Positions 1 through 64,000 of a DNA stretch of 64,000 bases are shown here, in pieces. The notes beneath the pieces are model-generated. The model had not been told where the DNA came from. It was given only the letters and a program-made list of their open reading frames with translations, and ran no database searches. Made by a program: the position numbers and the translations under genes. This stretch comes from Aequitasia blattaphilus (GTDB taxonomy: Bacteria; Bacillota; Clostridia; Lachnospirales; Lachnospiraceae), in contig NZ_JAMXOD010000015.1 in NCBI RefSeq assembly GCF_024721305.1, positions 27,245 to 91,244 on the forward strand, read 5' to 3'. Positions within the stretch are counted from its first letter, which is position 1. Every line of letters begins with the position of its first letter.

Positions 1-414
1 AACAAATTTAAATCCATAAATGATGAACATGGACATAGAGTCGGAGATATGGTATTAAGTATAACGGCAGATTTCATATCGAAGAATTTGGCAAAAGGGC
101 AAACCTGTTATCGATTTGGAGGAGATGAATTTGTGATTCTCTGCAAAGGTTCTTCGAAACTGCAAGCGATTAAAACAGCAAAAACAATTGAAAAAAGAGG
201 CAGGGAGCCTTTGGCAACAGGGGAGTTGTGTTTAGACTGTAGTTTTAGTATTGGGATTGCATCTCCGGAAGATAAGGAGGATACTCCTGAGGAAGTTCTT
301 AAATGGGCGGATATGGCCATGTATAAATCAAAAGAAAAAAAAGACGGTGGAATCTCTTTGTATAATCAAGGAAATGTAACAAATATCGAGTGGTATTTTA
401 ACTTCCTGGCATAG
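1..414 (+). CDS. GGDEF-domain protein, C-terminal part (cut by window edge)
   Basis: The reading frame is open from base 1, so the gene starts outside the window. The visible 137 residues are most of a GGDEF (diguanylate cyclase) domain. They begin in the FKSINDEHGHRVGD nucleotide-binding segment and contain the active-site loop RFGGDEF, with all key residues intact. The family makes cyclic di-GMP from two GTP. The sensory part is not visible, so the signal is unknown. An inverted repeat after the stop probably ends the transcript. Confidence 0.9.
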   Translation, partial: NKFKSINDEHGHRVGDMVLSITADFISKNLAKGQTCYRFGGDEFVILCKGSSKLQAIKTAKTIEKRGREPLATGELCLDCSFSIGIASPEDKEDTPEEVLKWADMAMYKSKEKKDGGISLYNQGNVTNIEWYFNFLA

Positions 415-492
415 GGGGGCTTGACAAAGAAAGAGGAACAAGTTATACTGATTGTAACTTGTTGAACAAGTTATTCTTGGTGTGATTACAGT

Positions 493-540
493 AAATGGCA
501 GGTCGGATTTTCGATTATACGAAAAATTGACCTGCCATTT
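493..540 (+). terminator. Long inverted repeat, probable terminator
   Basis: The arms 493-504 and 529-540 are perfect 12-bp complements (AAATGGCAGGTC). The loop can extend the helix through ATTTTCG and CGAAAAT. It lies between the GGDEF gene and the GntR gene. No strong T-run follows, so termination is inferred. Confidence 0.5.
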
Positions 541-581
541 GCTGTTTTGCCATTTTATTTAACATAATTAAGAAAGCGTAA

Positions 582-1769
582 GTGGAAATGATTAGAAGAT
601 GTACAAATAAAGACGTAGATAAGCTGATGAAATATCTTGAAGAGGAGGAGGCCTATAAGAGATTTCTCGTAGCAAATATGGAAGAAAATGGGTTGGATAG
701 TTCGATGCAAAAGGTGTATATTGATGATGATACAGGAATTATTAAAGGTGTATATCTTTGTTATTATAAAAATCTAATGGTATATAGTAAAGACAACACA
801 GTAAACCAAGAATTTCTAAAAGACCTTTTTGTAGAAACCCGTTTTGATTTGATTTGGGGAAAAACAAAAACAATGGTAAAGATTGGAGAAGAATACAAGG
901 AATATACTCTTTTTACAGACAGTATTTATCCTCTCACGAAAACAAAGCTGCTAATGTCTGACTGCAAAAGTACTCGTAGAGCAATTTTTAGATTTATTGA
1001 AGAGCATAATGAATCAAAAGTATCTGAGGAAGAGGACTCATGGGCGGCACTTATTTATGAAAAGCGTGTGAACGAGAAGGCATCCTATCTCTCGATTTAT
1101 AATTGGCTGCGGGAAGATATTGTATCAGGTCAGTATCAAACAGGCAGCCGGTTACCTTCGGAAAATATTCTGTCAGACAAATATAATGTCAGTAGAAATA
1201 CAGTGCGTCAAGCCTTGACTGTATTGAATCAGGACGGATATATTGAAAAGAAGCAAGGAAAAGGAACTTACGTAGTATATAATCAAGAGACGAAAGAAAA
1301 AGGCAAATTTTATAATTACCTTTTTGAGGATGTTCTTGAGGAGATTACAGATGTAGAATCAAATCCAAAGATTATACGAGGGGACAAGCAATCCAGATTT
1401 ATCCTAGGACTAAAGGAAGAGGAAAAGTTAATTGAGAGTCAGGTGGTATGCTGGAATTATGACAAGGCAATTGGAATGGCGTGTGTGCAGGTACCAGTAT
1501 CCATATTAAGCATGTCTGGGGTGGATATAGAGAGTAAGGATGAAATCGATACCTTTATCACAAGAAATCTATATTATAGAATAAATGAGTCAGATTTTAC
1601 GATTGAAGCGAGAAAACCTACAAAGGATAGTGCACATCTGTTAAATCCAGGAAAAGATTCTTGTGTTCTTTATATGGAGCAGGTGGCCTATGATAGTAAT
1701 CAGCGTATTATTGGTCGAATTCGTTACTATTTTCTTTCCGATAAATACTGCATTCAATATAGGAGATAG
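582..1769 (+). CDS. GntR-family regulator with UTRA domain and extra N-terminal domain
   Basis: The protein has 395 residues in three parts. About 1-130 is an N-terminal alpha/beta region that looks weakly like a GNAT acetyltransferase half. About 165-235 is a GntR winged helix (SRLPSE, SRNTVRQAL, KKQGKGTYV). About 245-395 is a UTRA effector-binding domain ending in RYYFLSDKYCIQ. Normal GntR/UTRA proteins have about 240 residues and start at the winged helix, so the first 150 residues are an addition. The listed start is GTG; ATG at 588 would remove only two residues. It abuts the zincin and ATPase genes and may control them. The effector is not identifiable. Confidence 0.8.
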   Translation: MEMIRRCTNKDVDKLMKYLEEEEAYKRFLVANMEENGLDSSMQKVYIDDDTGIIKGVYLCYYKNLMVYSKDNTVNQEFLKDLFVETRFDLIWGKTKTMVKIGEEYKEYTLFTDSIYPLTKTKLLMSDCKSTRRAIFRFIEEHNESKVSEEEDSWAALIYEKRVNEKASYLSIYNWLREDIVSGQYQTGSRLPSENILSDKYNVSRNTVRQALTVLNQDGYIEKKQGKGTYVVYNQETKEKGKFYNYLFEDVLEEITDVESNPKIIRGDKQSRFILGLKEEEKLIESQVVCWNYDKAIGMACVQVPVSILSMSGVDIESKDEIDTFITRNLYYRINESDFTIEARKPTKDSAHLLNPGKDSCVLYMEQVAYDSNQRIIGRIRYYFLSDKYCIQYRR

Positions 1770-1771
1770 TT

Positions 1772-2152
1772 ATGATCATACTGGAAGAATTCAGGGATAT
1801 GTTGGATTCCATTGAAGAAGAGATTCCAGAAGAGTTCTTTAGAGAGTTAAACGGGGGAATTCTTCTGATGGAAAATGAAAAGATTCACCCCAAAAGCAAG
1901 GGTGATGAACTCAAGATTATGGGAGAATACGTAAGAAGCCATACGATGGGGCGATTGATTTATATCTATTATGGCTCTTTTAAAGCAGTTTATAGAGATG
2001 CGTCTTATGAGGTGTTATACAAAGAGGTTAAACACACACTTTTACATGAATTAACCCATCACTTGGAGTCCCTGGCAGGATACCGTGATTTAGAAGTGGA
2101 AGATGAAATTGGAATACACAACTATCTTAAAAGCAAAGAGGAGATTCAATGA
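1772..2152 (+). CDS. Small zincin-like metallopeptidase (PF06262-like)
   Basis: This 126-residue protein carries an HExxH zinc motif, HELTHH, starting at about residue 92, followed by LESLAGYRDLE. The acidic N-terminal half matches the short 'possible zinc metallopeptidase' family. No signal peptide or membrane helix is visible, so it should be cytoplasmic. It starts two bases after the GntR gene stop and overlaps the ATPase start by four bases (ATGA), which indicates translational coupling. The substrate is unknown. Confidence 0.75.
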   Translation: MIILEEFRDMLDSIEEEIPEEFFRELNGGILLMENEKIHPKSKGDELKIMGEYVRSHTMGRLIYIYYGSFKAVYRDASYEVLYKEVKHTLLHELTHHLESLAGYRDLEVEDEIGIHNYLKSKEEIQ

Positions 2153-4593
2153 AAAAAGCAAAAAGAAAAGTAGTAGAGACCAATCTAATTCGGCGAAGAG
2201 ACATTCAAAGAACGACGCCAGATACATCGGTGGGACTCTGCTATGAAGAAGTACAAGTTCGAAAAGAAAATGGTTGGGAGAATACCAGTGTAGAACCGCC
2301 TTCTCCCACAACAAAGGAGATTATAAAGAGTAATACCTTTACTTACTTTAATCTGATTTTTCTGGTATTGGCAATTCTTCTTATTTTGGTAGGCTCTTTT
2401 CGGAATTTAACCTTTTTGCCTATTATCATTACCAACACGCTCATAGGAATTATTCAGGAATTAAAAGCAAAGAAAACTCTTGATGAGTTATCAATGCTTA
2501 ATGCACCAACGACAACAGTTATTCGGGAGGGAGAGCGTAAAAAAATCCCGTCAGAACAGCTGGTAATTGATGAAATAGTAGTATTTCAGGCAGGAAATCA
2601 AATTAGTGCAGATGGGAAAGTAGTAGAAGGCGAGGTACAGGTTAACGAATCTCTTTTAACTGGTGAAGCCGACGAAATTGTGAAAAAGCCAGGTGATAAA
2701 CTACTTTCGGGAAGTTTTGTTACTTCAGGTGAGTGTAAGGGGATTTTGGAAAACGTAGGAAGAGATTCCTATATCTCGAAGCTTACCTTAGAAGCAAAGG
2801 CAATGCCTAAAGGAGAGCAATCTGAAATGATGCGTTCTCTAAATAAGCTATTAAAAATTGTTGGTATCTTGATTATTCCAATTGGACTGATACTATTGCT
2901 GCAAGGATTTTTTGTGAATCACGAAAGTGTGCGGGATAATGTGACTTCAATGGTAGCAGCACTAATTGGGATGATACCGGAAGGACTCTATTTGCTGACA
3001 AGTGTGGCACTGGCTGTCAGCTCCATTCGTTTGGCTTCAAAGAAGGTGTTGCTTCATGATATGAAAAGTATTGAGACACTGGCACGGGTCGATGTGTTGT
3101 GTGTGGACAAGACGGGAACAATTACTGAAAATGTTATGAAAGTACAGAAAGTAGTTGTGACGAAGAATTTTAAGGCGAAAACAATGGGAAACATTGTGGA
3201 AGTGATTGGTGATTTTGCCCTTGCCATGGGGGATGAAAATATTACGATGCATGCACTGAAGGAGAAATTCTCTAAAGGGACTGGAAAGACTCCGGTTTCC
3301 ACGACTCCCTTTTCCTCTTCTGTAAAATATAGCGGAGCAACGTTTTCCGATGCGGCATACGTATTGGGAGCACCAGAGTTTACTCTTCGGGGAGATTATA
3401 AGGAGTATAAGGAAACCATTGAAAAGTATGCAGGAATGGGATATCGTGTTCTGGTTTTTGGAACCTATGAGGGGACTTTGGATGGAAAAGCATTAGTGGA
3501 TAAAGTGATTCCATTGGCATTTATTTTATTGGCCAACCCAGTTCGAAAGGCAGCGCCGGAAACTTTCCGCTACTTTGAGGAACAGGGAGTTGAAATTAAG
3601 GTTATTTCGGGAGATAATCCTAAAACGGTATCTGAGGTAGCAAGGAAAGCATGTATTCGACATGCAGACAAGGTGGTAGATGCAAAAAATCTTCATACCT
3701 ATGAGGAAATTGAAGATGCAATTCTGAAAAACACCGTGTTTGGTCATGTGACTCCAGCACAAAAGAGACAATTTGTTCAGGCGCTAAAGGCCAACGGAAG
3801 AACCGTTGCAATGACAGGAGATGGAGTGAATGATGTTTTGGCTCTTAAGGATGCCGATTGTAGTGTGGCAATGGCATCGGGAAGCGATGCAGCAGCTCAA
3901 GCATCTCAGCTTGTTTTGTTAGAGTCGGATTTTTCAAGGATGCCGGAAGTCGTATTAGAAGGTAGACGGGTGGTTAATAATATTCAAAGATCTGCCAGCT
4001 TGTTCCTGGTAAAGAATATTTTTTCGCTGCTGTTGGCGTTGTTTTCTATGGCATCCGCATTTACCTATCCCCTGGAACCTTCACAAATTTCTTTGATTAG
4101 TACCTTTACCATTGGATTGCCGGCATTTTTCCTGGCGCTTTTGCCAAACAAGGAGATTATAAAGGGACAGTTTTTACCAAATGTATTATTAAAGGCTTTG
4201 CCAGGAGGGCTCACAGACGTACTTATTGTTGCGGCGATGGTAGTGTTTGGAAAAACCTTTGGTGTAAGTCCATCGGACATTGGAACGGCCTCCACCATGC
4301 TTCTTTCCATTGTCGGGTTTATGATTCTGTTCTCCATCTGTAAGCCAATGAACAAGATACGTTTGGGAATATTTGCAGGATCTATTGTGGGATTGTTATT
4401 CAGCAGTTATTTTCTGCCGGATCTCTTTGCAATTACAGAGATGTCCAGAGAGTGTATCATGCTATTTGTGATATTCTCCATCGCAACGGAGCCAATGCTT
4501 CGGTATTTGACGCTGCTGATTTCGAAGATAAAAAGTATCTACAGACTTTCAGAGGAGAGAAGTAAAAAGAAAATACGAAGAAAATCAATATAA
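2149..4593 (+). CDS. P-type cation-transporting ATPase (CtpE-like)
   Basis: The protein has 814 residues. It contains the phosphorylation motif DKTGT with the aspartate at residue 320, the actuator motif TGE (LTGEADE), the hinge TGDGVND, and about ten membrane helices in a 4+6 arrangement. The transmembrane-4 segment MIPEGLYLL resembles the CtpE/YoaB-type ATPases. It lacks the heavy-metal CPx motif and the N-terminal metal-binding domains of copper pumps. The ion is therefore inferred as calcium or another cation, not shown. It overlaps the zincin gene by four bases. The basic C-terminus may be cytoplasmic. Confidence 0.88.
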   Translation: MKKAKRKVVETNLIRRRDIQRTTPDTSVGLCYEEVQVRKENGWENTSVEPPSPTTKEIIKSNTFTYFNLIFLVLAILLILVGSFRNLTFLPIIITNTLIGIIQELKAKKTLDELSMLNAPTTTVIREGERKKIPSEQLVIDEIVVFQAGNQISADGKVVEGEVQVNESLLTGEADEIVKKPGDKLLSGSFVTSGECKGILENVGRDSYISKLTLEAKAMPKGEQSEMMRSLNKLLKIVGILIIPIGLILLLQGFFVNHESVRDNVTSMVAALIGMIPEGLYLLTSVALAVSSIRLASKKVLLHDMKSIETLARVDVLCVDKTGTITENVMKVQKVVVTKNFKAKTMGNIVEVIGDFALAMGDENITMHALKEKFSKGTGKTPVSTTPFSSSVKYSGATFSDAAYVLGAPEFTLRGDYKEYKETIEKYAGMGYRVLVFGTYEGTLDGKALVDKVIPLAFILLANPVRKAAPETFRYFEEQGVEIKVISGDNPKTVSEVARKACIRHADKVVDAKNLHTYEEIEDAILKNTVFGHVTPAQKRQFVQALKANGRTVAMTGDGVNDVLALKDADCSVAMASGSDAAAQASQLVLLESDFSRMPEVVLEGRRVVNNIQRSASLFLVKNIFSLLLALFSMASAFTYPLEPSQISLISTFTIGLPAFFLALLPNKEIIKGQFLPNVLLKALPGGLTDVLIVAAMVVFGKTFGVSPSDIGTASTMLLSIVGFMILFSICKPMNKIRLGIFAGSIVGLLFSSYFLPDLFAITEMSRECIMLFVIFSIATEPMLRYLTLLISKIKSIYRLSEERSKKKIRRKSI

Positions 4594-4598
4594 AGAAC

Positions 4599-4632
4599 GG
4601 GCAGTTTACCTCTTCATTAAGGTGAACTGCCC
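4599..4632. terminator. Bidirectional terminator between convergent genes
   Basis: GGGCAGTTTACCT at 4599-4611 pairs with AGGTGAACTGCCC at 4620-4632 across an eight-base loop. It sits between the ends of the ATPase gene and the convergent methyltransferase gene and probably serves both. Confidence 0.7.
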
Positions 4633-4639
4633 ATTTAAA

Positions 4640-5530
4640 TTAGTCTATTGAAAAACGACAAGATGCGCCACAAGGGAGCACGAGATTCGTGTTGGTAACG
4701 GGCAGCCCGATTTCGTCCGCTGTTATGATGCCGTCGTATCTCTTGAGTTCCAGTGACAACATGTAAGTTAAAACGGATGGAGCGAGCCCGGTAGTATAAG
4801 AATTAATTAAAAAGAAAAGAGGATTTTTGCTTAGCAGTTTGGAGCATTGCTGAACAAGAGGATAAATCGCATCTTCAATTTTCCAAATTTCTCCTTTGGG
4901 TCCACGTCCGTAAGAAGGAGGATCCATAATAATTGCGTCATAAGTATTTCCTCTTCGGAGTTCTCGTTCAACGAACTTCATACAATCATCTACAAGCCAG
5001 CGAATGGGACGATCAGATAAACCAGAGGCAGCAGCGTTTTCCTTTGCCCAGTTTACCATGCCTTTGCTGGCATCCACATGAGTCACACTTGCACCGGCGC
5101 TGGCAGCAGCTAAGGTGGCACCACCAGTATAAGCGAAAAGGTTTAGTACCTTGATGGGACGATTGGCCTTTTTGATTTTAGCAGAAAACCAGTCCCAGTT
5201 TGTGGCTTGCTCAGGGAAAATCCCAGTGTGTTTAAAATTGAAAGGTTTCAGACAAAATGTCAGATCTCCATAATGAATATCCCATTGCTTGGGAAGATCT
5301 ATAAATTCCCAGTTACCACCACCTTGCTTGCTGCGATGATAGTGAGCATTTTTTTGCTTCCAGCCACGGTGTTCCTTTTTAGTAGACCAGATGACCTGAG
5401 GGTCGGGTCGTACCAATAAATATTTTCCGAAACGTTCTAGTTTTTCGCCAGTGCTTGTATCAATTATCTCATAGTCTTTCCAATTTTTAGCTATCCACAT
5501 ATAATCATCCTCGTTCTTTGTAAATTTCAT
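4640..5530 (-). CDS. Class I SAM-dependent methyltransferase (RlmI/RlmK-like)
   Basis: The protein has 296 residues. The SAM-binding motif NLFAYTGGATLAAASAGA is followed by an acidic strand end (THVDASKGM) and the catalytic loop DPPSYGRG. That DPPSY form belongs to the large-subunit rRNA cytosine methyltransferase superfamily (PF10672). The PUA domain of RlmI is missing; the N-terminus instead has a short beta-rich segment. Likely role: methylation of rRNA or another nucleic acid, inferred from fold only. It is a single gene. Confidence 0.75.
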   Translation of the reverse strand: MKFTKNEDDYMWIAKNWKDYEIIDTSTGEKLERFGKYLLVRPDPQVIWSTKKEHRGWKQKNAHYHRSKQGGGNWEFIDLPKQWDIHYGDLTFCLKPFNFKHTGIFPEQATNWDWFSAKIKKANRPIKVLNLFAYTGGATLAAASAGASVTHVDASKGMVNWAKENAAASGLSDRPIRWLVDDCMKFVERELRRGNTYDAIIMDPPSYGRGPKGEIWKIEDAIYPLVQQCSKLLSKNPLFFLINSYTTGLAPSVLTYMLSLELKRYDGIITADEIGLPVTNTNLVLPCGASCRFSID

Positions 5531-5683
5531 CTTAGTATATCACAAAGGAGGTTCAGACAAAAGAGATAGATAAAAACTATAAATAGGGAAAGATATACAA
5601 AAACCCTATTTGAAGTGCATTCATGAGGGAAATATAATAATAGTATAGGAACGAATGACAAGCATTAGTAAAGGAGTAATGAT

Positions 5684-6334
5684 ATGCTTATTGATATGCA
5701 TATGCACGAAAGAACGTATTCCTCCGATAGTTTTCTGGAATTAAACAGAATGGTGGAGATTGGAAAGAAAAAAGGGTTAGACGGTATCTGTATTACAGAT
5801 CATGATAGCATGGGACTGAAAGAGTATGCTAAAAAGTATAGTGAAAAGGTTGATTTTCCAATATTTGTGGGCATAGAATATTATTCTTTGGAAGGGGACA
5901 TTTTAGCCTTTGGGATTGAGGAATACCCCAAGGAAAGGAAATCTGCTCAGGAGTTTATTGACTGTGTGAAAGAGCAGGGAGGTATTACCATTGCTGCGCA
6001 CCCCTTTCGAAATAATAACAGGGGTTTGGAAGAGAATCTTTTAAGGGTAAGAGGTCTGGACGGGATTGAGGTGTTGAATGGGAGCACATCCATTGAAGCA
6101 TGCCGCAAAGCAAGAAATTATGCAAGATACTTGGAGGTTCAAGCTACAGGTGCGAGTGATTGTCACGTAGAGGAAAAGATAGGGGTGTATGCTACTTATT
6201 TTCCCTATGACGTAAAGGATGTAAATGAGATGGTTGACGTTTTTAAAAAGGAGAAAGTAATGCCGGTATATTTTCGGGAAGAAAATTACCATTTACCTTT
6301 CTCACCAACAATGATAGAATGTGTCTATAAGTAG
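5684..6334 (+). CDS. PHP-domain metal-dependent phosphoesterase
   Basis: This 216-residue protein shows the PHP metal-binding signatures in order: HMHERTYSSDS near the N-terminus, ITDHDS, AAHPFR and SDCH. Stand-alone PHP proteins hydrolyse phosphoesters of nucleotides or sugars. The gene lies 13 bases upstream of yedF and reads into the selenium cluster, so it may be co-transcribed, although no direct selenium role is known. AGGAG at about 5671 precedes the ATG. Confidence 0.78.
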   Translation: MLIDMHMHERTYSSDSFLELNRMVEIGKKKGLDGICITDHDSMGLKEYAKKYSEKVDFPIFVGIEYYSLEGDILAFGIEEYPKERKSAQEFIDCVKEQGGITIAAHPFRNNNRGLEENLLRVRGLDGIEVLNGSTSIEACRKARNYARYLEVQATGASDCHVEEKIGVYATYFPYDVKDVNEMVDVFKKEKVMPVYFREENYHLPFSPTMIECVYK

Positions 6335-6347
6335 AAGGAGGACGAAC

Positions 6348-6929
6348 ATGATTGTAGTGGATGCACGTGGGGACGTATGTCCTGTACCGGTTATTAAGAC
6401 AAAAAAAGCATTGGAAGAAGCAAGTGAAAGAGAACGAGTTGAGGTGCTGGTGGACAACGATATAGCATTTCAGAATGTGCAGAAATATGGAAATGAAGTT
6501 GGAAATATTTTAAGTGCAGAGAAAAAATCTGAGCAGGAATATCACATTGTAATTGAGGGAAAAGAGAAAGAGGATGAGCTAAAGAAGCAGGAAACAAACT
6601 GTATCTATGTGATTCGAAGTAACGCCATGGGTGTGGGAGATGAGGCATTGGGGAAAACGCTGTTAAAGGGCTTTTTTTATGCACTAACTCAGGTGGAAGG
6701 TTTACCAAAGAAAATCCTCTTCTACAACAGTGGAGCCTACTTGACAACCAGTGAATCAGAAAGCTTGGAAGATATTAAATATTTGGAATCTCAAGGCGTG
6801 GAGATATTAACATGTGGGACTTGTCTGGATTTTTATGGTTTAAAGGATAAGCTAGAGGTAGGAAATGTAACAAACATGTATGCTATTGTTGAGGCAATGA
6901 ATCAGGCGGATAAAATTGTAACGCCTTAG
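6348..6929 (+). CDS. yedF: YedF-like selenium-metabolism sulfurtransferase (TusA plus DsrE-like domains)
   Basis: The 193-residue protein has an N-terminal TusA/SirA domain with the CPxP cysteine motif (RGDVCPVPVIK) and a C-terminal DsrE-like domain with the conserved cysteines of LTCGTCLDFYGL. This architecture is the selenium-associated YedF family found beside selD. ATG 6348 is chosen because GAAGGAGG precedes it at normal distance; a GTG at 6321 in the same frame would add nine untypical residues. The proposed role is carrying selenium or sulfur as a persulfide or selenide; this is not proven. It precedes selD by 15 bases. Confidence 0.85.
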   Translation: MIVVDARGDVCPVPVIKTKKALEEASERERVEVLVDNDIAFQNVQKYGNEVGNILSAEKKSEQEYHIVIEGKEKEDELKKQETNCIYVIRSNAMGVGDEALGKTLLKGFFYALTQVEGLPKKILFYNSGAYLTTSESESLEDIKYLESQGVEILTCGTCLDFYGLKDKLEVGNVTNMYAIVEAMNQADKIVTP

Positions 6930-6944
6930 TAAGGAGACTTTAAA

Positions 6945-7982
6945 TTGGACGAGATTAAATTAACATCGTTAAGTAAAACTGCGGGCTGAGGTGCGAAATT
7001 TGGTCCGGAGACCCTTGCTCAAGTTTTGAGCAAGCTGCCAAAGTTTGAAAATCCAGATCTTCTGGTGGGAATTGAGACATCAGATGATGCTGCGATTTAT
7101 AAAATAAATGATGAAATAGCAATGATTCAAACACTGGATTTCTTTACACCAATTGTGGATGATCCCTACATGTTTGGACAAATTGCTGCTGCAAATTCCT
7201 TAAGTGATGTATGGGCAATGGGTGGAGAACCAAAGGTTGCACTTAATATTGTGGCATTTCCAAGTTGCCTGGATCCGGAAATTTTAGGAGAAATTTTAAG
7301 AGGGGGCGCAGATAAGGTAAAAGAGGCTGGAGCGGTTTTAGTTGGCGGCCATACGATTCAGGATGATGAGCCAAAGTATGGTTTATCTGTATCTGGATTT
7401 GTGCATCCGAACAAGATTTACAAAAACTACGGATGCCAGGTGGGAGACGTTCTGATTCTGACGAAACAGATCGGAAGTGGAATTATTAATACTGCCATTA
7501 AAGCAGACATGGCATCGAAGGAAGCCATAGAGGAGACCCAAAGAGTAATGGCGTCACTGAATATGAAGGCAAAAAGAGTGATTGAAAAATATGAGGTACA
7601 TGCTTGTACCGATATCACAGGTTTTGGTTTGATTGGCCATTGCCTTGAGATGGCAGAAGCATCGAAGGTGGGATTTGAATTGAATCCTGCTGAGATTCCT
7701 TTCATGAGGGAGGCGGCTCGCTATAGTAAAATGGGATTAATTCCAGCAGGTGCGTATAAAAACAAAGGCTATTCTATGGGCAAAGTGGAGTTTGATAAGT
7801 TAGAGGAGCATATAGTGGACTTATTGTGTGATCCTCAAACATCTGGCGGACTCTTGTTTAGCGTAAAACAAGAGGACAAAGATAAAATCTTAGAAGAGCT
7901 TAAAAATGCAGAACTTGAAACAACCTGTAAAATTATTGGTGAGGTCACAGAAAACAGAGGAAAAGTAATTACTTTTATTTAA
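6945..7982 (+). CDS. selD: Selenide, water dikinase, itself a selenoprotein
   Basis: SelD makes selenophosphate from selenide and ATP, the selenium donor for Sec-tRNA. The frame runs from TTG 6945 (AAGGAG just upstream) through an in-frame TGA at 6987-6989, read as Sec15 in the catalytic motif KTAGUGAKFGPETL where many homologues have Cys. The rest carries SDVWAMGG, VGGHTIQDDEPKYG and DITGFGLIGH and ends at residue 345, the usual length. The continuous homology across the TGA and the hairpins right after it support decoding as selenocysteine rather than a pseudogene. selA follows after 10 bases. Confidence 0.95.
6987..7034 (+). promoter_or_regulatory. Bacterial SECIS element of selD
   Basis: Downstream of the UGA, CTTGCTCAA (7014-7022) and TTGAGCAAG (7026-7034) form a perfect 9-bp stem with loop GTT beginning with G. 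The loop lies 33 bases after the UGA, inside the range known for bacterial SECIS elements. A smaller stem GGTC/GACC at 7002-7013 with loop CGGA is an alternative closer to the UGA. Confidence 0.75.
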
Positions 7983-7992
7983 TGGAGACGGT

Positions 7993-9405
7993 ATGAATAA
8001 GAATGAGTGGTTTAAAAGGATTCCGAAAGTGGATATTCTTTTGGAAACAGAAGAAATAGAAAATTTGATTGAAAGTTATGGAAGGACCAGTGTTCTGTCG
8101 GGCATTCGTGAAGAAATGGATATTCTGCGAAAACAGATTTCCCAGTGTGAGACAGAAGAGGATGCAATTCAAAGGATTGAAGAGCTGGTTGATAAAATAC
8201 AGGAAGGGGTAGAAAAGAAACACACCCCCAATATGGAACTCGTTATCAATGGAACAGGTACAGTATTACATACAAACCTGGGACGGGCACCTATCTCGAA
8301 AAAGCATATGGAGCGTCTTGCGTTGATTGCTTCAGGTTATGGGAATCTGGAATATAATCTGAAGGAAGGAAGAAGAGGGGAAAGATACTCTCATTTCGAA
8401 GAGCTTTTATGTGAGATAACTGGAGCTGAGGCGGCAATGGCTGTAAATAATAACGCCTCCTCCGTATTATTAATTCTCAACACCTTGGCAAAAGGTGGTG
8501 AAGCAATTGTATCGAGAGGTGAACTGATTGAAATCGGAGGGAAATTTCGTATTCCAGATGTGATGGAAGCCAGTGGAGCTGTTATGGTAGAAGTGGGAAC
8601 AACGAATAAGACCCATTTGGAAGATTATGAGAAAGCAATTACGGAAGAAACGAAAGCAATCCTAAAGGTTCACACCAGTAATTACCAAGTGGTTGGTTTT
8701 ACAGAGTCAGTATCTATGGAGGAACTGAGTGCTATTTCAAATGAACGGGACATTCCTCTTGTTGAAGATTTGGGAAGTGGGGTTCTAATTGATTTAAGTA
8801 AATATGGCTTAACTTATGAACCAAGAGTGCAGGATTCCATTGAGAAGGGTGCAGATGTGGTTTGCTTCAGTGGAGATAAGCTTTTAGGAGGCCCTCAGGC
8901 TGGTATTATTATTGGGAAAAAGAAATACATTGATCAAATGAAAAAAAATCAGCTTACAAGGGCGCTTCGAATTGATAAGTTTACAGCAACAGCTTTAGAG
9001 CTTACACTCCTTGAATATTTGTCGGAGGAAAATGTGGTAAAAAATATTCCGGTTTTGGAAATGATAACAATGCCTTATGAGGTTGTGGAGAAAAAGGCAA
9101 AGAAATTGTTAAGGGAATTGAAAAAGCAAAATATGCCGGGGGATTATAAATTATGTGGATGTGAGTCTCAGATTGGTGGGGGATCTCTTCCTCTTGAGAG
9201 ATTAAAAAGCGCAGGTGTCTCTATTGCTTCAGAAGGAATTTCGGCAGCAGAAATAGAAACCCGTTTAAGAAAGCTTCCAATTCCAATAATAGTACGCATT
9301 GTAAATGATGAGATTTTAATTGATGTAAGATGTATTGAAGAAAAGAATATGCAGATGATTGCAAAAATGTTAAAAGAAAATAGAGTTTTTGAATCAGTTA
9401 GTTAA
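7993..9405 (+). CDS. selA: L-seryl-tRNA(Sec) selenium transferase
   Basis: SelA converts Ser-tRNA(Sec) to Sec-tRNA(Sec) using selenophosphate; it is a PLP enzyme forming a large ring. The 470-residue length is typical. Visible are NGTGTVLHTNLGRAP, the PLP-lysine motif FSGDKLLGGPQAGII, and the C-terminal RKLPIPIIVRI. ATG 7993 lies 10 bases after selD, preceded by GGAGACGG, and selB follows after 12 bases. The selD-selA-selB order with tight spacing indicates one operon. Confidence 0.96.
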   Translation: MNKNEWFKRIPKVDILLETEEIENLIESYGRTSVLSGIREEMDILRKQISQCETEEDAIQRIEELVDKIQEGVEKKHTPNMELVINGTGTVLHTNLGRAPISKKHMERLALIASGYGNLEYNLKEGRRGERYSHFEELLCEITGAEAAMAVNNNASSVLLILNTLAKGGEAIVSRGELIEIGGKFRIPDVMEASGAVMVEVGTTNKTHLEDYEKAITEETKAILKVHTSNYQVVGFTESVSMEELSAISNERDIPLVEDLGSGVLIDLSKYGLTYEPRVQDSIEKGADVVCFSGDKLLGGPQAGIIIGKKKYIDQMKKNQLTRALRIDKFTATALELTLLEYLSEENVVKNIPVLEMITMPYEVVEKKAKKLLRELKKQNMPGDYKLCGCESQIGGGSLPLERLKSAGVSIASEGISAAEIETRLRKLPIPIIVRIVNDEILIDVRCIEEKNMQMIAKMLKENRVFESVS

Positions 9406-9417
9406 GGGGAGAGAGCA

Positions 9418-11340
9418 ATGAATCATATTATTGTAGGGACAGCCGGTCATATTGATCATGGAAAAACATCTTTAATAAAAGCGTTAACAGGTAACAACAC
9501 AGATCGGTGGGAAGAAGAAAAGCGAAGAGGAATTACCATAGACTTAGGCTTTACATATTTTGATCTTCCGAGTGGAAACCGAGTGGGGATTATTGATGTA
9601 CCGGGACACGAGAAGTTTGTCAATAATATGACTGCCGGAGTTGTAGGCATGGATGTCGTTCTCCTGGTAATTGCTGCAGATGAAGGGATTATGCCTCAGA
9701 CCAGAGAACATATGGATATTCTACATCTGTTGGGAATTAAAAAGTGTATTGTTGTTTTAAACAAGTGCGACTTAGTCGATGAAGAGTGGTTGGAGTTGGT
9801 AACAGAAGAAACTCGTGAGGAACTTAGCGGAAGCTTTTTGGAAAATGCACCGATTATTCCTCTTTCTTCGAAAACAGGCCAAGGAATTGAAACTTTGATT
9901 CAAACCCTAGATGAAATGACTGTCGAAGAAGAGCAGGAAAAGGAAATGGGAACAATTCCGAGATTGCCAATTGACCGGGTTTTTAGTTTGTCTGGATTTG
10001 GTACAGTGGTTACTGGAACGTTGATTTCAGGCAAGATTAAAAAAGAAGATAAATTAGAGATGTATCCTCTGAACAAGGAATGCAAAATCCGAAGCATCCA
10101 AGTTCATGGTGAGGATGTACCGGTTTGTTACGCTGGACAACGTGTTGCAATTAATCTTTCGAATGTTAAAAAGAGCGAGTTAAAAAGAGGAAATGTGTTA
10201 GCCGTTCCAAACAGCATGAGAAATACAGACCTTTTAGATGTGAAAATGGAAATCTTGCCCTCATCACTCCGGATTTTAACCAATGGAATGCGTCTCCACC
10301 TATATACAGGAACCACAGAGGTGCTTTGCAGAGCAATTTTACTGGACAAAGAAAATATAGGACCGAAAGAAGAAGGGTATGTGCAGCTAAGATTGGATGA
10401 AGAAATTGCACTTCGAAAAGGAGACCCCTTTATTGTTCGTTTTTATTCTCCTATGGAGACAATAGGTGGTGGGGTGGTTTTAGACCCAAACCCAAAGATT
10501 AAAAAACGTTTTCGGGAAGAGGTAATTGAGGAGTTGCGTCAAAAGGAAAAAGGCTCTTCGAAGGACGTCACTCTTCTTAGAATCAAGGAACACAAAGCAG
10601 AGATGATTAATACGGTCACTCTTGCTAAGCTTTCTGCAAGAAGCCTGGAAGAAATTGAAAAAGATATAGAAGAGCTCCAAAGAGAAGATGAAATTGTAGT
10701 ATTTGAAACAAGAAAAGAAAAGTATGTTTGGCCAAAAGAGGCCTATATTCATGCTTTAGAAAACCTGCAAAAATTGCTGAAAGAGTATGAGGAAAAACAT
10801 CCTTATCGATTTGGATTTAGTAAGGCTCAGTCCTATACTTCTATGTTTAAGGGCTTAAAGCAAGCTGCTTTCGATCAGTTTATTGAGAAGGCTGTGGAAG
10901 ACGGAGAAATGGAACGGAGAGGAGAATTTATACACACCGTTGGGTTTGCGCCGAAGAAAGATGATGTCTACGAGGGAGTACGAAAAAAAGTACTGTCTGA
11001 TTTCAAAAAGGCAGGCTATGATTTTCTGCGCTATAAGGAATTAGAACTGCCTGTTTCAGATATAGAAAAAAGAGATGATATATTTAATCTATTACTAGAG
11101 GAAAAAGAAGTGGTAAAGGTTAGTGAAGATATGTACACTTTAAAGACGTTAATGGATCAAGGGACAGAAATGGTGAAAAAGGAGCTGGCAAAGAATCCTG
11201 TTATTACCATATCTCAGGTGCGGGATATGTTCCATACCTCCAGAAAAAGTGCAAAACCAATCCTGGAGTATATGGATAGTATCAAGGTAACGAAAAAGAC
11301 CGGAGGGGAAAGCGAGAGGACAATCTATCATGAATCTTAA
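9418..11340 (+). CDS. selB: Selenocysteine-specific elongation factor SelB
   Basis: SelB delivers Sec-tRNA(Sec) to the ribosome at UGA codons and binds the SECIS hairpin. The 640-residue protein has the GTPase motifs GTAGHIDHGKTSL, DVPGHEKF and NKCDL, then EF-Tu-like beta-barrel domains, then about 250 residues of winged-helix repeats that bind mRNA. Its C-terminus overlaps the next gene by 11 bases. GGGGAGAG precedes the ATG. Confidence 0.96.
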   Translation: MNHIIVGTAGHIDHGKTSLIKALTGNNTDRWEEEKRRGITIDLGFTYFDLPSGNRVGIIDVPGHEKFVNNMTAGVVGMDVVLLVIAADEGIMPQTREHMDILHLLGIKKCIVVLNKCDLVDEEWLELVTEETREELSGSFLENAPIIPLSSKTGQGIETLIQTLDEMTVEEEQEKEMGTIPRLPIDRVFSLSGFGTVVTGTLISGKIKKEDKLEMYPLNKECKIRSIQVHGEDVPVCYAGQRVAINLSNVKKSELKRGNVLAVPNSMRNTDLLDVKMEILPSSLRILTNGMRLHLYTGTTEVLCRAILLDKENIGPKEEGYVQLRLDEEIALRKGDPFIVRFYSPMETIGGGVVLDPNPKIKKRFREEVIEELRQKEKGSSKDVTLLRIKEHKAEMINTVTLAKLSARSLEEIEKDIEELQREDEIVVFETRKEKYVWPKEAYIHALENLQKLLKEYEEKHPYRFGFSKAQSYTSMFKGLKQAAFDQFIEKAVEDGEMERRGEFIHTVGFAPKKDDVYEGVRKKVLSDFKKAGYDFLRYKELELPVSDIEKRDDIFNLLLEEKEVVKVSEDMYTLKTLMDQGTEMVKKELAKNPVITISQVRDMFHTSRKSAKPILEYMDSIKVTKKTGGESERTIYHES

Positions 11341-12235
11341 ACAGCTAGAGGCGTTTATATGTGTGGCAGAATTAGGAGGATACTCCAAAGCAGCCAAGAA
11401 AATGTACCTGACACAGCCAACGGTCAGTGCCCATATTTTCGCGTTGGAAAAGGAACTCAATGTCAGACTGTTTATAAGGAACACCAAAGAAGTTTATTTG
11501 ACAGACAACGGAAAAAGACTCTATAAATACGCCAAAGAAATGGTGGATATAGAGAAAGCGATTTACGAAGAGTTTCTGGAAAATGAAGAGGAGGAAAAAA
11601 ACGAGCTTTGTATTGCGGCTTCGACAATTCCAGCCCAGTATTTGTTACCCCAAATTCTTAGGAACTACCGGGTAAAATATCCGGATGAGCATATTCGAAT
11701 ACAGGAAACAGATTCTTCTCAAGTGGTTTCTAAAATTGTAAACCATGAGGTGGATCTTGGGTTCACAGGAACGAAGCTGGAAACAAAACACTGTAAGTAT
11801 ATTCCTTTTTACAAGGACGAATTGGTAATTGTAACGCCTCGCAACGAAAAATATTTAGACATTCAACAGAAAGAAGAAAGGCTTATAGATTGGATAAAAA
11901 AAGAGCCCTTCATCTTGCGCGAAGAAGGTTCCGGCACTCGAAAAGAGGCAAATAAGCAGCTTAAGAACATAGGAATTATTATGGATGAGCTGGAAGTGGT
12001 GGCGGTTATCGAAAATCAAGAAACAATAAAAAAATCCGTTATATCTGGATCTGGGATTTCTATTTTGTCTAAGCTGGCAGTTAGAGAAGAGGAAAAAAGA
12101 AAGGAGCTTTTGGTTTTTCCAATTCCAAAGGCTGGATCTGGCAGGGATATAAATTTAGTTTACAATAAAAACTATCCGATTGTAAAAAATGTACAACGAC
12201 TTATTAATATAGTAGAAGGAATGAGCTGGCTATAG
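11330..12235 (+). CDS. LysR-type regulator, selenium-metabolism-associated type
   Basis: The 301-residue protein has an N-terminal LysR helix-turn-helix (GGYSKAAKKMYLTQPTVSAH) and a periplasmic-binding-like effector domain (residues about 90-295). It overlaps the end of selB and lies directly before the NifS/YedE/TusA genes. In other Clostridia a LysR protein in this place is classed as selenium-metabolism-associated. It probably senses a selenium or sulfur metabolite and controls the downstream genes; both points are inference. Confidence 0.85.
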   Translation: MNLKQLEAFICVAELGGYSKAAKKMYLTQPTVSAHIFALEKELNVRLFIRNTKEVYLTDNGKRLYKYAKEMVDIEKAIYEEFLENEEEEKNELCIAASTIPAQYLLPQILRNYRVKYPDEHIRIQETDSSQVVSKIVNHEVDLGFTGTKLETKHCKYIPFYKDELVIVTPRNEKYLDIQQKEERLIDWIKKEPFILREEGSGTRKEANKQLKNIGIIMDELEVVAVIENQETIKKSVISGSGISILSKLAVREEEKRKELLVFPIPKAGSGRDINLVYNKNYPIVKNVQRLINIVEGMSWL

Positions 12236-12249
12236 ATGAAAACTATAGC
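12229..12249 (+). terminator. Weak hairpin after LysR gene
   Basis: GCTATAG (12229-12235, including the stop codon) pairs with CTATAGC (12243-12249), followed by a T-rich stretch TTCTTTTATT. It could partly terminate the sel operon transcript. Confidence 0.4.
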
Positions 12250-12258
12250 TGGCTTCTT

Positions 12259-12287
12259 TTATTGGATTATTCGATTGGCTTTATAAT
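12259..12287 (+). promoter_or_regulatory. Sigma-A-type promoter before the NifS-like gene
   Basis: TTATTG (12259-12264) and TATAAT (12282-12287) are separated by 17 bases, about 40 bases upstream of the NifS-like ATG. This suggests that the NifS/YedE/TusA/DUF3343 genes form a second transcript. Confidence 0.55.
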
Positions 12288-12327
12288 GTTCTAATGAGTA
12301 TACTGAAAATGACAGGGGGAAACACAT

Positions 12328-13464
12328 ATGATCTATTTTGATAATGCAGCAACTACGCTTTATAAGCCACAAGAGGTTATGGATGCGGTTCTGACTTCCA
12401 TGAAAAGTAGTGGAAATGCAGGACGGGGAGTGAACGAAGCATCTCTGAGTGCATCGAGAGTGATTTATCAGGCAAGAGAGGCTTTGTGTGATTTGTTTAA
12501 TGGAGAAGATCCCAGACAGATTGTGTTTACAATGAATTCGACTCATAGCTTAAATATGGCTATGAAAGGATTGTTACGGACAGGAGATCACGTGATTACT
12601 ACTGTTTTAGAACATAACAGTGTATTACGTCCCCTTTATGAATTGGAGCAAGAAGGAATTGAGCTGACGATTCTGCCATGTGATGCTTTGGGTCGAATTG
12701 AGTACGAGGAAATCCCAAAAGAAATTAAAAAGAACACGAAGGCAATTGTAACCACACATGGATCAAACTTGACTGGAAACCTGTTAGATATTCATAGAAT
12801 AGGAGGAATTGCCCGCGAATATGGAATTACGTATATTGTAGATGCATCTCAGACAGCAGGAGTGTATCCGATTGATGTAAAGGCATCCAATATTGACATT
12901 CTTTGTTTTACGGGACATAAAGGGCTTTTAGGTCCTCAGGGAACAGGAGGAATGTATGTCAGAGGTGGACTTCGACTGAAGCCTTTATTGAGTGGAGGAA
13001 CGGGAGTGCAGACATTCTCGAAAGAACAGCCGGCAGAAATGCCCACACATCTAGAGGCTGGAACATTAAATGGCCATGGGATTGCAGGGCTTTTGGCTGG
13101 AGTAGAATATATAAATAAAAAGGGGATGTCTCTCATTCGAGAAAAAGAAATGCTTCTTATGAAGAGGTTCTATGAAGGGATAAAGGAAATCGAAGGAATC
13201 ACCTTTTATGGGGACTATGATACGGAAATCCGCTGTCCAATTGTCACGTTCAATTATAAGGATTATGATTCAGGAGAAGTGGCAGATGAATTGTTGGAAC
13301 GGTATGGAGTTGTGCTTCGTGCCGGTGGCCATTGTGCCCCGCTTATGCATGAGTCTTTCGGAACGGTGGAACAAGGGGCATTGCGTTTTAGTTTTTCTCA
13401 TATGAATGAAATAGAAGAAGTGGATAAAGTGATACAAGGACTGAAAGAAATGACAACTGAATGA
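12328..13464 (+). CDS. NifS-like cysteine desulfurase / selenocysteine lyase family enzyme
   Basis: This 378-residue class-V aminotransferase shows the PLP-binding HGSNLTGN and DASQTAG regions, the Schiff-base lysine in FTGHKGLLGPQGTGG, and a C-terminal cysteine in GGHCAPLMHESF. Members remove sulfur from Cys or selenium from Sec to give a persulfide or perselenide. With YedE, TusA-like and DUF3343 genes downstream and selD upstream, a selenium-mobilising role is likely. Substrate preference for Sec over Cys cannot be read from sequence. Fourteen bases separate it from the YedE gene. Confidence 0.85.
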   Translation: MIYFDNAATTLYKPQEVMDAVLTSMKSSGNAGRGVNEASLSASRVIYQAREALCDLFNGEDPRQIVFTMNSTHSLNMAMKGLLRTGDHVITTVLEHNSVLRPLYELEQEGIELTILPCDALGRIEYEEIPKEIKKNTKAIVTTHGSNLTGNLLDIHRIGGIAREYGITYIVDASQTAGVYPIDVKASNIDILCFTGHKGLLGPQGTGGMYVRGGLRLKPLLSGGTGVQTFSKEQPAEMPTHLEAGTLNGHGIAGLLAGVEYINKKGMSLIREKEMLLMKRFYEGIKEIEGITFYGDYDTEIRCPIVTFNYKDYDSGEVADELLERYGVVLRAGGHCAPLMHESFGTVEQGALRFSFSHMNEIEEVDKVIQGLKEMTTE

Positions 13465-13478
13465 GGAGGTATTAACAA

Positions 13479-14573
13479 ATGAATTTTATGAATTCAAAAG
13501 GAAAATTATTGGGACTGGGAGCGATTTGCGGTGTGATAGCAGCAGCTTTGGCGTATTTTGGAAATCCAGCCAATATGGCATTTTGTATTGCGTGTTTTAT
13601 TAGGGATACAGCAGGGGCTTTAGGGCTTCATCAGGCAGAGGTGGTTCAATACGCACGACCTGAGACAATTGGACTCGTGATAGGAGCATTTTTAATTGCC
13701 ATCGGAACAAAAGAGTATAAATCCACAGGTGGTTCTTCACCGATGACAAGATTCGTTCTTGGGATTTGTATGATGGTTGGAGCGTTGATTTTTCTTGGCT
13801 GCCCCCTTCGGATGATTCTACGCATGTCCGCAGGAGACTTGAATGCATGGGTTGCTTTGATAGGATTTGTTCTTGGAATTGTTACAGGAGTTTTCTTCCT
13901 GAAAAAAGGATTCACTCTGGGAAGAGCATATGAAACACAGAAGATGAGTGGAAGTGTTATTTCAATCTTGGCTTTGGGGATTTTGATACTGGCAACTTTT
14001 ACAAGCTTATTAAAGGTAAGTCAGGCGGGACCTGGAAGTATGCACGCCCCAATTATTCTGTCATTAATAGGTGGATTACTGTTTGGCGCTATTGCACAGA
14101 AATCCAGAATGTGTTTTGCGGGAAGTATTCGTGATGTGGTAATGCTTAAGAATTTTGATTTGTTTTTTGGTGTATTAGGTTTATTCATCGTAATGCTTAT
14201 TTACAATGTTGTGATGGGCAAATTTACAATAGGATTTGATACACCTGGAATTATTGCACACTCGGATCATTTGTGGAATATACTTGGCATGTATATTGTA
14301 GGGTTTGCGGCAGTACTTCTGGGAGGGTGCCCATTAAGACAGCTAATCTTAGCGGGACAAGGTTCTTCGGATTCGGCTATAACGGTATTGGGAATGTTAA
14401 TTGGATCTGCAATCTGTCATAACTTTGGATTGGCATCCAGTGGAACGGCACTCAACCCGGAGACACAGGAAGTTGTAAAAGGTGCAGTTACTGCAAATGG
14501 AAAAGTGGCGGGCATTATTTGTATTGTGGTTTTATTTGTAATAGCCTTTACAAATAAGCGAAAGGAGGTATAA
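13479..14573 (+). CDS. yedE: YedE-family putative selenium transporter
   Basis: This 364-residue integral membrane protein has about ten helices and two copies of the YeeE/YedE signature around conserved cysteines: FLGCPLRM in the first half, and MCFAGSIRDV and LLGGCPLRQL in the second. Relatives transport thiosulfate or are assigned to selenium uptake when beside selD and yedF. It sits between the NifS-like and TusA-like genes. GAGGTATT precedes the ATG. Confidence 0.85.
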   Translation: MNFMNSKGKLLGLGAICGVIAAALAYFGNPANMAFCIACFIRDTAGALGLHQAEVVQYARPETIGLVIGAFLIAIGTKEYKSTGGSSPMTRFVLGICMMVGALIFLGCPLRMILRMSAGDLNAWVALIGFVLGIVTGVFFLKKGFTLGRAYETQKMSGSVISILALGILILATFTSLLKVSQAGPGSMHAPIILSLIGGLLFGAIAQKSRMCFAGSIRDVVMLKNFDLFFGVLGLFIVMLIYNVVMGKFTIGFDTPGIIAHSDHLWNILGMYIVGFAAVLLGGCPLRQLILAGQGSSDSAITVLGMLIGSAICHNFGLASSGTALNPETQEVVKGAVTANGKVAGIICIVVLFVIAFTNKRKEV

Positions 14574-14576
14574 TAG

Positions 14577-14777
14577 ATGAAAGAAGTAGATGCAAGAGGC
14601 TTGGGGTGTCCTGAACCAATACTTCTTACTGCCAAGGCTTTGAAAACCGAGAACCAGGTAAAGGTCCTGGTTGATGAGGTACATCAAAGGATGAACGTAG
14701 AGAAGTATGCCAAGGATCAAGGGAAGAAAACCAGCTTCACAGAAAAAAACGGATATTTTGAATTGATAATTGAGTAG
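14577..14777 (+). CDS. TusA/SirA-family sulfur (selenium) carrier
   Basis: This 66-residue single-domain protein begins VDARGLGCPEPIL, the TusA CPxP cysteine motif. TusA proteins carry a persulfide between desulfurases and acceptors. The gene lies three bases after the YedE gene and six bases before the DUF3343 gene, preceded by AAGGAGG. YedE with a linked TusA-like protein is a recurrent module. Confidence 0.88.
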   Translation: MKEVDARGLGCPEPILLTAKALKTENQVKVLVDEVHQRMNVEKYAKDQGKKTSFTEKNGYFELIIE

Positions 14778-14783
14778 GTAAGA

Positions 14784-15020
14784 ATGAGAAAAAAAGAGTT
14801 GAAACTTGTTGTGACATTTCATACAACTGCAGATGCTATGGCCATGGAAAAGGCGGCGAAGGACTTTGGTTTAAAAGGAAGAATTATTCCTGTTCCAAGA
14901 GTGATTTCCTCTGGATGTGGAATGTCCTGGACCTCTGATTTGTTGGAAAAAGAGCAAGTATTAGCGGTTATGGAAAAAGCAGGAATTGACGTGGAAGAAC
15001 TCCATGAAGTACTAATCTAA
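14784..15020 (+). CDS. DUF3343 protein, putative Se/S carrier
   Basis: The 78-residue protein has the DUF3343 pattern: a ferredoxin-like small domain with VTFHTTADAMAMEKAAK, PVPRVISSGCGMSW and a conserved Cys-Gly. The family is found with YedE and TusA-like genes and is proposed to act as a Se/S carrier; no biochemical proof is known to me. It is the last gene before a strong terminator. Confidence 0.8.
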   Translation: MRKKELKLVVTFHTTADAMAMEKAAKDFGLKGRIIPVPRVISSGCGMSWTSDLLEKEQVLAVMEKAGIDVEELHEVLI

Positions 15021-15050
15021 AAAAAAGAAGCTGTTGCCAGCTTCTTTTTT
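15021..15050. terminator. Bidirectional intrinsic terminator
   Basis: AAGAAGCTG pairs with CAGCTTCTT around loop TTGC, with an A-run before and a T-run after. It ends the selenium transcript on the plus strand and the TetR gene transcript on the minus strand. Confidence 0.9.
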
Positions 15051-15637
15051 TATACTCCGGTGATAAATGTATCTAATAGATGAGGGAGTAATCGATCACT
15101 GTATTCAGTTAATGAAAACTTTCCTTTGTAAAGGGAGTAATCATACAAAAGCGCCCGTTCAAACATAGCATAATAGTGCATGAGTTCTTCGGCACTGCTA
15201 GAATGGTGGAACTCCTTTTTTGACAATCCCTCCTCCATGATCTCGGTTACCCACCGAAAGTAAATTCGTTTTTGATCGGAAAGAGAACGTTTATCTTTTG
15301 TGATGAGTTGTGATGAGTAGAGATAGGCAAGCAGTTCGATATTTACACTTTTCTCTATCATATAAAACAACTCGTGATTTAGGAACAAAAGTTTATCATA
15401 AGCAGATAAATTTGGATCAATCACTTCACGTAGCTCTTCGTAATGCTGGTCAAACAAATAAGACAAAGAGTTTAGAAGGGACTCTTTCCCCTTGAAATAA
15501 TGATAGAAAGTGCCCTTGGAAGTTTTTGAGGCAGAGATAATTTCATCTACCGTGGTATTATCATAGCCATTTTTATAAAATAAATTCCATGCAGCCTTTA
15601 CAATTCTGCTTTTGGTTGACTGTCTTTTCCTGGGCAT
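15050..15637 (-). CDS. TetR/AcrR-family regulator
   Basis: The 195-residue protein has an N-terminal TetR helix-turn-helix (residues about 10-55: AWNLFYKNGYDNTTVDEI then SKGTFYHYFKGKESLL) and a variable helical ligand domain. It lies 18 bases downstream of the proline racemase gene on the same strand, so both may share one transcript. Its target and ligand are unknown; control of proline genes is a guess from position. Confidence 0.85.
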   Translation of the reverse strand: MPRKRQSTKSRIVKAAWNLFYKNGYDNTTVDEIISASKTSKGTFYHYFKGKESLLNSLSYLFDQHYEELREVIDPNLSAYDKLLFLNHELFYMIEKSVNIELLAYLYSSQLITKDKRSLSDQKRIYFRWVTEIMEEGLSKKEFHHSSSAEELMHYYAMFERALLYDYSLYKGKFSLTEYSDRLLPHLLDTFITGV

Positions 15638-15655
15638 TTTAATTATCCTTTCTTT

Positions 15656-16684
15656 TTATCCCACTACGAAGCCGTATTCCAAAGGATCGTCACCGTCGAT
15701 TACGTAAGTGGCTTCTCCTGTTACATAAGCACTTCCTGTAATTTGTGGAATCACTGCTTTAAAGTCTCCTACTGTAGTTTCTTCTAAAATAACACCTTTA
15801 AATTGTGAGCCGATGAAGCTTTCGTAGACAAAAGGCTCTCCAATACCGATTTCTCCTCTTGCATAGAGAGTAGCAAGCTTTGCACTGGTTCCAGTACCGC
15901 AAGGTGAGCGGTCTGCCATACGGTCTCCGAAGATAACGACATTTCGCTTGTCAGCACCTGGGGTATCAGTACTTGTGTAGATTTCACACAAATCCACTGA
16001 GGTAATATCAAGAGTAGGGTGTTTCATTTCTACTTCCTTGTTAACCTGTTCAATCATTTTCATGCCAAAGTCTGTCAATGCAGGGATATTTTTTGCATCG
16101 ATGGTCCATCCAAGCTTATCTGCATCTACCAATGCAAAAAAGCTTCCGCCAAAAGCGATATCATAAGTGATTTCTTTTCCGTCAATAATGGTTGTTAAGT
16201 TTTCCTTGTATAGGAAGGCGGGAACATTAGTAAGGGTAACGTTTAAGACTTTACCGTTCTTAACTTCTGCTTTTGTTTTAATAATTCCGGCAGGTGCTTC
16301 TAAAGTGACTTCTGTAAAAGGCTCTTTTGCCTCAACTAGCCCACTTTCAATGATTGCTGTAACAGATCCGATCGTTCCGTGTCCGCACATGTTTAAGTAT
16401 TCGCCAGTATCCATAAAGAATACAGCAAAATCTGCTTCCTTATTAATTGGCTCAGTTAAATATGCCCCAAACATATCGTGATGACCTCTTGGTTCAAACA
16501 TTAAAGCTTGACGATATTTGTCATAGTTTTTGGCCAAGTAATGTTTTTTCTCGATTGGAGTGTTCCCAATTAATTCGGGAAAACCGGAAGTAATAATTCT
16601 GGTGAATTCACCAACTGTGTGAGTGTCGATAGCCTTAAAGCTAGCTTCGTACTTGTCAAGGTTTAATTTGGGATTGATTTCCAT
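15656..16684 (-). CDS. prdF: Proline racemase
   Basis: The enzyme interconverts L- and D-proline, giving the substrate of D-proline reductase. The 342-residue protein has both catalytic cysteines of the family: Cys100 in MCGHGTIG and Cys262 in DRSPCGTGTSAK. 4-Hydroxyproline epimerases share this fold, but the position opposite tRNA-Sec and prdC favours the racemase. GGAGGTATT precedes the ATG. Transcription probably starts about 170 bases upstream, leaving a long structured leader. Confidence 0.92.
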   Translation of the reverse strand: MEINPKLNLDKYEASFKAIDTHTVGEFTRIITSGFPELIGNTPIEKKHYLAKNYDKYRQALMFEPRGHHDMFGAYLTEPINKEADFAVFFMDTGEYLNMCGHGTIGSVTAIIESGLVEAKEPFTEVTLEAPAGIIKTKAEVKNGKVLNVTLTNVPAFLYKENLTTIIDGKEITYDIAFGGSFFALVDADKLGWTIDAKNIPALTDFGMKMIEQVNKEVEMKHPTLDITSVDLCEIYTSTDTPGADKRNVVIFGDRMADRSPCGTGTSAKLATLYARGEIGIGEPFVYESFIGSQFKGVILEETTVGDFKAVIPQITGSAYVTGEATYVIDGDDPLEYGFVVG

Positions 16685-16857
16685 GTGACAATACCTCCTT
16701 CAATGAAATTAAGATTTCTCTATAGAAAAAATCTATAGATTGATTTGTTTCGAAGAGATTAACCTCTAAAATCCCCTCATGATTCTCTCGGAACCCAGCC
16801 CTTTCTCGTCAGAAAATTAACGAATAGACCGCAGTCTAGGACGTAGTTCACTTTTAT
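16685..16857 (-). promoter_or_regulatory. Long structured 5' leader of the proline racemase gene (riboswitch candidate)
   Basis: Between the predicted start (about 16857) and the ATG lie some 170 untranslated bases. Read on the minus strand they hold several hairpins in order: TAGAC-TGCG-GTCTA, TCGT...ACGA, an unpaired CTGGGTTCCGAGAGAATC segment, AGAG...CTCT, and TCTATAG-ATTTTTT-CTATAGA near the ribosome-binding site. The arrangement resembles a metabolite- or protein-binding leader. I do not recognise it as a named class. Confidence 0.5.
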
Positions 16858-16863
16858 GGTTTT

Positions 16864-16892
16864 ATTATCCTTCAAAAACGACGGAATGTCAA
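16864..16892 (-). promoter_or_regulatory. Promoter of the proline racemase leader
   Basis: On the minus strand TTGACA (16892-16887) and GATAAT (16869-16864) are separated by exactly 17 bases. This is one of the strongest sigma-A matches in the window. Confidence 0.75.
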
Positions 16893-16927
16893 CGTTTTTT
16901 CACAATTATAAAATAAGTATAATATGG

Positions 16928-16956
16928 TTGAAAAAAGAAATAAAGTATGCTATGTT
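16928..16956 (+). promoter_or_regulatory. Promoter of tRNA-Sec
   Basis: TTGAAA (16928-16933) and TATGTT (16951-16956) with a 17-base spacer end about 22 bases before the tRNA 5' end. Some transcripts may continue into prdC, since no clear terminator follows the tRNA. Confidence 0.55.
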
Positions 16957-16978
16957 AAAAGTGCGAAAGCAACATAGC

Positions 16979-17078
16979 GAGGGGGTAGATGGGTGACTGG
17001 TGTGCCTCCTAGTCTTCAAAACTAGTGTGGGGCGTTAGGAGCGTCCCGGGTGGGTTCGATTCCCACATGCCCTCGCCA
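16979..17078 (+). tRNA. selC: tRNA-Sec (anticodon TCA)
   Basis: The anticodon stem-loop CTAGT-CTTCAAA-ACTAG (17009-17025) shows UCA at 17016-17018. A long variable arm (GGGGCG/CGTCCC), a TTCGAT T-loop with TGGG/CCCA stem, and an encoded CCA end at 17076-17078 complete it. The roughly 100-base length and eight-pair acceptor stem (one mismatch) are typical of bacterial tRNA-Sec. It lies directly upstream of the selenium-dependent proline reductase genes. Confidence 0.93.
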
Positions 17079-17163
17079 AAAAAAGAAGTGAAATTAATAA
17101 CAAATATATATAGGGGTTTTCTATAAATGATTCATATAAATTATTAAGAAAAGGAGAAGGGTT

Positions 17164-18495
17164 ATGGAAAATGTACAGATTTTGCTATGTCAGCATGTCG
17201 GCGCACCGTGTGCACCGATTGTACAAGTGGGAGACTCAGTAAAAAAGGGTACGCTGATTGCAACTCCTACGGGTCTTGGGGCCAATATTTTTTCCAGTGT
17301 TTATGGAGTGGTGGAAGAAATAAAAGAAGACCGCATTGTCATTAAACCTGACGAAGAGCAGCCAGAAGAGTTTGAGCCAATCAAAGAGGGTGATAAGCTT
17401 GAGATGATTAAAGAAGCTGGCATTGTTGGTATGGGTGGTGCAGGATTTCCCACAGGTGTTAAGCTGAGTACACAGCTGGAAGGGGGCTATGTCTTGGTTA
17501 ATGCGGCGGAATGTGAGCCGGGATTATACCATAACATACGTCAGATTGAAGAAAATGTGGAAGCAACAGTGAGAGGCTTAAAGTATTGCATGGAAATCAC
17601 GACAGCGAAAAAAGGGATTTTTGCAATCAAAGAAAAGAATGATAAAGCAATAAAAATATTAAGAGAAGCAATTAAAGATGAAGAAAATATATTCATTCAT
17701 CTATTGGCAGACATCTACCCTATGGGTGAGGAACGTGCAGTGGTAAGAGAGTGCCTTGATATCTTATTAGGAGTTGATAAACTTCCAAGTGCAGCAAACT
17801 CCGTTGTAATTAATGTAGAAACATTGCTTCGTATTACCGAAGCAGTTGAAGAGAAAAAACCTTGTTTCAGCAAAAACCTTACGGTCAACGGTCTTTTGAA
17901 AGATGGACATAAGCCCCACGTATTCTTTGATGTTCCAGTAGGAACGTCTGTGGGAACTTTGATTGAAATGGCTGGCGGTATAGCGGAAGATGAGAAGCTG
18001 GGAGAGATTATCCTTGGCGGACCTTTTACAGGAAAATCCACAACCTTGGATGTTCCGATTACGAAAACAACAGGTGGTGTAATCCCCACAATGGAATTCA
18101 TGGATTTCCACGGAGCGAATGTAGGTCTTTTGGTATGCGCCTGTGGAGGAAATGAAGGGAGAATGAGAGAGCTTGCAGATAAATATAATGGAAAAGTTGT
18201 TTCTGTTGTGAGATGTAAGCAAGCAGTAGAAATGAAAAATGGCGCATTGAAATGTGAGGATCCTGGAAACTGTCCGGGACAAGCAGAAAAATGTATTAAA
18301 ATGAAAAAAGATGGTGCCCTTTATACAATTATAGGAAATTGTTCGGATTGTTCGAATACGGTTATGGGTTCTGCTCCGAAGCTGGGATTAAAGGTAGTTC
18401 ACCAGACGGATCATGTAATGCGAACAATTGGACATCCGTTATACAGACATCTTACCATATCCAAAAAGGCCGACCAATTGCCAAATGGTAAATAG
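17164..18495 (+). CDS. prdC: Proline reductase-associated electron transfer protein PrdC (RnfC-like)
   Basis: The 443-residue protein resembles RnfC: an N-terminal biotinyl/lipoyl-like segment (IVQVGDSVKKGTLIA), GMGGAGFPTGVKL, ECEPGLYHN, and cysteine-rich parts near the end (LLVCACGGNEGRM, CEDPGNCPGQAEKC, GNCSDCSNT). PrdC is thought to pass electrons from NADH or ferredoxin to proline reductase. Some homologues are selenoproteins; this copy has no in-frame UGA and carries cysteines. AAGGAGAAGG precedes the ATG. Confidence 0.9.
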   Translation: MENVQILLCQHVGAPCAPIVQVGDSVKKGTLIATPTGLGANIFSSVYGVVEEIKEDRIVIKPDEEQPEEFEPIKEGDKLEMIKEAGIVGMGGAGFPTGVKLSTQLEGGYVLVNAAECEPGLYHNIRQIEENVEATVRGLKYCMEITTAKKGIFAIKEKNDKAIKILREAIKDEENIFIHLLADIYPMGEERAVVRECLDILLGVDKLPSAANSVVINVETLLRITEAVEEKKPCFSKNLTVNGLLKDGHKPHVFFDVPVGTSVGTLIEMAGGIAEDEKLGEIILGGPFTGKSTTLDVPITKTTGGVIPTMEFMDFHGANVGLLVCACGGNEGRMRELADKYNGKVVSVVRCKQAVEMKNGALKCEDPGNCPGQAEKCIKMKKDGALYTIIGNCSDCSNTVMGSAPKLGLKVVHQTDHVMRTIGHPLYRHLTISKKADQLPNGK

Positions 18496-18536
18496 AACCG
18501 GTATTACTGTTATGATGGCGAAGTAAACTACCCCGA

Positions 18537-18564
18537 TTGATTTACTGGGACGAAAACTTATAAT
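18537..18564 (+). promoter_or_regulatory. Candidate promoter of prdA with overlapping palindrome
   Basis: TTGATT (18537-18542) and TATAAT (18559-18564) have a 16-base spacer. An inverted repeat AGTAAA...TTTACT (18521-18545) with centre CCCCGAT covers the -35 box, where a regulator could act. The 155-base prdC-prdA gap has no other gene. Confidence 0.5.
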
Positions 18565-18650
18565 CTGAGAGGTTTGTCCGCTGCCATTGATAACTGTTAT
18601 ATACAAAACACTTTTAGTATGCATTGAATCAAATTAAGGAGGGAAACAAT

Positions 18651-20519
18651 ATGTCAATCACAGCTGAAACAGCAAAAGAACACGCAAAAGATCCTGCGGT
18701 ACTTTGCTGTAGAAGAGAAGCGGGAACGGTGATTTCGGCTTCGGACCTGGAAGATCCTGCAATTTTTGATGATCTTGTGGATTCAGGACTATTGAATCTG
18801 GATGGAGCGCTTACTATTGAACAGGTTATAGGAGCGAAACTTACAGAAACAAGAGACTCTCTCAATCCGATTACAGCAGATGTTGTAGAAGGAGCGAAGG
18901 TGGTAGCGGAAGCTGAAGATGAGCCAGCGGATATACCAGCAGGAGAGGGAACACCAACAGCTGCACCTCAGGCGCCTATTCCTACAATGGCAGGGCCAGG
19001 TGGAGTGCTTAAAATCCATATTGGAGAGGGAAAAGATATTAATCTTGAGATTCCAGTAGGTGGATTAGGAAATGGTGTCCCAGCGGCGTTGCCACAAAGC
19101 GCTGACATGGTGGGTTCGGCAGAAGCTGCCATAAGTGCACCAGAAGTGGCAGGAGAAGAGAAGGTTGTAAGAACCTTAACAAGAAAACACTTCAATATTA
19201 CAGAAGTTAAAAGAGGACCGGAAACGAAAATAGAAGGAACGACTCTTTACATCCGTGAAGGAATTGAAGCAGAATGTGTTGAAAATCAAAAATTGGTAAC
19301 GGATCTTAAATTAGAGATTATTACACCTGCTGATTATCATACTTATTCTGAAACAATTATGGATGTTCAGCCAATTGCGACCAAAGAAGAGGAAAGTGAA
19401 GTTGGCAGTGGTGTTACCAGAGTACTTGATGGAGTAATTATGATGGTAACAGGTACTGATGCAAATGGTGTTCAAATAGGTGAGTTTGGTTCATCAGAAG
19501 GATATTTAGATGAGAATATCATGTGGGGACGTCCAGGTTGTCCTGAAAAGGGAGAAATCTTTATTAAAACTCAGGTAACCATAAAAGAAGGAACCAATAT
19601 GGAAAGACCAGGTCCTTTGGCTGCTCATACTGCAACGGATATTATTACTCAGGAAATTAGAGAAGTAATGAAGAAGCTGGAAGAGTCTTTGGTAGTTGAA
19701 ACAGAAGAGTTTAAACAAATCAGAAGACCTGGAAAGAAAAAAATTGTTATTGTAAAAGAAATCATGGGACAAGGCGCGATGCATGACAACCTGCTTCTGC
19801 CGGTTGAGCCAGTTGGTATCTTAGGCGGAAAGCCAAACGTTGATTTAGGAAATGTACCAGTTGCTGTGTCTCCACTGGAAGTACTGGACGGCTGTGTACA
19901 TGCACTTACCTGTATTGGACCGGCTTCAAAAGAGATGAGTAGACATTACTGGAGAGAGCCTCTTGTTTTAGAAGCACTTCATGATCCGGAAGTAGACTTG
20001 TGTGGTGTGATTTTTGTAGGAAGTCCACAGATTAATGCAGAGAAGTTCTATGTATCAAGAAGAGTTGGTATGATGGTAGAAGCGTTAGATGTTGATGGTG
20101 CTTTTGTTACGACAGAAGGATTTGGTAATAACCATATTGACTTTGCGGCACATCATGAAGAGATTGGCAAGAGAGGAATTCCTGTTGTAGGTTTATCCTT
20201 CTGCGCAGTTCAAGGTGCGTTGGTTGTTGGAAATAAATACATGACAGCTATGGTTGATAATAACAAGTCCGAATCAGGTATTGAGAATGAGGTTCTGGGT
20301 TGTAATACTCTTTGTCACGAAGATGCTCTTCGCGCACTTGCAATGCTAAAGGCTGCAATTGCAGAGGCAGATATTAAAGGTGCTGAGAAGAAATGGAATC
20401 CAAACGTTAAATCTACAAACATTGAACTTGTATCAAACGTAACGGGACAACCGATTGAATTGGTAGAAAATGAACAGTCCTTACCAATGAGTCAGAAGAG
20501 AAAAGAAAAGTACGACTAG
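18651..20519 (+). CDS. prdA: D-proline reductase proprotein PrdA
   Basis: PrdA is the proprotein that is cut to give the pyruvoyl subunit and its partner; with PrdB it reduces D-proline to 5-aminovalerate. The 622-residue protein contains the processing site LTCIGPASKEMSR, with Cys421 at the position that becomes the pyruvoyl group. The conserved MERPGPLAAHTATD and GQGAMHDNLLLPVEPVG stretches precede it. ATG 18651 follows AGGAGGG; an upstream in-frame start at 18624 lacks such a site. The Ala/Pro-rich stretch near residues 85-105 looks like a linker. Confidence 0.95.
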   Translation: MSITAETAKEHAKDPAVLCCRREAGTVISASDLEDPAIFDDLVDSGLLNLDGALTIEQVIGAKLTETRDSLNPITADVVEGAKVVAEAEDEPADIPAGEGTPTAAPQAPIPTMAGPGGVLKIHIGEGKDINLEIPVGGLGNGVPAALPQSADMVGSAEAAISAPEVAGEEKVVRTLTRKHFNITEVKRGPETKIEGTTLYIREGIEAECVENQKLVTDLKLEIITPADYHTYSETIMDVQPIATKEEESEVGSGVTRVLDGVIMMVTGTDANGVQIGEFGSSEGYLDENIMWGRPGCPEKGEIFIKTQVTIKEGTNMERPGPLAAHTATDIITQEIREVMKKLEESLVVETEEFKQIRRPGKKKIVIVKEIMGQGAMHDNLLLPVEPVGILGGKPNVDLGNVPVAVSPLEVLDGCVHALTCIGPASKEMSRHYWREPLVLEALHDPEVDLCGVIFVGSPQINAEKFYVSRRVGMMVEALDVDGAFVTTEGFGNNHIDFAAHHEEIGKRGIPVVGLSFCAVQGALVVGNKYMTAMVDNNKSESGIENEVLGCNTLCHEDALRALAMLKAAIAEADIKGAEKKWNPNVKSTNIELVSNVTGQPIELVENEQSLPMSQKRKEKYD

Positions 20520-20527
20520 GAGATACT

Positions 20528-20809
20528 ATGAAATACGGTGACAAGATAATTAAGATGGAAGGTGTAATTGTAGAAGTGACAGACGGAGCAGTTGCAATTG
20601 ATTTAAAAGGTCGTCTGGGCTATTTAAAAGTTCCGATGCGCATGCTGATTACGGATTATCCTCTTAAGGTGGGACAAGAGGTTGCATGGAATATGAGTTT
20701 TGTGGAACAAATTGGTCCTGATGTCAACGAAAAGTATATTAGTAATCTGGATACATATAAAAAGCGCCAAGAAGAAATGCGCGAAAAGAATAGTAAGGAG
20801 GAATCATAA
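20528..20809 (+). CDS. Small conserved protein of prd operons (CBO2463/CBO2479-like)
   Basis: The 93-residue protein consists of a small beta-rich domain (MEGVIVEVTDGAVAIDLKG, YLKVPMRMLI) and a charged helical tail (KKRQEEMREKNSKEES). A protein of this type sits between prdA and prdB in other proline-reducing clostridia; its function is unknown. Eight bases separate it from prdA and its stop abuts the prdB start. A role in assembly or maturation of the complex is possible but unproven. Confidence 0.75.
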   Translation: MKYGDKIIKMEGVIVEVTDGAVAIDLKGRLGYLKVPMRMLITDYPLKVGQEVAWNMSFVEQIGPDVNEKYISNLDTYKKRQEEMREKNSKEES

Positions 20810-21535
20810 ATGAGTTTAACAGTAGTTAAAGGGATGCAATCGGAAATATTTGTTCCTATTACTCCGCCTTCTGTTTGGACTCCCGTGACGAAAGAGCTAA
20901 AAGATATGTCGATTGCTTTAGCGACAGCAGCCGGAGTGCATAAGAAGAGTCAGGAGAGATTTAATCTTGCTGGTGACTTTACTTGGAGAAAAATTGAGAA
21001 CACTACACCTTCCAGTGAGTTGATGGTATCTCATGGTGGGTATGATAATGGTGATGTTAATAAGGACATCAACTGTATGTTCCCGATTGATCGAATTCAT
21101 GAATTAGCAGCAGCTGGTTTTATCAGAGCTTGCGCACCTGTTCATGCAGGATTTATGGGTGGCGGTGGAAATCAGGAGAAGTTTAAGCATGAAACTGGAC
21201 CTGCCATTGCGCAAATGTTCAAAGAAGAAGATGTGGATGCAGTTCTTCTAACGGCTGGCTGAGGTACCTGCCACCGCTCTGCAGTTTTGGTGCAGAGAGC
21301 GATTGAAGAAGCTGGTATTCCAACAATTATTATAGCAGCTCTTCCACCTGTTGTACGTCAGACAGGTACCCCACGTGCTTCCGCTCCACTTGTTCCTATG
21401 GGAGCGAATGCGGGAGAACCAAACAATGTTCAGCAACAGACAGAGATTGTGAAAGCAACTCTTGAGTTATTGGAAACAATTGAAACACCAGGAAAGATTG
21501 TGCCATTGCCTTTCGAGTACGTAGCAAAAGTTTAA
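20810..21535 (+). CDS. prdB: D-proline reductase selenoprotein subunit PrdB
   Basis: PrdB carries the catalytic selenocysteine that attacks the substrate held by the PrdA pyruvoyl group. The frame passes through TGA 21260-21262, decoded as Sec151 in LLTAGUGTCHRSAVLVQRA, and ends at residue 241, the family length. Both halves are in one frame and homologous, so the TGA is recoding and not a frameshift or nonsense mutation. A SECIS hairpin follows 21 bases later. GGAGG lies upstream of the ATG, inside the previous gene. Confidence 0.96.
21260..21301 (+). promoter_or_regulatory. Bacterial SECIS element of prdB
   Basis: CGCT-CTGCA (21275-21283) pairs with TGCAG-AG-AGCG (21291-21301, a two-base bulge) around the loop GTTTTGG, which begins with G. 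The loop starts 22 bases after the UGA. Confidence 0.85.
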
Positions 21536-21544
21536 TTACTTTTA

Positions 21545-21580
21545 GGGCAGATGTTGATAAATGCATCTGCCCGTTTTTTT
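21545..21580 (+). terminator. Intrinsic terminator after prdB
   Basis: GGGCAGATG (21545-21553) pairs with CATCTGCCC (21564-21572) and is followed by G and seven T. Its place inside the prd cluster would lower expression of prdD and prdE relative to prdA and prdB. Confidence 0.85.
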
Positions 21581-21598
21581 ATATAGGAGGAGTGGAAG

Positions 21599-22366
21599 TT
21601 GAGTCAGAAAGCGATAGACTTAAGAAGACTTGTGATTAAAGCGTTTCATATTGATCAAGTAGAGTTTGGTGAAGAAAACAGAGTTACTACCGATGGGAAA
21701 CTGGTTCTTGATAAGGGGATTTTAGAAGAGATTACCAGAGAAGAGGAGTATATCGAATCAATAGACATTCAGATTATAAAGCCAGGAGAGCACGATAGAT
21801 TTACCAATACAATTATGGATATTATCCCTGTTTCTACAAAGGTTTTGGGGAAAATAGGAGAAGGAATCACCCACACTTTAACCGGAGTGTACTTTATGCT
21901 GACGGGAGTGGATACAGAGGGGAAACAGACTCATGAATTTGGCTCATCGGAAGGGAATTTAAAGGAACGGCTCTATTTGAACCGGGCTGGAACGCCGAGT
22001 GAGGATGATTTTATTATATCCTTTGATGTTGTGTTAAAGGCTGGAATGGGACAGGAAAGACCAGGGCCTACGGCAGCCCATAGGGCATGTGATAAGGTAA
22101 TACAGATTTTCAGAGAGCAGTTAAAAAAGTTCAAAGGTGATTTGGCAGGAGAGCGCCATGAATATCATGACGTGGTTCGCCCGGGAAAAAAACGAGTGGT
22201 GATTGTAAAACAGGTGGCAGGTCAAGGGGCTATGTATGACACTCATTTGTTTGCAAAAGAGCCCAGCGGAGTAGAAGGCGGTCACTCAATTATTGATTTG
22301 GGAAATATGCCGGTTGTGTTGACGCCAAATGAGTACCGTGACGGAATTATACGTTCTATGCAGTAG
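21599..22366 (+). CDS. prdD: PrdD, paralogue of the N-terminal part of PrdA
   Basis: The 255-residue protein aligns with PrdA from about residue 170 to just before its processing cysteine: shared landmarks are TLTGVYFMLTGVDTEG/TRVLDGVIMMVTGTDANG, ERPGPTAAHRA and RPGKKRVVIVKQVAGQGAMYD. It stops at RDGIIRSMQ, where PrdA has LDGCVHALT before Cys421. The TTG start is chosen because GGAGG lies eight bases upstream and MSQKAIDL follows. Function unknown; it may be a structural partner or decoy subunit. Confidence 0.88.
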   Translation: MSQKAIDLRRLVIKAFHIDQVEFGEENRVTTDGKLVLDKGILEEITREEEYIESIDIQIIKPGEHDRFTNTIMDIIPVSTKVLGKIGEGITHTLTGVYFMLTGVDTEGKQTHEFGSSEGNLKERLYLNRAGTPSEDDFIISFDVVLKAGMGQERPGPTAAHRACDKVIQIFREQLKKFKGDLAGERHEYHDVVRPGKKRVVIVKQVAGQGAMYDTHLFAKEPSGVEGGHSIIDLGNMPVVLTPNEYRDGIIRSMQ

Positions 22367-22379
22367 GAGGAGAAAAAAT

Positions 22380-22853
22380 ATGGGAATTGGGCCATCGACA
22401 AAAGAGACGTCCCTGCATCATTTCAGAGATCCCTTGTTGGATGTGGTTTCAAAAGATGAGGAATTGGATTTAATGGGAATCATTATAGTGGGAACTCCAG
22501 ACGGAAATGAAGAGAAAATGCTTGTTGGCACAAGAACGGCAGTTTGGGCTGAATGCATGCGTGCGGATGGGGTTATTATATCCTCTGATGGATGGGGAAA
22601 CTCGGATGTGGATTTTACGAATACATGTGAACAGCTGGGAGTCCGTGGAATTCCGGTTACTGGATTGAATTTCAGTGGTACAGTTGCTCAATTTGTGGTT
22701 ACAAATAATTATTTGGATGGAATTATTGATATTAATAAAAGTGAAGAGGGTATTGAAACCAATGTTGTAGGTGAAAATAACATGGTAGAGCTGGACTGTA
22801 AGAAGGCCACTGCCCTTTTGAAACTAAAAATGCGGCAGAAGGATAATGGATAA
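22380..22853 (+). CDS. prdE: PrdE, paralogue of the C-terminal part of PrdA
   Basis: The 157-residue protein begins MGIGPSTKETSLHHFRDPL, matching PrdA immediately after its cleavage cysteine (CIGPASKEMSRHYWREPL), and continues to TALLKLKMRQ. The cysteine itself is absent, so no pyruvoyl group can form from this chain. ATG 22380 follows AGGAGGAG; an upstream in-frame start at 22329 would lie inside prdD. Thirteen bases separate prdD and prdE. Confidence 0.88.
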   Translation: MGIGPSTKETSLHHFRDPLLDVVSKDEELDLMGIIIVGTPDGNEEKMLVGTRTAVWAECMRADGVIISSDGWGNSDVDFTNTCEQLGVRGIPVTGLNFSGTVAQFVVTNNYLDGIIDINKSEEGIETNVVGENNMVELDCKKATALLKLKMRQKDNG

Positions 22854-22877
22854 TTATGTACCTGGTTTCGATTTTAT

Positions 22878-22913
22878 GAAAAAGAAAAAGCACGACTAAT
22901 GTCGTGCCCTTTC
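22878..22913. terminator. Bidirectional terminator of prdE and the minus-strand RNA
   Basis: GCACGAC (22890-22896) and GTCGTGC (22901-22907) form a 7-bp stem with loop TAAT, flanked by A-rich sequence on the left and CCTTTCTTTTT on the right. Both strands therefore have a U-tract. Confidence 0.85.
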
Positions 22914-23104
22914 TTTTTGGTATGTCATTGAGAGGTTTTCTGTTGTATTGCAGTTAATATATATATATATACAAAGCTGGGGAATGCTCCTACAAAGAGG
23001 ACGTATATTTTTTGGAGTCAACCAATGCAAGATGCTCTTGGGGGAAGCAATCGGCAAAGGTATCACTGCAATAACAACCGTTACTTAAAGGTAATCCTTT
23101 AAGT
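22881..23104 (-). ncRNA. Candidate structured non-coding RNA of about 220 bases
   Basis: A strong minus-strand promoter, a structured body and a terminator with U-tract define a complete transcription unit without an ORF. From the 5' end it has a hairpin (ACTTAAAGG-ATTA-CCTTTAAGT, 23104-23083), a long closing stem (GTTGTTATTGCAGT, 23078-23065, with ACTGCAATACAAC, 22954-22942), three inner hairpins (CAAG...CTTG, TTGG...CCAA, TCCT...AGGA), a stretch of alternating AT, and the terminator. Size and closing stem would suit a 6S-type RNA, but I cannot recognise the family. Confidence 0.6.
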
Positions 23105-23110
23105 GAGCTA

Positions 23111-23139
23111 ACTATACCATTTTTGTACAACATTGTCAA
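23111..23139 (-). promoter_or_regulatory. Promoter of the minus-strand RNA
   Basis: On the minus strand TTGACA (23139-23134) and TATAGT (23116-23111) have a 17-base spacer. The predicted start is about 23104, exactly where the first hairpin begins. Confidence 0.75.
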
Positions 23140-23240
23140 TATTAGAATTATAATTATGCATAAAAAGGATTATTTAGTTAAAAATATACAAAAAACATGT
23201 GGGAAAACACTTTGTTTTTGTAAAGCAATAAAATCAAAAG

Positions 23241-23269
23241 TTGCCAAAAGAAGTAGTATATACTATAAT
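23241..23269 (+). promoter_or_regulatory. Promoter of the two-helix membrane protein gene
   Basis: TTGCCA (23241-23246) and TATAAT (23264-23269), 17-base spacer, end 31 bases before ATG 23301. This rules out the longer reading frame that begins inside the -35 box. Confidence 0.7.
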
Positions 23270-23300
23270 TTATAGAAAAAGTGAAGAGAAAGAGGGAAAT

Positions 23301-23915
23301 ATGACTATATTATATAGAGTGGTTACGAAACATACGAAGGAGATGCTCCTTGATTTTATTCGATTTAGTTATAAAGTACGACATCCAAAGTCGGCTTATC
23401 GTATGGCGGTAATGGGAGTGGGGTTCATTTTGATAGGATTTCTTGCAAGAGAAAGCAGTAAGCCTCTAATGGTAATGGCTTTTGTTTTGGGAGTTGCAAC
23501 AATTGCATTAGTTTTTTTGAGAAGGTATATTGCTTTGGCACGGCTAACCTCAAAAGATTATTTATACCAGAAAGAGATAGCTATTACCTTAGGGTTTGGT
23601 CAAGGGGGATTTTGGATTCAAGAAGGTGATAATCCCGGTGCAACAATGAAATATGGTGAGATTACACAAGTGTATAAAGATAAAGCGAATTTTTTCATAT
23701 CGATTAATAATGAGGAAGTACAAGTATTGCCCTATGGTGACTTCGCAGAAGGAAATGTGGAGAGGTTTGAAGGTTTCATTCAGGATAAAACGAAAAGGCA
23801 GATAATACATTTGGATATTTCTTTTAAGGAAAGGATAAAGATGATAAAGAATCAGATGAAGATTGCTGAGGTAGAGCATGATCAGAAAATTGAAGAGATG
23901 AAAAAGAAAAAATAA
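23301..23915 (+). CDS. Two-helix membrane protein, YcxB-like
   Basis: The 204-residue protein has a short N-terminal part, two hydrophobic helices (about 38-75: GVGFILIGFL and VMAFVLGVATIALVFL), a soluble beta-rich domain and a Lys/Glu-rich helical tail. This layout is like YcxB-family proteins of unknown function. ATG 23301 follows AGAGGGAAAT and a good promoter. It stands alone, and nothing shows its role. Confidence 0.65.
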   Translation: MTILYRVVTKHTKEMLLDFIRFSYKVRHPKSAYRMAVMGVGFILIGFLARESSKPLMVMAFVLGVATIALVFLRRYIALARLTSKDYLYQKEIAITLGFGQGGFWIQEGDNPGATMKYGEITQVYKDKANFFISINNEEVQVLPYGDFAEGNVERFEGFIQDKTKRQIIHLDISFKERIKMIKNQMKIAEVEHDQKIEEMKKKK

Positions 23916-23918
23916 TAT

Positions 23919-23965
23919 AAAAACTCCGACCAATCAGAGTGTTCAAGATGGGTCGGAGTTTTTTG
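23919..23965. terminator. Bidirectional terminator
   Basis: ACTCCGACC (23923-23931) pairs with GGTCGGAGT (23951-23959), with A-run on the left and T-run on the right. It serves the two-helix protein gene and the convergent permease gene. Confidence 0.88.
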
Positions 23966-23975
23966 TGAATATTAA

Positions 23976-24848
23976 TTATGCCTTTGATGCATCTTTAAAG
24001 AAAGTAAATGATGTAAAGAGCATTACTGCAATGATAACCCATGTAAGGATAGTTAAAGGCAGACTCTTAACAATGAAGTATGCAATGAATACACCGATAA
24101 CACCAAAGATGGTCAGCATGATGGAAGCTTTTCTGTCGTATTTTCCTTCACGAATAAAGCGGATACCTGCTGATGGCATTAAAAATGCACAAGAGCCCAT
24201 CATGATTGGGAAAGCGGCGGAAATATTCATCCCAAGAGCGCCCACTAAAGCCATACAAGGTGCGTAAAGTCCAACGCCGATAGTCATAAGAGCACCTAAG
24301 AGGCAGTTTATAACAACACCGATTACAAGTTTGACACCAGTAAGTGCAGTAGCAGTTCCTTGTGCGCCGAATGGACCAACACCTAGCAGCCTAGCAGCCA
24401 TTACGATTGCGAGAAAAATAAGAGCGGCACCAAGAGCGATACGTACTTGCTTAACTGGCCATTTAGATACGATACCAGCACCTACAACAGCGCCTATTAC
24501 TGCAGCAGCGAGCAAAGCGATTAATGTAATTGGATCGATATCGATTAATCCGAAAAATAGTAATGCTTCGGTAACGACGGGAATTGTATCTCCAACGTTG
24601 AGTGTACCTGGCATTGTTTCGTCAGGACTTGAATTTGTAAATTTAAATCCAGCCTGTGTAGTAGCAAAGCTTCCAATTCCTAAGGTATCAAGGAAGTTGG
24701 TTACAGCTCCGATGATAGCAAGAGCTACCATATGTTTTCCATCGAAATCTTCTTTATGTTTAATACAATCTTTGATTAAATAGACTGCAAACACAAGCGT
24801 CCATGCACTAAGGACGATTCGTAAAATTGTTACAGAATTCATATTCAT
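23976..24848 (-). CDS. TauE/SafE-family permease
   Basis: The 290-residue membrane protein has about eight helices arranged as two related halves, with GAVTNFLDTLGIGSFA in the first and LMTIGVGLYAPCMALVGALGMN in the second, typical of TauE/SafE (DUF81) anion exporters. Family members move sulfite, sulfoacetate or other organic anions. Its closeness to the prd operon and a shared palindrome core suggest a link to proline fermentation, perhaps product or substrate transport, but this is inference. Confidence 0.82.
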   Translation of the reverse strand: MNMNSVTILRIVLSAWTLVFAVYLIKDCIKHKEDFDGKHMVALAIIGAVTNFLDTLGIGSFATTQAGFKFTNSSPDETMPGTLNVGDTIPVVTEALLFFGLIDIDPITLIALLAAAVIGAVVGAGIVSKWPVKQVRIALGAALIFLAIVMAARLLGVGPFGAQGTATALTGVKLVIGVVINCLLGALMTIGVGLYAPCMALVGALGMNISAAFPIMMGSCAFLMPSAGIRFIREGKYDRKASIMLTIFGVIGVFIAYFIVKSLPLTILTWVIIAVMLFTSFTFFKDASKA

Positions 24849-24895
24849 CCCTCCAGATTTTGAAATTATTTAACTAGTTACTAGTAAATAAAAAT

Positions 24896-24961
24896 GAACA
24901 GTGCTATGTCTTTATACGTACAATCACCCCGATTGATTGTACAAATGGCTTCCTACTGTTC
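24896..24961 (-). promoter_or_regulatory. Structured 5' element of the permease transcript
   Basis: The predicted RNA begins at about 24961 with GAACAGT, which pairs with ACTGTTC (24902-24896 region on the minus strand), a perfect 7-bp closing stem. Inside is a perfect 9-bp hairpin GTACAATCA-ATCGGGG-TGATTGTAC (24942-24918). The unpaired bases AGGAAGCCATTT and ATAAAGACATAGC flank it. Riboswitch or regulator site; class unknown. Confidence 0.5.
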
Positions 24962-24968
24962 TTAGTTA

Positions 24969-24997
24969 ATTCTACCAATTTGTCAGGAAAAAGTCAA
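24969..24997 (-). promoter_or_regulatory. Promoter of the TauE/SafE gene
   Basis: On the minus strand TTGACT (24997-24992) and TAGAAT (24974-24969) are 17 bases apart, predicting a start near 24961. Confidence 0.65.
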
Positions 24998-25051
24998 TCT
25001 TTTTCGGTACAGTTGACGATGGAAAAAGAAGGAAAAAAAGCAAAAAAAGCC

Positions 25052-25080
25052 TTGCATTCCGTATGGGATTGAGATATACT
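25052..25080 (+). promoter_or_regulatory. Promoter of the S10 ribosomal operon
   Basis: TTGCAT (25052-25057) and TATACT (25075-25080) with a 17-base spacer lie about 230 bases before rpsJ. It is the only good promoter in the gap. Confidence 0.7.
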
Positions 25081-25086
25081 AGTAGA

Positions 25087-25312
25087 GCTGTGACATGATA
25101 GCGTAGAAGCGAGAGGTTGCTACTTATAATAGTAGGTTTTCCGTGGAGCGAATGTCAAGTTATGAAACTTAACGACAAGTCACTGTACGAATTCATAGAA
25201 GTCCACCATAGTAGTGGAAACAACGTGTGAGTAACTCACGACACACACGGAAGAGTGTACAGTCACCGCTTGTCGTACTGAATCAAAGTACGAAAAGGAG
25301 GCGACTTTTTTT
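25087..25312 (+). promoter_or_regulatory. Structured leader of the S10 operon
   Basis: The leader contains CTACT...AGTAG and AAGT...ACTT hairpins and then a long-range stem: CGACAAG/ACTGTAC (25173-25188) with GTACAGT/CTTGTCG (25257-25275). That stem encloses hairpins CCAC...GTGG and GTGAG-TAA-CTCAC. Just before the ribosome-binding site, TCGTACT (25273-25279) and AGTACGA (25287-25293) form another hairpin that shares bases with the long-range stem. Two exclusive folds would suit autoregulation by a ribosomal protein. Confidence 0.55.
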
Positions 25313-25630
25313 ATGGCAAGTCAAGTAATGAGAATCACATTGAAGGCTTATGATCACCAATTGGTAGATGCATCAGCGAAAAAAATCATCGAAACTGTAA
25401 AGAAAAACGGAGCACAAGTGAGTGGACCAGTACCACTTCCAACTAAGAAGGAAGTAGTTACAATCTTAAGAGCGGTTCACAAATATAAAGATTCCAGAGA
25501 ACAGTTCGAACAAAGAACTCACAAAAGACTTATTGATATTGCAACACCTACTCAGAAAACAGTAGATGCATTATCAAGACTGGATATCCCAGCCGGTGTC
25601 TATATCGACATCAAAATGAAAAACAAATAA
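25313..25630 (+). CDS. rpsJ: 30S ribosomal protein S10
   Basis: The 105-residue protein reads [18 protein letters not shown] and [17 protein letters not shown], the S10 signature, at the normal length. S10 is part of the 30S head and also the NusE factor of antitermination. It opens the S10 operon behind a long leader. AAAAGGAGG lies upstream of the ATG. Confidence 0.98.
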
Positions 25631-25708
25631 AAGCAGTAATCTACATAATGTAGGATGAACAACCTATATAATAGGATGTTCCGCTGTATATTAATGGAGG
25701 TAATAATA

Positions 25709-26383
25709 ATGAAGAAAGCAATCTTAGCTACGAAAATCGGCATGACACAGATTTTCAGCGAAGACGGAACATTGACACCTGTAACAGTACTTGAAGCTGG
25801 TCCTTGTGTAGTAACACAGATTAAGACAGAAGAAAACGACGGCTACAATGCAGTACAAATCGGGTATGTTGATAAGAAGGACAAGACTGTAAACAAAGAC
25901 AAGAGCGGTAAAAAAGAAGTGGTTCATCGTCATGGTGCAACAAAGGCGGAACAAGGACACTTTAAAAAAGCCGGTGTTTCAAGTAAGCGTTTCGTAAGAG
26001 AATTTAAACTTGATGGTGAGTATGAAGTTGCTCAGGAAATCAAAGCGGACATTTTCGAAGCGGGAGATAAAATTGATGCAACTGCAATTTCTAAAGGTAA
26101 GGGATTCCAAGGTGCAATCAAAAGACATAATCAACACAGAGGGCCAATGACACATGGTTCAAAATTCCATCGTCATGCAGGGTCTAACGGATCGGCATCC
26201 GACCCAAGTAAGGTGTTTAAAGGAAAGAAAATGCCAGGACACATGGGAAGCAAGAGAATTACCATTCAGAACCTTGAAATCGTACGTGTGGATTCTGAAA
26301 ACAATCTTCTCTTAGTAAAGGGATCTGTACCGGGACCAAAGAAATCTTTAGTAACTATTAAAGAAGCAGTAAAAGCGAACTAG
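25709..26383 (+). CDS. rplC: 50S ribosomal protein L3
   Basis: The 224-residue protein begins [16 protein letters not shown] and contains the conserved central loop of L3 ([17 protein letters not shown]) that reaches toward the peptidyl transferase centre. ATG 25709 follows GGAGGTAATAATA; an in-frame extension to 25655 has no homologous counterpart and is left out. Confidence 0.98.
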
Positions 26384-26412
26384 GCTTTGACGAGAAAGGA
26401 GGATAAGATCAG

Positions 26413-27033
26413 ATGGCTAACGTATCTGTTTATGATATTAACGGTAAAGAAGTTGGAACAATCGATTTAAACGATGCTGTATTTGGTGTGGAAGTAAACG
26501 AACATCTTGTACATAGAGCAGTTGTAAGCCAACTTGCAAATAATCGCCAAGGAACACAGAAAGCAAAAACGCGTTCTGAAGTTCGTGGTGGAGGAAGAAA
26601 ACCATGGAGACAAAAAGGAACAGGTCATGCAAGACAAGGTTCTACAAGATCTCCTCAATGGACAGGTGGTGGAGTTGTATTTGCTCCAACCCCAAGAGAT
26701 TACTCTTTCAAAATGAATAAAAAGGAAAAAAGAGCAGCTCTTAAATCTGCACTAAGCCAAGCAGTGGCAGATAAGAAGTTTATCGTATTAGACGAATTCC
26801 AGTTGGATGAAATCAAGACAAAAGCATTTGTTGGTGTTTTGAAAAACCTGGAAGTAAATAAAGCATTAGTTGTATTGGAAGATGGAAACAAAAACGTGGA
26901 ATTATCCGCAAGAAACATCGCTGATGTGAAAACTGCAAAGGTAAACACAATCAACGTATACGACATTTTGAAATACAACACAGTAATTGCAACAAAAGCA
27001 GTTGTGGCAAATATTGAGGAGGTGTACGCATAA
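26413..27033 (+). CDS. rplD: 50S ribosomal protein L4
   Basis: The 206-residue protein has the L4 tunnel loop ([20 protein letters not shown], then [10 protein letters not shown]) between residues about 50 and 80. In many bacteria L4 autoregulates the S10 operon, which makes it a candidate ligand for the rpsJ leader. Its stop overlaps the rplW start by one base. Confidence 0.98.
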
Positions 27034-27338
27034 TGGCTGATATAAAATATTATGATGTAATCCTTGCGCCGGTTGTAACGGAAAAAAGTATGGAGCTTAT
27101 GGGTGAGAAGAAATATACATTTCTTGTACATACAGACGCTACAAAATCTCAAGTGAAAGAAGCGGTTGAGAAAATGTTCGCCGGAACAAAAGTAAAAGGT
27201 GTTAACACGATGAATCTTGAAGGAAAGAAAAAAAGACAGCGTGGAAGCATGCAGTATGGTAAAACTGCGAAGACAAAGAAAGCAATCGTACAGTTGACAG
27301 AAGAAAGTGCTGATATCGAGATTTTCCAAGGACTATAG
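27033..27338 (+). CDS. rplW: 50S ribosomal protein L23
   Basis: The 101-residue protein contains [21 protein letters not shown] and the basic loop of L23, which lies at the tunnel exit and docks trigger factor and SRP. It overlaps rplD by one base, with GAGGTG upstream. Confidence 0.97.
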
Positions 27339-27406
27339 GTTGCATTCTTAAACATACGGTGCAATTCCGTGATAAGAATAATTAGGAGATTGAAAGGAGA
27401 TTTACC

Positions 27407-28249
27407 ATGGGAATTAGAACATATCGCCCATATACGCCTTCCAGAAGACAGATGACGGGTTCTGACTTTGCAGAAATTACAAAGACAACACCAGAAAAGT
27501 CATTGCTTGCGAAAAAGACTAGAAAGGCCGGACGTAATAACCAAGGAAAAATTACTGTTAGACACCGCGGAGGCGGAGCTAAGAAACAATATAGAATCAT
27601 TGATTTCAAAAGAAAGAAAGATGGTATTCCTGCAAGAGTTGTTGGAGTTGAATATGATCCAAACAGAACTGCAAACATTGCATTGATTTGCTACGAAGAT
27701 GGTGAAAAGGCTTATATCCTTGCACCGGAAGGTATCAAAGTTGGCATGAAAATTGTAAATGGACCAGAGGCTGAAGTAAGAGTAGGAAATTGTCTTCCTC
27801 TTGCAAACATTCCGGTTGGTACACAGATTCATAACATTGAAATGTACCCTGGAAAAGGCGGACAGTTAGTTCGTTCAGCAGGAAACTCAGCACAGCTTAT
27901 GGCGAAAGAAGGAAAATATGCAACACTTCGTCTTCCTTCCGGAGAAATGAGAATGGTGCCAATTATCTGCCGTGCATCTATCGGAGTGGTAGGAAATGGA
28001 GATCACAGCTTGATCAACATTGGTAAAGCAGGACGTAAACGTCACATGGGTATCAGACCGACTGTTCGTGGTTCCGTTATGAACCCGAATGACCATCCAC
28101 ACGGTGGTGGTGAAGGTAAAACCGGAATTGGACGTCCGGGACCAAGTACTCCTTGGGGTAAACCTGCACTGGGTCTTAAGACACGTAAGAAAAACAAAGC
28201 TTCTAACAAGATGATTGTAAGAAGAAGAGATGGTAAAGCGATTAAATAA
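27407..28249 (+). CDS. rplB: 50S ribosomal protein L2
   Basis: The 280-residue protein has the L2 landmarks [25 protein letters not shown] and [12 protein letters not shown], including the conserved histidine near the peptidyl transferase centre. The 68-base gap before it holds only AT-rich sequence and AAAGGAG. Confidence 0.98.
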
Positions 28250-28272
28250 TTACGTAAAAGGAGGTAAAACCT

Positions 28273-28554
28273 ATGTCACGTTCTATTAAAAAAGGACCAT
28301 TTGCAGATGCAAGTCTGCTTAAGAAAGTTGATGCAATGAACGAAGCCGGCAGTAAAGCAGTTATTAAGACCTGGTCTCGTCGTTCCACAATTTTCCCGAC
28401 TATGATTGGACATACAATTGCAGTACATGACGGAAGAAAACATGTGCCTGTATACGTTACAGAAGACATGGTAGGACATAAACTGGGAGAGTTCGTTGCA
28501 ACAAGAACTTACCGAGGACACGGAAAAGACGATAAGAAATCAAAAGTTAGATAG
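28273..28554 (+). CDS. rpsS: 30S ribosomal protein S19
   Basis: The 93-residue protein begins [19 protein letters not shown] and contains [15 protein letters not shown] and RTYRGH, standard for S19 in the 30S head. AGGAGG precedes the ATG by a normal distance. Confidence 0.98.
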
Positions 28555-28581
28555 ATAGCTATGTGAAAGGAGGGTTTATCC

Positions 28582-28968
28582 ATGGCAAAAGGACATCGTT
28601 CCCAAATAAAAAGAGAAAGAAATGCGAATAAGGATACCAGACCATCTGCTAAGTTATCTTATGCTAGAGTTTCGGTTCAGAAAGCATGTTTCGTATTAGA
28701 TGCCATCAGAGGTAAAGATGTGACTAGCGCACTTGGACTTCTTACTTACAATCCAAGATATGCTTCTAGTTTAATTAAGAAATTATTAGAATCTGCAATC
28801 GCCAATGCTGAGAACAACAATGGTATGAACGCAGAGAACCTTTATATCGCAGAGTGTTATGCAGATAAAGGACCAACTATGAAAAGAATCAGACCGAGAG
28901 CACAGGGTAGAGCTTATAGAATCGAAAAGAGAATGAGCCATATCACACTTGTGTTAGACGAAAGATAG
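28582..28968 (+). CDS. rplV: 50S ribosomal protein L22
   Basis: The 128-residue protein includes the L22 beta-hairpin with [11 protein letters not shown] that lines the exit tunnel, where macrolide resistance mutations occur. It is slightly longer than the usual 110-115 at the N-terminus ([19 protein letters not shown]). Confidence 0.97.
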
Positions 28969-28978
28969 GAGGGAAATA

Positions 28979-29635
28979 ATGGGACAGAAAGTTAATCCTC
29001 ATGGCCTAAGAGTCGGAATTATTAAAGACTGGGACTCCAAATGGTATGCAGAAAAAGATTTTGCAGATTACTTGGTAGAAGATCATGAAATCAGAACATT
29101 TCTTAAGAAGAAGTTATTTAGCGCTGGTATATCCAGAATCGAGATCGAAAGAGCATCTGATCGCGTTAAAATTATAATCTATACAGCAAAACCTGGAGTA
29201 GTAATCGGAAAAGGTGGATCTGAGATAGAAAAAGTAAAAGCTGAGTTAACACAATTCACAGATAAGAAATTAATTGTAGACATTAAAGAAATCAAAAGAC
29301 CGGATAAAGACGCACAGTTAGTTGCTGAAAATATCGCACAACAGTTAGTAAATCGTATTTCATTTAGACGTGCTATGAAGTCAAGCATGGCTAGAACAAT
29401 GAAAGCGGGAGCACTGGGTGTAAAAACATCTGTATCAGGCCGTTTGGGCGGAGCGGATATGGCTCGTACCGAGTTCTATAGTGAAGGAACTATTCCTCTA
29501 CAGACACTTCGAGCTGACATCGATTATGGCTTTGCAGAAGCTGACACAACCTACGGAAAAGTTGGTGTGAAGGTTTGGATTTATAAAGGCGAAGTTCTTC
29601 CGGAAAAAGCAGGTAAGGAAGGGAGCGATAAATAA
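28979..29635 (+). CDS. rpsC: 30S ribosomal protein S3
   Basis: The 218-residue protein starts [20 protein letters not shown] and contains the KH-domain motif [14 protein letters not shown]3 sits at the mRNA entry. Its stop overlaps the rplP start by one base. Confidence 0.98.
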
Positions 29636-30072
29636 TGTTAATGCCTAAAAGAGTAAAAAGACGTAAACAATTCCGTGGTTCCATGCGTGGAAAAGCAACT
29701 CGCGGAAATAAGATATCATACGGTGAATATGGTATTGTAGCAGCAGAACCATGCTGGATTCGTTCCAATCAAATCGAAGCAGCACGTATTGCTATGACAC
29801 GTTATATCAAGCGTGGAGGTAAGGTTTGGATTAAGATTTTTCCAGACAAACCAGTAACTCAAAAACCAGCTGAGACACGTATGGGAAAAGGTAAAGGATC
29901 TTTGGAATACTGGGTAGCGGTTGTAAAACCGGGCCGTGTAATGTTTGAGATCGCAGGTGTACCTGAGGATGTGGCAAGAGAAGCCCTTCGTCTTGCAGTG
30001 CACAAGCTACCTTGTAAATGTAAAATAGTTTCTCGCGCAGACTTAGAAGGCGGTGATAACAGTGAAAATTAA
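29635..30072 (+). CDS. rplP: 50S ribosomal protein L16
   Basis: The 145-residue protein starts [15 protein letters not shown] and has [20 protein letters not shown], the L16 loop near the A-site tRNA. It overlaps rpsC by one base, and its end overlaps the start of rpmC. Confidence 0.98.
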
Positions 30073-30271
30073 TGCATTTGTAGAAGAGTTAAAAGCGAAA
30101 TCAGCTGCAGAACTCAATGAAGAATTAGTAGCTGCTAAAAAGGAGCTTTTCAATTTAAGATTCCAGAACGCAACAAATCAGTTAGAAAACACAAGCAGAA
30201 TTAAAGAAGTTAGAAAAAATATTGCTCGTATTCAAACTGTGATAACGGAAAAGGCAAAAGTTGCGGAATAA
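30062..30271 (+). CDS. rpmC: 50S ribosomal protein L29
   Basis: The 69-residue protein reads [20 protein letters not shown] and RNIARI-like KNIARIQTV. The start is set at GTG 30062, eight bases after AAGGCGGTG; a GTG at 30053 would add three non-conserved residues. It overlaps rplP by 11 bases. Confidence 0.93.
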
Positions 30272-30291
30272 TCCGGAAAGGAGTATAGACT

Positions 30292-30546
30292 GTGGATAGA
30301 AATCTTAGAAAAACCCGTGTGGGTAAAGTAGTAAGCAATAAAATGGATAAGACTATTGTCGTTGCAGTTGAAGATCATGTTAAGCATCCACTTTATAAGA
30401 AAATCATTAAGAAAACTTATAAATTAAAGGCTCATGATGAAGCAAATGAGTGCAACAAAGGTGATAAAGTAAAAGTAATGGAAACAAGACCTCTTTCAAA
30501 GGATAAGAGATGGAGACTTGTTGAAGTTATGGAAAAAGCGAAATAG
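30292..30546 (+). CDS. rpsQ: 30S ribosomal protein S17
   Basis: The 84-residue protein has [19 protein letters not shown] and [16 protein letters not shown], the S17 signature. Translation starts at GTG 30292, after GAAAGGAG. Confidence 0.97.
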
Positions 30547-30565
30547 TATAAGGAGGGAAACCTGC

Positions 30566-30934
30566 ATGATACAGCAAGAAAGCAGACTGAAAGTAGCAGA
30601 CAACACAGGCGCTAAAGAAATACTGTGTATCCGTGTTCTTGGTGGTTCAACCAGAAGATATGCACGTATCGGCGATATCATAGTTGCCACTGTTAAAGAC
30701 GCAACACCAGGCGGCGTTGTAAAAAAAGGTGACGTGGTTAGAGCTGTTGTTGTTCGTACTGTAAAGAGTACGCGTCGTAAAGATGGTTCATACATCAGAT
30801 TCGATGAAAATGCTGCTGTTATTATAAAAGATGACAAGACACCAAGAGGAACCCGTATATTCGGGCCAGTAGCAAGAGAGCTTCGAGACAAACAATTCAT
30901 GAGAATTGTATCCCTAGCTCCGGAAGTACTATAA
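30566..30934 (+). CDS. rplN: 50S ribosomal protein L14
   Basis: The 122-residue protein starts [18 protein letters not shown] and is exactly the usual L14 length. ATG 30566 follows AAGGAGGG; an open frame extending back to 30518 lies within rpsQ and is ignored. Confidence 0.98.
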
Positions 30935-30947
30935 GGGGGTGTAGGAG

Positions 30948-31259
30948 ATGGCATTACATAAAATTAAAAAAGGTGATACTGTAAAGATTATCGCTGGTAA
31001 AGATAAAGATAAAGAAGGTAAAGTTATCGCTGTAAACTCTAAGGATAAAAAGGTTGTAGTTGAGGGAGTTAATATGATTACAAAACACTCTAAACCAAGT
31101 GCTACAAACCAAAAAGGCGGTATTATCAATAAAGAAGCTCCTATTGATTCTTCAAACGTTATGTACTTACACAAAGGTAAGGCTACACGTATCGGAATTA
31201 AGATGAATGGAGACAAAAAAGTTCGTTTTGCAAAATCAACAGGCGATATTATCGATTAA
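30948..31259 (+). CDS. rplX: 50S ribosomal protein L24
   Basis: The 103-residue protein has the KOW motif (KKGDTVKIIAGKDKDKEGKV) and NMITKHSKPS of L24, an assembly initiator of the 50S subunit. It lies 13 bases after rplN. Confidence 0.97.
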   Translation: MALHKIKKGDTVKIIAGKDKDKEGKVIAVNSKDKKVVVEGVNMITKHSKPSATNQKGGIINKEAPIDSSNVMYLHKGKATRIGIKMNGDKKVRFAKSTGDIID

Positions 31260-31276
31260 TTTGAGGAAGGAGGATA

Positions 31277-31822
31277 ATGGCTTTGAGTAGACTGAAAGAA
31301 CAATACAATAATGAAATCGTTGATGCATTGGTAAAGAAATTCGATTATAAAAATAAATTAGAAGTTCCAAAACTCGACAAAGTTGTGGTAAACATGGGTG
31401 TTGGAGAAGCAAAAGACAATGCTAAGGTATTAGAGTCAGCTGTTGCTGATATGGAAAAGATCACAGGACAAAAGGCAGTTATTTGTAAAGCAAAGAAATC
31501 CGTTGCGAACTTCAAATTAAGAGAAGGTATGCCGATTGGATGTAAAGTAACACTTAGAGGTGAAAAGATGTATGAATTTGTAGATCGTCTTATCAACCTT
31601 GCATTGCCTCGTGTACGTGACTTTAGAGGAGTTAATCCAAATGCTTTTGACGGACGTGGAAATTACTCCCTTGGAATCAAGGAACAATTAATTTTCCCTG
31701 AAATCGAGTATGATAAAGTAGACAAAGTAAGAGGTATGGATGTAATCTTTGTTACAACTGCTAAAACAGATGAAGAGGCTCGTGAATTGTTATCACAATT
31801 CAACATGCCATATACCAAATAA
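31277..31822 (+). CDS. rplE: 50S ribosomal protein L5
   Basis: The 181-residue protein contains [36 protein letters not shown] and [18 protein letters not shown], the L5 hallmarks. L5 binds 5S rRNA. AGGAGGATA precedes the ATG. Confidence 0.98.
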
Positions 31823-31833
31823 GGAGGTAAAAA

Positions 31834-32019
31834 ATGGCTAAAACAGCAATGAAAATTAAGCAAGCACGTAAGCAGAAATTCTCAACAAGAGAATACAGTC
31901 GTTGCAGAATTTGTGGTCGTCCACATGCTTATTTAAGAAAATATGGAATTTGCCGTATTTGCTTCCGCGAATTGGCATATAAAGGACAAATCCCTGGCGT
32001 TAAGAAAGCTAGTTGGTAG
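31834..32019 (+). CDS. rpsN: 30S ribosomal protein S14, zinc-binding type (type Z)
   Basis: The 61-residue protein carries two CxxC pairs (CRICGRPH and GICRICF), defining the short zinc-containing S14. No zinc-free paralogue is seen in the window. It lies 11 bases after rplE. Confidence 0.97.
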
Positions 32020-32039
32020 AAGGAAGGAGGACAATTCAC

Positions 32040-32441
32040 ATGACTATGAGCGATCCAATTGCAGATATGCTTACAAGAATACGTAATGCGAATACCGCAA
32101 AACATGATACAGTAGAAATTCCTGCATCAAAGATGAAAATTGCTATCGCAGACATCCTTGTGAACGAAGGATATATTGTTAAATATGACATCGTAGAAAA
32201 TGGAGTATTTAAAACAATTAAAATCACCTTAAAGTATGGTGCTGATAAAAATGAAAAGGTAATCACAGGTCTTAAGAGAATTTCAAAACCTGGACTTCGT
32301 GTATATGCCAACAGTGACAAGCTTCCAAGAGTACTTGGTGGACTTGGAACAGCTGTAATCTCAACAAATCACGGTGTTATTACAGACAAAGAAGCAAGAA
32401 AACAAGGTGTAGGTGGGGAAGTACTCTGCTTCATCTGGTAA
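32040..32441 (+). CDS. rpsH: 30S ribosomal protein S8
   Basis: The 133-residue protein begins [20 protein letters not shown] and ends with the [20 protein letters not shown] region of S8. ATG 32040 is eight bases after GGAGG; ATG 32046 is the alternative. S8 is a known spc-operon autoregulator in enterobacteria. Confidence 0.96.
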
Positions 32442-32501
32442 CTGAAAACTGAACAAAAGAGATTTTGTTTTGAGAATTTAAGTTTAGGAGGAAAGGTAGT
32501 T

Positions 32502-33044
32502 ATGTCACGTATAGGTAGACTGCCAGTTGCGATTCCAGCAGGAGTTACTGTGGAGATTGCAGACAATAATAAAGTGACCGTAAAAGGTCCAAAAGGAACT
32601 CTTGAAAAAGAACTTCCTGTAGAAATGAGTATTAAACAAGAAGGCGAAGCAATTATCGTTACAAGACCAAATGATTTGAAAAAAATGAAATCTTTACACG
32701 GTCTTACAAGAACATTAGTAAATAACATGGTTGTTGGTGTTACTGACGGCTATGAAAAAGTATTAGAAGTAAATGGTGTAGGTTACAGAGCTGCAAAAGC
32801 AGGAAAGAAACTTACATTAAGCCTTGGATATTCTCATCCAGTAGAGATGGAAGATCCAGAAGGTCTTGAAGCTGTTGTTGAAGGACAGAACAAGATCACT
32901 GTAAAAGGTATTGATAAAGAAAAAGTTGGCCAATACGCAGCTGAAATCAGAGACAAGAGAAGACCTGAACCTTATAAAGGAAAAGGAATTAAATATGCTG
33001 ATGAAGTTATTAGACGTAAAGTTGGTAAGACTGGTAAAAAATAA
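32502..33044 (+). CDS. rplF: 50S ribosomal protein L6
   Basis: The 180-residue protein has the duplicated L6 fold with [15 protein letters not shown] at the start and [13 protein letters not shown] near the end. AGGAGG lies upstream. Confidence 0.98.
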
Positions 33045-33061
33045 GTAAGGAGAGTGTGAAA

Positions 33062-33430
33062 ATGGTTAACAAGAAATCAAGAAGTAAAGTACGTGTGAAA
33101 AAACACCTTAAAATACGTAACCGTTTCAGTGGAACACCTGAATGCCCACGTTTAGCTGTGTTTAGAAGCAATAATCATATGTATGCTCAAATTATTGACG
33201 ATACAGTTGGAAATACTTTAGTTTCTGCTTCCACTCTTCAAAAAGATGTGAAAGCAAACTTAGAAAAAACTAACAACGTTGATGCAGCAGCATATTTAGG
33301 AAAAGTAATTGGTGAAAAAGCAGTAGAAAAAGGTATTAAGGATGTAGTCTTTGATAGAGGCGGCTTTATATACCAGGGTAAAATTCAAGCATTAGCAGAT
33401 GCAGCGCGTGAAGCTGGATTGAATTTCTAG
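33062..33430 (+). CDS. rplR: 50S ribosomal protein L18
   Basis: The 122-residue protein contains [18 protein letters not shown] and [20 protein letters not shown], the 5S rRNA-binding L18 pattern. ATG 33062 is chosen because AAGGAGAG is seven bases upstream; the in-frame GTG 33056 would be one base from it. Confidence 0.97.
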
Positions 33431-33445
33431 AAGGAGGAGACACTA

Positions 33446-33955
33446 GTGAAACGAGAACGTATTGATGCTAGTCAAATGGAACTAGCAGAAAAAGTAGTAT
33501 CTATCAAGCGTGTTACCAAGGTCGTAAAAGGTGGTCGTAACTTCAGATTCACAGCTTTAGTAGTTGTCGGTGATGGAAATGGTCACGTTGGTGCAGGCTT
33601 AGGAAAAGCAACAGAAATCCCTGAAGCTATTCGTAAAGGAAAAGAAGATGCTGCAAAGAATCTTATTTCTGTAGCTTTAGATGATAACGGAAGTATTGTA
33701 CACGATTTTATCGGAAAATTTGGAGGAGCATCTGTATTGCTTAAGAAAGCTCCAGATGGTACAGGAGTTATTGCCGGTGGACCGGCGCGTGCTGTTATCG
33801 AGATGGCAGGAATTAAAAACATCCGTACAAAGTCACTTGGATCCAACAATAAGCAGAACGTAGTTCTTGCTACAATTGATGGATTGACACAAGTAAAGAC
33901 TCCGGAGGAAGTTAGTATTCTTCGCGGTAAAACGATTGAAGAAATCTTAGGCTAA
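33446..33955 (+). CDS. rpsE: 30S ribosomal protein S5
   Basis: The 169-residue protein contains [20 protein letters not shown] and [17 protein letters not shown], the S5 double-stranded RNA-binding-like domain. It starts at GTG 33446 after AAGGAGGAG. Confidence 0.98.
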
Positions 33956-33971
33956 GGAGGCGATACGCGAG

Positions 33972-34151
33972 ATGGCAAATTTAAAAATCACGTTAGTGAA
34001 ATCTACAATTGGTGCTGTACCAAAGCATAAAAAGACTGTTCAAGCTATGGGACTTAGAAAGTTAAATAAGACAGTTGAGCTTCCAGATAACGCAGCAACA
34101 AGAGGAATGATTAATCAAGTTAGACACTTGGTAAAAGTAGAAGAAGCATAG
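33972..34151 (+). CDS. rpmD: 50S ribosomal protein L30
   Basis: This 59-residue gene lies between rpsE and rplO. It begins [20 protein letters not shown] and contains [14 protein letters not shown], the L30 signature. AAGGAGGCG is 14 bases upstream of the ATG. Its short size makes it easy to miss. Confidence 0.95.
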
Positions 34152-34183
34152 GATATTGAATTATAGAATAAGGAGGTGTCACA

Positions 34184-34624
34184 ATGGACTTATCAAGTTT
34201 AAGACCAGCGGACGGGGCAAAACAAAGTAATAACTTTAGAAGAGGCCGCGGACATGGTTCTGGTAATGGTAAGACAGCCGGTAAGGGACATAAAGGCCAA
34301 AGAGCGCGTTCCGGAGGTACAAGACCGGGATTCGAAGGTGGTCAGATGCCATTATATAGAAGAATACCAAAGAGAGGGTTTACCAACAGAAATTCAAAAG
34401 AGATTATTGGAATCAATTTAAGTGCTCTTGAGGTGTTTGAAAATGATGCTGTAGTATCAATTGAAACTCTGATGGAACAAGGAATTGTTAGAAACCCAAA
34501 AGATGGTGTTAAGATTCTTGGAAATGGAGAATTCACTAAGAAGCTTACAGTTCAGGCGAATGCATTTAGTGCATCAGCGGCTGAAAAGATTGAAGCCTTA
34601 GGCGGAAAAGCAGAGGTGATTTAA
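34184..34624 (+). CDS. rplO: 50S ribosomal protein L15
   Basis: The 146-residue protein has the glycine-rich N-terminal extension of L15 ([20 protein letters not shown]) and [17 protein letters not shown]. Its stop overlaps the secY start by one base. Confidence 0.98.
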
Positions 34625-35940
34625 TGTTAGATACATTCCGAAAAGCATTTGCAATCAAAGATATACGTAAAAAATTAATCTTTACATTTTTGATGTTAAT
34701 TGTTATAAGGATTGGTTCTGAATTACCGACACCGGGTGTAAATCCGGATTATATAAAGAACTTTTTTGCTACGGCGACGGGTGAGAATTTCAACTTTTTC
34801 AATGCATTTACAGGTGGATCCTTTGAGCGAATGGCTATTTTCGCTTTGAGTATCACACCTTACATTACTTCTTCGATTATTATGCAGCTTTTAACAATTG
34901 CAATTCCAAAGTTAGAAGAGATGCAAAAAGAGGGAGAGGACGGAAGAAAGAAAATCCAGAAAATGACCAGATATTTAACGGCAATCCTTGCGCTGGTTGA
35001 GTCTTCAGCTATGGCAATTGGATTTGGCCGCAGTGGTCTCTTGGTGAACTATAATTTCGTTAATGCAGCAATAGTTGTACTTACATTAACAGCTGGTTCT
35101 ACCTTCCTTATGTGGGTTGGAGAAAGAATTACTGAAAAAGGTGTTGGAAATGGAATATCGATTGTATTAGCAATTAATATTTTATCCAGAGTACCAAGTG
35201 ATATAACGACACTGTTTGATCAGTTCGTAAAAGGCAAAAGTATTCCAAAAGCTGTTTTGGCAGCATTGATTATTATTGCAATTATTATTGTTTTGGTATT
35301 TTTGGTTGTATTACTTCAAGGCGGAGAACGCAAGATTGCAGTACAGTATTCACAGAAGGTTGTGGGTAGAAAAACTTATGGTGGACAATCCACAAATATA
35401 CCTTTAAAAGTGAATACAGCGGGAGTCGTACCCATTATTTTTGCATCATCATTGATGCAGTTTCCGATTGTTATCGCTTCTCTTTTGGGCAAAGGGAATG
35501 GAAAAGGAATCGGAAGCGAAATTTTAAAAGGATTAAACCAAAGTAACTGGTGTAATCCTGAAAGAATTTATTACTCATGGGGGCTGATTGTATATATAGT
35601 TCTGACGATACTCTTTGCATATTTCTATACAACGATTACCTTTAATCCGTTAGAGATTGCCAACAATATGAAGAAGAGCGGTGGCTTTATCCCAGGAATA
35701 AGACCAGGGAAGCCAACGGTTGATTATCTGTCACACATATTGAATTATATAGTTTTTATCGGTGCATGTGGACTTGTAATTATTCAAGTTATTCCAATCT
35801 TCTTTAATGGGTGGTTGGGTGCCAGTGTCTCTTTTGCAGGAACATCACTGATTATTATTGTGAGTGTTATATTGGAGACGGTGAAACAAATTGAAGCACA
35901 GATGCTTGTTAGAAACTATAAAGGTTTTTTAAATAATTAA
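34624..35940 (+). CDS. secY: Preprotein translocase subunit SecY
   Basis: The 438-residue membrane protein has ten predicted helices, the SecY signatures GSFERMAIFALSITPYITSSIIMQ-type segment (about residues 60-85) and the cytoplasmic loops RKTYGGQSTNIPLKVN and KKSGGFIPGIRPGKP that contact the ribosome and SecA. It forms the protein-conducting channel. A small CGCAGAT/ATCTGCG hairpin at 35951-35968 separates it from adk. Confidence 0.98.
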   Translation: MLDTFRKAFAIKDIRKKLIFTFLMLIVIRIGSELPTPGVNPDYIKNFFATATGENFNFFNAFTGGSFERMAIFALSITPYITSSIIMQLLTIAIPKLEEMQKEGEDGRKKIQKMTRYLTAILALVESSAMAIGFGRSGLLVNYNFVNAAIVVLTLTAGSTFLMWVGERITEKGVGNGISIVLAINILSRVPSDITTLFDQFVKGKSIPKAVLAALIIIAIIIVLVFLVVLLQGGERKIAVQYSQKVVGRKTYGGQSTNIPLKVNTAGVVPIIFASSLMQFPIVIASLLGKGNGKGIGSEILKGLNQSNWCNPERIYYSWGLIVYIVLTILFAYFYTTITFNPLEIANNMKKSGGFIPGIRPGKPTVDYLSHILNYIVFIGACGLVIIQVIPIFFNGWLGASVSFAGTSLIIIVSVILETVKQIEAQMLVRNYKGFLNN

Positions 35941-35997
35941 TATTTTGACTCGCAGATTTCTATCTGCGGGTTAAAATGCTATAAGGAGATGTGGATA

Positions 35998-36642
35998 ATG
36001 AGAATAATTATGTTAGGAGCTCCGGGTGCTGGAAAAGGAACCCAGGCGATAAAAATTTCGGAAAAGTATAAAATACCCCATATTTCAACTGGAGATATAT
36101 TTAGAGCAAACATTAAAAATGGTACTCCTCTAGGAGAAAAAGCCAAAACATATATGGATCAGGGATTGTTGGTTCCAGATGAACTGGTCGTTGAGTTGGT
36201 AGTGGATAGAATTCAGAATGAAGATTGTGAAAAAGGTTATGTTTTAGACGGTTTTCCTCGTACAATTCCTCAAGCAGAGGCTTTGACAAAGGCACTAGAG
36301 GCTGTTGGCCAGAAAATTGATTTCGCAATTGATGTAGAAGTACCAGATGAGAATATTGTAAGAAGAATGTCTGGAAGAAGAGCTTGCGTGGATTGTGGTG
36401 CAACGTATCATTTAGTTTATGCTGCTCCAAAGAAGGAAGGAATCTGCGATCAATGCGAAGGAAGTCTTATCTTAAGAGAAGATGACAAACCGGAAACAGT
36501 ATCAAAGAGACTTTCTGTTTATCACGAACAGACACAACCGTTAATTGATTACTATAGCAATGCAGGTGCATTAAAGAGTGTAGATGGTACCATCGATATT
36601 GAGGATGTATTTCAAGCAATTGTTGAGATTTTGGGAGCGTAG
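35998..36642 (+). CDS. adk: Adenylate kinase, zinc-containing type
   Basis: The 214-residue enzyme has the P-loop [10 protein letters not shown] and a LID domain with four cysteines (CVDCGATYH and CDQCEG), the zinc-binding form of Gram-positive bacteria. It catalyses ATP + AMP = 2 ADP. ATG 35998 is nine bases after AAGGAG; ATG 35989 would abut it. Confidence 0.97.
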
Positions 36643-36645
36643 AGT

Positions 36646-37404
36646 ATGGCAGTCACAATAAAATCACCGAGAGAAATTGAATTGATGCAACAAGCAGGTG
36701 TCATATTAGGTAGAGTGCATGATGAGCTCAAAGAGATTATCAGACCTGGAATCAGTACCCTGGATATAGATAAGAAGGGAGAAGAGCTGATACGAAGCTA
36801 CGATTGTATTCCCTCTTTTCTGAACTATAATGGTTATCCTGCGTCAATCTGTGTTTCCGTGAATGAAGAGGTTGTACATGGTATCCCGAGTGCAAAACGC
36901 ATTTTGCAGGAGGGAGATATTGTCAGTTTGGACGCAGGTGTGATTTACAAAGGGTATCATTCTGATGCTGCCAGAACTTATGGAGTGGGAGAAATCTCAC
37001 AGGAAGCAGCGGATTTGATTCGTGTGACAGAAGAGTCTTTTTTTGAAGGAATCAAGTTTGCAAAAGAAGGAAACCACCTTTTTGATATATCGGCTGCAAT
37101 CGGAAAATACGCAAATGACAGAGGTTATGGCGTGGTACGGGATTTGTGTGGTCACGGGATTGGAACGAATCTTCATGAAGCACCAGAAATACCCAACTAT
37201 GAAGTGGAGCGAAAAGGTCTTAAGTTAAAAGCAGGAATGACTTTGGCTATTGAGCCTATGATTAATGCTGGCACATGGGAAGTAGAGTGGTTGGATGATG
37301 ACTGGACAGTTGTTTCAAGAGATTCTTCCTTATCTTCTCATTATGAAAACACAGTTTTAATTACTACGGGAGAACCTGAGATTCTGTCGTTGCCAAAGAA
37401 GTAG
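36646..37404 (+). CDS. map: Methionine aminopeptidase type I
   Basis: The 252-residue M24 enzyme removes N-terminal methionine. Metal ligands are in SLDAGVIYKGYHSDAART (two Asp), CGHGIGTNLHEAP (His), IEPMIN (Glu) and YENTVLIT (Glu), all present. It follows adk by three bases. Confidence 0.97.
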   Translation: MAVTIKSPREIELMQQAGVILGRVHDELKEIIRPGISTLDIDKKGEELIRSYDCIPSFLNYNGYPASICVSVNEEVVHGIPSAKRILQEGDIVSLDAGVIYKGYHSDAARTYGVGEISQEAADLIRVTEESFFEGIKFAKEGNHLFDISAAIGKYANDRGYGVVRDLCGHGIGTNLHEAPEIPNYEVERKGLKLKAGMTLAIEPMINAGTWEVEWLDDDWTVVSRDSSLSSHYENTVLITTGEPEILSLPKK

Positions 37405-37407
37405 GGT

Positions 37408-37680
37408 ATGAACATGGATGTATTTAAAATAGGAATGTTGGTTTATTCCAAGGCCGGACACGATGCAGGAGAAGCATATCTGATATGTGAGATAGAAGAT
37501 GAATATCTTTATCTGGTAGATGGTCAAAAGAAAACATTGGATAAACCGAAGAAGAAAAAGAAAAGACACGTACAAAGAACCAATTCAATTTATGACATTC
37601 AAACAAGTGATGATGTCGCAATAAAACGAGTGATAAAAGAAGCACTCTTAGGTGAAAATAAGGAGGACGCATATGTCTAA
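37408..37680 (+). CDS. KOW-domain RNA-binding protein (L14e/L6e/L27e-like)
   Basis: The 90-residue protein has a KOW-like N-terminus ([20 protein letters not shown]) and a basic segment [15 protein letters not shown] protein of this type occurs between map and infA in many Clostridia and is thought to bind RNA or ribosomes. It lies three bases after map and overlaps infA by eight bases. Confidence 0.8.
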
Positions 37681-37891
37681 AGACGATGTAATTGAAATTG
37701 AGGGAGTAGTAGTAGAGAAGTTGCCAAATGCCATGTTCCAAGTTGAACTGGAAAATGGGCATCAAGTGTTGGCGCACATTAGTGGTAAGTTAAGAATGAA
37801 TTTTATTAAAATATTGCCAGGAGATAAAGTTACATTAGAGCTTTCTCCATACGATTTGTCCAAAGGCAGAATAATTTGGAGAGACAAGTAG
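37673..37891 (+). CDS. infA: Translation initiation factor IF-1
   Basis: The 72-residue protein is the standard IF-1: [20 protein letters not shown] and [17 protein letters not shown] with the S1-like fold. ATG 37673 follows AAGGAGG; the open frame before it belongs to the KOW gene overlap. Confidence 0.97.
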
Positions 37892-38005
37892 GATAGTTAT
37901 TGACTTCTGTCTGCATTTATCATATAATGTATAAGCATGTTTCCGTCCACGAGAAGGGAAAATGTTGAAGTTTTAAGGTTTGCAGCGGATGAAAGGAGGA
38001 TCACC

Positions 38006-38119
38006 ATGAAGGTAAGATCATCAGTTAAACCAATTTGTGAAAAATGCAAAATCATTAGAAGAAAAGGAAGCATTCGAGTGATTTGCGAAAATCCAAAGCA
38101 TAAACAAAGACAAGGCTAA
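38006..38119 (+). CDS. rpmJ: 50S ribosomal protein L36
   Basis: The 37-residue protein reads [20 protein letters not shown] and carries the Cys3-His zinc motif of the C+ form of L36. ATG 38006 follows AAAGGAGGATC. A longer frame from 37937 is not homologous. Confidence 0.97.
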
Positions 38120-38149
38120 AAGTAGTGGTTTATGCGACTAATTTAGGCG

Positions 38150-38344
38150 GCTGATAGCATTTATATGCTATTTAATATACAAGGGACACCATTAGCCGGT
38201 GAAAATCCTCGTATATTGCTTACATACCGGCGCGTCATTACTGTTTTCAGTAGCCGGAAAGGACGTGAATACCGACACGTCTGGGAAGTTTATTCCCCAA
38301 TTTAAGACAATACTAATAAGAAAAGAAAGATGGAGGAGAATCAC
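38150..38344 (+). promoter_or_regulatory. Structured RNA leader before rpsM
   Basis: Five stems follow each other: ATAGCAT/ATGCTAT (38154-38171), AATATAC/GTATATT (38174-38217) enclosing CACC/GGTG, CCGGC/GCCGG (38227-38257) capped by TACTG-TTTT-CAGTA, GACGTG/CACGTC (38262-38281) and GGGAA/TTCCC (38283-38297). The ribosome-binding site GGAGGAG comes just after. Because rpsD (S4) lies in the downstream operon, S4 binding is the obvious hypothesis. Confidence 0.6.
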
Positions 38345-38713
38345 ATGGCTCGTATAGCAGGTGTAGATTTACCAAGAGACAAGCGCGTAGAGATTGGACT
38401 GACATATATTTATGGAATTGGAAGACCAAGCGCAACACGTATTTTAGAAGAAGCAGGAGTTGATCCTGACATTCGTTGTAGAGATTTAACTACAGATGAC
38501 GAAAAGAAAATCAGTAAAGTAATTGACGAGACACAACAGGTAGAAGGAGATTTACGTAGAGAAATCGCTTTAAACATTAAGAGACTCCAAGAAATTGGAT
38601 GCTATAGAGGAATTCGTCACAGAAAAGGACTTCCAGTTCGTGGTCAGAAGACTAAGACAAATGCAAGAACAAGAAAAGGTCCTAAGAGAACAGTAGCAAA
38701 TAAGAAGAAATAA
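38345..38713 (+). CDS. rpsM: 30S ribosomal protein S13
   Basis: The 122-residue protein contains [20 protein letters not shown] and RGLPVRGQ-type [18 protein letters not shown], as in S13. ATG 38345 follows GGAGGAG; the ORF start at 38330 lies within that ribosome-binding site. Confidence 0.98.
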
Positions 38714-38744
38714 TTAAATAAAAAGAGAAAGTAGGTTAGTTTAC

Positions 38745-39143
38745 ATGGCAGCAAAAAAAGTTACAAAAAAAGTGACAAAAAAACGTGTCAAGAAAAACGT
38801 TGAACGCGGACAAGCGCACATCCAGTCATCTTTTAACAACACAATCGTTACATTAACAGATGCACAAGGAAATGCTTTATCATGGGCAAGTGCTGGCGGT
38901 CTGGGCTTTAGAGGTTCAAAGAAATCTACTCCTTATGCAGCGCAAATGGCAGCTGAAACAGCAGCAAAAGCAGCATTAGTACATGGTTTAAAATCAGTAG
39001 ACGTTATGGTTAAGGGACCAGGTTCAGGGAGAGAAGCAGCAATCCGTGCACTTCAAGCAGTAGGAATTGATGTAACAAGCATCAAGGACGTTACACCTGT
39101 ACCACATAATGGTTGCAGACCACCAAAACGTAGAAGAGTTTAG
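38745..39143 (+). CDS. rpsK: 30S ribosomal protein S11
   Basis: The 132-residue protein has a lysine-rich N-terminus, then [28 protein letters not shown] and the C-terminal [13 protein letters not shown] of S11. It lies 31 bases after rpsM. Confidence 0.98.
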
Positions 39144-39161
39144 TAGGAGGAATACAAGAAC

Positions 39162-39755
39162 ATGGCAGTGAACAGAGTTCCGGTTTTAAAAAGATGTAGA
39201 TCTCTCGGGATGGATCCTATCTATCTTGGAATAGATAAAAAATCCAACAGACAGTTAAAAAGAGCAAATAGAAAAATGAGTGAGTATGGTCTTCAGTTAC
39301 GTGAGAAGCAAAAAGCGAAGTTTATCTATGGTGTATTAGAAAAACCTTTTAGAAATTACTATAGCAAGGCTAAGAAAATGAGCGGTATGACCGGTGAAAA
39401 TCTTATGATTATTCTTGAGACTAGACTGGATAACGTAATTTTCCGTATGGGACTTGCAAGAACAAGAAGAGAAGCAAGACAAATTGTTGACCATAAGCAC
39501 GTTACAGTAAATGGTAAAGTGGTAAACATTCCATCTTATTTAATTAAGGCTGGAGATGTGGTTGAAATCAACGAAAAGCATAAAGGATCAACACGTTACA
39601 AGCTGATTTTGGAAGCAACAGGCGGACGCATGGTTCCAGAATGGTTAGACGTAGATCAAGAAGCATTGAAAGGAACAATTAAAGAGCTTCCAGCTCGTGA
39701 TGTAATAGATGTTCCGGTTGATGAAATGTTGATCGTCGAATTATACTCTAAATAA
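39162..39755 (+). CDS. rpsD: 30S ribosomal protein S4
   Basis: The 197-residue protein contains the S4 RNA-binding domain (RLDNVIFRMGLARTRREARQ, VDHKHVTVNGKVVNIPSYL). Its N-terminal zinc knuckle cysteines are not seen beyond one (KRCRSLGMD), so it is a zinc-free form. In Bacillus rpsD is separate; here it is in the alpha operon. Confidence 0.97.
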   Translation: MAVNRVPVLKRCRSLGMDPIYLGIDKKSNRQLKRANRKMSEYGLQLREKQKAKFIYGVLEKPFRNYYSKAKKMSGMTGENLMIILETRLDNVIFRMGLARTRREARQIVDHKHVTVNGKVVNIPSYLIKAGDVVEINEKHKGSTRYKLILEATGGRMVPEWLDVDQEALKGTIKELPARDVIDVPVDEMLIVELYSK

Positions 39756-39782
39756 TCTTTAATTCCCACAGGAGGTGGACGA

Positions 39783-40742
39783 GTGTTTGATTTTAACAAA
39801 CCCAATATTGAAATATGTGAGATTTCAGAAGATAAGAAATATGGAAGGTTTGTTGTAGAGCCTTTGGAAAGAGGATATGGAACAACCTTAGGAAACTCTC
39901 TTAGAAGAATTATGCTATCTTCCTTACCGGGGGCTGCAATCAGCCAGGTTAAGATTGACGGAGTTTTACATGAGTTTAGTTCTATTCCGGGAGTAAAAGA
40001 AGATGTTACAGAAATCATTATGAATTTGAAATCATTGGCAATTCGTAATACTTCAGAGTCAGATGAGCCTAAAATTGCATACATCGAGTTTGAAGGTGAA
40101 GGAGTTGTTACTGCCGCTGATATTCAGGTGGATCAAGATATCGAAATCATGAATCCTGATGCTGTTATTGCAACCTTGAGCGGTGGAGCTGATAGTAAGC
40201 TTTATATTGAGATTACAATCACAAAAGGCAGAGGATACGTAAGTGCAGATAAGAATAAAAATGAGGATCTTCCAATTGCGGTAATCCCTATTGATTCTAT
40301 TTATACACCTGTAGAGCGTGTAAATATCGCGGTTGAAAATACTCGTGTTGGACAAATTACAGACTATGATAAATTAACATTAGATGTTTTTACCAACGGT
40401 ACACTACAACCAGATGAAGCTGTAAGTTTAGCAGCGAAAGTATTAAGTGAACATTTGAAATTGTTCGTAAATCTTTCAGAAGTTGCTCAGTCTGCAGAAG
40501 TAATGATTGAAAAAGAAGATGATGAAAAAGAAAAAGTGCTTGAAATGAGCATTGATGAACTGGAGTTGTCCGTACGTTCTTACAACTGTTTAAAGAGAGC
40601 GGGAATTAATACCGTTGAAGAGTTGACAAATAGAACATCGGAAGATATGATGAAAGTTCGTAATCTGGGACGTAAGTCTCTGGAAGAAGTACTTGCAAAA
40701 CTAGATGAACTTGGTCTTAACCTTAGAAAAGGTGACGAATAA
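39783..40742 (+). CDS. rpoA: RNA polymerase alpha subunit
   Basis: The 319-residue protein has the N-terminal dimerisation domain ([20 protein letters not shown]) and the C-terminal UP-element-binding domain ([32 protein letters not shown]). It begins at GTG 39783 after GGAGGTGG. Confidence 0.98.
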
Positions 40743-40806
40743 GACACAGGTGACATTTGGCTAGTAAGCCCGAAGAAGCATAACCAAGTGTAAAAGGAGA
40801 ACAAAA

Positions 40807-41343
40807 ATGGCAAAATATAGAAAACTCGGCAGAACATCAAGCCAGAGAAAAGCATTGTTAAGAAACCAGGTAACTGCACTTCTTAGCAATGGAAAAATTA
40901 AAACAACTGATGCAAAAGCAAAAGAAATCAGAAAAATCGCTGAAAAATTAATTGCAATGGCTGTTAGAGAAAAAGATAACTTTGAAGAGGTTACTGTTAA
41001 GGCTAAAGTAGCTCGGAAAGACAAAGATGGGAAAAGAGAAAAAGAAGTTGTAGATGGTAAGAAAGTTACAATTTATGACGAAGTTGATAAAACCATCAAA
41101 AAAGATAAGCCAAGCAAATTGCATGCAAGACGTGAAATGTTGAAGGTGCTTTATCCTGTAAAGGAAGTTCCAGAAGCACAGGCTGGAAAAAAGAAAAACA
41201 CAAAAGAAGTAGATTTAGTTGCAAAATTGTTTGATGAGATTGCGCCAAAGTATGAAGGCCGTCAAGGTGGATATACTAGAATCGTTAAGATCGGACAACG
41301 TAAAGGTGATGCAGCTATGGAAGTACTTATCGAATTAGTATAA
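40807..41343 (+). CDS. rplQ: 50S ribosomal protein L17 with internal extension
   Basis: The 178-residue protein starts MAKYRKLGRTSSQRKALLRN and ends with YTRIVKIGQRKGDAAMEVLI, both normal for L17. Typical L17 has 115-130 residues; the surplus is a Lys/Asp/Glu-rich insert between about residues 57 and 100 (KARKDKDGKREKEVVDG-like). Such longer L17 forms occur in some Clostridia. It ends the supercluster. Confidence 0.95.
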   Translation: MAKYRKLGRTSSQRKALLRNQVTALLSNGKIKTTDAKAKEIRKIAEKLIAMAVREKDNFEEVTVKAKVARKDKDGKREKEVVDGKKVTIYDEVDKTIKKDKPSKLHARREMLKVLYPVKEVPEAQAGKKKNTKEVDLVAKLFDEIAPKYEGRQGGYTRIVKIGQRKGDAAMEVLIELV

Positions 41344-41355
41344 TGAATTCAAAAG

Positions 41356-41400
41356 GGTTCTGTCATGTACCGTATTGGTATCTGACAGAACCTTTTTTGT
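41356..41400. terminator. Terminator of the ribosomal supercluster
   Basis: GGTTCTGTCA (41356-41365) pairs with TGACAGAACC (41383-41392), with an inner TACC/GGTA pairing, followed by TTTTTT. A-rich sequence on the left lets it also serve rpoN on the minus strand. Confidence 0.9.
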
Positions 41401-41412
41401 ATGAGCACAGCT

Positions 41413-42753
41413 CTAAGGTTTGTTTAAATAGATCCGCTGTCTTGATTCGGGAATTCCCAGTTGTTTCCGATACTTCGTCACAGTTCTGCGTGAAATATCG
41501 ATTTGTCTCTCTTGCATAAGAGCGGCGATTTTTAAATCACTAAGGGGTTTTTGTTTATCCTCTTCAGCAATAATTTCTTGCATGTGCTGCTTGATATTAC
41601 CAATCGAAACATCTTCTTGTGAGGAAAAAGCCGTTGTTGTAAAGAGGTCTTTGATAAAAATAGTATGTCGATACTGAAGATACTTGTCTTTAATGGCTCT
41701 GCTGACGGTTGACACATGCAAATTGGTTCGTTTTGCCACGTCCTCCATGCACATGGGCTTTAAAGGGGTGCCTTTCAGGAAAAAATCCTCTTGTAACTCC
41801 AAAATAGCATAGATAATTTTGATAATTGTGCTACGCCGTTGTTCTACACAATTGAGGATAAAGCGGGCTCTTTCCAGCTTTTCTTTGAAATATTGAGTGA
41901 GCTCCTCGTCTTTAGATTCTTCCATCATTCGGAGATAGTAATCGTTATACTTATATTCTCCCATCCAATTATCATTTATTATTACATCCCAGGTATTTTT
42001 TTCAAAAGTAATAAGAATATCAGGAATAATATATTGGGTATTGTCTTTTCCAAGGCTCATAATAGGTCTGGGGTTTAATGTGCCAATATAATGAATATAC
42101 TCTCGTACTCTTGCAGTGGATAAGCCAAGAGTTCTTGAAACTGTTCCGATACGTCCTTGTAAGATATCTCCCATATGATGAGCAACAATGGAGTGAAGCT
42201 TCTCATCAGTTACTTGTGATGCATTCATTTGTTTTTGAAGGCATTCAGAAATGTCGGCGGAAAAAATGCCGATTGGCTCTAGATTCTTCAATACATTTAA
42301 GGCATCAGAAATACATTGCTCAGAGGCTCCAGAGACCTTGGAAATCTCTGAAACTTCATAGGTGAAAAACCCTTCTTCGTCCAAACAATAGGTGAGGTAC
42401 TTCATTAATTTCCACTGTTCAGATGAATATTCCGTTTTATGAAGCTGCCCCATTAAGAAGTCGGTGATTTCGTTTTCGGTTAGGGCTTGAATATCATTTC
42501 GATACTTGCAGTCATCATCGGCCCACTTAATATAATGATCTTTATAGGAAGTATTTTTTTCGTATAAAGTTTCAAGATTTTTAATCATATCATTTTGCTT
42601 ATCATGGCTGTTTTCTAAAATTGGATTCTCCAGATACTCGTTGAGCAGGATATTTTCCAGTTCTTGATTTGTACAGGCTAATATTTCCAGAGATTGAATC
42701 TGCTTTGAAGACAATATTTGGCGCTGTTCCAAACTTAATGTATTACTAAACAC
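41413..42753 (-). CDS. rpoN: RNA polymerase sigma-54 factor
   Basis: The 446-residue protein has the glutamine-rich N-terminal activator region (LSLEQRQILSSKQIQSLEIL), the core-binding part and the C-terminal RpoN box ISRRTVTKYRKQLGIPES that reads the -24 element. It directs transcription from GG-N10-GC promoters with enhancer-binding activators. Several such promoters lie to the right, beginning with that of the divergent lplA gene. Confidence 0.95.
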   Translation of the reverse strand: MFSNTLSLEQRQILSSKQIQSLEILACTNQELENILLNEYLENPILENSHDKQNDMIKNLETLYEKNTSYKDHYIKWADDDCKYRNDIQALTENEITDFLMGQLHKTEYSSEQWKLMKYLTYCLDEEGFFTYEVSEISKVSGASEQCISDALNVLKNLEPIGIFSADISECLQKQMNASQVTDEKLHSIVAHHMGDILQGRIGTVSRTLGLSTARVREYIHYIGTLNPRPIMSLGKDNTQYIIPDILITFEKNTWDVIINDNWMGEYKYNDYYLRMMEESKDEELTQYFKEKLERARFILNCVEQRRSTIIKIIYAILELQEDFFLKGTPLKPMCMEDVAKRTNLHVSTVSRAIKDKYLQYRHTIFIKDLFTTTAFSSQEDVSIGNIKQHMQEIIAEEDKQKPLSDLKIAALMQERQIDISRRTVTKYRKQLGIPESRQRIYLNKP

Positions 42754-42854
42754 AGGTCTCTTACCTTTCTTTGAATTTATGGCTATTATAACTAAAATAA
42801 TCTCTTCTTTCAGTAAAAATTATAACATTTTTACAAGAGAAAGACAATGTTTAA

Positions 42855-42870
42855 TTGGCATGTTTTTTGC
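42855..42870 (+). promoter_or_regulatory. Sigma-54 promoter of lplA
   Basis: TTGGCATG-TTTT-TTGC has GG at 42857-42858 and GC at 42869-42870, ten bases apart, and lies about 43 bases before the lplA ATG. A TATAAT at 42873 has no -35 box at proper distance. Confidence 0.7.
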
Positions 42871-42912
42871 GTTATAATAGAGTAAATACTATGTTAAGAG
42901 AGGAAGATAAAT

Positions 42913-43899
42913 ATGATTTTTATTGAGAGTACATCAACAAACCCAGCATTTAATTTAGCGTTAGAAGAGTATGTATTTGATTATATGCCAAAAGATCAGG
43001 AATACTTTATGCTTTGGCAGAATGAAAATACAATTGTGGTGGGGAAGCATCAAAATACAGTAGAAGAGATTAATGCTGCCTACGTGAAGGAAAGGGGAAT
43101 TCAAGTAGTCAGACGTCTTTCGGGAGGTGGAGCAGTTTATCATGATTTGGGGAACATCAATTTTACTTTCGTAGTAGATGCAGACAACATTGAACAGCTT
43201 AATTTGCAGGCTTTTTGTCAACCTGTAGTGAAAACTTTAGAACGGCTGGGTGTAGAAGCTGAACAAAGCGGACGCAATGACATTACAATTGATGGGAAGA
43301 AATTTTCGGGAAATTCTCAGTATATAAAGGGGAAGAGAATCATGCATCATGGGACATTAATGTTTGATTCAGACTTATCCGTTGTAGCAGGTGCATTAAA
43401 GGTGACTGGGGATAAAATCCAATCTAAGGGCTTTAAATCCATCAGGAGCAGAGTTACTAATATCAGGCCACATATACCTGCCGATGTAGATTTGGAACGC
43501 TTTAAGCAAGTTCTGCGGGAATACATGGTACAGGGAGAGATGACACAGTATACGTTGACCAAAGAAGATATTGAAGAGGTGAAAAAAATTCAAAGGGAAC
43601 GTTACGATACATGGGAATGGAATTATGGCGCGTCACCGGAATTTCAAATTCAAAAAAGCAGAAGAATAGAAGGCTGTGGTAAAATTGATATTTCTATGAA
43701 TGTGGAGAATGGAGTAATTACGGATTATGATAGCCGCGGTGATTATTTTGGAGAGGGGGCAACTCCAGAGTTAAAAGAAAAACTGATTGGCTGCCGTTTA
43801 GAAGAAGGTGCTTTACAGGAGGCATTGAAGGGATTTGGGCTGGGAGCTTGCTACAGCAATTTGAGCTTAGATGATTATATTGAAGTTTTGTGCATGTAA
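42913..43899 (+). CDS. lplA: Lipoate-protein ligase
   Basis: The 328-residue enzyme attaches lipoate to dehydrogenase E2 domains. It shows NPAFNLALEEYVF, RRLSGGGAVYHDLGNINFTF, GRNDITIDGKKFSGNSQY and the C-terminal accessory domain (TWEWNYGASPEF). It lies divergent to rpoN with its own sigma-54 promoter, so it is probably induced with the lipoate-dependent complex at 52-57 kb, whose two lipoyl domains it would modify. Confidence 0.93.
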   Translation: MIFIESTSTNPAFNLALEEYVFDYMPKDQEYFMLWQNENTIVVGKHQNTVEEINAAYVKERGIQVVRRLSGGGAVYHDLGNINFTFVVDADNIEQLNLQAFCQPVVKTLERLGVEAEQSGRNDITIDGKKFSGNSQYIKGKRIMHHGTLMFDSDLSVVAGALKVTGDKIQSKGFKSIRSRVTNIRPHIPADVDLERFKQVLREYMVQGEMTQYTLTKEDIEEVKKIQRERYDTWEWNYGASPEFQIQKSRRIEGCGKIDISMNVENGVITDYDSRGDYFGEGATPELKEKLIGCRLEEGALQEALKGFGLGACYSNLSLDDYIEVLCM

Positions 43900-43911
43900 G
43901 TGTATCAAAAG

Positions 43912-43950
43912 AGAGATAGAGGAATGGTTTTGAAACCTTCCTCTATCTCT
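43912..43950. terminator. Long hairpin between lplA and the symporter genes
   Basis: AGAGATAGAGGAA (43912-43924) pairs perfectly with TTCCTCTATCTCT (43938-43950). On the minus strand CTTTTG follows. It probably ends both convergent transcripts. Confidence 0.65.
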
Positions 43951-43977
43951 GTGATATAGAAAATATAAAATTCGTGT

Positions 43978-44103
43978 CTATTCCTCGTCTTCGTCATTTA
44001 ACTTCCCTTTTCCCCATATGAGAGCAAAAAGAGAATAAATAATTCCAACAACAATAACACCTGTCATCCATCCAAGTTCTCCTGAACCATAAATTAAATC
44101 CAT
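43978..44103 (-). CDS. Tiny membrane protein, symporter small accessory protein-like (41 aa)
   Basis: This 41-residue ORF starts MDLIYGSGELGWMTGVIVVG, has one hydrophobic helix (WMTGVIVVGIIYSLFALIW) and an acidic tail ending NDEDEE. AGGAGGTAAC lies just upstream of the ATG. Tiny proteins of this shape accompany some Na+/solute symporters and may be accessory subunits. It is the last gene of the symporter operon, 13 bases after the next tiny gene. Confidence 0.65.
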   Translation of the reverse strand: MDLIYGSGELGWMTGVIVVGIIYSLFALIWGKGKLNDEDEE

Positions 44104-44116
44104 AAGTTACCTCCTT

Positions 44117-44233
44117 CTATTCTTCGTCATCATCAGTATCCTTCAGAAAAATTTTTCCGATTAACTGAAATACGACAACGATACCTATGATCATAGCAAC
44201 GGCTTGTACAAAAAATTGCATAAATAAGTTCAT
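44117..44233 (-). CDS. Tiny membrane protein, symporter small accessory protein-like (38 aa)
   Basis: This 38-residue ORF starts MNLFMQFFVQAVAMIIGIVV, is almost entirely one membrane helix, and ends in KDTDDDEE. AAGGAGGTAACCAC precedes the ATG. It follows the symporter stop by 12 bases. With the 41-residue ORF it forms a pair with the same plan (one helix, basic turn, acidic tail), suggesting a common function with the transporter. Confidence 0.65.
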   Translation of the reverse strand: MNLFMQFFVQAVAMIIGIVVVFQLIGKIFLKDTDDDEE

Positions 44234-44245
44234 GTGGTTACCTCC

Positions 44246-45754
44246 TTACGCTTTTACAGCAACTGTGCTTTTCTTTGTTTTAAAATATCCTGTGCTTCCG
44301 CCTGGTATAACGAGATTTAATATAATACCGCCAACCAAAGATACCGCTAAGGTTACATAAGGAAGCGGAACGCCGGTTAATCCAAGCATGGCCGGAACTG
44401 GCGTGTAAGTCCAAAGCAGGACACAGACCCAAGCAATACCGAATGTAGCACCAGCAGCTTTTCTGTTACGCTTCCAGAACATTCCGTAAATAACGTTAAA
44501 GAAGAGTGGAATCAACCATGCAAAGGCCCAGTTTGCGCCATTTACAATTTCTGGTAAGAAAGATGATACTCCCATTGCCACGATACCTGAAATAACAATA
44601 AAGATTCGGGTTATTTTTGTTTTTTGAGCACCAGATACATTTGGATCTTTTAATGTATAGATGTTATTTGCAAACAATGTTCCCATGCTCATGGTTGTAA
44701 TTGCAAAGGTAGAGAGCACGGCACCTAAGAAGGATGCCAAGAGCCAGGCTACCAACCAGCCAGGAAGATACTGGAGCAACATTGTGGCACCTGCTGTTTT
44801 TGCGGCTAGTGATTCGTTTGCAATCTCAAGAGATCCGGTGTTGTAGAGTGCTTTTGCAGCGACTCCCATTGCCATGGTAAAGATACCAAATATACCATTT
44901 ACAGGTGCAGCAATCCAAAGGGCTTTCCGTATTGTTTTTGAGTTCTTTGCCGCGGTTGTTGACTGAAGTCCCATTTGACTAATGCCTTGTGCAAAGGTTA
45001 CGGCAATAATATTACTAATACCAAAAGTGACAAATATGCCAGGACCACCCATGATATTAATCATGTGCTCCATATTATTGGTAGTGTAGTAGGTTTCAAC
45101 GAAATCCCAACCACCAGGAATAGCACTGCTTAAGAAAATGATACCAAGAGCTAATCCGATATACATAACAACAGTATTGATCATATTCACATAGCCGACT
45201 TCTTTCATTCCAGCTACGATAACATAAAAAATACCAATCAGACCACCGATAACGGTACCTGTTTGAATGCTAACGCTATTAAAGGTTAAGGTGTTGAAGA
45301 TAATACCTAATGCCTGTACTTCCATTGTCAAAATTGCAAAAGTCTGACCGGCAACAATACAAGTAACGATAATGGCTATTCTTTTACCAAATAATTTTTG
45401 AATTAGTTCAGGAACTGTGTTTACTTTCATGCGGCGAAGCCAACGTCCAGTAAACAAGCAGATTACGGCAATTGTTGTTACGTGGGCAATAGAGAACCAG
45501 ATGCTGGCTGCACCGATATTCCATGCCATTTCCATAATACCAAAAACGTGTACTGCACCTAAAATAGCAAGTGCTAAAGACACACCAACCATAACAGATG
45601 ACATACTGCGGCCAGATGTCATAAAGTCATCATCTTGACCAGCGGACGAAGTTTTTTCTTTTGCTTTTTCTTTTTTTTCTTTATTAAGAATATAGAGGCT
45701 AACGCCACCGATGGATATTACTTCATACAATAATACTGCAATTAAAATCCACAT
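44246..45754 (-). CDS. Sodium:solute symporter (SSS family)
   Basis: The 502-residue membrane protein has about thirteen helices and the LeuT-like core of the SSS family (GVSLALAILGAVHVFGIMEM, GISNIIAVTFAQGISQMGLQ, LLASFLGAVLSTFAITTMSM). It should take up the organic substrate of the island with Na+. The substrate class is not readable; members take up sugars, amino acids, betaines and organic acids. AGGAGGATTTAAAGT precedes the ATG. It is separated from the upstream dicupin gene by a terminator. Confidence 0.88.
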   Translation of the reverse strand: MWILIAVLLYEVISIGGVSLYILNKEKKEKAKEKTSSAGQDDDFMTSGRSMSSVMVGVSLALAILGAVHVFGIMEMAWNIGAASIWFSIAHVTTIAVICLFTGRWLRRMKVNTVPELIQKLFGKRIAIIVTCIVAGQTFAILTMEVQALGIIFNTLTFNSVSIQTGTVIGGLIGIFYVIVAGMKEVGYVNMINTVVMYIGLALGIIFLSSAIPGGWDFVETYYTTNNMEHMINIMGGPGIFVTFGISNIIAVTFAQGISQMGLQSTTAAKNSKTIRKALWIAAPVNGIFGIFTMAMGVAAKALYNTGSLEIANESLAAKTAGATMLLQYLPGWLVAWLLASFLGAVLSTFAITTMSMGTLFANNIYTLKDPNVSGAQKTKITRIFIVISGIVAMGVSSFLPEIVNGANWAFAWLIPLFFNVIYGMFWKRNRKAAGATFGIAWVCVLLWTYTPVPAMLGLTGVPLPYVTLAVSLVGGIILNLVIPGGSTGYFKTKKSTVAVKA

Positions 45755-45830
45755 ACTTTAAATCCTCCTCATAATTGAGACTCTCTCTGTATAATATTTG
45801 TTGCTTTTAGGGGTAAAAAAGGTTAAAAAA

Positions 45831-45879
45831 ACGACGCATAAAGATTTTATGTGTAAATACTAAAAAGATTATGCGCCGT
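45831..45879 (-). terminator. Terminator of the M24-dehydrogenase-dicupin operon
   Basis: On the minus strand ACGGCGCATAA and TTATGCGTCGT form a stem with one mismatch, followed by TTTTTTT (45824-45830 region). Confidence 0.75.
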
Positions 45880-45917
45880 AAAGGTTTTTTATATGTACTT
45901 AAAAATCAATGATCGAA

Positions 45918-46634
45918 TTAACGACAAGGACTTAATGATAAAGCAAACCGTACACACTGTTTACTTACATTTTCGATTTCCCATTTTGCTCCCATAGGTA
46001 CAACAAGAGCATCCTCTTGTCGATTCATCTCTAATTTCTCACCATCAACAGTAGCAACACATTTACCATTGTACATGTAAGCGATAACGTCAGACTTAGG
46101 AGTATCCAGTGTAAGCTTTGCTCCTGGGTATACGTCAACAATATGGAATTCCTGAGTAGCAGAGCCTGTTAATTCCTCATCTGCTAATGTGAAGAGTGTC
46201 ACTCCATCCATTTCTGTAACTTTTGCATCATTTAAGTTCTTGATATATGCTTCTGTCTGTTTGAATCCACGTGGACATAAGGTTACTAAGAATTTCAGGT
46301 TTGCAGTTCCGTCTGGATACATTTCATGATCTCTGTTACCAGGTGTCCACATGATATCACCAGCTTTGTAAACATATCTTTTTCCCTGAATAATTGAATA
46401 GCCTTCTCCTTCAAGAATATAGAATACGTGATCTGCAGGTCCATGGTTCGCTACTAAAGCAGCTCCACCATATGTGATTTCACAAATTGAAAAATATTGG
46501 TAAGTCCAGTCAGGACCTGCTGGATCATATCCCATTTTCATAGCATTTGCAAATGGTGCAGAGTGTGCATTTACGTGCTGAGCCGGAGCCATAGATCTCA
46601 TATCATAATAATTTTGTACATAAGCTTTAAACAT
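45918..46634 (-). CDS. Dicupin protein, ureidoglycine-aminohydrolase-like fold
   Basis: The 238-residue protein has two cupin barrels. The first has a metal-site-like pattern HGPADHVFYILEGEG and GDIMWTPGNRDHEMYPDG; the second is degenerate (GAKLTLDTPKSDVIAYMYNG, VVPMGAKWEIENV). Cupins of this size include (S)-ureidoglycine aminohydrolase and other small-molecule hydrolases or isomerases. ATG 46634 lies after GGAGGTATATATA; a start 15 bases upstream is less likely. It ends the operon with the M24 and dehydrogenase genes, implying a step in the same pathway. Confidence 0.75.
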   Translation of the reverse strand: MFKAYVQNYYDMRSMAPAQHVNAHSAPFANAMKMGYDPAGPDWTYQYFSICEITYGGAALVANHGPADHVFYILEGEGYSIIQGKRYVYKAGDIMWTPGNRDHEMYPDGTANLKFLVTLCPRGFKQTEAYIKNLNDAKVTEMDGVTLFTLADEELTGSATQEFHIVDVYPGAKLTLDTPKSDVIAYMYNGKCVATVDGEKLEMNRQEDALVVPMGAKWEIENVSKQCVRFALSLSPCR

Positions 46635-46691
46635 TATATATACCTCCAAGATTGTTTTTTTGATTTTTATAAGTAAATTGATTGTTTCTAA

Positions 46692-47573
46692 TTATCTAGT
46701 AATACCGCAGCTTTCTTCTAACACTTTTGTTAAAACTGCGAAATCAAGATCGCCTTTATCAGTAGCAACAGCAGCTTGTAAGCTTTGTCTTGTTAATGCA
46801 ACAGTAGGCATTGCAGCGTTGTATTGCTTTGCAGCATCAAAAGCAAGATCCAAATCTTTGATCATCATATTTGCGCTAAATGCTGGAGCATATTGGCCTT
46901 CTGCAACCATTTTGTGCTTGTATCCATAAAGTGGAGAACCTACTGCGCTTCCTGCAATTGCTTCGCCAGCTTCTGCAACATCAAGACCAGCCTTTTCGCA
47001 AAGAACGATTCCTTCTGCAAATAACTGCATTTGAGCAGCTAAGATAGAGTTGATTGCCAGCTTCAATACACGAGCTTCTTCGCCAGCGCCAAAGTAAGTT
47101 TGTTTTGCGCTCATGCAAGCGAGAAGTGGAGTTACTTCATCAAAAGAAGCTTTGTCTCCAGAACCGAGAACACCTAAAGTAGCATTTTGTGCAAGTGCAG
47201 TACTTCCTGTTACTGGACATTTTAGGAATTTGCATCCCTTTGCTTCGATTGCATCATTAACAGCTGCTGATTCAGATGGAGCAACTGTACTCATATCAAT
47301 TACGATTTTTCCTGATGCAAGACCTGCTACGACACCTTCATCTCCGAAGTTAACTGCATGTAAAGTAGGACCATTTGAAACCATTGTGAAAATGACATCA
47401 CTTGCCTCTGTTACAGCTTTTGGAGAGTCTGCCCATTTTGCACCAGCAGCTAATACCTCATCAGCCTTTGATTTTGTACGATTCCATACAGTTACTTCAT
47501 GACCTGCTTTTAACAGGTTTTGGCTCATTGGATTTCCCATATTTCCTAATCCAATCCATCCTATTTTTGCCAT
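46692..47573 (-). CDS. Beta-hydroxyacid dehydrogenase (3-hydroxyisobutyrate/tartronate semialdehyde reductase family)
   Basis: The 293-residue protein has the dinucleotide motif GLGNMGNPMSQNL, an NRT after the second strand suggesting NADP(H), the substrate loop MSTVAPS, and the catalytic lysine at about residue 171 (KLAINSILAAQ). Relatives act on 3-hydroxyisobutyrate, tartronate semialdehyde or succinic semialdehyde. Succinic semialdehyde would fit the 4-hydroxybutyrate genes further right, but this is only a possibility. AGGAGG precedes the ATG. Confidence 0.85.
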   Translation of the reverse strand: MAKIGWIGLGNMGNPMSQNLLKAGHEVTVWNRTKSKADEVLAAGAKWADSPKAVTEASDVIFTMVSNGPTLHAVNFGDEGVVAGLASGKIVIDMSTVAPSESAAVNDAIEAKGCKFLKCPVTGSTALAQNATLGVLGSGDKASFDEVTPLLACMSAKQTYFGAGEEARVLKLAINSILAAQMQLFAEGIVLCEKAGLDVAEAGEAIAGSAVGSPLYGYKHKMVAEGQYAPAFSANMMIKDLDLAFDAAKQYNAAMPTVALTRQSLQAAVATDKGDLDFAVLTKVLEESCGITR

Positions 47574-47612
47574 TTTAATACCTCCTCATTTCACTTTTTA
47601 ATAATATTAAAT

Positions 47613-47662
47613 GAAACAAACAAAATAAATTTATTCCTATTCATTTTATTTTGTTTTGTTTC
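47613..47662 (-). repeat. AT-rich inverted repeat between M24 and dehydrogenase genes
   Basis: GAAACAAACAAAATAAAT (47613-47630) is nearly complementary to the T-rich arm at 47643-47662. It may attenuate or stabilise the operon mRNA inside the 113-base gap. Confidence 0.5.
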
Positions 47663-47686
47663 AAATAGTTAAATTATAGTTGCTGT

Positions 47687-48922
47687 TTATGGAAACATTG
47701 TTCCAGGGAATCCACAAGAAACGATTTCGTCTGAAGGGAACTTAGTGATTACTTCATGACCTGTTTCAGTGACTACGATTTCTTCTTCTATACGAGCACT
47801 TCCAGTACCATCTGCTGATGGACACCAAGTTTCGATTGCAAAAGTCATACCTGGTTTGAACTCAAATGGATTATCCAATGAGAATAAACGAGAGATAGCA
47901 GGTTTTTCCCATAATCCTAAGCCAATACCATGAGCAAATTGAAGTAAGAAAGCTTCCTTTTCATTATTAAATCCTAATTCCTCTGCTGAAGGCCATACAC
48001 GAGCTACGTCAGCAGTAGTGTTGCCTGGTTTGATTTGTGCAATACCATCACGAATCCATTTCAGTGCTTTAGCGTAAGCTTCGTTTTGTTCTTTTGTTGG
48101 TTTACCACAAGAGAATGTACGATAGTAGCAAGTATGATATCCGTTGTATACATTTCCGATATCAAAGTAAACTAATTCGCCAGGACGAATCATACGGTTT
48201 GATGTGGTATGGCTATGTGGATTTCCGCGTTTTCCGGAAATACAGTTTACAAACTCAACAGATTCAGATCCCCATGCAAACAATTTTTGTTGAATCAATG
48301 CTGCCATTTCGTTTTCGGTTGCACCAGGACGAAGATTCTTAGCAACATCCCAATAAACAGCGTCTACCATTGCAGCAGAGCATTTTAGAAGCTCGATTTC
48401 ATCAACAGTTTTGATGACACGTACATCTTGCATTAACCCTTGAGCATCTCCGATTTCAATACCGAATTTTTCTAAGGCTTGCATCAATGGAATATCAACA
48501 ATGTCAATTCCAAGAGGTTTGTCGATTACACCGTACTCTTTTAAGAAACCGGTAATCTCAGTTACTTCCTGATCCACCATTCCGACTTCTTCCGGAATTG
48601 ATCCTCTCATCGAACCAACTGCAGGTAAAATATTTTCTGGACGAATCCAAGAAACTCTTTGACGCTTTGAAGGGCAAGCGGGATCAAAAAGTATTGGTTG
48701 ATCCACCCCGTCGATTAATAAGCAGTGACGATTCATTTTATTTCGATTCCACTCACCAATGTGAGTTCCGGTTATATAACGAATATTATCGAAATCATAA
48801 CATAGTAAAGCTCCGAATTTTGAGTCAGCCAGGAATTGTTTTGCACGAGCTAAACGCTCACGGCGCAACCTGTCATAATTTATATTATCCTCAAAATCAA
48901 CACCATTAAAACCTGATTGCAT
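47687..48922 (-). CDS. M24-fold (pita-bread) hydrolase with degenerate metal site
   Basis: The 411-residue protein has the creatinase-type N-domain (about 20-165) and the pita-bread domain. In aminopeptidases five ligands bind two metals. Here Asp254 (YFDIGN), His331 (HGIGLGLWEKP), Glu364 (IETW) and a Glu at about 380 align, but Cys265 replaces the second aspartate (GYHTCYYRTF) and Trp338 replaces the accessory histidine. Metal-independent relatives include creatinase; others cleave small C-N or C-S bonds. It heads the operon, 46 bases after a sigma-54 start. The start is ATG 48922 with AGGAGGAAC. Confidence 0.82.
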   Translation of the reverse strand: MQSGFNGVDFEDNINYDRLRRERLARAKQFLADSKFGALLCYDFDNIRYITGTHIGEWNRNKMNRHCLLIDGVDQPILFDPACPSKRQRVSWIRPENILPAVGSMRGSIPEEVGMVDQEVTEITGFLKEYGVIDKPLGIDIVDIPLMQALEKFGIEIGDAQGLMQDVRVIKTVDEIELLKCSAAMVDAVYWDVAKNLRPGATENEMAALIQQKLFAWGSESVEFVNCISGKRGNPHSHTTSNRMIRPGELVYFDIGNVYNGYHTCYYRTFSCGKPTKEQNEAYAKALKWIRDGIAQIKPGNTTADVARVWPSAEELGFNNEKEAFLLQFAHGIGLGLWEKPAISRLFSLDNPFEFKPGMTFAIETWCPSADGTGSARIEEEIVVTETGHEVITKFPSDEIVSCGFPGTMFP

Positions 48923-48979
48923 AGTATTTGTTCCTCCTTTTTTTGAAATTATTAATAGTTTATTTGATACAAATGTATA

Positions 48980-48995
48980 AAGCAAATGCCGTGCC
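48980..48995 (-). promoter_or_regulatory. Sigma-54 promoter of the M24 operon
   Basis: The minus strand reads TTGGCACG-GCAT-TTGC with GG-N10-GC spacing, the closest match to the -24/-12 consensus in the window. Confidence 0.85.
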
Positions 48996-49063
48996 AAACA
49001 AAGAATAATTAATAAAAAAAACATATATTTGTGCATTCTTTAACAAATGCGCTGTGTGTATCG

Positions 49064-49124
49064 ATGTGACAAGCTTTGGGATACAATGTGACAAAATGTT
49101 TCTATGTGACAGAAATGGCACATA
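49064..49124 (-). promoter_or_regulatory. Probable enhancer sites for the sigma-54 activator
   Basis: ATGTGACA occurs three times, at 49064, 49086 and 49104, 70-130 bases upstream of the M24 promoter. The last copy is part of an imperfect palindrome, ATGTGACAGAAATGGCACAT. Spacing and place are usual for activator binding. Confidence 0.6.
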
Positions 49125-49154
49125 GCGAGTCAAAATGGCGCACTGTTTATTGGC

Positions 49155-49185
49155 GAAAAAATAGCTCCATGCAAAATGGAGCTAT
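49155..49185 (-). terminator. Terminator of the activator gene
   Basis: ATAGCTCCAT (49161-49170) pairs with ATGGAGCTAT (49176-49185); on the minus strand ATTTTTTCGC follows. Confidence 0.85.
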
Positions 49186-49191
49186 TAGACA

Positions 49192-51234
49192 TTAAGAACG
49201 TCCGGAAAATCTCAGTTTATCCAAATCAATTTGATATTTTTCCAGCTTCCGATACAGTGTACGGCGGCTGATTTCAAGGCTTTCAGCAGCTTTTTTTATA
49301 TTCCCGGAAGAGCAAGTCAGGTGTTCTAATATTAATTGCTTCTCAGCTGTCATAACACTTGGTGCAGCAGCAGATTGATCGGAAACAACCTCTAAAGAAG
49401 GGGGATTCTCTTCAGGTGACTGTGCTATAGCATTCGAATTATGATATTGAATCATGTTCATAGGCAATGTATTTAGAGAGAGACGGCCATTTGTGGCTAA
49501 GATGCAAACCCGCTCAATGACATTTTCTAACTCACGAATATTTCCGGGCCAAGGATAATGAAGGAACAAGTCCTTAACATCCTCATCGATATGAACAATT
49601 GGGTCGTAGTCAGGATTCTGATATTTTTCCAGAAAATAGTCAACTAAATCAAAGACGTCAGATCCTCTTTTTGACAACGGCGGAATATGAAGGCTAAACA
49701 CATTTAAACGATAATATAAATCGCTTCTAAAAGTATGGTTTTGAATTGCTGCCTCCAAATCAACGTTGGTTGCGGTGATAATACGTACATTTAAAGGAAG
49801 CGTTTTTTTACCGCCAATACGTGTCACGGTTTTCTCTTGTAATACCCTTAAGAGTTTTACTTGTACCTCATAAGGCATGTCCCCGATTTCATCTAAAAAG
49901 ATGGTACCATTGTTGGCCAGCTCAAATTTTCCTGCACGACCATCCTTCTTTGCGCCGGTAAAAGAACCTGGATCATATCCAAATAGTTCACTTTCGATTA
50001 GCTCTTTTGGAAGAGCACCACAGTTTAGTGCAATAAAAGGACCCTTTGAAAAAGGACTGTGATTGTGGATGGATTGCGCAAAAAGTTCCTTTCCAGTTCC
50101 GCTTTCGCCGGTGATTAAAACATTGGTGCTGCTTTTAGCCACAAGCTTGGCCAGCTTTTTTGCCTGCTGGATTTGTGGGCTTGAGCCAATGATATTATCA
50201 AATACGTAACGAGCATCGGAACCGATTACTTTGTTAACCAATTGCTGGATGTATTCGGCACGGCGAAAAGATATCAAAACCGTTTCTTTGCTGTGGTTAT
50301 AACGAGAGTGAGAAATAAATTTAATGCTGACATAGCATTTGATGTTCTCGTGTTTACTTTGAAGAGTCGTTTCGATGTCATAGGTACTTTTTTCGAAGGT
50401 GCTTAAATCCAGGTAAGGGAAAAAACGTGTATAGTGCTGTCCCACTAATTCCTCAGTAGAAAAGTGCAGTGTATTTACGGTGGTGTTGTTGACAAAAGTG
50501 ATTCTGTCTAACTCGTCTAAAAGGAATGTTCCAGTGTGCAGGGAGTCCAGGGAGGTTTGTAAGTGGTCCCGCATCGTAGTTAAACTATCATTAGCCAGAG
50601 CTAATGAATATTGCCGAGAAATTGCTTCACTTGCAGCGGTAGCCATACCAAGAGTGTGGGCGTGGACTTTATTCCAGGCGCCACTGATACAGATTACTCC
50701 GAGAACATCGCCATTGCTGCCAAGAATCGGTGCTCCGGAGCAAGTCCAATTAGAACTCAATTCAATAAAATGTTCGTGAGCAAAAAGCTGAATAGGTTCC
50801 TTGGTGTACAAAGGAGTGCCAATGGAGTTTGTACCAATGATGGATTCGGAACGGGAGGTTCCTTCTATTAAAGGTATGTCCTTGGTTGTGGCTATTTCAA
50901 TGACGTCTTCATCGCCAATCATTTTGAGAATGTACCCGTCTTTATCAGCAAAAATGATGGCAAATCCAGAACCTGCTACAGATTGATATAGGTATTCCAT
51001 GAAGGAGGTTGCAATATCGTAAAGTGTTTGGTTGTTTTGGATGCGCCCTTGCAATTGTTCGGCTGATAAGACCTCGGGCTGTACATAATCAGGAATTAAG
51101 TGAAAGCTGCGAGAGCGAACCCAAGAATCTAAAATGGGCTTCTCGACTAATTCCGTTGGCAGTTCGTTCTTTTCGAAAAAAATTTCTCGGGCTTGTTTTA
51201 AATGTGTGAGATATTCTTCAGAAATCATAATCAA
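49192..51234 (-). CDS. Sigma-54-dependent activator, AcoR-like (GAF, PAS, AAA+, Fis-type HTH)
   Basis: The 680-residue protein has a GAF sensor (about 60-205), a PAS domain (about 225-330), an AAA+ domain with GESGTGKELFAQ, GTIFLDEIGD and the sigma-54-contacting loop GSFTGA (usual form GAFTGA), and a C-terminal Fis-type helix-turn-helix (KKAAESLEISRRTLYRKLEK). This is the AcoR layout, which activates acetoin dehydrogenase genes. It lies between the two catabolic operons with sigma-54 promoters on both sides, so it probably activates both on sensing the substrate. Confidence 0.92.
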   Translation of the reverse strand: MIMISEEYLTHLKQAREIFFEKNELPTELVEKPILDSWVRSRSFHLIPDYVQPEVLSAEQLQGRIQNNQTLYDIATSFMEYLYQSVAGSGFAIIFADKDGYILKMIGDEDVIEIATTKDIPLIEGTSRSESIIGTNSIGTPLYTKEPIQLFAHEHFIELSSNWTCSGAPILGSNGDVLGVICISGAWNKVHAHTLGMATAASEAISRQYSLALANDSLTTMRDHLQTSLDSLHTGTFLLDELDRITFVNNTTVNTLHFSTEELVGQHYTRFFPYLDLSTFEKSTYDIETTLQSKHENIKCYVSIKFISHSRYNHSKETVLISFRRAEYIQQLVNKVIGSDARYVFDNIIGSSPQIQQAKKLAKLVAKSSTNVLITGESGTGKELFAQSIHNHSPFSKGPFIALNCGALPKELIESELFGYDPGSFTGAKKDGRAGKFELANNGTIFLDEIGDMPYEVQVKLLRVLQEKTVTRIGGKKTLPLNVRIITATNVDLEAAIQNHTFRSDLYYRLNVFSLHIPPLSKRGSDVFDLVDYFLEKYQNPDYDPIVHIDEDVKDLFLHYPWPGNIRELENVIERVCILATNGRLSLNTLPMNMIQYHNSNAIAQSPEENPPSLEVVSDQSAAAPSVMTAEKQLILEHLTCSSGNIKKAAESLEISRRTLYRKLEKYQIDLDKLRFSGRS

Positions 51235-51251
51235 GCTCCTTCTTATTGGGA

Positions 51252-51288
51252 TTTAGTCAAAATGACTAAAGTTTGGCTTAATATTTGC
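51252..51288 (+). promoter_or_regulatory. Sigma-54 promoter with adjacent palindrome (SGNH gene)
   Basis: TTGGCTTAATATTTGC has GG at 51275-51276 and GC at 51287-51288, ten bases apart. Just upstream TTTAGTCA-AAA-TGACTAAA (51252-51270) is a perfect 8-bp inverted repeat, unusually close for an enhancer. Confidence 0.7.
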
Positions 51289-51364
51289 TATATACTATCC
51301 AATGTATCAAGTTTATCATAGACGACTGGCAGATTCAAGTGAGGAATCGGGAAAGGTAATGAAA

Positions 51365-51943
51365 ATGAAAAAAGGTATGAATGTAGTGTGTTTGGGCGAT
51401 AGTATTACCGCAGGAGTACAAATAAATAGTAGTGACAAGTGGATTACAATTTTAAATCGAGAATCTAAATTTACCTATTTAAATAAGGGGATTCCGGGAG
51501 ATACAACGGGAGGCATGCTGGCGCGGATGCAGCGGGATGTGATTGAGTCTGATGCAAGCAATGTATTGGTGATGGGAGGATGGAATGATTTGATTGCAGG
51601 GGTATCTCCTGGAGTGATACAGAGCAATATAATGGCCTTGGTTCACCAGGCATGGTTTCATAAAATTGTGCCAATAGTGGGAATTCCCATGTTTTTTGAA
51701 CCCTCTATGATTTCAAAGGAGTGGAGGGAGTTTATCAATTTTCAAGAGCTGGAAAAGCATGTCCGTCAATATCAAAAATGGCTGCATCAGTTTTCGAAAA
51801 TATTTCATACAGAAGTAGTTGATTTTGAAGAGGGCTTACAGGTTCTTGGAACAAAATCCAGAGAAGATTACCTTCTGGATGGATTACATCCGAATGAGGC
51901 AGGAAATTTGCTAATGGCAAAATGGATATTGAGACATGAATAG
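51365..51943 (+). CDS. SGNH/GDSL-family esterase or lipase
   Basis: The 192-residue protein shows all four blocks: GDSITAG (nucleophile Ser), NKGIPGDTTGG, GGWNDL (Asn) and DGLHPNEAG (Asp/His). No signal peptide is present, so it acts in the cytoplasm and would cleave an ester or acyl group from a small molecule. The start is uncertain; ATG 51365 has AAAGG eight bases upstream, and ATG 51302 would be almost at the predicted transcription start. It may act early in the island's pathway. Confidence 0.8.
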   Translation: MKKGMNVVCLGDSITAGVQINSSDKWITILNRESKFTYLNKGIPGDTTGGMLARMQRDVIESDASNVLVMGGWNDLIAGVSPGVIQSNIMALVHQAWFHKIVPIVGIPMFFEPSMISKEWREFINFQELEKHVRQYQKWLHQFSKIFHTEVVDFEEGLQVLGTKSREDYLLDGLHPNEAGNLLMAKWILRHE

Positions 51944-51950
51944 AAGGATG

Positions 51951-52054
51951 TGTATCAAAAATGACAGATAGTGTGTCAAAAAGACACAATATACGTGTGA
52001 TATCTTTGGGATTTGTCAAAAAAATGACGAATTTATCTTTGGCATGATATTTGC
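51951..52054 (+). promoter_or_regulatory. Sigma-54 promoter and upstream sites of the dehydrogenase operon
   Basis: TTGGCATGATATTTGC (52039-52054) has GG-N10-GC spacing. Upstream are three related sites: TGTATCAAAAATGACA (51951), the near-palindrome TGTGTCAAAAAGACACA (51972) and TTGTCA-A6-TGACGAA (52013). They share a GTCA/TGAC core with the palindrome before the SGNH gene. Confidence 0.75.
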
Positions 52055-52111
52055 TTATTATTATATATAAAATCTAAAATAAGCTTTCATTCAAGAATAG
52101 GAGGAAATATT

Positions 52112-53068
52112 GTGACGAAGCAAGAAAAAAAACAAAAGGCAAAAGAGTTTTATACAATAATGTATCGAACCAGAAGGTTTGAGGAAGAAGTATTTGAATT
52201 TTATAAGCGTGGTTTAATGCCAGGACTAGCTCATCTGTATTTAGGAGAAGAAGCAGTAGCGGCAGGTGTCTGTGGAGCATTAGAAGAAAAAGACTATATT
52301 GGTAGTACCCACCGTGGCCATGGCCATTTGGTATCAAGAGGTGCAGACTTAAATAAGATGATGGCTGAAATTCTTGGTAAAGGAACGGGATATTCAAAAG
52401 GTAAAGGTGGATCCATGCATATTATGGCAATGGATAAAGGAATCCTTGGAGCCAATGGTATTGTGGGTGGTGAAATTCCAATTGCAGTTGGTTCTGCATA
52501 TGCCTCTTTATATAAAGGAACTGATGAAGTTACAGTATGTTTCTTTGGAGACTCAGCATCCAATGAGGGAACATTTCATGAAAGTATAAATATGGCGGCA
52601 GCATGGGATTTGCCTATCGTATTTGTTGTTGAAAACAATCTGTACGGAATTTCTGTTGACATTCGTCGTGTAACAAAAGAACATCACATTGCAAAAAGAG
52701 CAGCAGGGTATGGCATAGATGGGTTTACAATCGATGGAAACGATGTGTTTAAAGTATATGAAACAACACAAAAGGCAGTCGACAAAGCCAGAAAAGGTGG
52801 AGGACCAACAATTATTGAGTGTATGACCTATCGCTGGCAAGGACATCACGTTGGAGATCCAGGGGTTTATCGTCCGGAAGAAGAGGTTGCAGAGTGGAGA
52901 GCGAGAGATCCAATTACAAATCTGGAAGGGTTGTCGCTGTTAACAGAAGCTGAGATTAAAGAAATTAAAGAACTCGTTGATAAGGAAATGGAAGAAGCGT
53001 GTAAATTTGCAGAGGAAAGCCCATATGCAGACGTATCAGAAGCTTACACAGACGTATTCGTAGATTAG
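52112..53068 (+). CDS. acoA: TPP-dependent dehydrogenase E1 alpha (acetoin dehydrogenase-like)
   Basis: The 318-residue subunit contains STHRGHGHLVSRGADLNKMM, GKGGSMHI and LGANGIVGGEIPIAVGSA, close to AcoA. The TPP/Mg motif reads GDSASN (residues 146-151) where most members have GDGxxN; Ser148 replaces the usual Gly. It starts at GTG 52112 after AGGAGG. With E1 beta it would oxidatively cleave acetoin or a related 2-oxo compound to an acyl-CoA. Substrate identity is inferred from similarity only. Confidence 0.85.
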   Translation: MTKQEKKQKAKEFYTIMYRTRRFEEEVFEFYKRGLMPGLAHLYLGEEAVAAGVCGALEEKDYIGSTHRGHGHLVSRGADLNKMMAEILGKGTGYSKGKGGSMHIMAMDKGILGANGIVGGEIPIAVGSAYASLYKGTDEVTVCFFGDSASNEGTFHESINMAAAWDLPIVFVVENNLYGISVDIRRVTKEHHIAKRAAGYGIDGFTIDGNDVFKVYETTQKAVDKARKGGGPTIIECMTYRWQGHHVGDPGVYRPEEEVAEWRARDPITNLEGLSLLTEAEIKEIKELVDKEMEEACKFAEESPYADVSEAYTDVFVD

Positions 53069-53083
53069 GGAGGGAGAAAAATC

Positions 53084-54058
53084 ATGAAAAATATAATGTA
53101 TAGAGATGCCATTTTAGAAGCCTTAGATGAGGAAATGGCACGGGACGATTCTGTTTTTAATATGGGAGAAGATGTAGGATTCTTAGGTGGAAACTTTAAA
53201 ACTACGGTAGGTCTCATGGAGAAATATGGGGATTTAAGATGTAAGGATACCCCGATTTCAGAAGCAGGGTTTGTCGGGCTTGGCGTAGGAGCTGCGCTTC
53301 GAGGATTAAGACCAGTTGTAGAGTTGATGTTTGGAGACTTTCTTATGGTAGCCATGGATCAAATTTGTAATCAAATGGCAAAAATCACCTATATGTCAGG
53401 AGGACAGGCAAATGTACCAATGGTTATCCGGTTGCCAATGGGTGGAGGACGTTCTTCGGCGGCTCAACACTCCCAGTCTTTTCATGCATGGATGGCTCAC
53501 TGTCCTGGAATGAAGGTGGCAGTACCCTCTACAGCAGCAGAAGCAAAGGGACTACTTAAAACTGCAATCAGAGATAATAATCCAGTGGTTTTCTTTGAAC
53601 ATAAAATGCTGTATACAGTAAAGTTTGATGTGCCAGAGGATGAAGATTATACAATCCCATTTGGACAGGCAAGAATGGTATCGGAAGGAAAGGATATTAC
53701 AGTAGTAACCAATTCCCTTATGACGATTAAGGCTGAAAAGGCAATTAAGAAGCTGGAAAAAGAAGGATACACAGTTGATCATATTGATTTAAGAACGATT
53801 GTACCATTAGATACAGATACGATTATCAAATCAGTAAAGAAAACCGGAAAACTCATTATTATTGATGAAGGTCATGAATCCTTTGGCATCAGTGGTGAAA
53901 TTGCAACACGTATTATGCCAGATGTTTTTTACGATTTGGAGGCACCAGTTAAGAGACTTGGAACAGCAGATGTACCATTGCCATTTAGCCCGGCTTTGGA
54001 ATTTCCGTTAATACCAGATGAAAAGAGAATATATGCAGCAATTAAAGAATTACTGTAG
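53084..54058 (+). CDS. acoB: TPP-dependent dehydrogenase E1 beta
   Basis: The 324-residue subunit has MYRDAILEALDEEMARDDSV, DTPISEAGFVGLGVGAALRG and the transketolase C-terminal region with IDEGHESFGISGE. It pairs with E1 alpha 15 bases upstream, with GGGAGGGAG before the ATG. Confidence 0.9.
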   Translation: MKNIMYRDAILEALDEEMARDDSVFNMGEDVGFLGGNFKTTVGLMEKYGDLRCKDTPISEAGFVGLGVGAALRGLRPVVELMFGDFLMVAMDQICNQMAKITYMSGGQANVPMVIRLPMGGGRSSAAQHSQSFHAWMAHCPGMKVAVPSTAAEAKGLLKTAIRDNNPVVFFEHKMLYTVKFDVPEDEDYTIPFGQARMVSEGKDITVVTNSLMTIKAEKAIKKLEKEGYTVDHIDLRTIVPLDTDTIIKSVKKTGKLIIIDEGHESFGISGEIATRIMPDVFYDLEAPVKRLGTADVPLPFSPALEFPLIPDEKRIYAAIKELL

Positions 54059-54080
54059 TTGAGAAAGGGAGGTTGTAAAA

Positions 54081-55421
54081 ATGGCAGAAGTAATTTGTAT
54101 GCCTAAGCTGGGTTTCAATATGGATGAAGGTCAGCTGGTACGTTGGTGCAAGTCAGTTGGCGAAGAGGTTAAAAAGGGAGACGTTTTATTTGAAATTAAT
54201 ACAGATAAAACAACTATGCCAGTGGAATCAACGGATGAAGGCTTTTTATTAAAAACGATGTTAGAAGAAAATGAATATGCAGAAGTATTTACACCAATTG
54301 CAGTAGTTGGTGGAAAAGATGAAAACCCAGAAGCAGTATTACAAGCTTATGGCGGTGGCGAAAGCACCTCAGCAGAAGAAACACCGGTGGTAGAAGCAGC
54401 ACCAGCTGAAGAGAAAGCAGCACCACAGACAGAAGTGGCAGTAGGTGATTTGAAACTGACACCAAAAGCAAAACGCATGATTCAGGAAGAAGGTATTGAT
54501 CCACAAAGTCTAAGTTCAATCGAAGGAACAGGATATGAAGGCGGTATTACTGCAAAAGATATTAAAGCTTCACCTCTTGCCCGAAAACTAGCAGACAAAA
54601 CAGGAGTGGATTTATCAACTGTGACTGGAACTGGTGTAGGCGGAAAAGTGATGAAAGCAGATGTGCTTGAGGCTAAAAAAACAGCAGAAGAACCAAAGGC
54701 AGAACCAGTATCAAGCTGCTGCAGTAAAAAAGTGGCATCCACAGTGCCTTACAAGGGAATTCGTAAAATAATCGGTGAGAAATTAGCAGAAAGCAAGTTC
54801 ACAGCGCCACATCTCTATTTTACAGATGCGATTGATACAACGAATATGACAGCGTTCCGCAAGGAGATGAATGAAGTTTCTGAACGGAAAATCACTGTAT
54901 CTGACATCCTGGTTTATGCAGCAAGCAAAGCGTTGACGAAGTACCCAGGAATCAATACCTCCTTAGTGGATGGGAATATTATCACCTATGAAAGCACCAA
55001 TGTTGGAGTTGCAGTGGCAGGAGATAATGGATTGATTGTTCCAGTTATTAAAAATGTTCAAGAAAAAACTTTGACGAAGGTTTCAGAAGAAAATCGTGAT
55101 TTGGTAGACCGGGCAAAAGAAGGTAAATTATCGCCGGAAGAATATTCAGGTGGCACGTTCTCCATTTCAAACCTTGGTATGTTTGGAATTGGAAACTTTA
55201 CGGCAATCATCAACCCGCCGGAATCAGCAATCCTCTCCGTTAGTTCTGTTCGTAAAACACCAATCGTTGTAGAAGAAGATGGGGAAGATAAGGTGGTTAT
55301 CAGGCCAATGATGAATATCCAGCTTACTGTGGATCATCGTGTCATTGATGGATTATTGGCGGCACAGTTTGTTGCATATTTAAAAGAATTATTGGAGAAT
55401 CCGTTAAAAATCTTAATGTAA
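54081..55421 (+). CDS. acoC: Dihydrolipoyl acyltransferase E2 with tandem subunit-binding domains
   Basis: The 446-residue protein has a lipoyl domain with the lipoate-accepting Lys43 (INTDKTTMP), an Ala/Glu/Pro linker, two consecutive peripheral-subunit-binding domains (about 126-161 with IEGTGYEGGITAKDI and 164-197 with VTGTGVGGKVMKADV), and a catalytic domain with VDHRVIDG. Most E2 chains have one subunit-binding domain. The catalytic domain moves the acyl group to CoA. Confidence 0.9.
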   Translation: MAEVICMPKLGFNMDEGQLVRWCKSVGEEVKKGDVLFEINTDKTTMPVESTDEGFLLKTMLEENEYAEVFTPIAVVGGKDENPEAVLQAYGGGESTSAEETPVVEAAPAEEKAAPQTEVAVGDLKLTPKAKRMIQEEGIDPQSLSSIEGTGYEGGITAKDIKASPLARKLADKTGVDLSTVTGTGVGGKVMKADVLEAKKTAEEPKAEPVSSCCSKKVASTVPYKGIRKIIGEKLAESKFTAPHLYFTDAIDTTNMTAFRKEMNEVSERKITVSDILVYAASKALTKYPGINTSLVDGNIITYESTNVGVAVAGDNGLIVPVIKNVQEKTLTKVSEENRDLVDRAKEGKLSPEEYSGGTFSISNLGMFGIGNFTAIINPPESAILSVSSVRKTPIVVEEDGEDKVVIRPMMNIQLTVDHRVIDGLLAAQFVAYLKELLENPLKILM

Positions 55422-55436
55422 GAGAGGGGTAAAAAG

Positions 55437-57137
55437 ATGGCTGAAGTAATTATTATGCCAAAGCTTGGCTTTAATATGGATGAAGGTGAGCTGGTAAAAT
55501 GGCATAAACAAGTGGGAGATCAGGTGGCAAAAGGCGAAGTGCTGTTTGAAATCAATACAGATAAAACGACGATGCCGGTAGAAGCAACTTGTGCAGGTAC
55601 GGTTTTGAAAATTATGTTATCCGAAGGCGAAGCAGCAGAAGTGTTTACACCGATTGCTGTAGTAGGAGAAGCTGGTGAAAATCCGGAAAACGTTTTGGGG
55701 ACGGAAGTAAAGGCAGAAGAAGAGGCAGAGCCGGCAAAAGAGATAATAGAAGAAAAATCAGGTTATGACTACGATGTTATCGTGATTGGAGCAGGACCGG
55801 GAGGATATGAAACGGCAATCAAAGCGGCACAGCTTGGAAAGAAAACAGCAATTGTTGAGGCAAAACATTTTGGAGGAGTTTGCTTAAATGAAGGCTGCAT
55901 TCCAACTAAAACCTTGATTCGAACAGCGAATTTATATAGTGAAGTAAAAGAAGCAGAACAATTTGGGGTTATGGGAATTGATGTATCAAAAGTAAAAGTT
56001 GATATGGAAAAACTACAACAACGTAAGCAGTCCGTTGTACACACTTTAGTAAGTGGTGTTGAAGGTTTATTAAGAAGGAATAAAGTAACCATCTTAAATG
56101 GTATAGGAGCCTTTAAAGATGAACATACTGTTTGTGTAGAGGAAAAGGAATACACATCAGAGAACTTCATCATAGCCACAGGGTCAAATGTGTTTATGCC
56201 ACCCTTCATTCCATTAGAAGGTGACACAAATGTAATCACCAGTAAAGAAGCGTTAGATATGAAGGAGCTTCCAAAAACAATTGCAATTATTGGTGGAGGT
56301 GTAATTGGAATTGAGTTTGCTCATGTGTTTTCCCATTTAGGTGTAAAGGTAACTGTCCTTGAATTAATGGAGAATATTTTGCCAATGGTGGATGAAGAAG
56401 TATCCGGCATGGTAAAAACACGAATGGAGAAAAACGGAGTCGTTTTCTACAACAGTGCGAAGGTTCAAAAAGTAAAAGATAAGTCTGTTATGTATGAGCT
56501 GGATGGAAAAGAATTATCCGTTGAAGCAGACGTTGTATTGATGGCAGTAGGTCGTGTTGCAAATACAGAAGGACTAAATGCAGAGGGAATAGGCATCGAA
56601 TTTGATCGTAAAGCAATTGCAGTCAATGACTATATGCAGACGAATATTCCTCATATTTATGCAATTGGTGATGTGAATGGAAAAGTAATGTTAGCCCACA
56701 CAGCATCTCATGAAGGCTTTGTTGCGGTGGAACATATCTGTGGCGGACATCATCAGATGAGCTATGAACGAATTCCATCCTGTATCTATTTGGATCCAGA
56801 AGTTGCAAGCATTGGTCTTACGGAAAAGCAGGCAAAAGAAAAGGGATATGACATAAATATTGGAAGATTCCCGATGATGGCCAATGGAAAATCCCTTGTT
56901 GAAGGTGATAGTGATGGACTCGTTAAAATAATAATTGAAAAAGAGCTGGGAGAAATATTAGGCGTTCATTTATATGGAAAGCATGTAACAGATATGATTG
57001 GCGAAATTGCCGTAGCGATGGAGCTAGAGGCCACAGCAGAAGAGGTATTGCAGGCAATCCATCCCCATCCAACAGTTTCAGAGGCAATCGGGGAAGGATT
57101 TATGTCAGCATTTTATGGAAAAGCAATTAATTGCTAG
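55437..57137 (+). CDS. acoL: Dihydrolipoyl dehydrogenase E3 with N-terminal lipoyl domain
   Basis: The 566-residue protein has its own lipoyl domain (Lys43 in INTDKTTMP), then an FAD domain (VIGAGPGGYETAIKAAQLGK), the redox disulfide GGVCLNEGCIPTKT, the NAD domain (IGGGVIGIEFAHVFSHLG) and the His-Glu pair HPHPTVSEAIGEGF. It regenerates lipoamide with NAD+. The lipoyl fusion is known in aco and some pdh clusters. Confidence 0.93.
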   Translation: MAEVIIMPKLGFNMDEGELVKWHKQVGDQVAKGEVLFEINTDKTTMPVEATCAGTVLKIMLSEGEAAEVFTPIAVVGEAGENPENVLGTEVKAEEEAEPAKEIIEEKSGYDYDVIVIGAGPGGYETAIKAAQLGKKTAIVEAKHFGGVCLNEGCIPTKTLIRTANLYSEVKEAEQFGVMGIDVSKVKVDMEKLQQRKQSVVHTLVSGVEGLLRRNKVTILNGIGAFKDEHTVCVEEKEYTSENFIIATGSNVFMPPFIPLEGDTNVITSKEALDMKELPKTIAIIGGGVIGIEFAHVFSHLGVKVTVLELMENILPMVDEEVSGMVKTRMEKNGVVFYNSAKVQKVKDKSVMYELDGKELSVEADVVLMAVGRVANTEGLNAEGIGIEFDRKAIAVNDYMQTNIPHIYAIGDVNGKVMLAHTASHEGFVAVEHICGGHHQMSYERIPSCIYLDPEVASIGLTEKQAKEKGYDINIGRFPMMANGKSLVEGDSDGLVKIIIEKELGEILGVHLYGKHVTDMIGEIAVAMELEATAEEVLQAIHPHPTVSEAIGEGFMSAFYGKAINC

Positions 57138-57149
57138 GGGGAAAGTAAG

Positions 57150-58268
57150 ATGAAAGAATTAATGATAAAACCAGTACTTTATAACTATAGTACAGCGGCA
57201 GAGTTTGCCAATGCTTTTGAAATTGGAGAAGGTGATCTGGTCATTTCAAATGAGTATATTTATACACCTTATTTCGGACAGCTCTCATTAGGATGTGATG
57301 TACTGTTTCAAGAAAAGTATGGCATGGGCGAGCCGACAGATGATATGGTGGAAGCCATTTGGAGTGATATAAAAAAACCGTATAAAAGAGTGATTGCAAT
57401 TGGCGGTGGTACAGTGATAGATGTTTCAAAACTATTTGCATTAAAAGAGGTATCACCAGTACTGGATTTATATGATGGAGTTATAAAACCAGAAAAGGCA
57501 AGAGAGCTAATATTGGTTCCCACAACTTGTGGTACCGGAAGTGAAGTAACAAACATCTCGATTTTAGCTTTGAACAGCCGTGGGACGAAAAAAGGATTGG
57601 CAGTAGATGAGCTGTATGCTGACAGTGCCGTTCTTGTTCCTGAGTTAATGAATGGATTACCCTTCGGTGTATTTGCCACAAGCTCAATTGATGCACTGAT
57701 TCATGCAGTGGAGTCAAGTCTCTCTCCAAAAGGAAATGAAACGACGAAGCTATTTGGCTACAGAGCCATTGAAATGATTCTGCGTGGCTATATGGAAATA
57801 GCAAAATCAGGTCCAGAAGCTCGTTTGCCATTACTAAATGATTTTCTTCTTGCAAGTACCTATGCAGGTATTGCCTTTGGAAATGCAGGATGTGGAGCCG
57901 TTCATGCTTTAAGCTATCCACTTGGAGCAGCTTATCACGTGCCTCACGGGGAAGCGAATTACGCGATTTTTACTGGTGTAATGAATAATTATATGGAAAT
58001 TAAAACAACAGGAGAAATTGCAAGACTCAATGGTTTTATGGCAAATATTCTTGGCTGCAGCCCAGATAATATTTATGAAGAACTGGAGAAATTATTAAAT
58101 CATTTGATCCAGAAAAAGGCATTGTCTGAGTATGGTATGGAAGAAAAGGAAATCGAAGCCTTTACCGATTCAGTTATTGAGAATCAGCAAAGATTGTTAG
58201 CCAACAATTTTGTTCCACTAGACAGAGAAAGAATTTTGAAAATATATCGTGAGCTGTACACTAAATAG
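57150..58268 (+). CDS. 4hbD: 4-Hydroxybutyrate dehydrogenase, iron-containing alcohol dehydrogenase family
   Basis: The 372-residue enzyme interconverts succinic semialdehyde and 4-hydroxybutyrate with NAD(H). It has GGGTVIDVSKLFAL, VPTTCGTGSEVTNISI and the metal-binding HALSYPLGAAYHVPHGEANY. I recognise it by its close overall match to the Clostridium kluyveri enzyme from memory, including the spacing of these motifs and the C-terminal YGMEEKEIEAFTDSVIENQQ. It is 13 bases after the E3 gene. Confidence 0.88.
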   Translation: MKELMIKPVLYNYSTAAEFANAFEIGEGDLVISNEYIYTPYFGQLSLGCDVLFQEKYGMGEPTDDMVEAIWSDIKKPYKRVIAIGGGTVIDVSKLFALKEVSPVLDLYDGVIKPEKARELILVPTTCGTGSEVTNISILALNSRGTKKGLAVDELYADSAVLVPELMNGLPFGVFATSSIDALIHAVESSLSPKGNETTKLFGYRAIEMILRGYMEIAKSGPEARLPLLNDFLLASTYAGIAFGNAGCGAVHALSYPLGAAYHVPHGEANYAIFTGVMNNYMEIKTTGEIARLNGFMANILGCSPDNIYEELEKLLNHLIQKKALSEYGMEEKEIEAFTDSVIENQQRLLANNFVPLDRERILKIYRELYTK

Positions 58269-58286
58269 CAAAGGGAGGAAATAGCA

Positions 58287-59738
58287 ATGGCACTTATGAC
58301 AGGTGAGCAATACATAGAAAGCATCCGCAAATTGAATATGAAAGTTTATATGTTTGGTGAAAAAGTAGAGAATCCAGTGGATCATCCTATTTTAAGACCA
58401 TCTTTAAACTCTGTGAGAATGACATATGATTTAGCACAAGATCCGGAATATCAGGATTTAATGGTTGTAGAATCACCATATTCAGGAAAAGCAGTCAATC
58501 GCTTTACACATATTCATCAGAGCACGGAAGATTTAAAAAACAAAGTTAAAATGCAAAGACTCTGCGGACAGAAAACCGCAGCCTGTTTCCAACGTTGTGT
58601 AGGAATGGATGCATTTAATGCAGTTTTTTCAACTACTTTTGAAATCGACGAAAAATATGGAACCAAGTACCACGAAAACTTCAAGAAATTTATGTTGTAT
58701 TCTCAGGAAAATGATTTGACAGTGGATGGAGCAATGACAGATCCAAAGGGAGATCGCTCCAAAGCACCTCATCAGCAAGAAGACCCAGATTTATACCTTC
58801 ATGTGGTGGAGCGCAGACCAGACGGAGTTGTGGTACGTGGAGCGAAAGCCCACCAGACAGGAATGACAAATTCTCACGAAATTCTTGTAATGCCAACGAT
58901 TGCAATGGGAGAAGATGATAAAGATTATGCTCTTTCCTTTGCAGTACCAAGTGATACCGATGGGATACTAATGATTATAGGACGTCAGTCCTGTGACACC
59001 CGTAAGTTAGAAGGTGGTAATCTGGATGTTGGTAATTCAGAGTTTGGTGGAGTAGAAGCACTGGTTGTATTTGATGATGTGTTCGTTCCAAATGACCGAA
59101 TCTTTATGAATGGTGAAGTGGACTTTGCGGGGATGTTGGTAGAGCGTTTTGCAGGATACCACCGCCAGTCTTATGGTGGATGTAAGGTAGGTGTAGGTGA
59201 TGTACTCATTGGTGCAGCAGCAGTGGCAGCAGACCACAATGGAGTGGCAAGAGCATCTCACATCAAGGATAAACTAATTGAGATGACCCATTTAAACGAG
59301 ACATTGTATTCATGCGGAATTGCCTGTTCAACAGAAGGACATCAAACAGCATCAGGAAATTACATGATTGATGTACTATTGGCCAATGTTTGTAAGCAGA
59401 ATATCACTCGTTTCCCTTATGAGATTGTGAGATTGGCAGAAGATATAGCAGGCGGCCTGCTGGTTACAGCACCTTCTGAAAAAGATTTTAAAGATGAAAA
59501 AATCGGTGCTTATGTTGACAAATATTTTAAAGGAATCGGATCGGTGTCAACGGAAAATCGTTTACGTATTTTAAGATTAATTGAAAACCTGGCACTGGGA
59601 ACTGCGGCAGTAGGCTATCGTACGGAATCGATGCATGGAGCAGGCTCTCCACAGGCACAAAGAATCATGATTGCCCGTCAAGGAAACTTAGAGCATAAAA
59701 AAGCATTGGCAAAAGCAATTGCTCACGTAGATGAATAA
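58287..59738 (+). CDS. abfD: 4-Hydroxybutyryl-CoA dehydratase / vinylacetyl-CoA isomerase
   Basis: The 483-residue radical-type flavoenzyme dehydrates 4-hydroxybutyryl-CoA to crotonyl-CoA. The [4Fe-4S] ligands are present: Cys100 and Cys104 (KTAACFQRC), His292 and Cys299 (YHRQSYGGC). RGAKAHQTGMTNSHE belongs to the flavin region. It is the key enzyme of aminobutyrate fermentation; the neighbours 4hbD and CoA transferase match that pathway. AAGGGAGGAAATAGC lies upstream. Confidence 0.95.
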   Translation: MALMTGEQYIESIRKLNMKVYMFGEKVENPVDHPILRPSLNSVRMTYDLAQDPEYQDLMVVESPYSGKAVNRFTHIHQSTEDLKNKVKMQRLCGQKTAACFQRCVGMDAFNAVFSTTFEIDEKYGTKYHENFKKFMLYSQENDLTVDGAMTDPKGDRSKAPHQQEDPDLYLHVVERRPDGVVVRGAKAHQTGMTNSHEILVMPTIAMGEDDKDYALSFAVPSDTDGILMIIGRQSCDTRKLEGGNLDVGNSEFGGVEALVVFDDVFVPNDRIFMNGEVDFAGMLVERFAGYHRQSYGGCKVGVGDVLIGAAAVAADHNGVARASHIKDKLIEMTHLNETLYSCGIACSTEGHQTASGNYMIDVLLANVCKQNITRFPYEIVRLAEDIAGGLLVTAPSEKDFKDEKIGAYVDKYFKGIGSVSTENRLRILRLIENLALGTAAVGYRTESMHGAGSPQAQRIMIARQGNLEHKKALAKAIAHVDE

Positions 59739-59760
59739 GAAATAGTGAGGAAAAGAGAGT

Positions 59761-61068
59761 ATGGGTAAAAACATTAACTGGAAAGAAAAGTACGCAGATA
59801 AAATCTGCAAGGCAGAAGAAGCAGTCAAACACATTCAGTCAAAAGATCGTGTTGTGGTAGGACATGCATGCAGTGAACCTACTGTTTTAGTAGATGCAAT
59901 GGTTGAAGGCGCACGAGAGAATGAGTACCGTGACGTTGAGGTTGTTCATATGGTTCCTATGGGGGAGGCAAAATACTGTCAGCCAGAAATGACAGAGCAT
60001 TTCCGACACAATGCTATTTTCGTCGGTGCATCAACGAGAAAAGCATTAGCAGAAAAAAGAGCGGATTTTACCCCTACTTTCTTTTCGGAGGTACCGGAAT
60101 TAGTCAGAACAACATTACGGGGAAATGTTGCACTGATACACGTAAGCGAGCCAGACGAGCATGGCTATTGTTCTTATGGACTTTCTTGCGACTATACAAA
60201 ACCAGGGGCTGAAGCTGCTGATATTATTATTGCTCAGGTGAATCAAAATATGCCTTGGACAATGGGAGATAATTTTATTCATTTGAGTGAAATAGACTAT
60301 ATTGTTTTGGCAGAGGAACCAGTAATTGAATTACAACCACCTAAAATCGGGGAGGTGGAGAAAAAGATTGGCGAACACATCGCATCTCTTGTAAAAGATC
60401 GTGACTGCCTGCAATTGGGAATCGGGGCAATTCCAGATGCAGTACTGCTCTTTTTGAAAGAGAAAAAGGATTTAGGGATTCACTCAGAAATGTTTTCGGA
60501 CGGTGTTGTAGAGCTAATCGAAGCTGGTGTCATCACGAATAAGTACAAGCAAATTGATAAGGGACAGTGTGTTGCAACCTTTTTGATGGGGACGAAAAAG
60601 TTGTATCAGTATGTTCATAAAAATCCTGCAGTACGGATGATGCCAGTGGATTATGTAAATAATCCACGTGTAATTGCTCAAAATGACAATATGGTATCCA
60701 TTAATTCTTGTGTAGAGGTGGATTTAATGGGTCAGGTTTGCTCAGAATCAATTGGGTTAAAACAAATATCGGGAGTGGGTGGCCAGGTAGACTTTGTCCG
60801 GGGGGCACAGATGTCGAAGAACGGGAAAACAATTATTGCGATGCCGGCTACGGCTTCAAAGGGAAGTGTTTCCAGAATTGTACCATATATTACGGAGGGT
60901 GCAGCTGTGACCACATCCCGAAATGACGTAGATTATATTGTGACAGAATATGGGATTGCTCAGTTAAAGGGAAAAACATTGAGACAACGAGCGGAAGCGC
61001 TAATCGCAATTGCAGCACCTCAATTTCAAGGTTATCTTCTAGAGGAATTTGAACGTCGCTTTGGATAG
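59761..61068 (+). CDS. abfT: 4-Hydroxybutyrate CoA-transferase
   Basis: The 435-residue protein is of the Cat2/AbfT type: [35 protein letters not shown] with the likely catalytic glutamate, and [20 protein letters not shown]. It transfers CoA from acetyl-CoA or another donor to 4-hydroxybutyrate. It lies between abfD and the thiolase gene. Confidence 0.92.
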
Positions 61069-61079
61069 AAAGGAGTTAC

Positions 61080-62276
61080 ATGGGTATCGTAGAAAATAAA
61101 AAAGTAGTAATAGCAAGTGCATGCAGAACACCTATTGGATCTATGGGTGGTGCACTCAGCAGTGTGCCAGCAGCAAAGCTGGGTGAGATTGTCATAAAGG
61201 AAGCTGTGAAAAGAGCAGGTATTTCGCCAGAAGATGTGGATCATGTCTACATGGGATGTGTGATTCAGGCAGGACAAGGACAAAATGTTGCAAGACAGGC
61301 TGCAATAGGAGCAGGATTGCCGATTGAAACAACTGCTATGACCGTGAATGTGGTATGTGGCTCGGGATTAGATAGTATCAATATGGCAGCGCGAATGATT
61401 CAAACAGGAGATGCAGATGTTGTGATCGCAGGTGGAACAGAGAATATGTCAAAAGCACCATATGCTCTTGACAAGGCTCGTTATGGATATCGTATGGGGA
61501 ATGCGACCATGATAGATACAATGGTGCATGATGCGTTATGGGAGGCGTTTCATGATTATCATATGGGAATCACGGCAGAAAATATCTGTGATCAATGGGA
61601 TTTAGATCGAGAGATGCTGGATCGATTTGCAGCAGAAAGTCAGCAAAAGGCTTGTAAAGCAAGGATGCAAGGTAAATTTAAAGATGAAATTGTTCCAGTT
61701 GAAGTAAAGAGTCGAAAAACAACAATCACAGTAACGGAAGATGAAGGACCACGGGAGAATACAACGACAGAAGGAATTGGAAAATTAAGGCCGGCATTCC
61801 GAGAGGATGGACGAGTAACAGCAGCCAATGCGTCTACCATTAATGATGGTGCAGCAGCAGTGGTTGTCATGAGTGAAGAAAAAGCCAAGGAGCTGGGGAT
61901 TACTCCAATGGCTACCTATGTAACCGGTGCATTGGCAGGTGTTGATCCTGAAATCATGGGGATTGGTCCAGTAGCTTCTACGAATAAAGCAATGAAAAAG
62001 GCAGGCATGAGCATAGAAGATTTTGACATTTATGAAGCGAATGAAGCTTTTGCGTCTCAAGCCTTAGCCGTAGCAAAAGAGCTTAGTTTGGATGCCCACA
62101 AGCTAAATGTAAATGGTGGAGCTATTGCTCTTGGCCATCCAGTTGGAGCATCAGGCTGTCGTATTTTTGTTACCTTGCTTCATGAGATGCAGCGTGAAAA
62201 TCTGAAAAATGGATTGGCTACGTTATGCATTGGTGGTGGAATGGGATGCACCGTAATTGTGAAAAGGGAAAACTAA
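61080..62276 (+). CDS. thlA: Acetyl-CoA C-acetyltransferase (thiolase)
   Basis: The 398-residue enzyme has the nucleophile [10 protein letters not shown], the [15 protein letters not shown] histidine motif and the CIGGGMGC acid-base cysteine. It splits acetoacetyl-CoA into two acetyl-CoA or makes it. The adjacent crotonase and dehydrogenase genes complete the route from crotonyl-CoA. Confidence 0.95.
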
Positions 62277-62288
62277 GAGGAGTTGACC

Positions 62289-63038
62289 ATGGGATGTGTA
62301 ACGTATGAGCAGGAGGGGTATGTTGGCAAGATTACCTTAAATCGGCCAAAAGTGCTAAATGCGCTGAATCGTAAGCTTTTGTTAGAGTTAAAAACGGTGC
62401 TTCGGGAAGTGGATTTGAATCAGACAAGATGCTTGATTTTAACGGGAGCAGGAGAAAGAGCTTTCGCTGCAGGAGCAGATATAGGGGAAATGAGTTCCTT
62501 TTCGAAAGAAGAGGGACGCACTTTTTCTGCCTGTGGAAATGATATTTTTTTAGAATTGGAAAACTTTCCAATCCCAATTATTGCGGCGATTAATGGGTTG
62601 GCATTAGGTGGCGGCTGTGAATTGGCCATCAGCTGTGATATAAGAATATGCACAGAGGAGACCAAGTTTGGACAGCCAGAGGTGTGTTTTGGCATTACTC
62701 CAGGATTTGGCGGAACCCAGAGATTAGCAAGGATTGTAGGAAGTGGAAAAGCAAAAGAATTGATTTACACAGGAAGTACGATTGATGGGAAAGAGGCTTA
62801 TCGAATTGGATTAGTAAATGGGCTATATGGGAAGGAAGAGCTTATGGAAGCAGCATCAAGGCTGGCAAAAACCATAGGGGATAACCCACCGGTGGCAGTA
62901 CAAAACAGCAAATATGCGATTAATAAGGGCTGCCATATGGAAATGAAAGAAGCGATTAAAATAGAGGAAAAGGTATTTGGAAATTGTTTTGAAACAAAGG
63001 ATCAGCAGGAAGCCATGGCAGCTTTTCTAAAAAAGTAA
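62289..63038 (+). CDS. crt: Enoyl-CoA hydratase (crotonase)
   Basis: The 249-residue protein has GERAFAAGADIGEM, LALGGGCELAISCDIRI and QPEVCFGITPGFGGTQRLAR, with the catalytic glutamate in PEV. It hydrates crotonyl-CoA to 3-hydroxybutyryl-CoA. ATG 62289 is six bases after GAGGAG; the in-frame TTG 62283 lies just after that site, too close for initiation. Confidence 0.93.
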   Translation: MGCVTYEQEGYVGKITLNRPKVLNALNRKLLLELKTVLREVDLNQTRCLILTGAGERAFAAGADIGEMSSFSKEEGRTFSACGNDIFLELENFPIPIIAAINGLALGGGCELAISCDIRICTEETKFGQPEVCFGITPGFGGTQRLARIVGSGKAKELIYTGSTIDGKEAYRIGLVNGLYGKEELMEAASRLAKTIGDNPPVAVQNSKYAINKGCHMEMKEAIKIEEKVFGNCFETKDQQEAMAAFLKK

Positions 63039-63052
63039 AGGGGGGAAATAAA

Positions 63053-63892
63053 ATGAAAGTCGGAATTATTGGTGCAGGAACGATGGGTGCTGGGATTGCA
63101 CAGGCATTTGCACAGACAGACCAATATGAAGTATGTCTTTGTGATATAAATGAGACCTTTGCTGAAAATGGAAAAAATCGAATTCGTCAGGCTTTGGAAA
63201 AACGAGTTGAAAAAGGAAAATTGGAGAGGGAAGTATGCAATCAAATATTAAATAAAATCACAACTGGAACAAGTGAAATCTGTTTCGACTGTGATTTGAT
63301 TGTAGAGGCAGCTTTAGAAGTCCTGGAGGTGAAACAGGAAACCTTCCAGAAGCTTCATGAAATTTGTAAAGAGGACTGCATTTTCGCAACGAATACCTCT
63401 TCGTTATCCATCACTGAGATTAGTCAGAATGTGGGGCGCCCAGTGGTGGGCATGCATTTCTTTAATCCGGCACCAGTATTAAAGTTAGTAGAGGTGATTT
63501 CGGGATTAAACACTCCGAAGGAAATGGTTCAGAAGATTATTCGGATTGTTGAGGAAATAGGAAAGGTTCCCGTTGAGGTAGAAGAGTCAGGAGGCTTTGT
63601 AGTAAATCGGATTTTAATACCAATGATTAATGAGGCCATTGGAATCTATGCAGAAGGAGGCGCATCGAAAGAGGGTATCGATGCCGCAATGAAGCTAGGT
63701 GCGAACCATCCGATGGGACCCTTGGCATTGGGTGATTTAATCGGTCTGGATGTATGTCTGGCCATTATGGAAGTGTTACAAAAGGAATTCGGAGAAGCAA
63801 AATACCACCCACACCCCTACCTTAGAAAAATGGTAAGAGGAAGAAAACTTGGGGTAAAAACCGGTAGTGGATTCTACGAATACAATAAATAG
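63053..63892 (+). CDS. hbd: 3-Hydroxybutyryl-CoA dehydrogenase
   Basis: The 279-residue protein has the NAD site GAGTMGAGIAQAF, NTSSLSITEI, the catalytic GMHFFNPAPVLKLVEV and HPMGPLALGDLIGLDV. It interconverts 3-hydroxybutyryl-CoA and acetoacetyl-CoA. It follows crt by 14 bases, in the order usual for butyrate clusters. Confidence 0.95.
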   Translation: MKVGIIGAGTMGAGIAQAFAQTDQYEVCLCDINETFAENGKNRIRQALEKRVEKGKLEREVCNQILNKITTGTSEICFDCDLIVEAALEVLEVKQETFQKLHEICKEDCIFATNTSSLSITEISQNVGRPVVGMHFFNPAPVLKLVEVISGLNTPKEMVQKIIRIVEEIGKVPVEVEESGGFVVNRILIPMINEAIGIYAEGGASKEGIDAAMKLGANHPMGPLALGDLIGLDVCLAIMEVLQKEFGEAKYHPHPYLRKMVRGRKLGVKTGSGFYEYNK

Positions 63893-63924
63893 CAGACCAG
63901 TCGTATGAACGAGGAGGAAAGATT

Positions 63925-64000
63925 GTGAATTTTGAATTAAGTAAGAAGCATGAAATGGCACGTACTCTGTTTAGAGAGTTTGCCGAGACAGAAGTAAAAC
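63925..64000 (+). CDS. Acyl-CoA dehydrogenase, N-terminal fragment (cut by window edge)
   Basis: GTG 63925 follows GAGGAGGAAAG and opens MNFELSKKHEMARTLFREF, the start of a short-chain acyl-CoA dehydrogenase of the butyryl-CoA dehydrogenase type. Only 25 codons are visible. Etf genes would be expected beyond the edge but cannot be seen. Confidence 0.7.
   Translation, partial: MNFELSKKHEMARTLFREFAETEVK

Follow-up and report, generated by a model that had tools for sequence, protein, structure and literature searches.

A putative single-activator sigma-54 regulon around an M24-fold enzyme, a TPP/lipoate complex and 4-hydroxybutyrate genes in Aequitasia blattaphilus

In a 64,000-nucleotide stretch of the Aequitasia blattaphilus genome (the window), candidate sigma-54 promoters lie ahead of lplA, an M24 operon, an SGNH hydrolase gene and a dehydrogenase operon that runs on into 4-hydroxybutyrate (4HB) genes, together with rpoN and a sigma-54 activator (EBP). 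The sites, the genes, their conservation and their linkage were established by computation (Table 1). One regulon under one activator is a well supported reading of these sequences, since the genome holds a single strong EBP, no other comparable site was detected outside open frames among 30 of 34 genome matches, and orthologous operons in other genomes keep such sites before their first genes. That this regulon is dedicated to one catabolic pathway, as in the scheme proposed below, we consider probable.

Table 1. Features of the cluster in the window and the basis of each assignment
Feature	Position	Strand	Basis or remark
rpoN (sigma-54)	41413..42753	-	Pfam Sigma54_AID, CBD and DBD, all above cut-off
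Sigma-54 site before lplA, TTGGCATGTTTTTTGCG	42855..42871	+	1 mismatch to published clostridial consensus
lplA, lipoate-protein ligase	42913..43899	+	TIGR00545 427.6 bits, cut-off 280
Small membrane-type ORF, 41 aa	43978..44103	-	End of M24 operon; read from translation
Small membrane-type ORF, 38 aa	44117..44233	-	Adjoins symporter; read from translation
Sodium:solute symporter (uptake)	44246..45754	-	Pfam SSF 2e-24
Cupin-domain protein	45918..46634	-	Pfam Cupin_2 3.4e-14; PDB matches only weak
Beta-hydroxyacid dehydrogenase (HIBADH / tartronate-semialdehyde reductase family)	46692..47573	-	Pfam NAD_binding_2, NAD_binding_11
M24-fold enzyme, proposed first enzyme	47687..48922	-	Pfam Peptidase_M24 3.4e-41
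Sigma-54 site before M24 operon, TTGGCACGGCATTTGCT	48981..48997	-	1 mismatch to published clostridial consensus
Three ATGTGACA repeats (49064, 49086, 49104)	49064..49111	+	Probable (predicted) activator sites
EBP: GAF-PAS-AAA+-Fis sigma-54 activator	49192..51231	-	Sigma54_activat 5.5e-71; HTH_8
19-bp palindrome TTTAGTCAAAATGACTAAA	51252..51270	.	Between EBP and SGNH
Sigma-54 site before SGNH gene, TTGGCTTAATATTTGCT	51273..51289	+	1 mismatch to published clostridial consensus
SGNH/GDSL hydrolase	51302..51943	+	Pfam Lipase_GDSL_2; in-frame ATGs
Palindrome TGTGTC-N5-GACACA	51972..51988	.	Probable (predicted) activator site
GTCA-N6-TGAC dyad	52015..52028	.	Upstream of E1-alpha promoter
Sigma-54 site before dehydrogenase (E1-alpha) operon, TTGGCATGATATTTGCT	52039..52055	+	0 mismatches, exact consensus
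TPP-dependent E1 alpha	52112..53068	+	TIGR03182 369 bits, under cut-off 393.85
TPP-dependent E1 beta	53084..54058	+	PDB matches PDH/BCKDH E1 beta; tree
E2 acyltransferase with lipoyl domain	54081..55421	+	PF00364 match; DKT lipoyl motif
E3 dihydrolipoyl dehydrogenase, own N-terminal lipoyl domain	55437..57137	+	TIGR01350 563 bits, above cut-off; PF00364
Fe-dependent alcohol dehydrogenase (Fe-ADH), 4-hydroxybutyrate dehydrogenase type	57150..58268	+	Best PDB match 30sm
4-Hydroxybutyryl-CoA dehydratase (AbfD)	58287..59738	+	PDB 1u8v 817 bits
4-Hydroxybutyrate CoA-transferase (AbfT)	59761..61068	+	PDB 3eh7 583 bits
Thiolase-like	61080..62276	+	ORF, from reading; 55% match to frame in L132
Enoyl-CoA hydratase-like	62283..63038	+	ORF, from reading
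3-Hydroxybutyryl-CoA dehydrogenase-like	63053..63892	+	ORF, from reading; contig ends 108 bp on

All four GG-N10-GC sites claimed in a preliminary description of the window are present where it had placed them; each is 17 bp long, lies ahead of a gene and matches the clostridial consensus given in section 6 of PMC6615313 (TTGGCATN5TTGCT) with 0, 1, 1 and 1 mismatches. Within the window, the pattern TGGCWYN5TTGC matched these four sites and nothing else (expectation 0.84; four were reached in 2 of 100 shuffled windows), a statistic that is flattering as the pattern was fitted to the sites themselves. The lplA, SGNH and E1-alpha sites lie outside any mechanical ORF of at least 60 aa and each points at its gene, and the M24 site falls inside an over-long ORF call, yet upstream of the ribosome-binding site of the M24 gene. 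A search of the 3.2-Mb genome with the published consensus and at most one mismatch revealed 34 matches, against 15 for the reversed pattern. Inspection of the 30 of these 34 that have a locus against mechanical ORFs of at least 60 aa showed no further site that stands clear of open frames and precedes a gene, the remaining inspected sites with intact GG/GC each lying within a frame of at least 77 aa. The looser fitted pattern, allowing two or more mismatches, gave 29 genome matches and added one candidate (L050), which has two mismatches, lies only within a 71-aa opposite-strand frame and precedes a 185-aa ORF with a ribosome-binding site by 131 nt; this could be an additional sigma-54 target elsewhere in the genome.

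Pfam domains confirmed that rpoN and the activator lie in the same region, as had been described. rpoN is the sole PF04552 match in its genome and the EBP the single strong PF00158 match, three further matches being weak (24.9-33.7 bits, above the family cut-off). The EBP shows GESGTGKE as Walker A and the loop GSFTGA, which section 5 of PMC6615313 lists among the GAFTGA variants that are still functional. EBPs without orthologues were left out of that study, and the window EBP may figure in its lists. TGTGNCA/GTCA dyads were found at variable spacing upstream of the M24, SGNH and E1-alpha promoters and not at the lplA promoter; ATGTGACA occurs in four copies in the window, three of them in the M24 upstream array of Table 1. 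No one strict activator motif covering all promoters was found, the dyads giving no defined site. Both congeners searched lack rpoN, the EBP and M24, and rpoN lies within the cluster again in a genome from another family. The rpoN search covered 26 M24 genomes (leaving out L017, L020, L023, L026, L034-L036, L038 and L039; L031 is the same genome as L029) and did not find rpoN in two MAGs with the EBP beside M24 (L008, L011), perhaps through incompleteness.

For orthologous loci, a site was counted when GG/GC was intact with at most two mismatches to the consensus. Such sites precede M24 in 16/29 loci (shuffle expectation 0.33), E1-alpha in 10/14 (0.10) and FeADH, of the 4-hydroxybutyrate-dehydrogenase-type operon, in 3/3, counts that are not independent because the loci are related; the other 13 M24 and 4 E1-alpha upstream regions have no site within two mismatches. 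Neither the opposite strand nor the reversed pattern gave matches ahead of these first genes, and among internal control genes a site was detected for cupin in 0/19, E1b in 0/14, E2 in 0/8 and HIBADH in 2/24. Of the four window promoters, those of M24 and E1-alpha recur in other genomes; no site was found ahead of lplA (0/8) or of the single SGNH homologue tested (0/1, L019).

Gene company was counted in the sequence retrieved around M24, at most 10 kb on each side. In 36 loci the neighbours included the EBP (26), HIBADH (25), cupin (20), E1-alpha (17) and lplA (8), E1-alpha being counted instead of E1b because the E1b count has a 29% match (L030) that is maybe another TPP enzyme. SGNH homologues are near M24 in two of the 36. 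FeADH of the window type accompanies the cluster in three (L007, L008, L011) and AbfD/AbfT accompany M24 in L011 only, so that the 4HB genes may have been grafted on locally. M24 stands beside TPP/lipoate genes in Clostridia, a Treponema MAG, marine Rhodobacterales, a Streptomyces and a Haloferax (haloarchaeon); Eubacterium ramulus and Clostridium aminobutyricum DSM 2634 are cultured carriers. In the tree, M24-adjacent E1b sequences are spread over about four E1 lineages, a distribution that suggests repeated origins of the M24-E1 pairing.

M24 peptidases bind metal through five residues, two Asp, one His and two Glu. The window protein departs from this set at the second Asp, which is Cys265; D254, C265, H331, E364 and E379 are invariant across 35 aligned sequences, and C265 aligns with a metal-binding Asp of prolidase. 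This Asp is replaced by Cys in 43/43 homologues inspected (35 aligned and 8 plasmid sequences). Judged by its sequence, the M24 protein is not an ordinary prolidase. It shares the fold and a small-molecule context with DddP, DoeA and creatinase, but structural alignments show 18-24% identity to these, and the Cys at one metal ligand and the TPP/lipoate partner set it apart. Assignment as the DMSP lyase DddP (NF043017, 112.7 bits against a cut-off of 600) or the ectoine hydrolase DoeA (TIGR02993, 60.6 against 613; NF038259, 85.7 against 575) was rejected, and with these scores far below cut-off DMSP and ectoine gained no support as substrates. Creatine, pantothenate, trigonelline, hydroxyproline-derived 2,5-dioxopentanoate and 4-hydroxy-5-oxohexanoate, which we took to be conceivable substrates, were also weighed and none gained support. 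The HIBADH-family protein scored 239 bits with TIGR01505, under the cut-off of 340.75. For the SGNH gene the true start is probably at 51359 or later, since sigma-54 transcription would start near 51300.

Best PDB sequence matches place AbfD, AbfT and 4HbD in one gene run. The Fe-ADH matched PDB 30sm, 'Cvir-Hbd2', with 544.6 bits (next match 103.8), and we read this entry as a 4-hydroxybutyrate dehydrogenase from its name; the second-best match of AbfD is vinylacetyl-CoA isomerase (627). Since the contig stops just after the last gene, the cluster is not covered at its right end. G+C per 4 kb is flat over the window (0.367-0.424) and does not set the cluster apart, evidence against a very recent acquisition from a donor of different composition.

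In the proposed scheme, the GAF-PAS activator would respond to a ligand inside the cell, probably the pathway's substrate or one of its first intermediates, bind TGTGNCA/GTCA-type sites and activate transcription by sigma-54 polymerase from the promoters of the M24 operon, SGNH and the E1-alpha operon, with lplA as a possible addition. The symporter would take up an organic-acid-like substrate, to be cleaved by the M24-fold enzyme, and the HIBADH-family dehydrogenase, with the cupin, would yield a keto compound. After lipoylation by LplA, the E1/E2/E3 complex would split this into succinate semialdehyde and an acyl-CoA. From the semialdehyde, 4-hydroxybutyrate dehydrogenase, AbfT and AbfD would lead on to crotonyl-CoA, and the hydratase, 3-hydroxybutyryl-CoA dehydrogenase and thiolase to acetyl-CoA. 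We infer every enzymatic step, the ligand and the meeting point at succinate semialdehyde, the last because an SSADH-type gene occurs in plasmid regions where this fermenter has 4-hydroxybutyrate enzymes. Such a gene is near M24 in 5/8 annotated plasmid regions and absent from the other three. The M24-E1 gene run itself contains it in Phaeobacter, Pacificitalea, Tritonibacter and Streptomyces; in Haloferax it comes fifth after M24. Of the 9 best PDB matches of the Phaeobacter enzyme, 8 carry the name SSADH, as does its top NCBIfam model, whose cut-off it does not reach; the aerobe dehydrogenases near M24 score below the curated SSADH cut-offs. Three of the five SSADH-bearing regions come from related Rhodobacterales. 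Tentatively, at somewhat less than an even chance, we propose that a Cys-ligand M24 enzyme opens an apparently undescribed pathway of Bacteria and haloarchaea, in which the complex yields succinate semialdehyde and an acyl-CoA, aerobes continue with SSADH and fermenters with 4HB enzymes, and some anaerobes package sigma-54, its only activator and the lipoate ligase with it, the sigma factor then being an accessory to a single pathway.

The alternative that the sites are partly due to chance, with only the M24 and E1-alpha promoters real, lplA read by sigma-A and the SGNH site incidental to the divergent EBP region, deserves appreciable weight, although we do not favour it. TATAAT (42873-42878) follows directly on the lplA site, which is unconserved and has no upstream repeat; on these sequence features lplA is the weak member of the regulon. 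Its inclusion is plausible by function, since the genome has no other LplA match (PF21948) and the lipoyl-type domains found there are only those on E2 and E3 of the cluster. SGNH is seldom near M24, and the sole locus tested lacks its site; against this, a palindrome adjoins the SGNH site in the window, and four gene-directed sites outside frames with at most one mismatch, having no equal among the inspected genome matches, argue against chance. The one probable response first proposed is supported in part: the single strong EBP and the conserved M24 and E1-alpha sites speak for one regulon, in which lplA would be a weak member.

Turning from the promoters to the pathway, plain acetoin catabolism, with acoABCL under AcoR and with 4HB genes and an M24 operon that are unrelated and share the activator, appears unlikely. 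In Clostridium, AcoR and acoABCL form an established sigma-54 regulon (PMC6615313, Table 1), the window EBP has a GAF domain like Bt AcoR (PMC4428206) and the top-scoring model for E1 alpha is of PDH type; yet in the tree the window E1b clusters with the M24-linked sequences from Clostridia, Treponema and Rhodobacterales (0.929) and away from Thermus acoAB, its best plasmid-borne match is the M24-linked E1b of Phaeobacter, and no acetoin reductase was seen among the cluster's genes. The node joining the window E1b to that of Acinetobacter, whose operon holds an acetoin reductase, has a support of only 0.129, so the window E1b may still be of acetoin type. E1/E2/E3 complexes normally use 2-oxo acids, which, like the gene order E1-E3, ADH, AbfD, would suit a complex that converts 5-hydroxy-2-oxopentanoate to 4-hydroxybutyryl-CoA without succinate semialdehyde, the Fe-ADH reducing 2,5-dioxopentanoate. 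This route is quite unlikely: it leaves AbfT in the operon and the SSADH-type enzyme of aerobes unexplained, and the Fe-ADH is by far nearest to the protein named Hbd2. That M24 is a true Xaa-Pro peptidase in peptide or proline catabolism is very unlikely given the invariant Cys and the recurring TPP/lipoate partner; DoeA (28.7), creatinase (27.8) and DddP (27.2), enzymes acting on small non-peptide molecules, rank close behind for this protein.

Among the nearest known systems is AcoR/acoABCL of Bacillus and Clostridium, which likewise has an EBP beside the sigma-54 promoter of an E1/E2/E3 operon and an E3 with an N-terminal lipoyl domain, as carried by AcoL of Clostridium magnum. In contrast, the window E1b belongs to the M24-linked clade, its operon runs on into 4HB genes, and a second operon (M24, HIBADH, cupin, symporter) has the same kind of promoter. 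The gene combination had been called no familiar pathway, and this holds so far: a search of the openly licensed literature found no published account of the gene set. New here are the probable convergence point of the pathway and a sigma factor seemingly dedicated to it. Sigma-54 is usually viewed as a factor shared by many activators; here one sigma-54, a clear activator, a lipoate ligase and a set of lipoyl domains appear dedicated to a single pathway. The patchy distribution of rpoN in Clostridia, which does not follow phylogeny (PMC6615313, section 5), becomes testable as carriage with pathways. Table 1 of the same study gives a XanR regulon in Clostridium (abfD-nifU-hyp-ach-golB) under predicted sigma-54 control; a gene named abfD is common to both, but the gene content differs and that row names neither an acoABCL-type operon nor lplA. 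Identity of the substrate would give a function to many genes annotated as Xaa-Pro or M24 peptidases. The 4-hydroxybutyrate fermentation of Clostridium aminobutyricum and C. viride proceeds, like the proposed branch, through 4HbD, AbfT and AbfD and from crotonyl-CoA to acetyl-CoA, but is fed by GABA transamination and not by a TPP/lipoate complex. C. aminobutyricum DSM 2634 itself carries an M24-EBP-E1 cluster (L019).

The preliminary description placed GG-N10-GC sigma-54 sites ahead of lplA, the M24 operon, the SGNH gene and the dehydrogenase (E1-alpha) operon, and re-reading of the sequence confirmed all four at the stated positions. Comparison with the Clostridiales consensus TTGGCATN5TTGCT (PMC6615313) showed no mismatch in the E1-alpha site and 1 in each of the other three. 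A pattern fitted to the window gave 4 matches where 0.84 were expected; because it was derived from the sites themselves, the published consensus was relied on. Genome-wide, this consensus revealed 34 matches with at most 1 mismatch (reversed control 15). For 30 of these a locus was available, and in this set only the four window sites combined an intact GG/GC with a position before a gene and not within one. The M24 site overlaps an over-long ORF call; the true M24 start is at 48922 and is preceded by AGGAGG. A looser fitted pattern matched the genome 29 times (reversed 13). One of these matches, with 2 mismatches (C13:10762-10776), lies 131 nt ahead of an ORF of 185 aa that has a ribosome-binding site, the sole overlapping frame being a 71-aa one on the opposite strand; it may be an additional, distant regulon member.

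A PF00158 search of the same genome, which is 97.5% complete, revealed one strong match (240.7 bits), the GAF-PAS-AAA+-Fis activator (EBP) of the window. Three further matches of 24.9-33.7 bits, in open frames of 438-869 aa, are presumed to be other AAA+ proteins. PF04552 (rpoN) likewise matched once. Since sigma-54 requires an activator, the true sigma-54 promoters of this genome should rely on the window EBP.

To analyse conservation, M24 homologues from 35 genome loci and from L132 (a contig of genome G154, same order) were used, and about 350 nt upstream were scanned for sites that kept GG and GC and had no more than 2 mismatches. Overall, 17 of 39 loci had such a site ahead of M24 (12 of them within 1 mismatch), as did 16 of 29 among L005-L033 and L132; L020 was excluded because little upstream sequence was available, and L029 and L031 belong to the same genome. 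For E1-alpha the counts were 11 of 21 (9 of them within 1 mismatch) and 10 of 14 in the restricted set, and for the Fe-dependent alcohol dehydrogenase (FeADH) 3 of 3 (2); as the loci are related, the counts do not represent independent trials. Of random segments taken from these loci, 2.2% contained a site (0.9% at up to 1 mismatch), and shuffles of the restricted M24 and E1-alpha sets gave expectations of 0.33 and 0.10. The M24, E1-alpha and FeADH regions had no site on the opposite strand and none for the reversed pattern. Internal genes had no upstream sites for cupin (0/19), E1b (0/14) and E2 (0/8), and 2 of 24 for the beta-hydroxyacid dehydrogenase HIBADH. EBP upstream regions showed a site in 1 of 20; scanned on the other strand, which faces the divergent operons, they showed one in 13 of 20. 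Distances from site to inferred start codon were 43-104 nt, except in L036 (144) and L139 (203). No site was found ahead of lplA in 8 loci or ahead of the SGNH gene in one.

Repeats and dyads lie close to three of the window sites (see table), with four copies of ATGTGACA in the whole window. Their spacing varies, and they are taken as suggestive of activator sites.

Candidate activator sites near the sigma-54 sites of the window
Feature	Position	Relation to sigma-54 site
ATGTGACA repeat, three copies	49064, 49086, 49104	67-114 nt upstream of M24 site
TGTGTC-N5-GACACA	51972	upstream of E1-alpha site
GTCA-N6-TGAC	52015	upstream of E1-alpha site
19-bp palindrome containing GTCAAAATGAC	51252-51270	adjoins SGNH site

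No such repeat or dyad was found near lplA. The proposal of one probable response around one activator and rpoN is mostly right, the part in doubt being lplA as a regulon member. PF21948 detected the window LplA as the only match in the genome. Of the four PF00364 matches, two bear biotin-type motifs (AMKL, AMKM), while the cluster's E2 and E3 have the lipoyl-type DKT; the single GcvH match was under the cut-off and located at a biotin-type domain. These searches suggest that lipoylation in this genome serves the window cluster alone, which would tie lplA to the cluster by function, whether or not it has a sigma-54 promoter.

Sigma-54 appears to serve the M24-TPP/lipoate pathway alone. Predicted sigma-54 control is on record for acoABCL and abfD (PMC6615313, Table 1), and for Bacillus thuringiensis sigma-54 promoters are listed for aco and other operons and for HD73_4161, a 'proline dipeptidase' gene whose EBP is given as unknown (PMC4428206). 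Table 1 of PMC6615313 never joins an acoABCL-type operon with abfD, and lplA is in none of its rows. A Clostridioides difficile plasmid (L145, 5005-12969) carries an E1-E2-E3 operon with an adjoining sigma-54-interacting regulator and glycoside hydrolases upstream; no M24 is annotated in this stretch.

Of greater interest than the confirmed sites are this apparent dedication of sigma-54 and the conserved, unassigned M24-TPP/lipoate gene set, which probably represents a pathway. Across 36 loci, many of them truncated where a contig stops, M24 neighbours were E1-alpha (17), HIBADH (25), EBP (26), cupin (20), lplA (8), the sodium:solute symporter (9), FeADH (3) and AbfD (1). A midpoint-rooted tree of 31 E1b sequences (FastTree supports) grouped the window, G154, Treponema and Planctomycetaceae-labelled loci (0.998), joined by other Clostridia (0.997) and then by Rhodobacterales M24 plasmids (0.929). 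Three further placements of M24-linked E1b lay outside this group: L035, L036 (beside Streptomyces, 1.0) and Haloferax (beside a Paenibacillus PDH, 1.0); several deep nodes, including the placement of L035, are weak (0.129-0.5). M24 and a TPP/lipoate E1 seem to have paired about four times, from separate E1 stocks, and this repetition argues for a functional link.

The window operon runs on into a 4HbD-type FeADH (PDB 30sm, 544.6 bits), AbfD (1u8v, 817 bits) and AbfT (3eh7, 583 bits). FeADH-AbfD-AbfT also adjoin EBP and M24 in L011, and FeADH is present in L007 and L008. Of 49 plasmid records with an M24 gene, 8 regions were read, with incomplete gene tables. A gene named succinate-semialdehyde dehydrogenase (SSADH) lies within the M24-E1 run in Phaeobacter, Pacificitalea, Tritonibacter and Streptomyces plasmids, and in Haloferax it comes fifth after M24; among the 8 regions, two from Paenarthrobacter (one ending with the record) and that of Rhodococcus list none. 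The Phaeobacter enzyme has 8 of its 9 best PDB matches named SSADH (top 471 bits), and its best NCBIfam model is SSADH (555, under the cut-off of 646). Because two unrelated removal routes, assigned by homology, lie near the same core, succinate semialdehyde is likely the meeting point of the pathway; aldehyde dehydrogenase names are broad, 3 of the 5 plasmids are related and the Abf link is seen in one other locus only.

EBP was found at E 1e-100 in 1 of 61 genomes (A. blattaphilus itself), M24 at 1e-80 in 2 of 195 (A. blattaphilus and G154) and strong rpoN (E below 1e-40) in 9 of 61, A. blattaphilus counted. At these respective thresholds the congeners G001 (98% complete) and G002 (91%) revealed no EBP, M24 or rpoN. 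The window cluster starts after rplQ. In G001, by reading, rplQ is followed by a glyoxalase-like gene, an unrelated ORF and enolase, and in G002 by a gene of adhE size; an E1b of 48% identity lies at a different place in G001. G+C is flat across the window, and the cluster's right end runs off the contig. We therefore regard the cluster as accessory in the Lachnospiraceae.

A search of 26 genomes with M24 (those of 25 loci, plus G154) detected rpoN in 23, with no match in those of L008, L011 and L030; it lies inside the fetched stretch in one of 36 loci, L132. This 16.5 kb contig (1-16463) of G154 (83% complete, a different family within the order) carries, on one strand, E1a-E1b-E2-E3-EBP-M24-HIBADH-rpoN-thiolase, followed by ORFs resembling a TRAP transporter by reading, with a sigma-54 site 50 nt ahead of E1a. 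Its rpoN seems to lie inside the same gene run, behind that site; co-transcription of the run would place rpoN under the control of its own product. Because the two RpoN proteins are about 33% identical (residues 119-444) and gene order differs, the rpoN-cluster linkage would be either old or have arisen twice.

A Planctomycetaceae-labelled contig (L037, 10001-14645), which may be mis-binned, has a cluster closely resembling the clostridial ones; its M24 match is split in two. L012, L005 and L029 have an SDR and an old-yellow-enzyme-type oxidoreductase near M24 and no cupin match there, and in L005 and L012 a xylose-isomerase-like TIM barrel is present too; this gene content hints at substrate variants that resemble sugars. 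Streptomyces and Paenarthrobacter plasmids (L140, L141) have a flavin reductase near M24, the former also an LLM flavin oxygenase, which suggests that the entry step of aerobic actinobacteria depends on oxygen. Beside the window's symporter, two ORFs of about 40 aa (43978-44103 and 44117-44233, minus strand), both containing a single hydrophobic stretch plus an acidic tail and 72% alike over 29 nt around their starts, are possibly small accessory symporter subunits.
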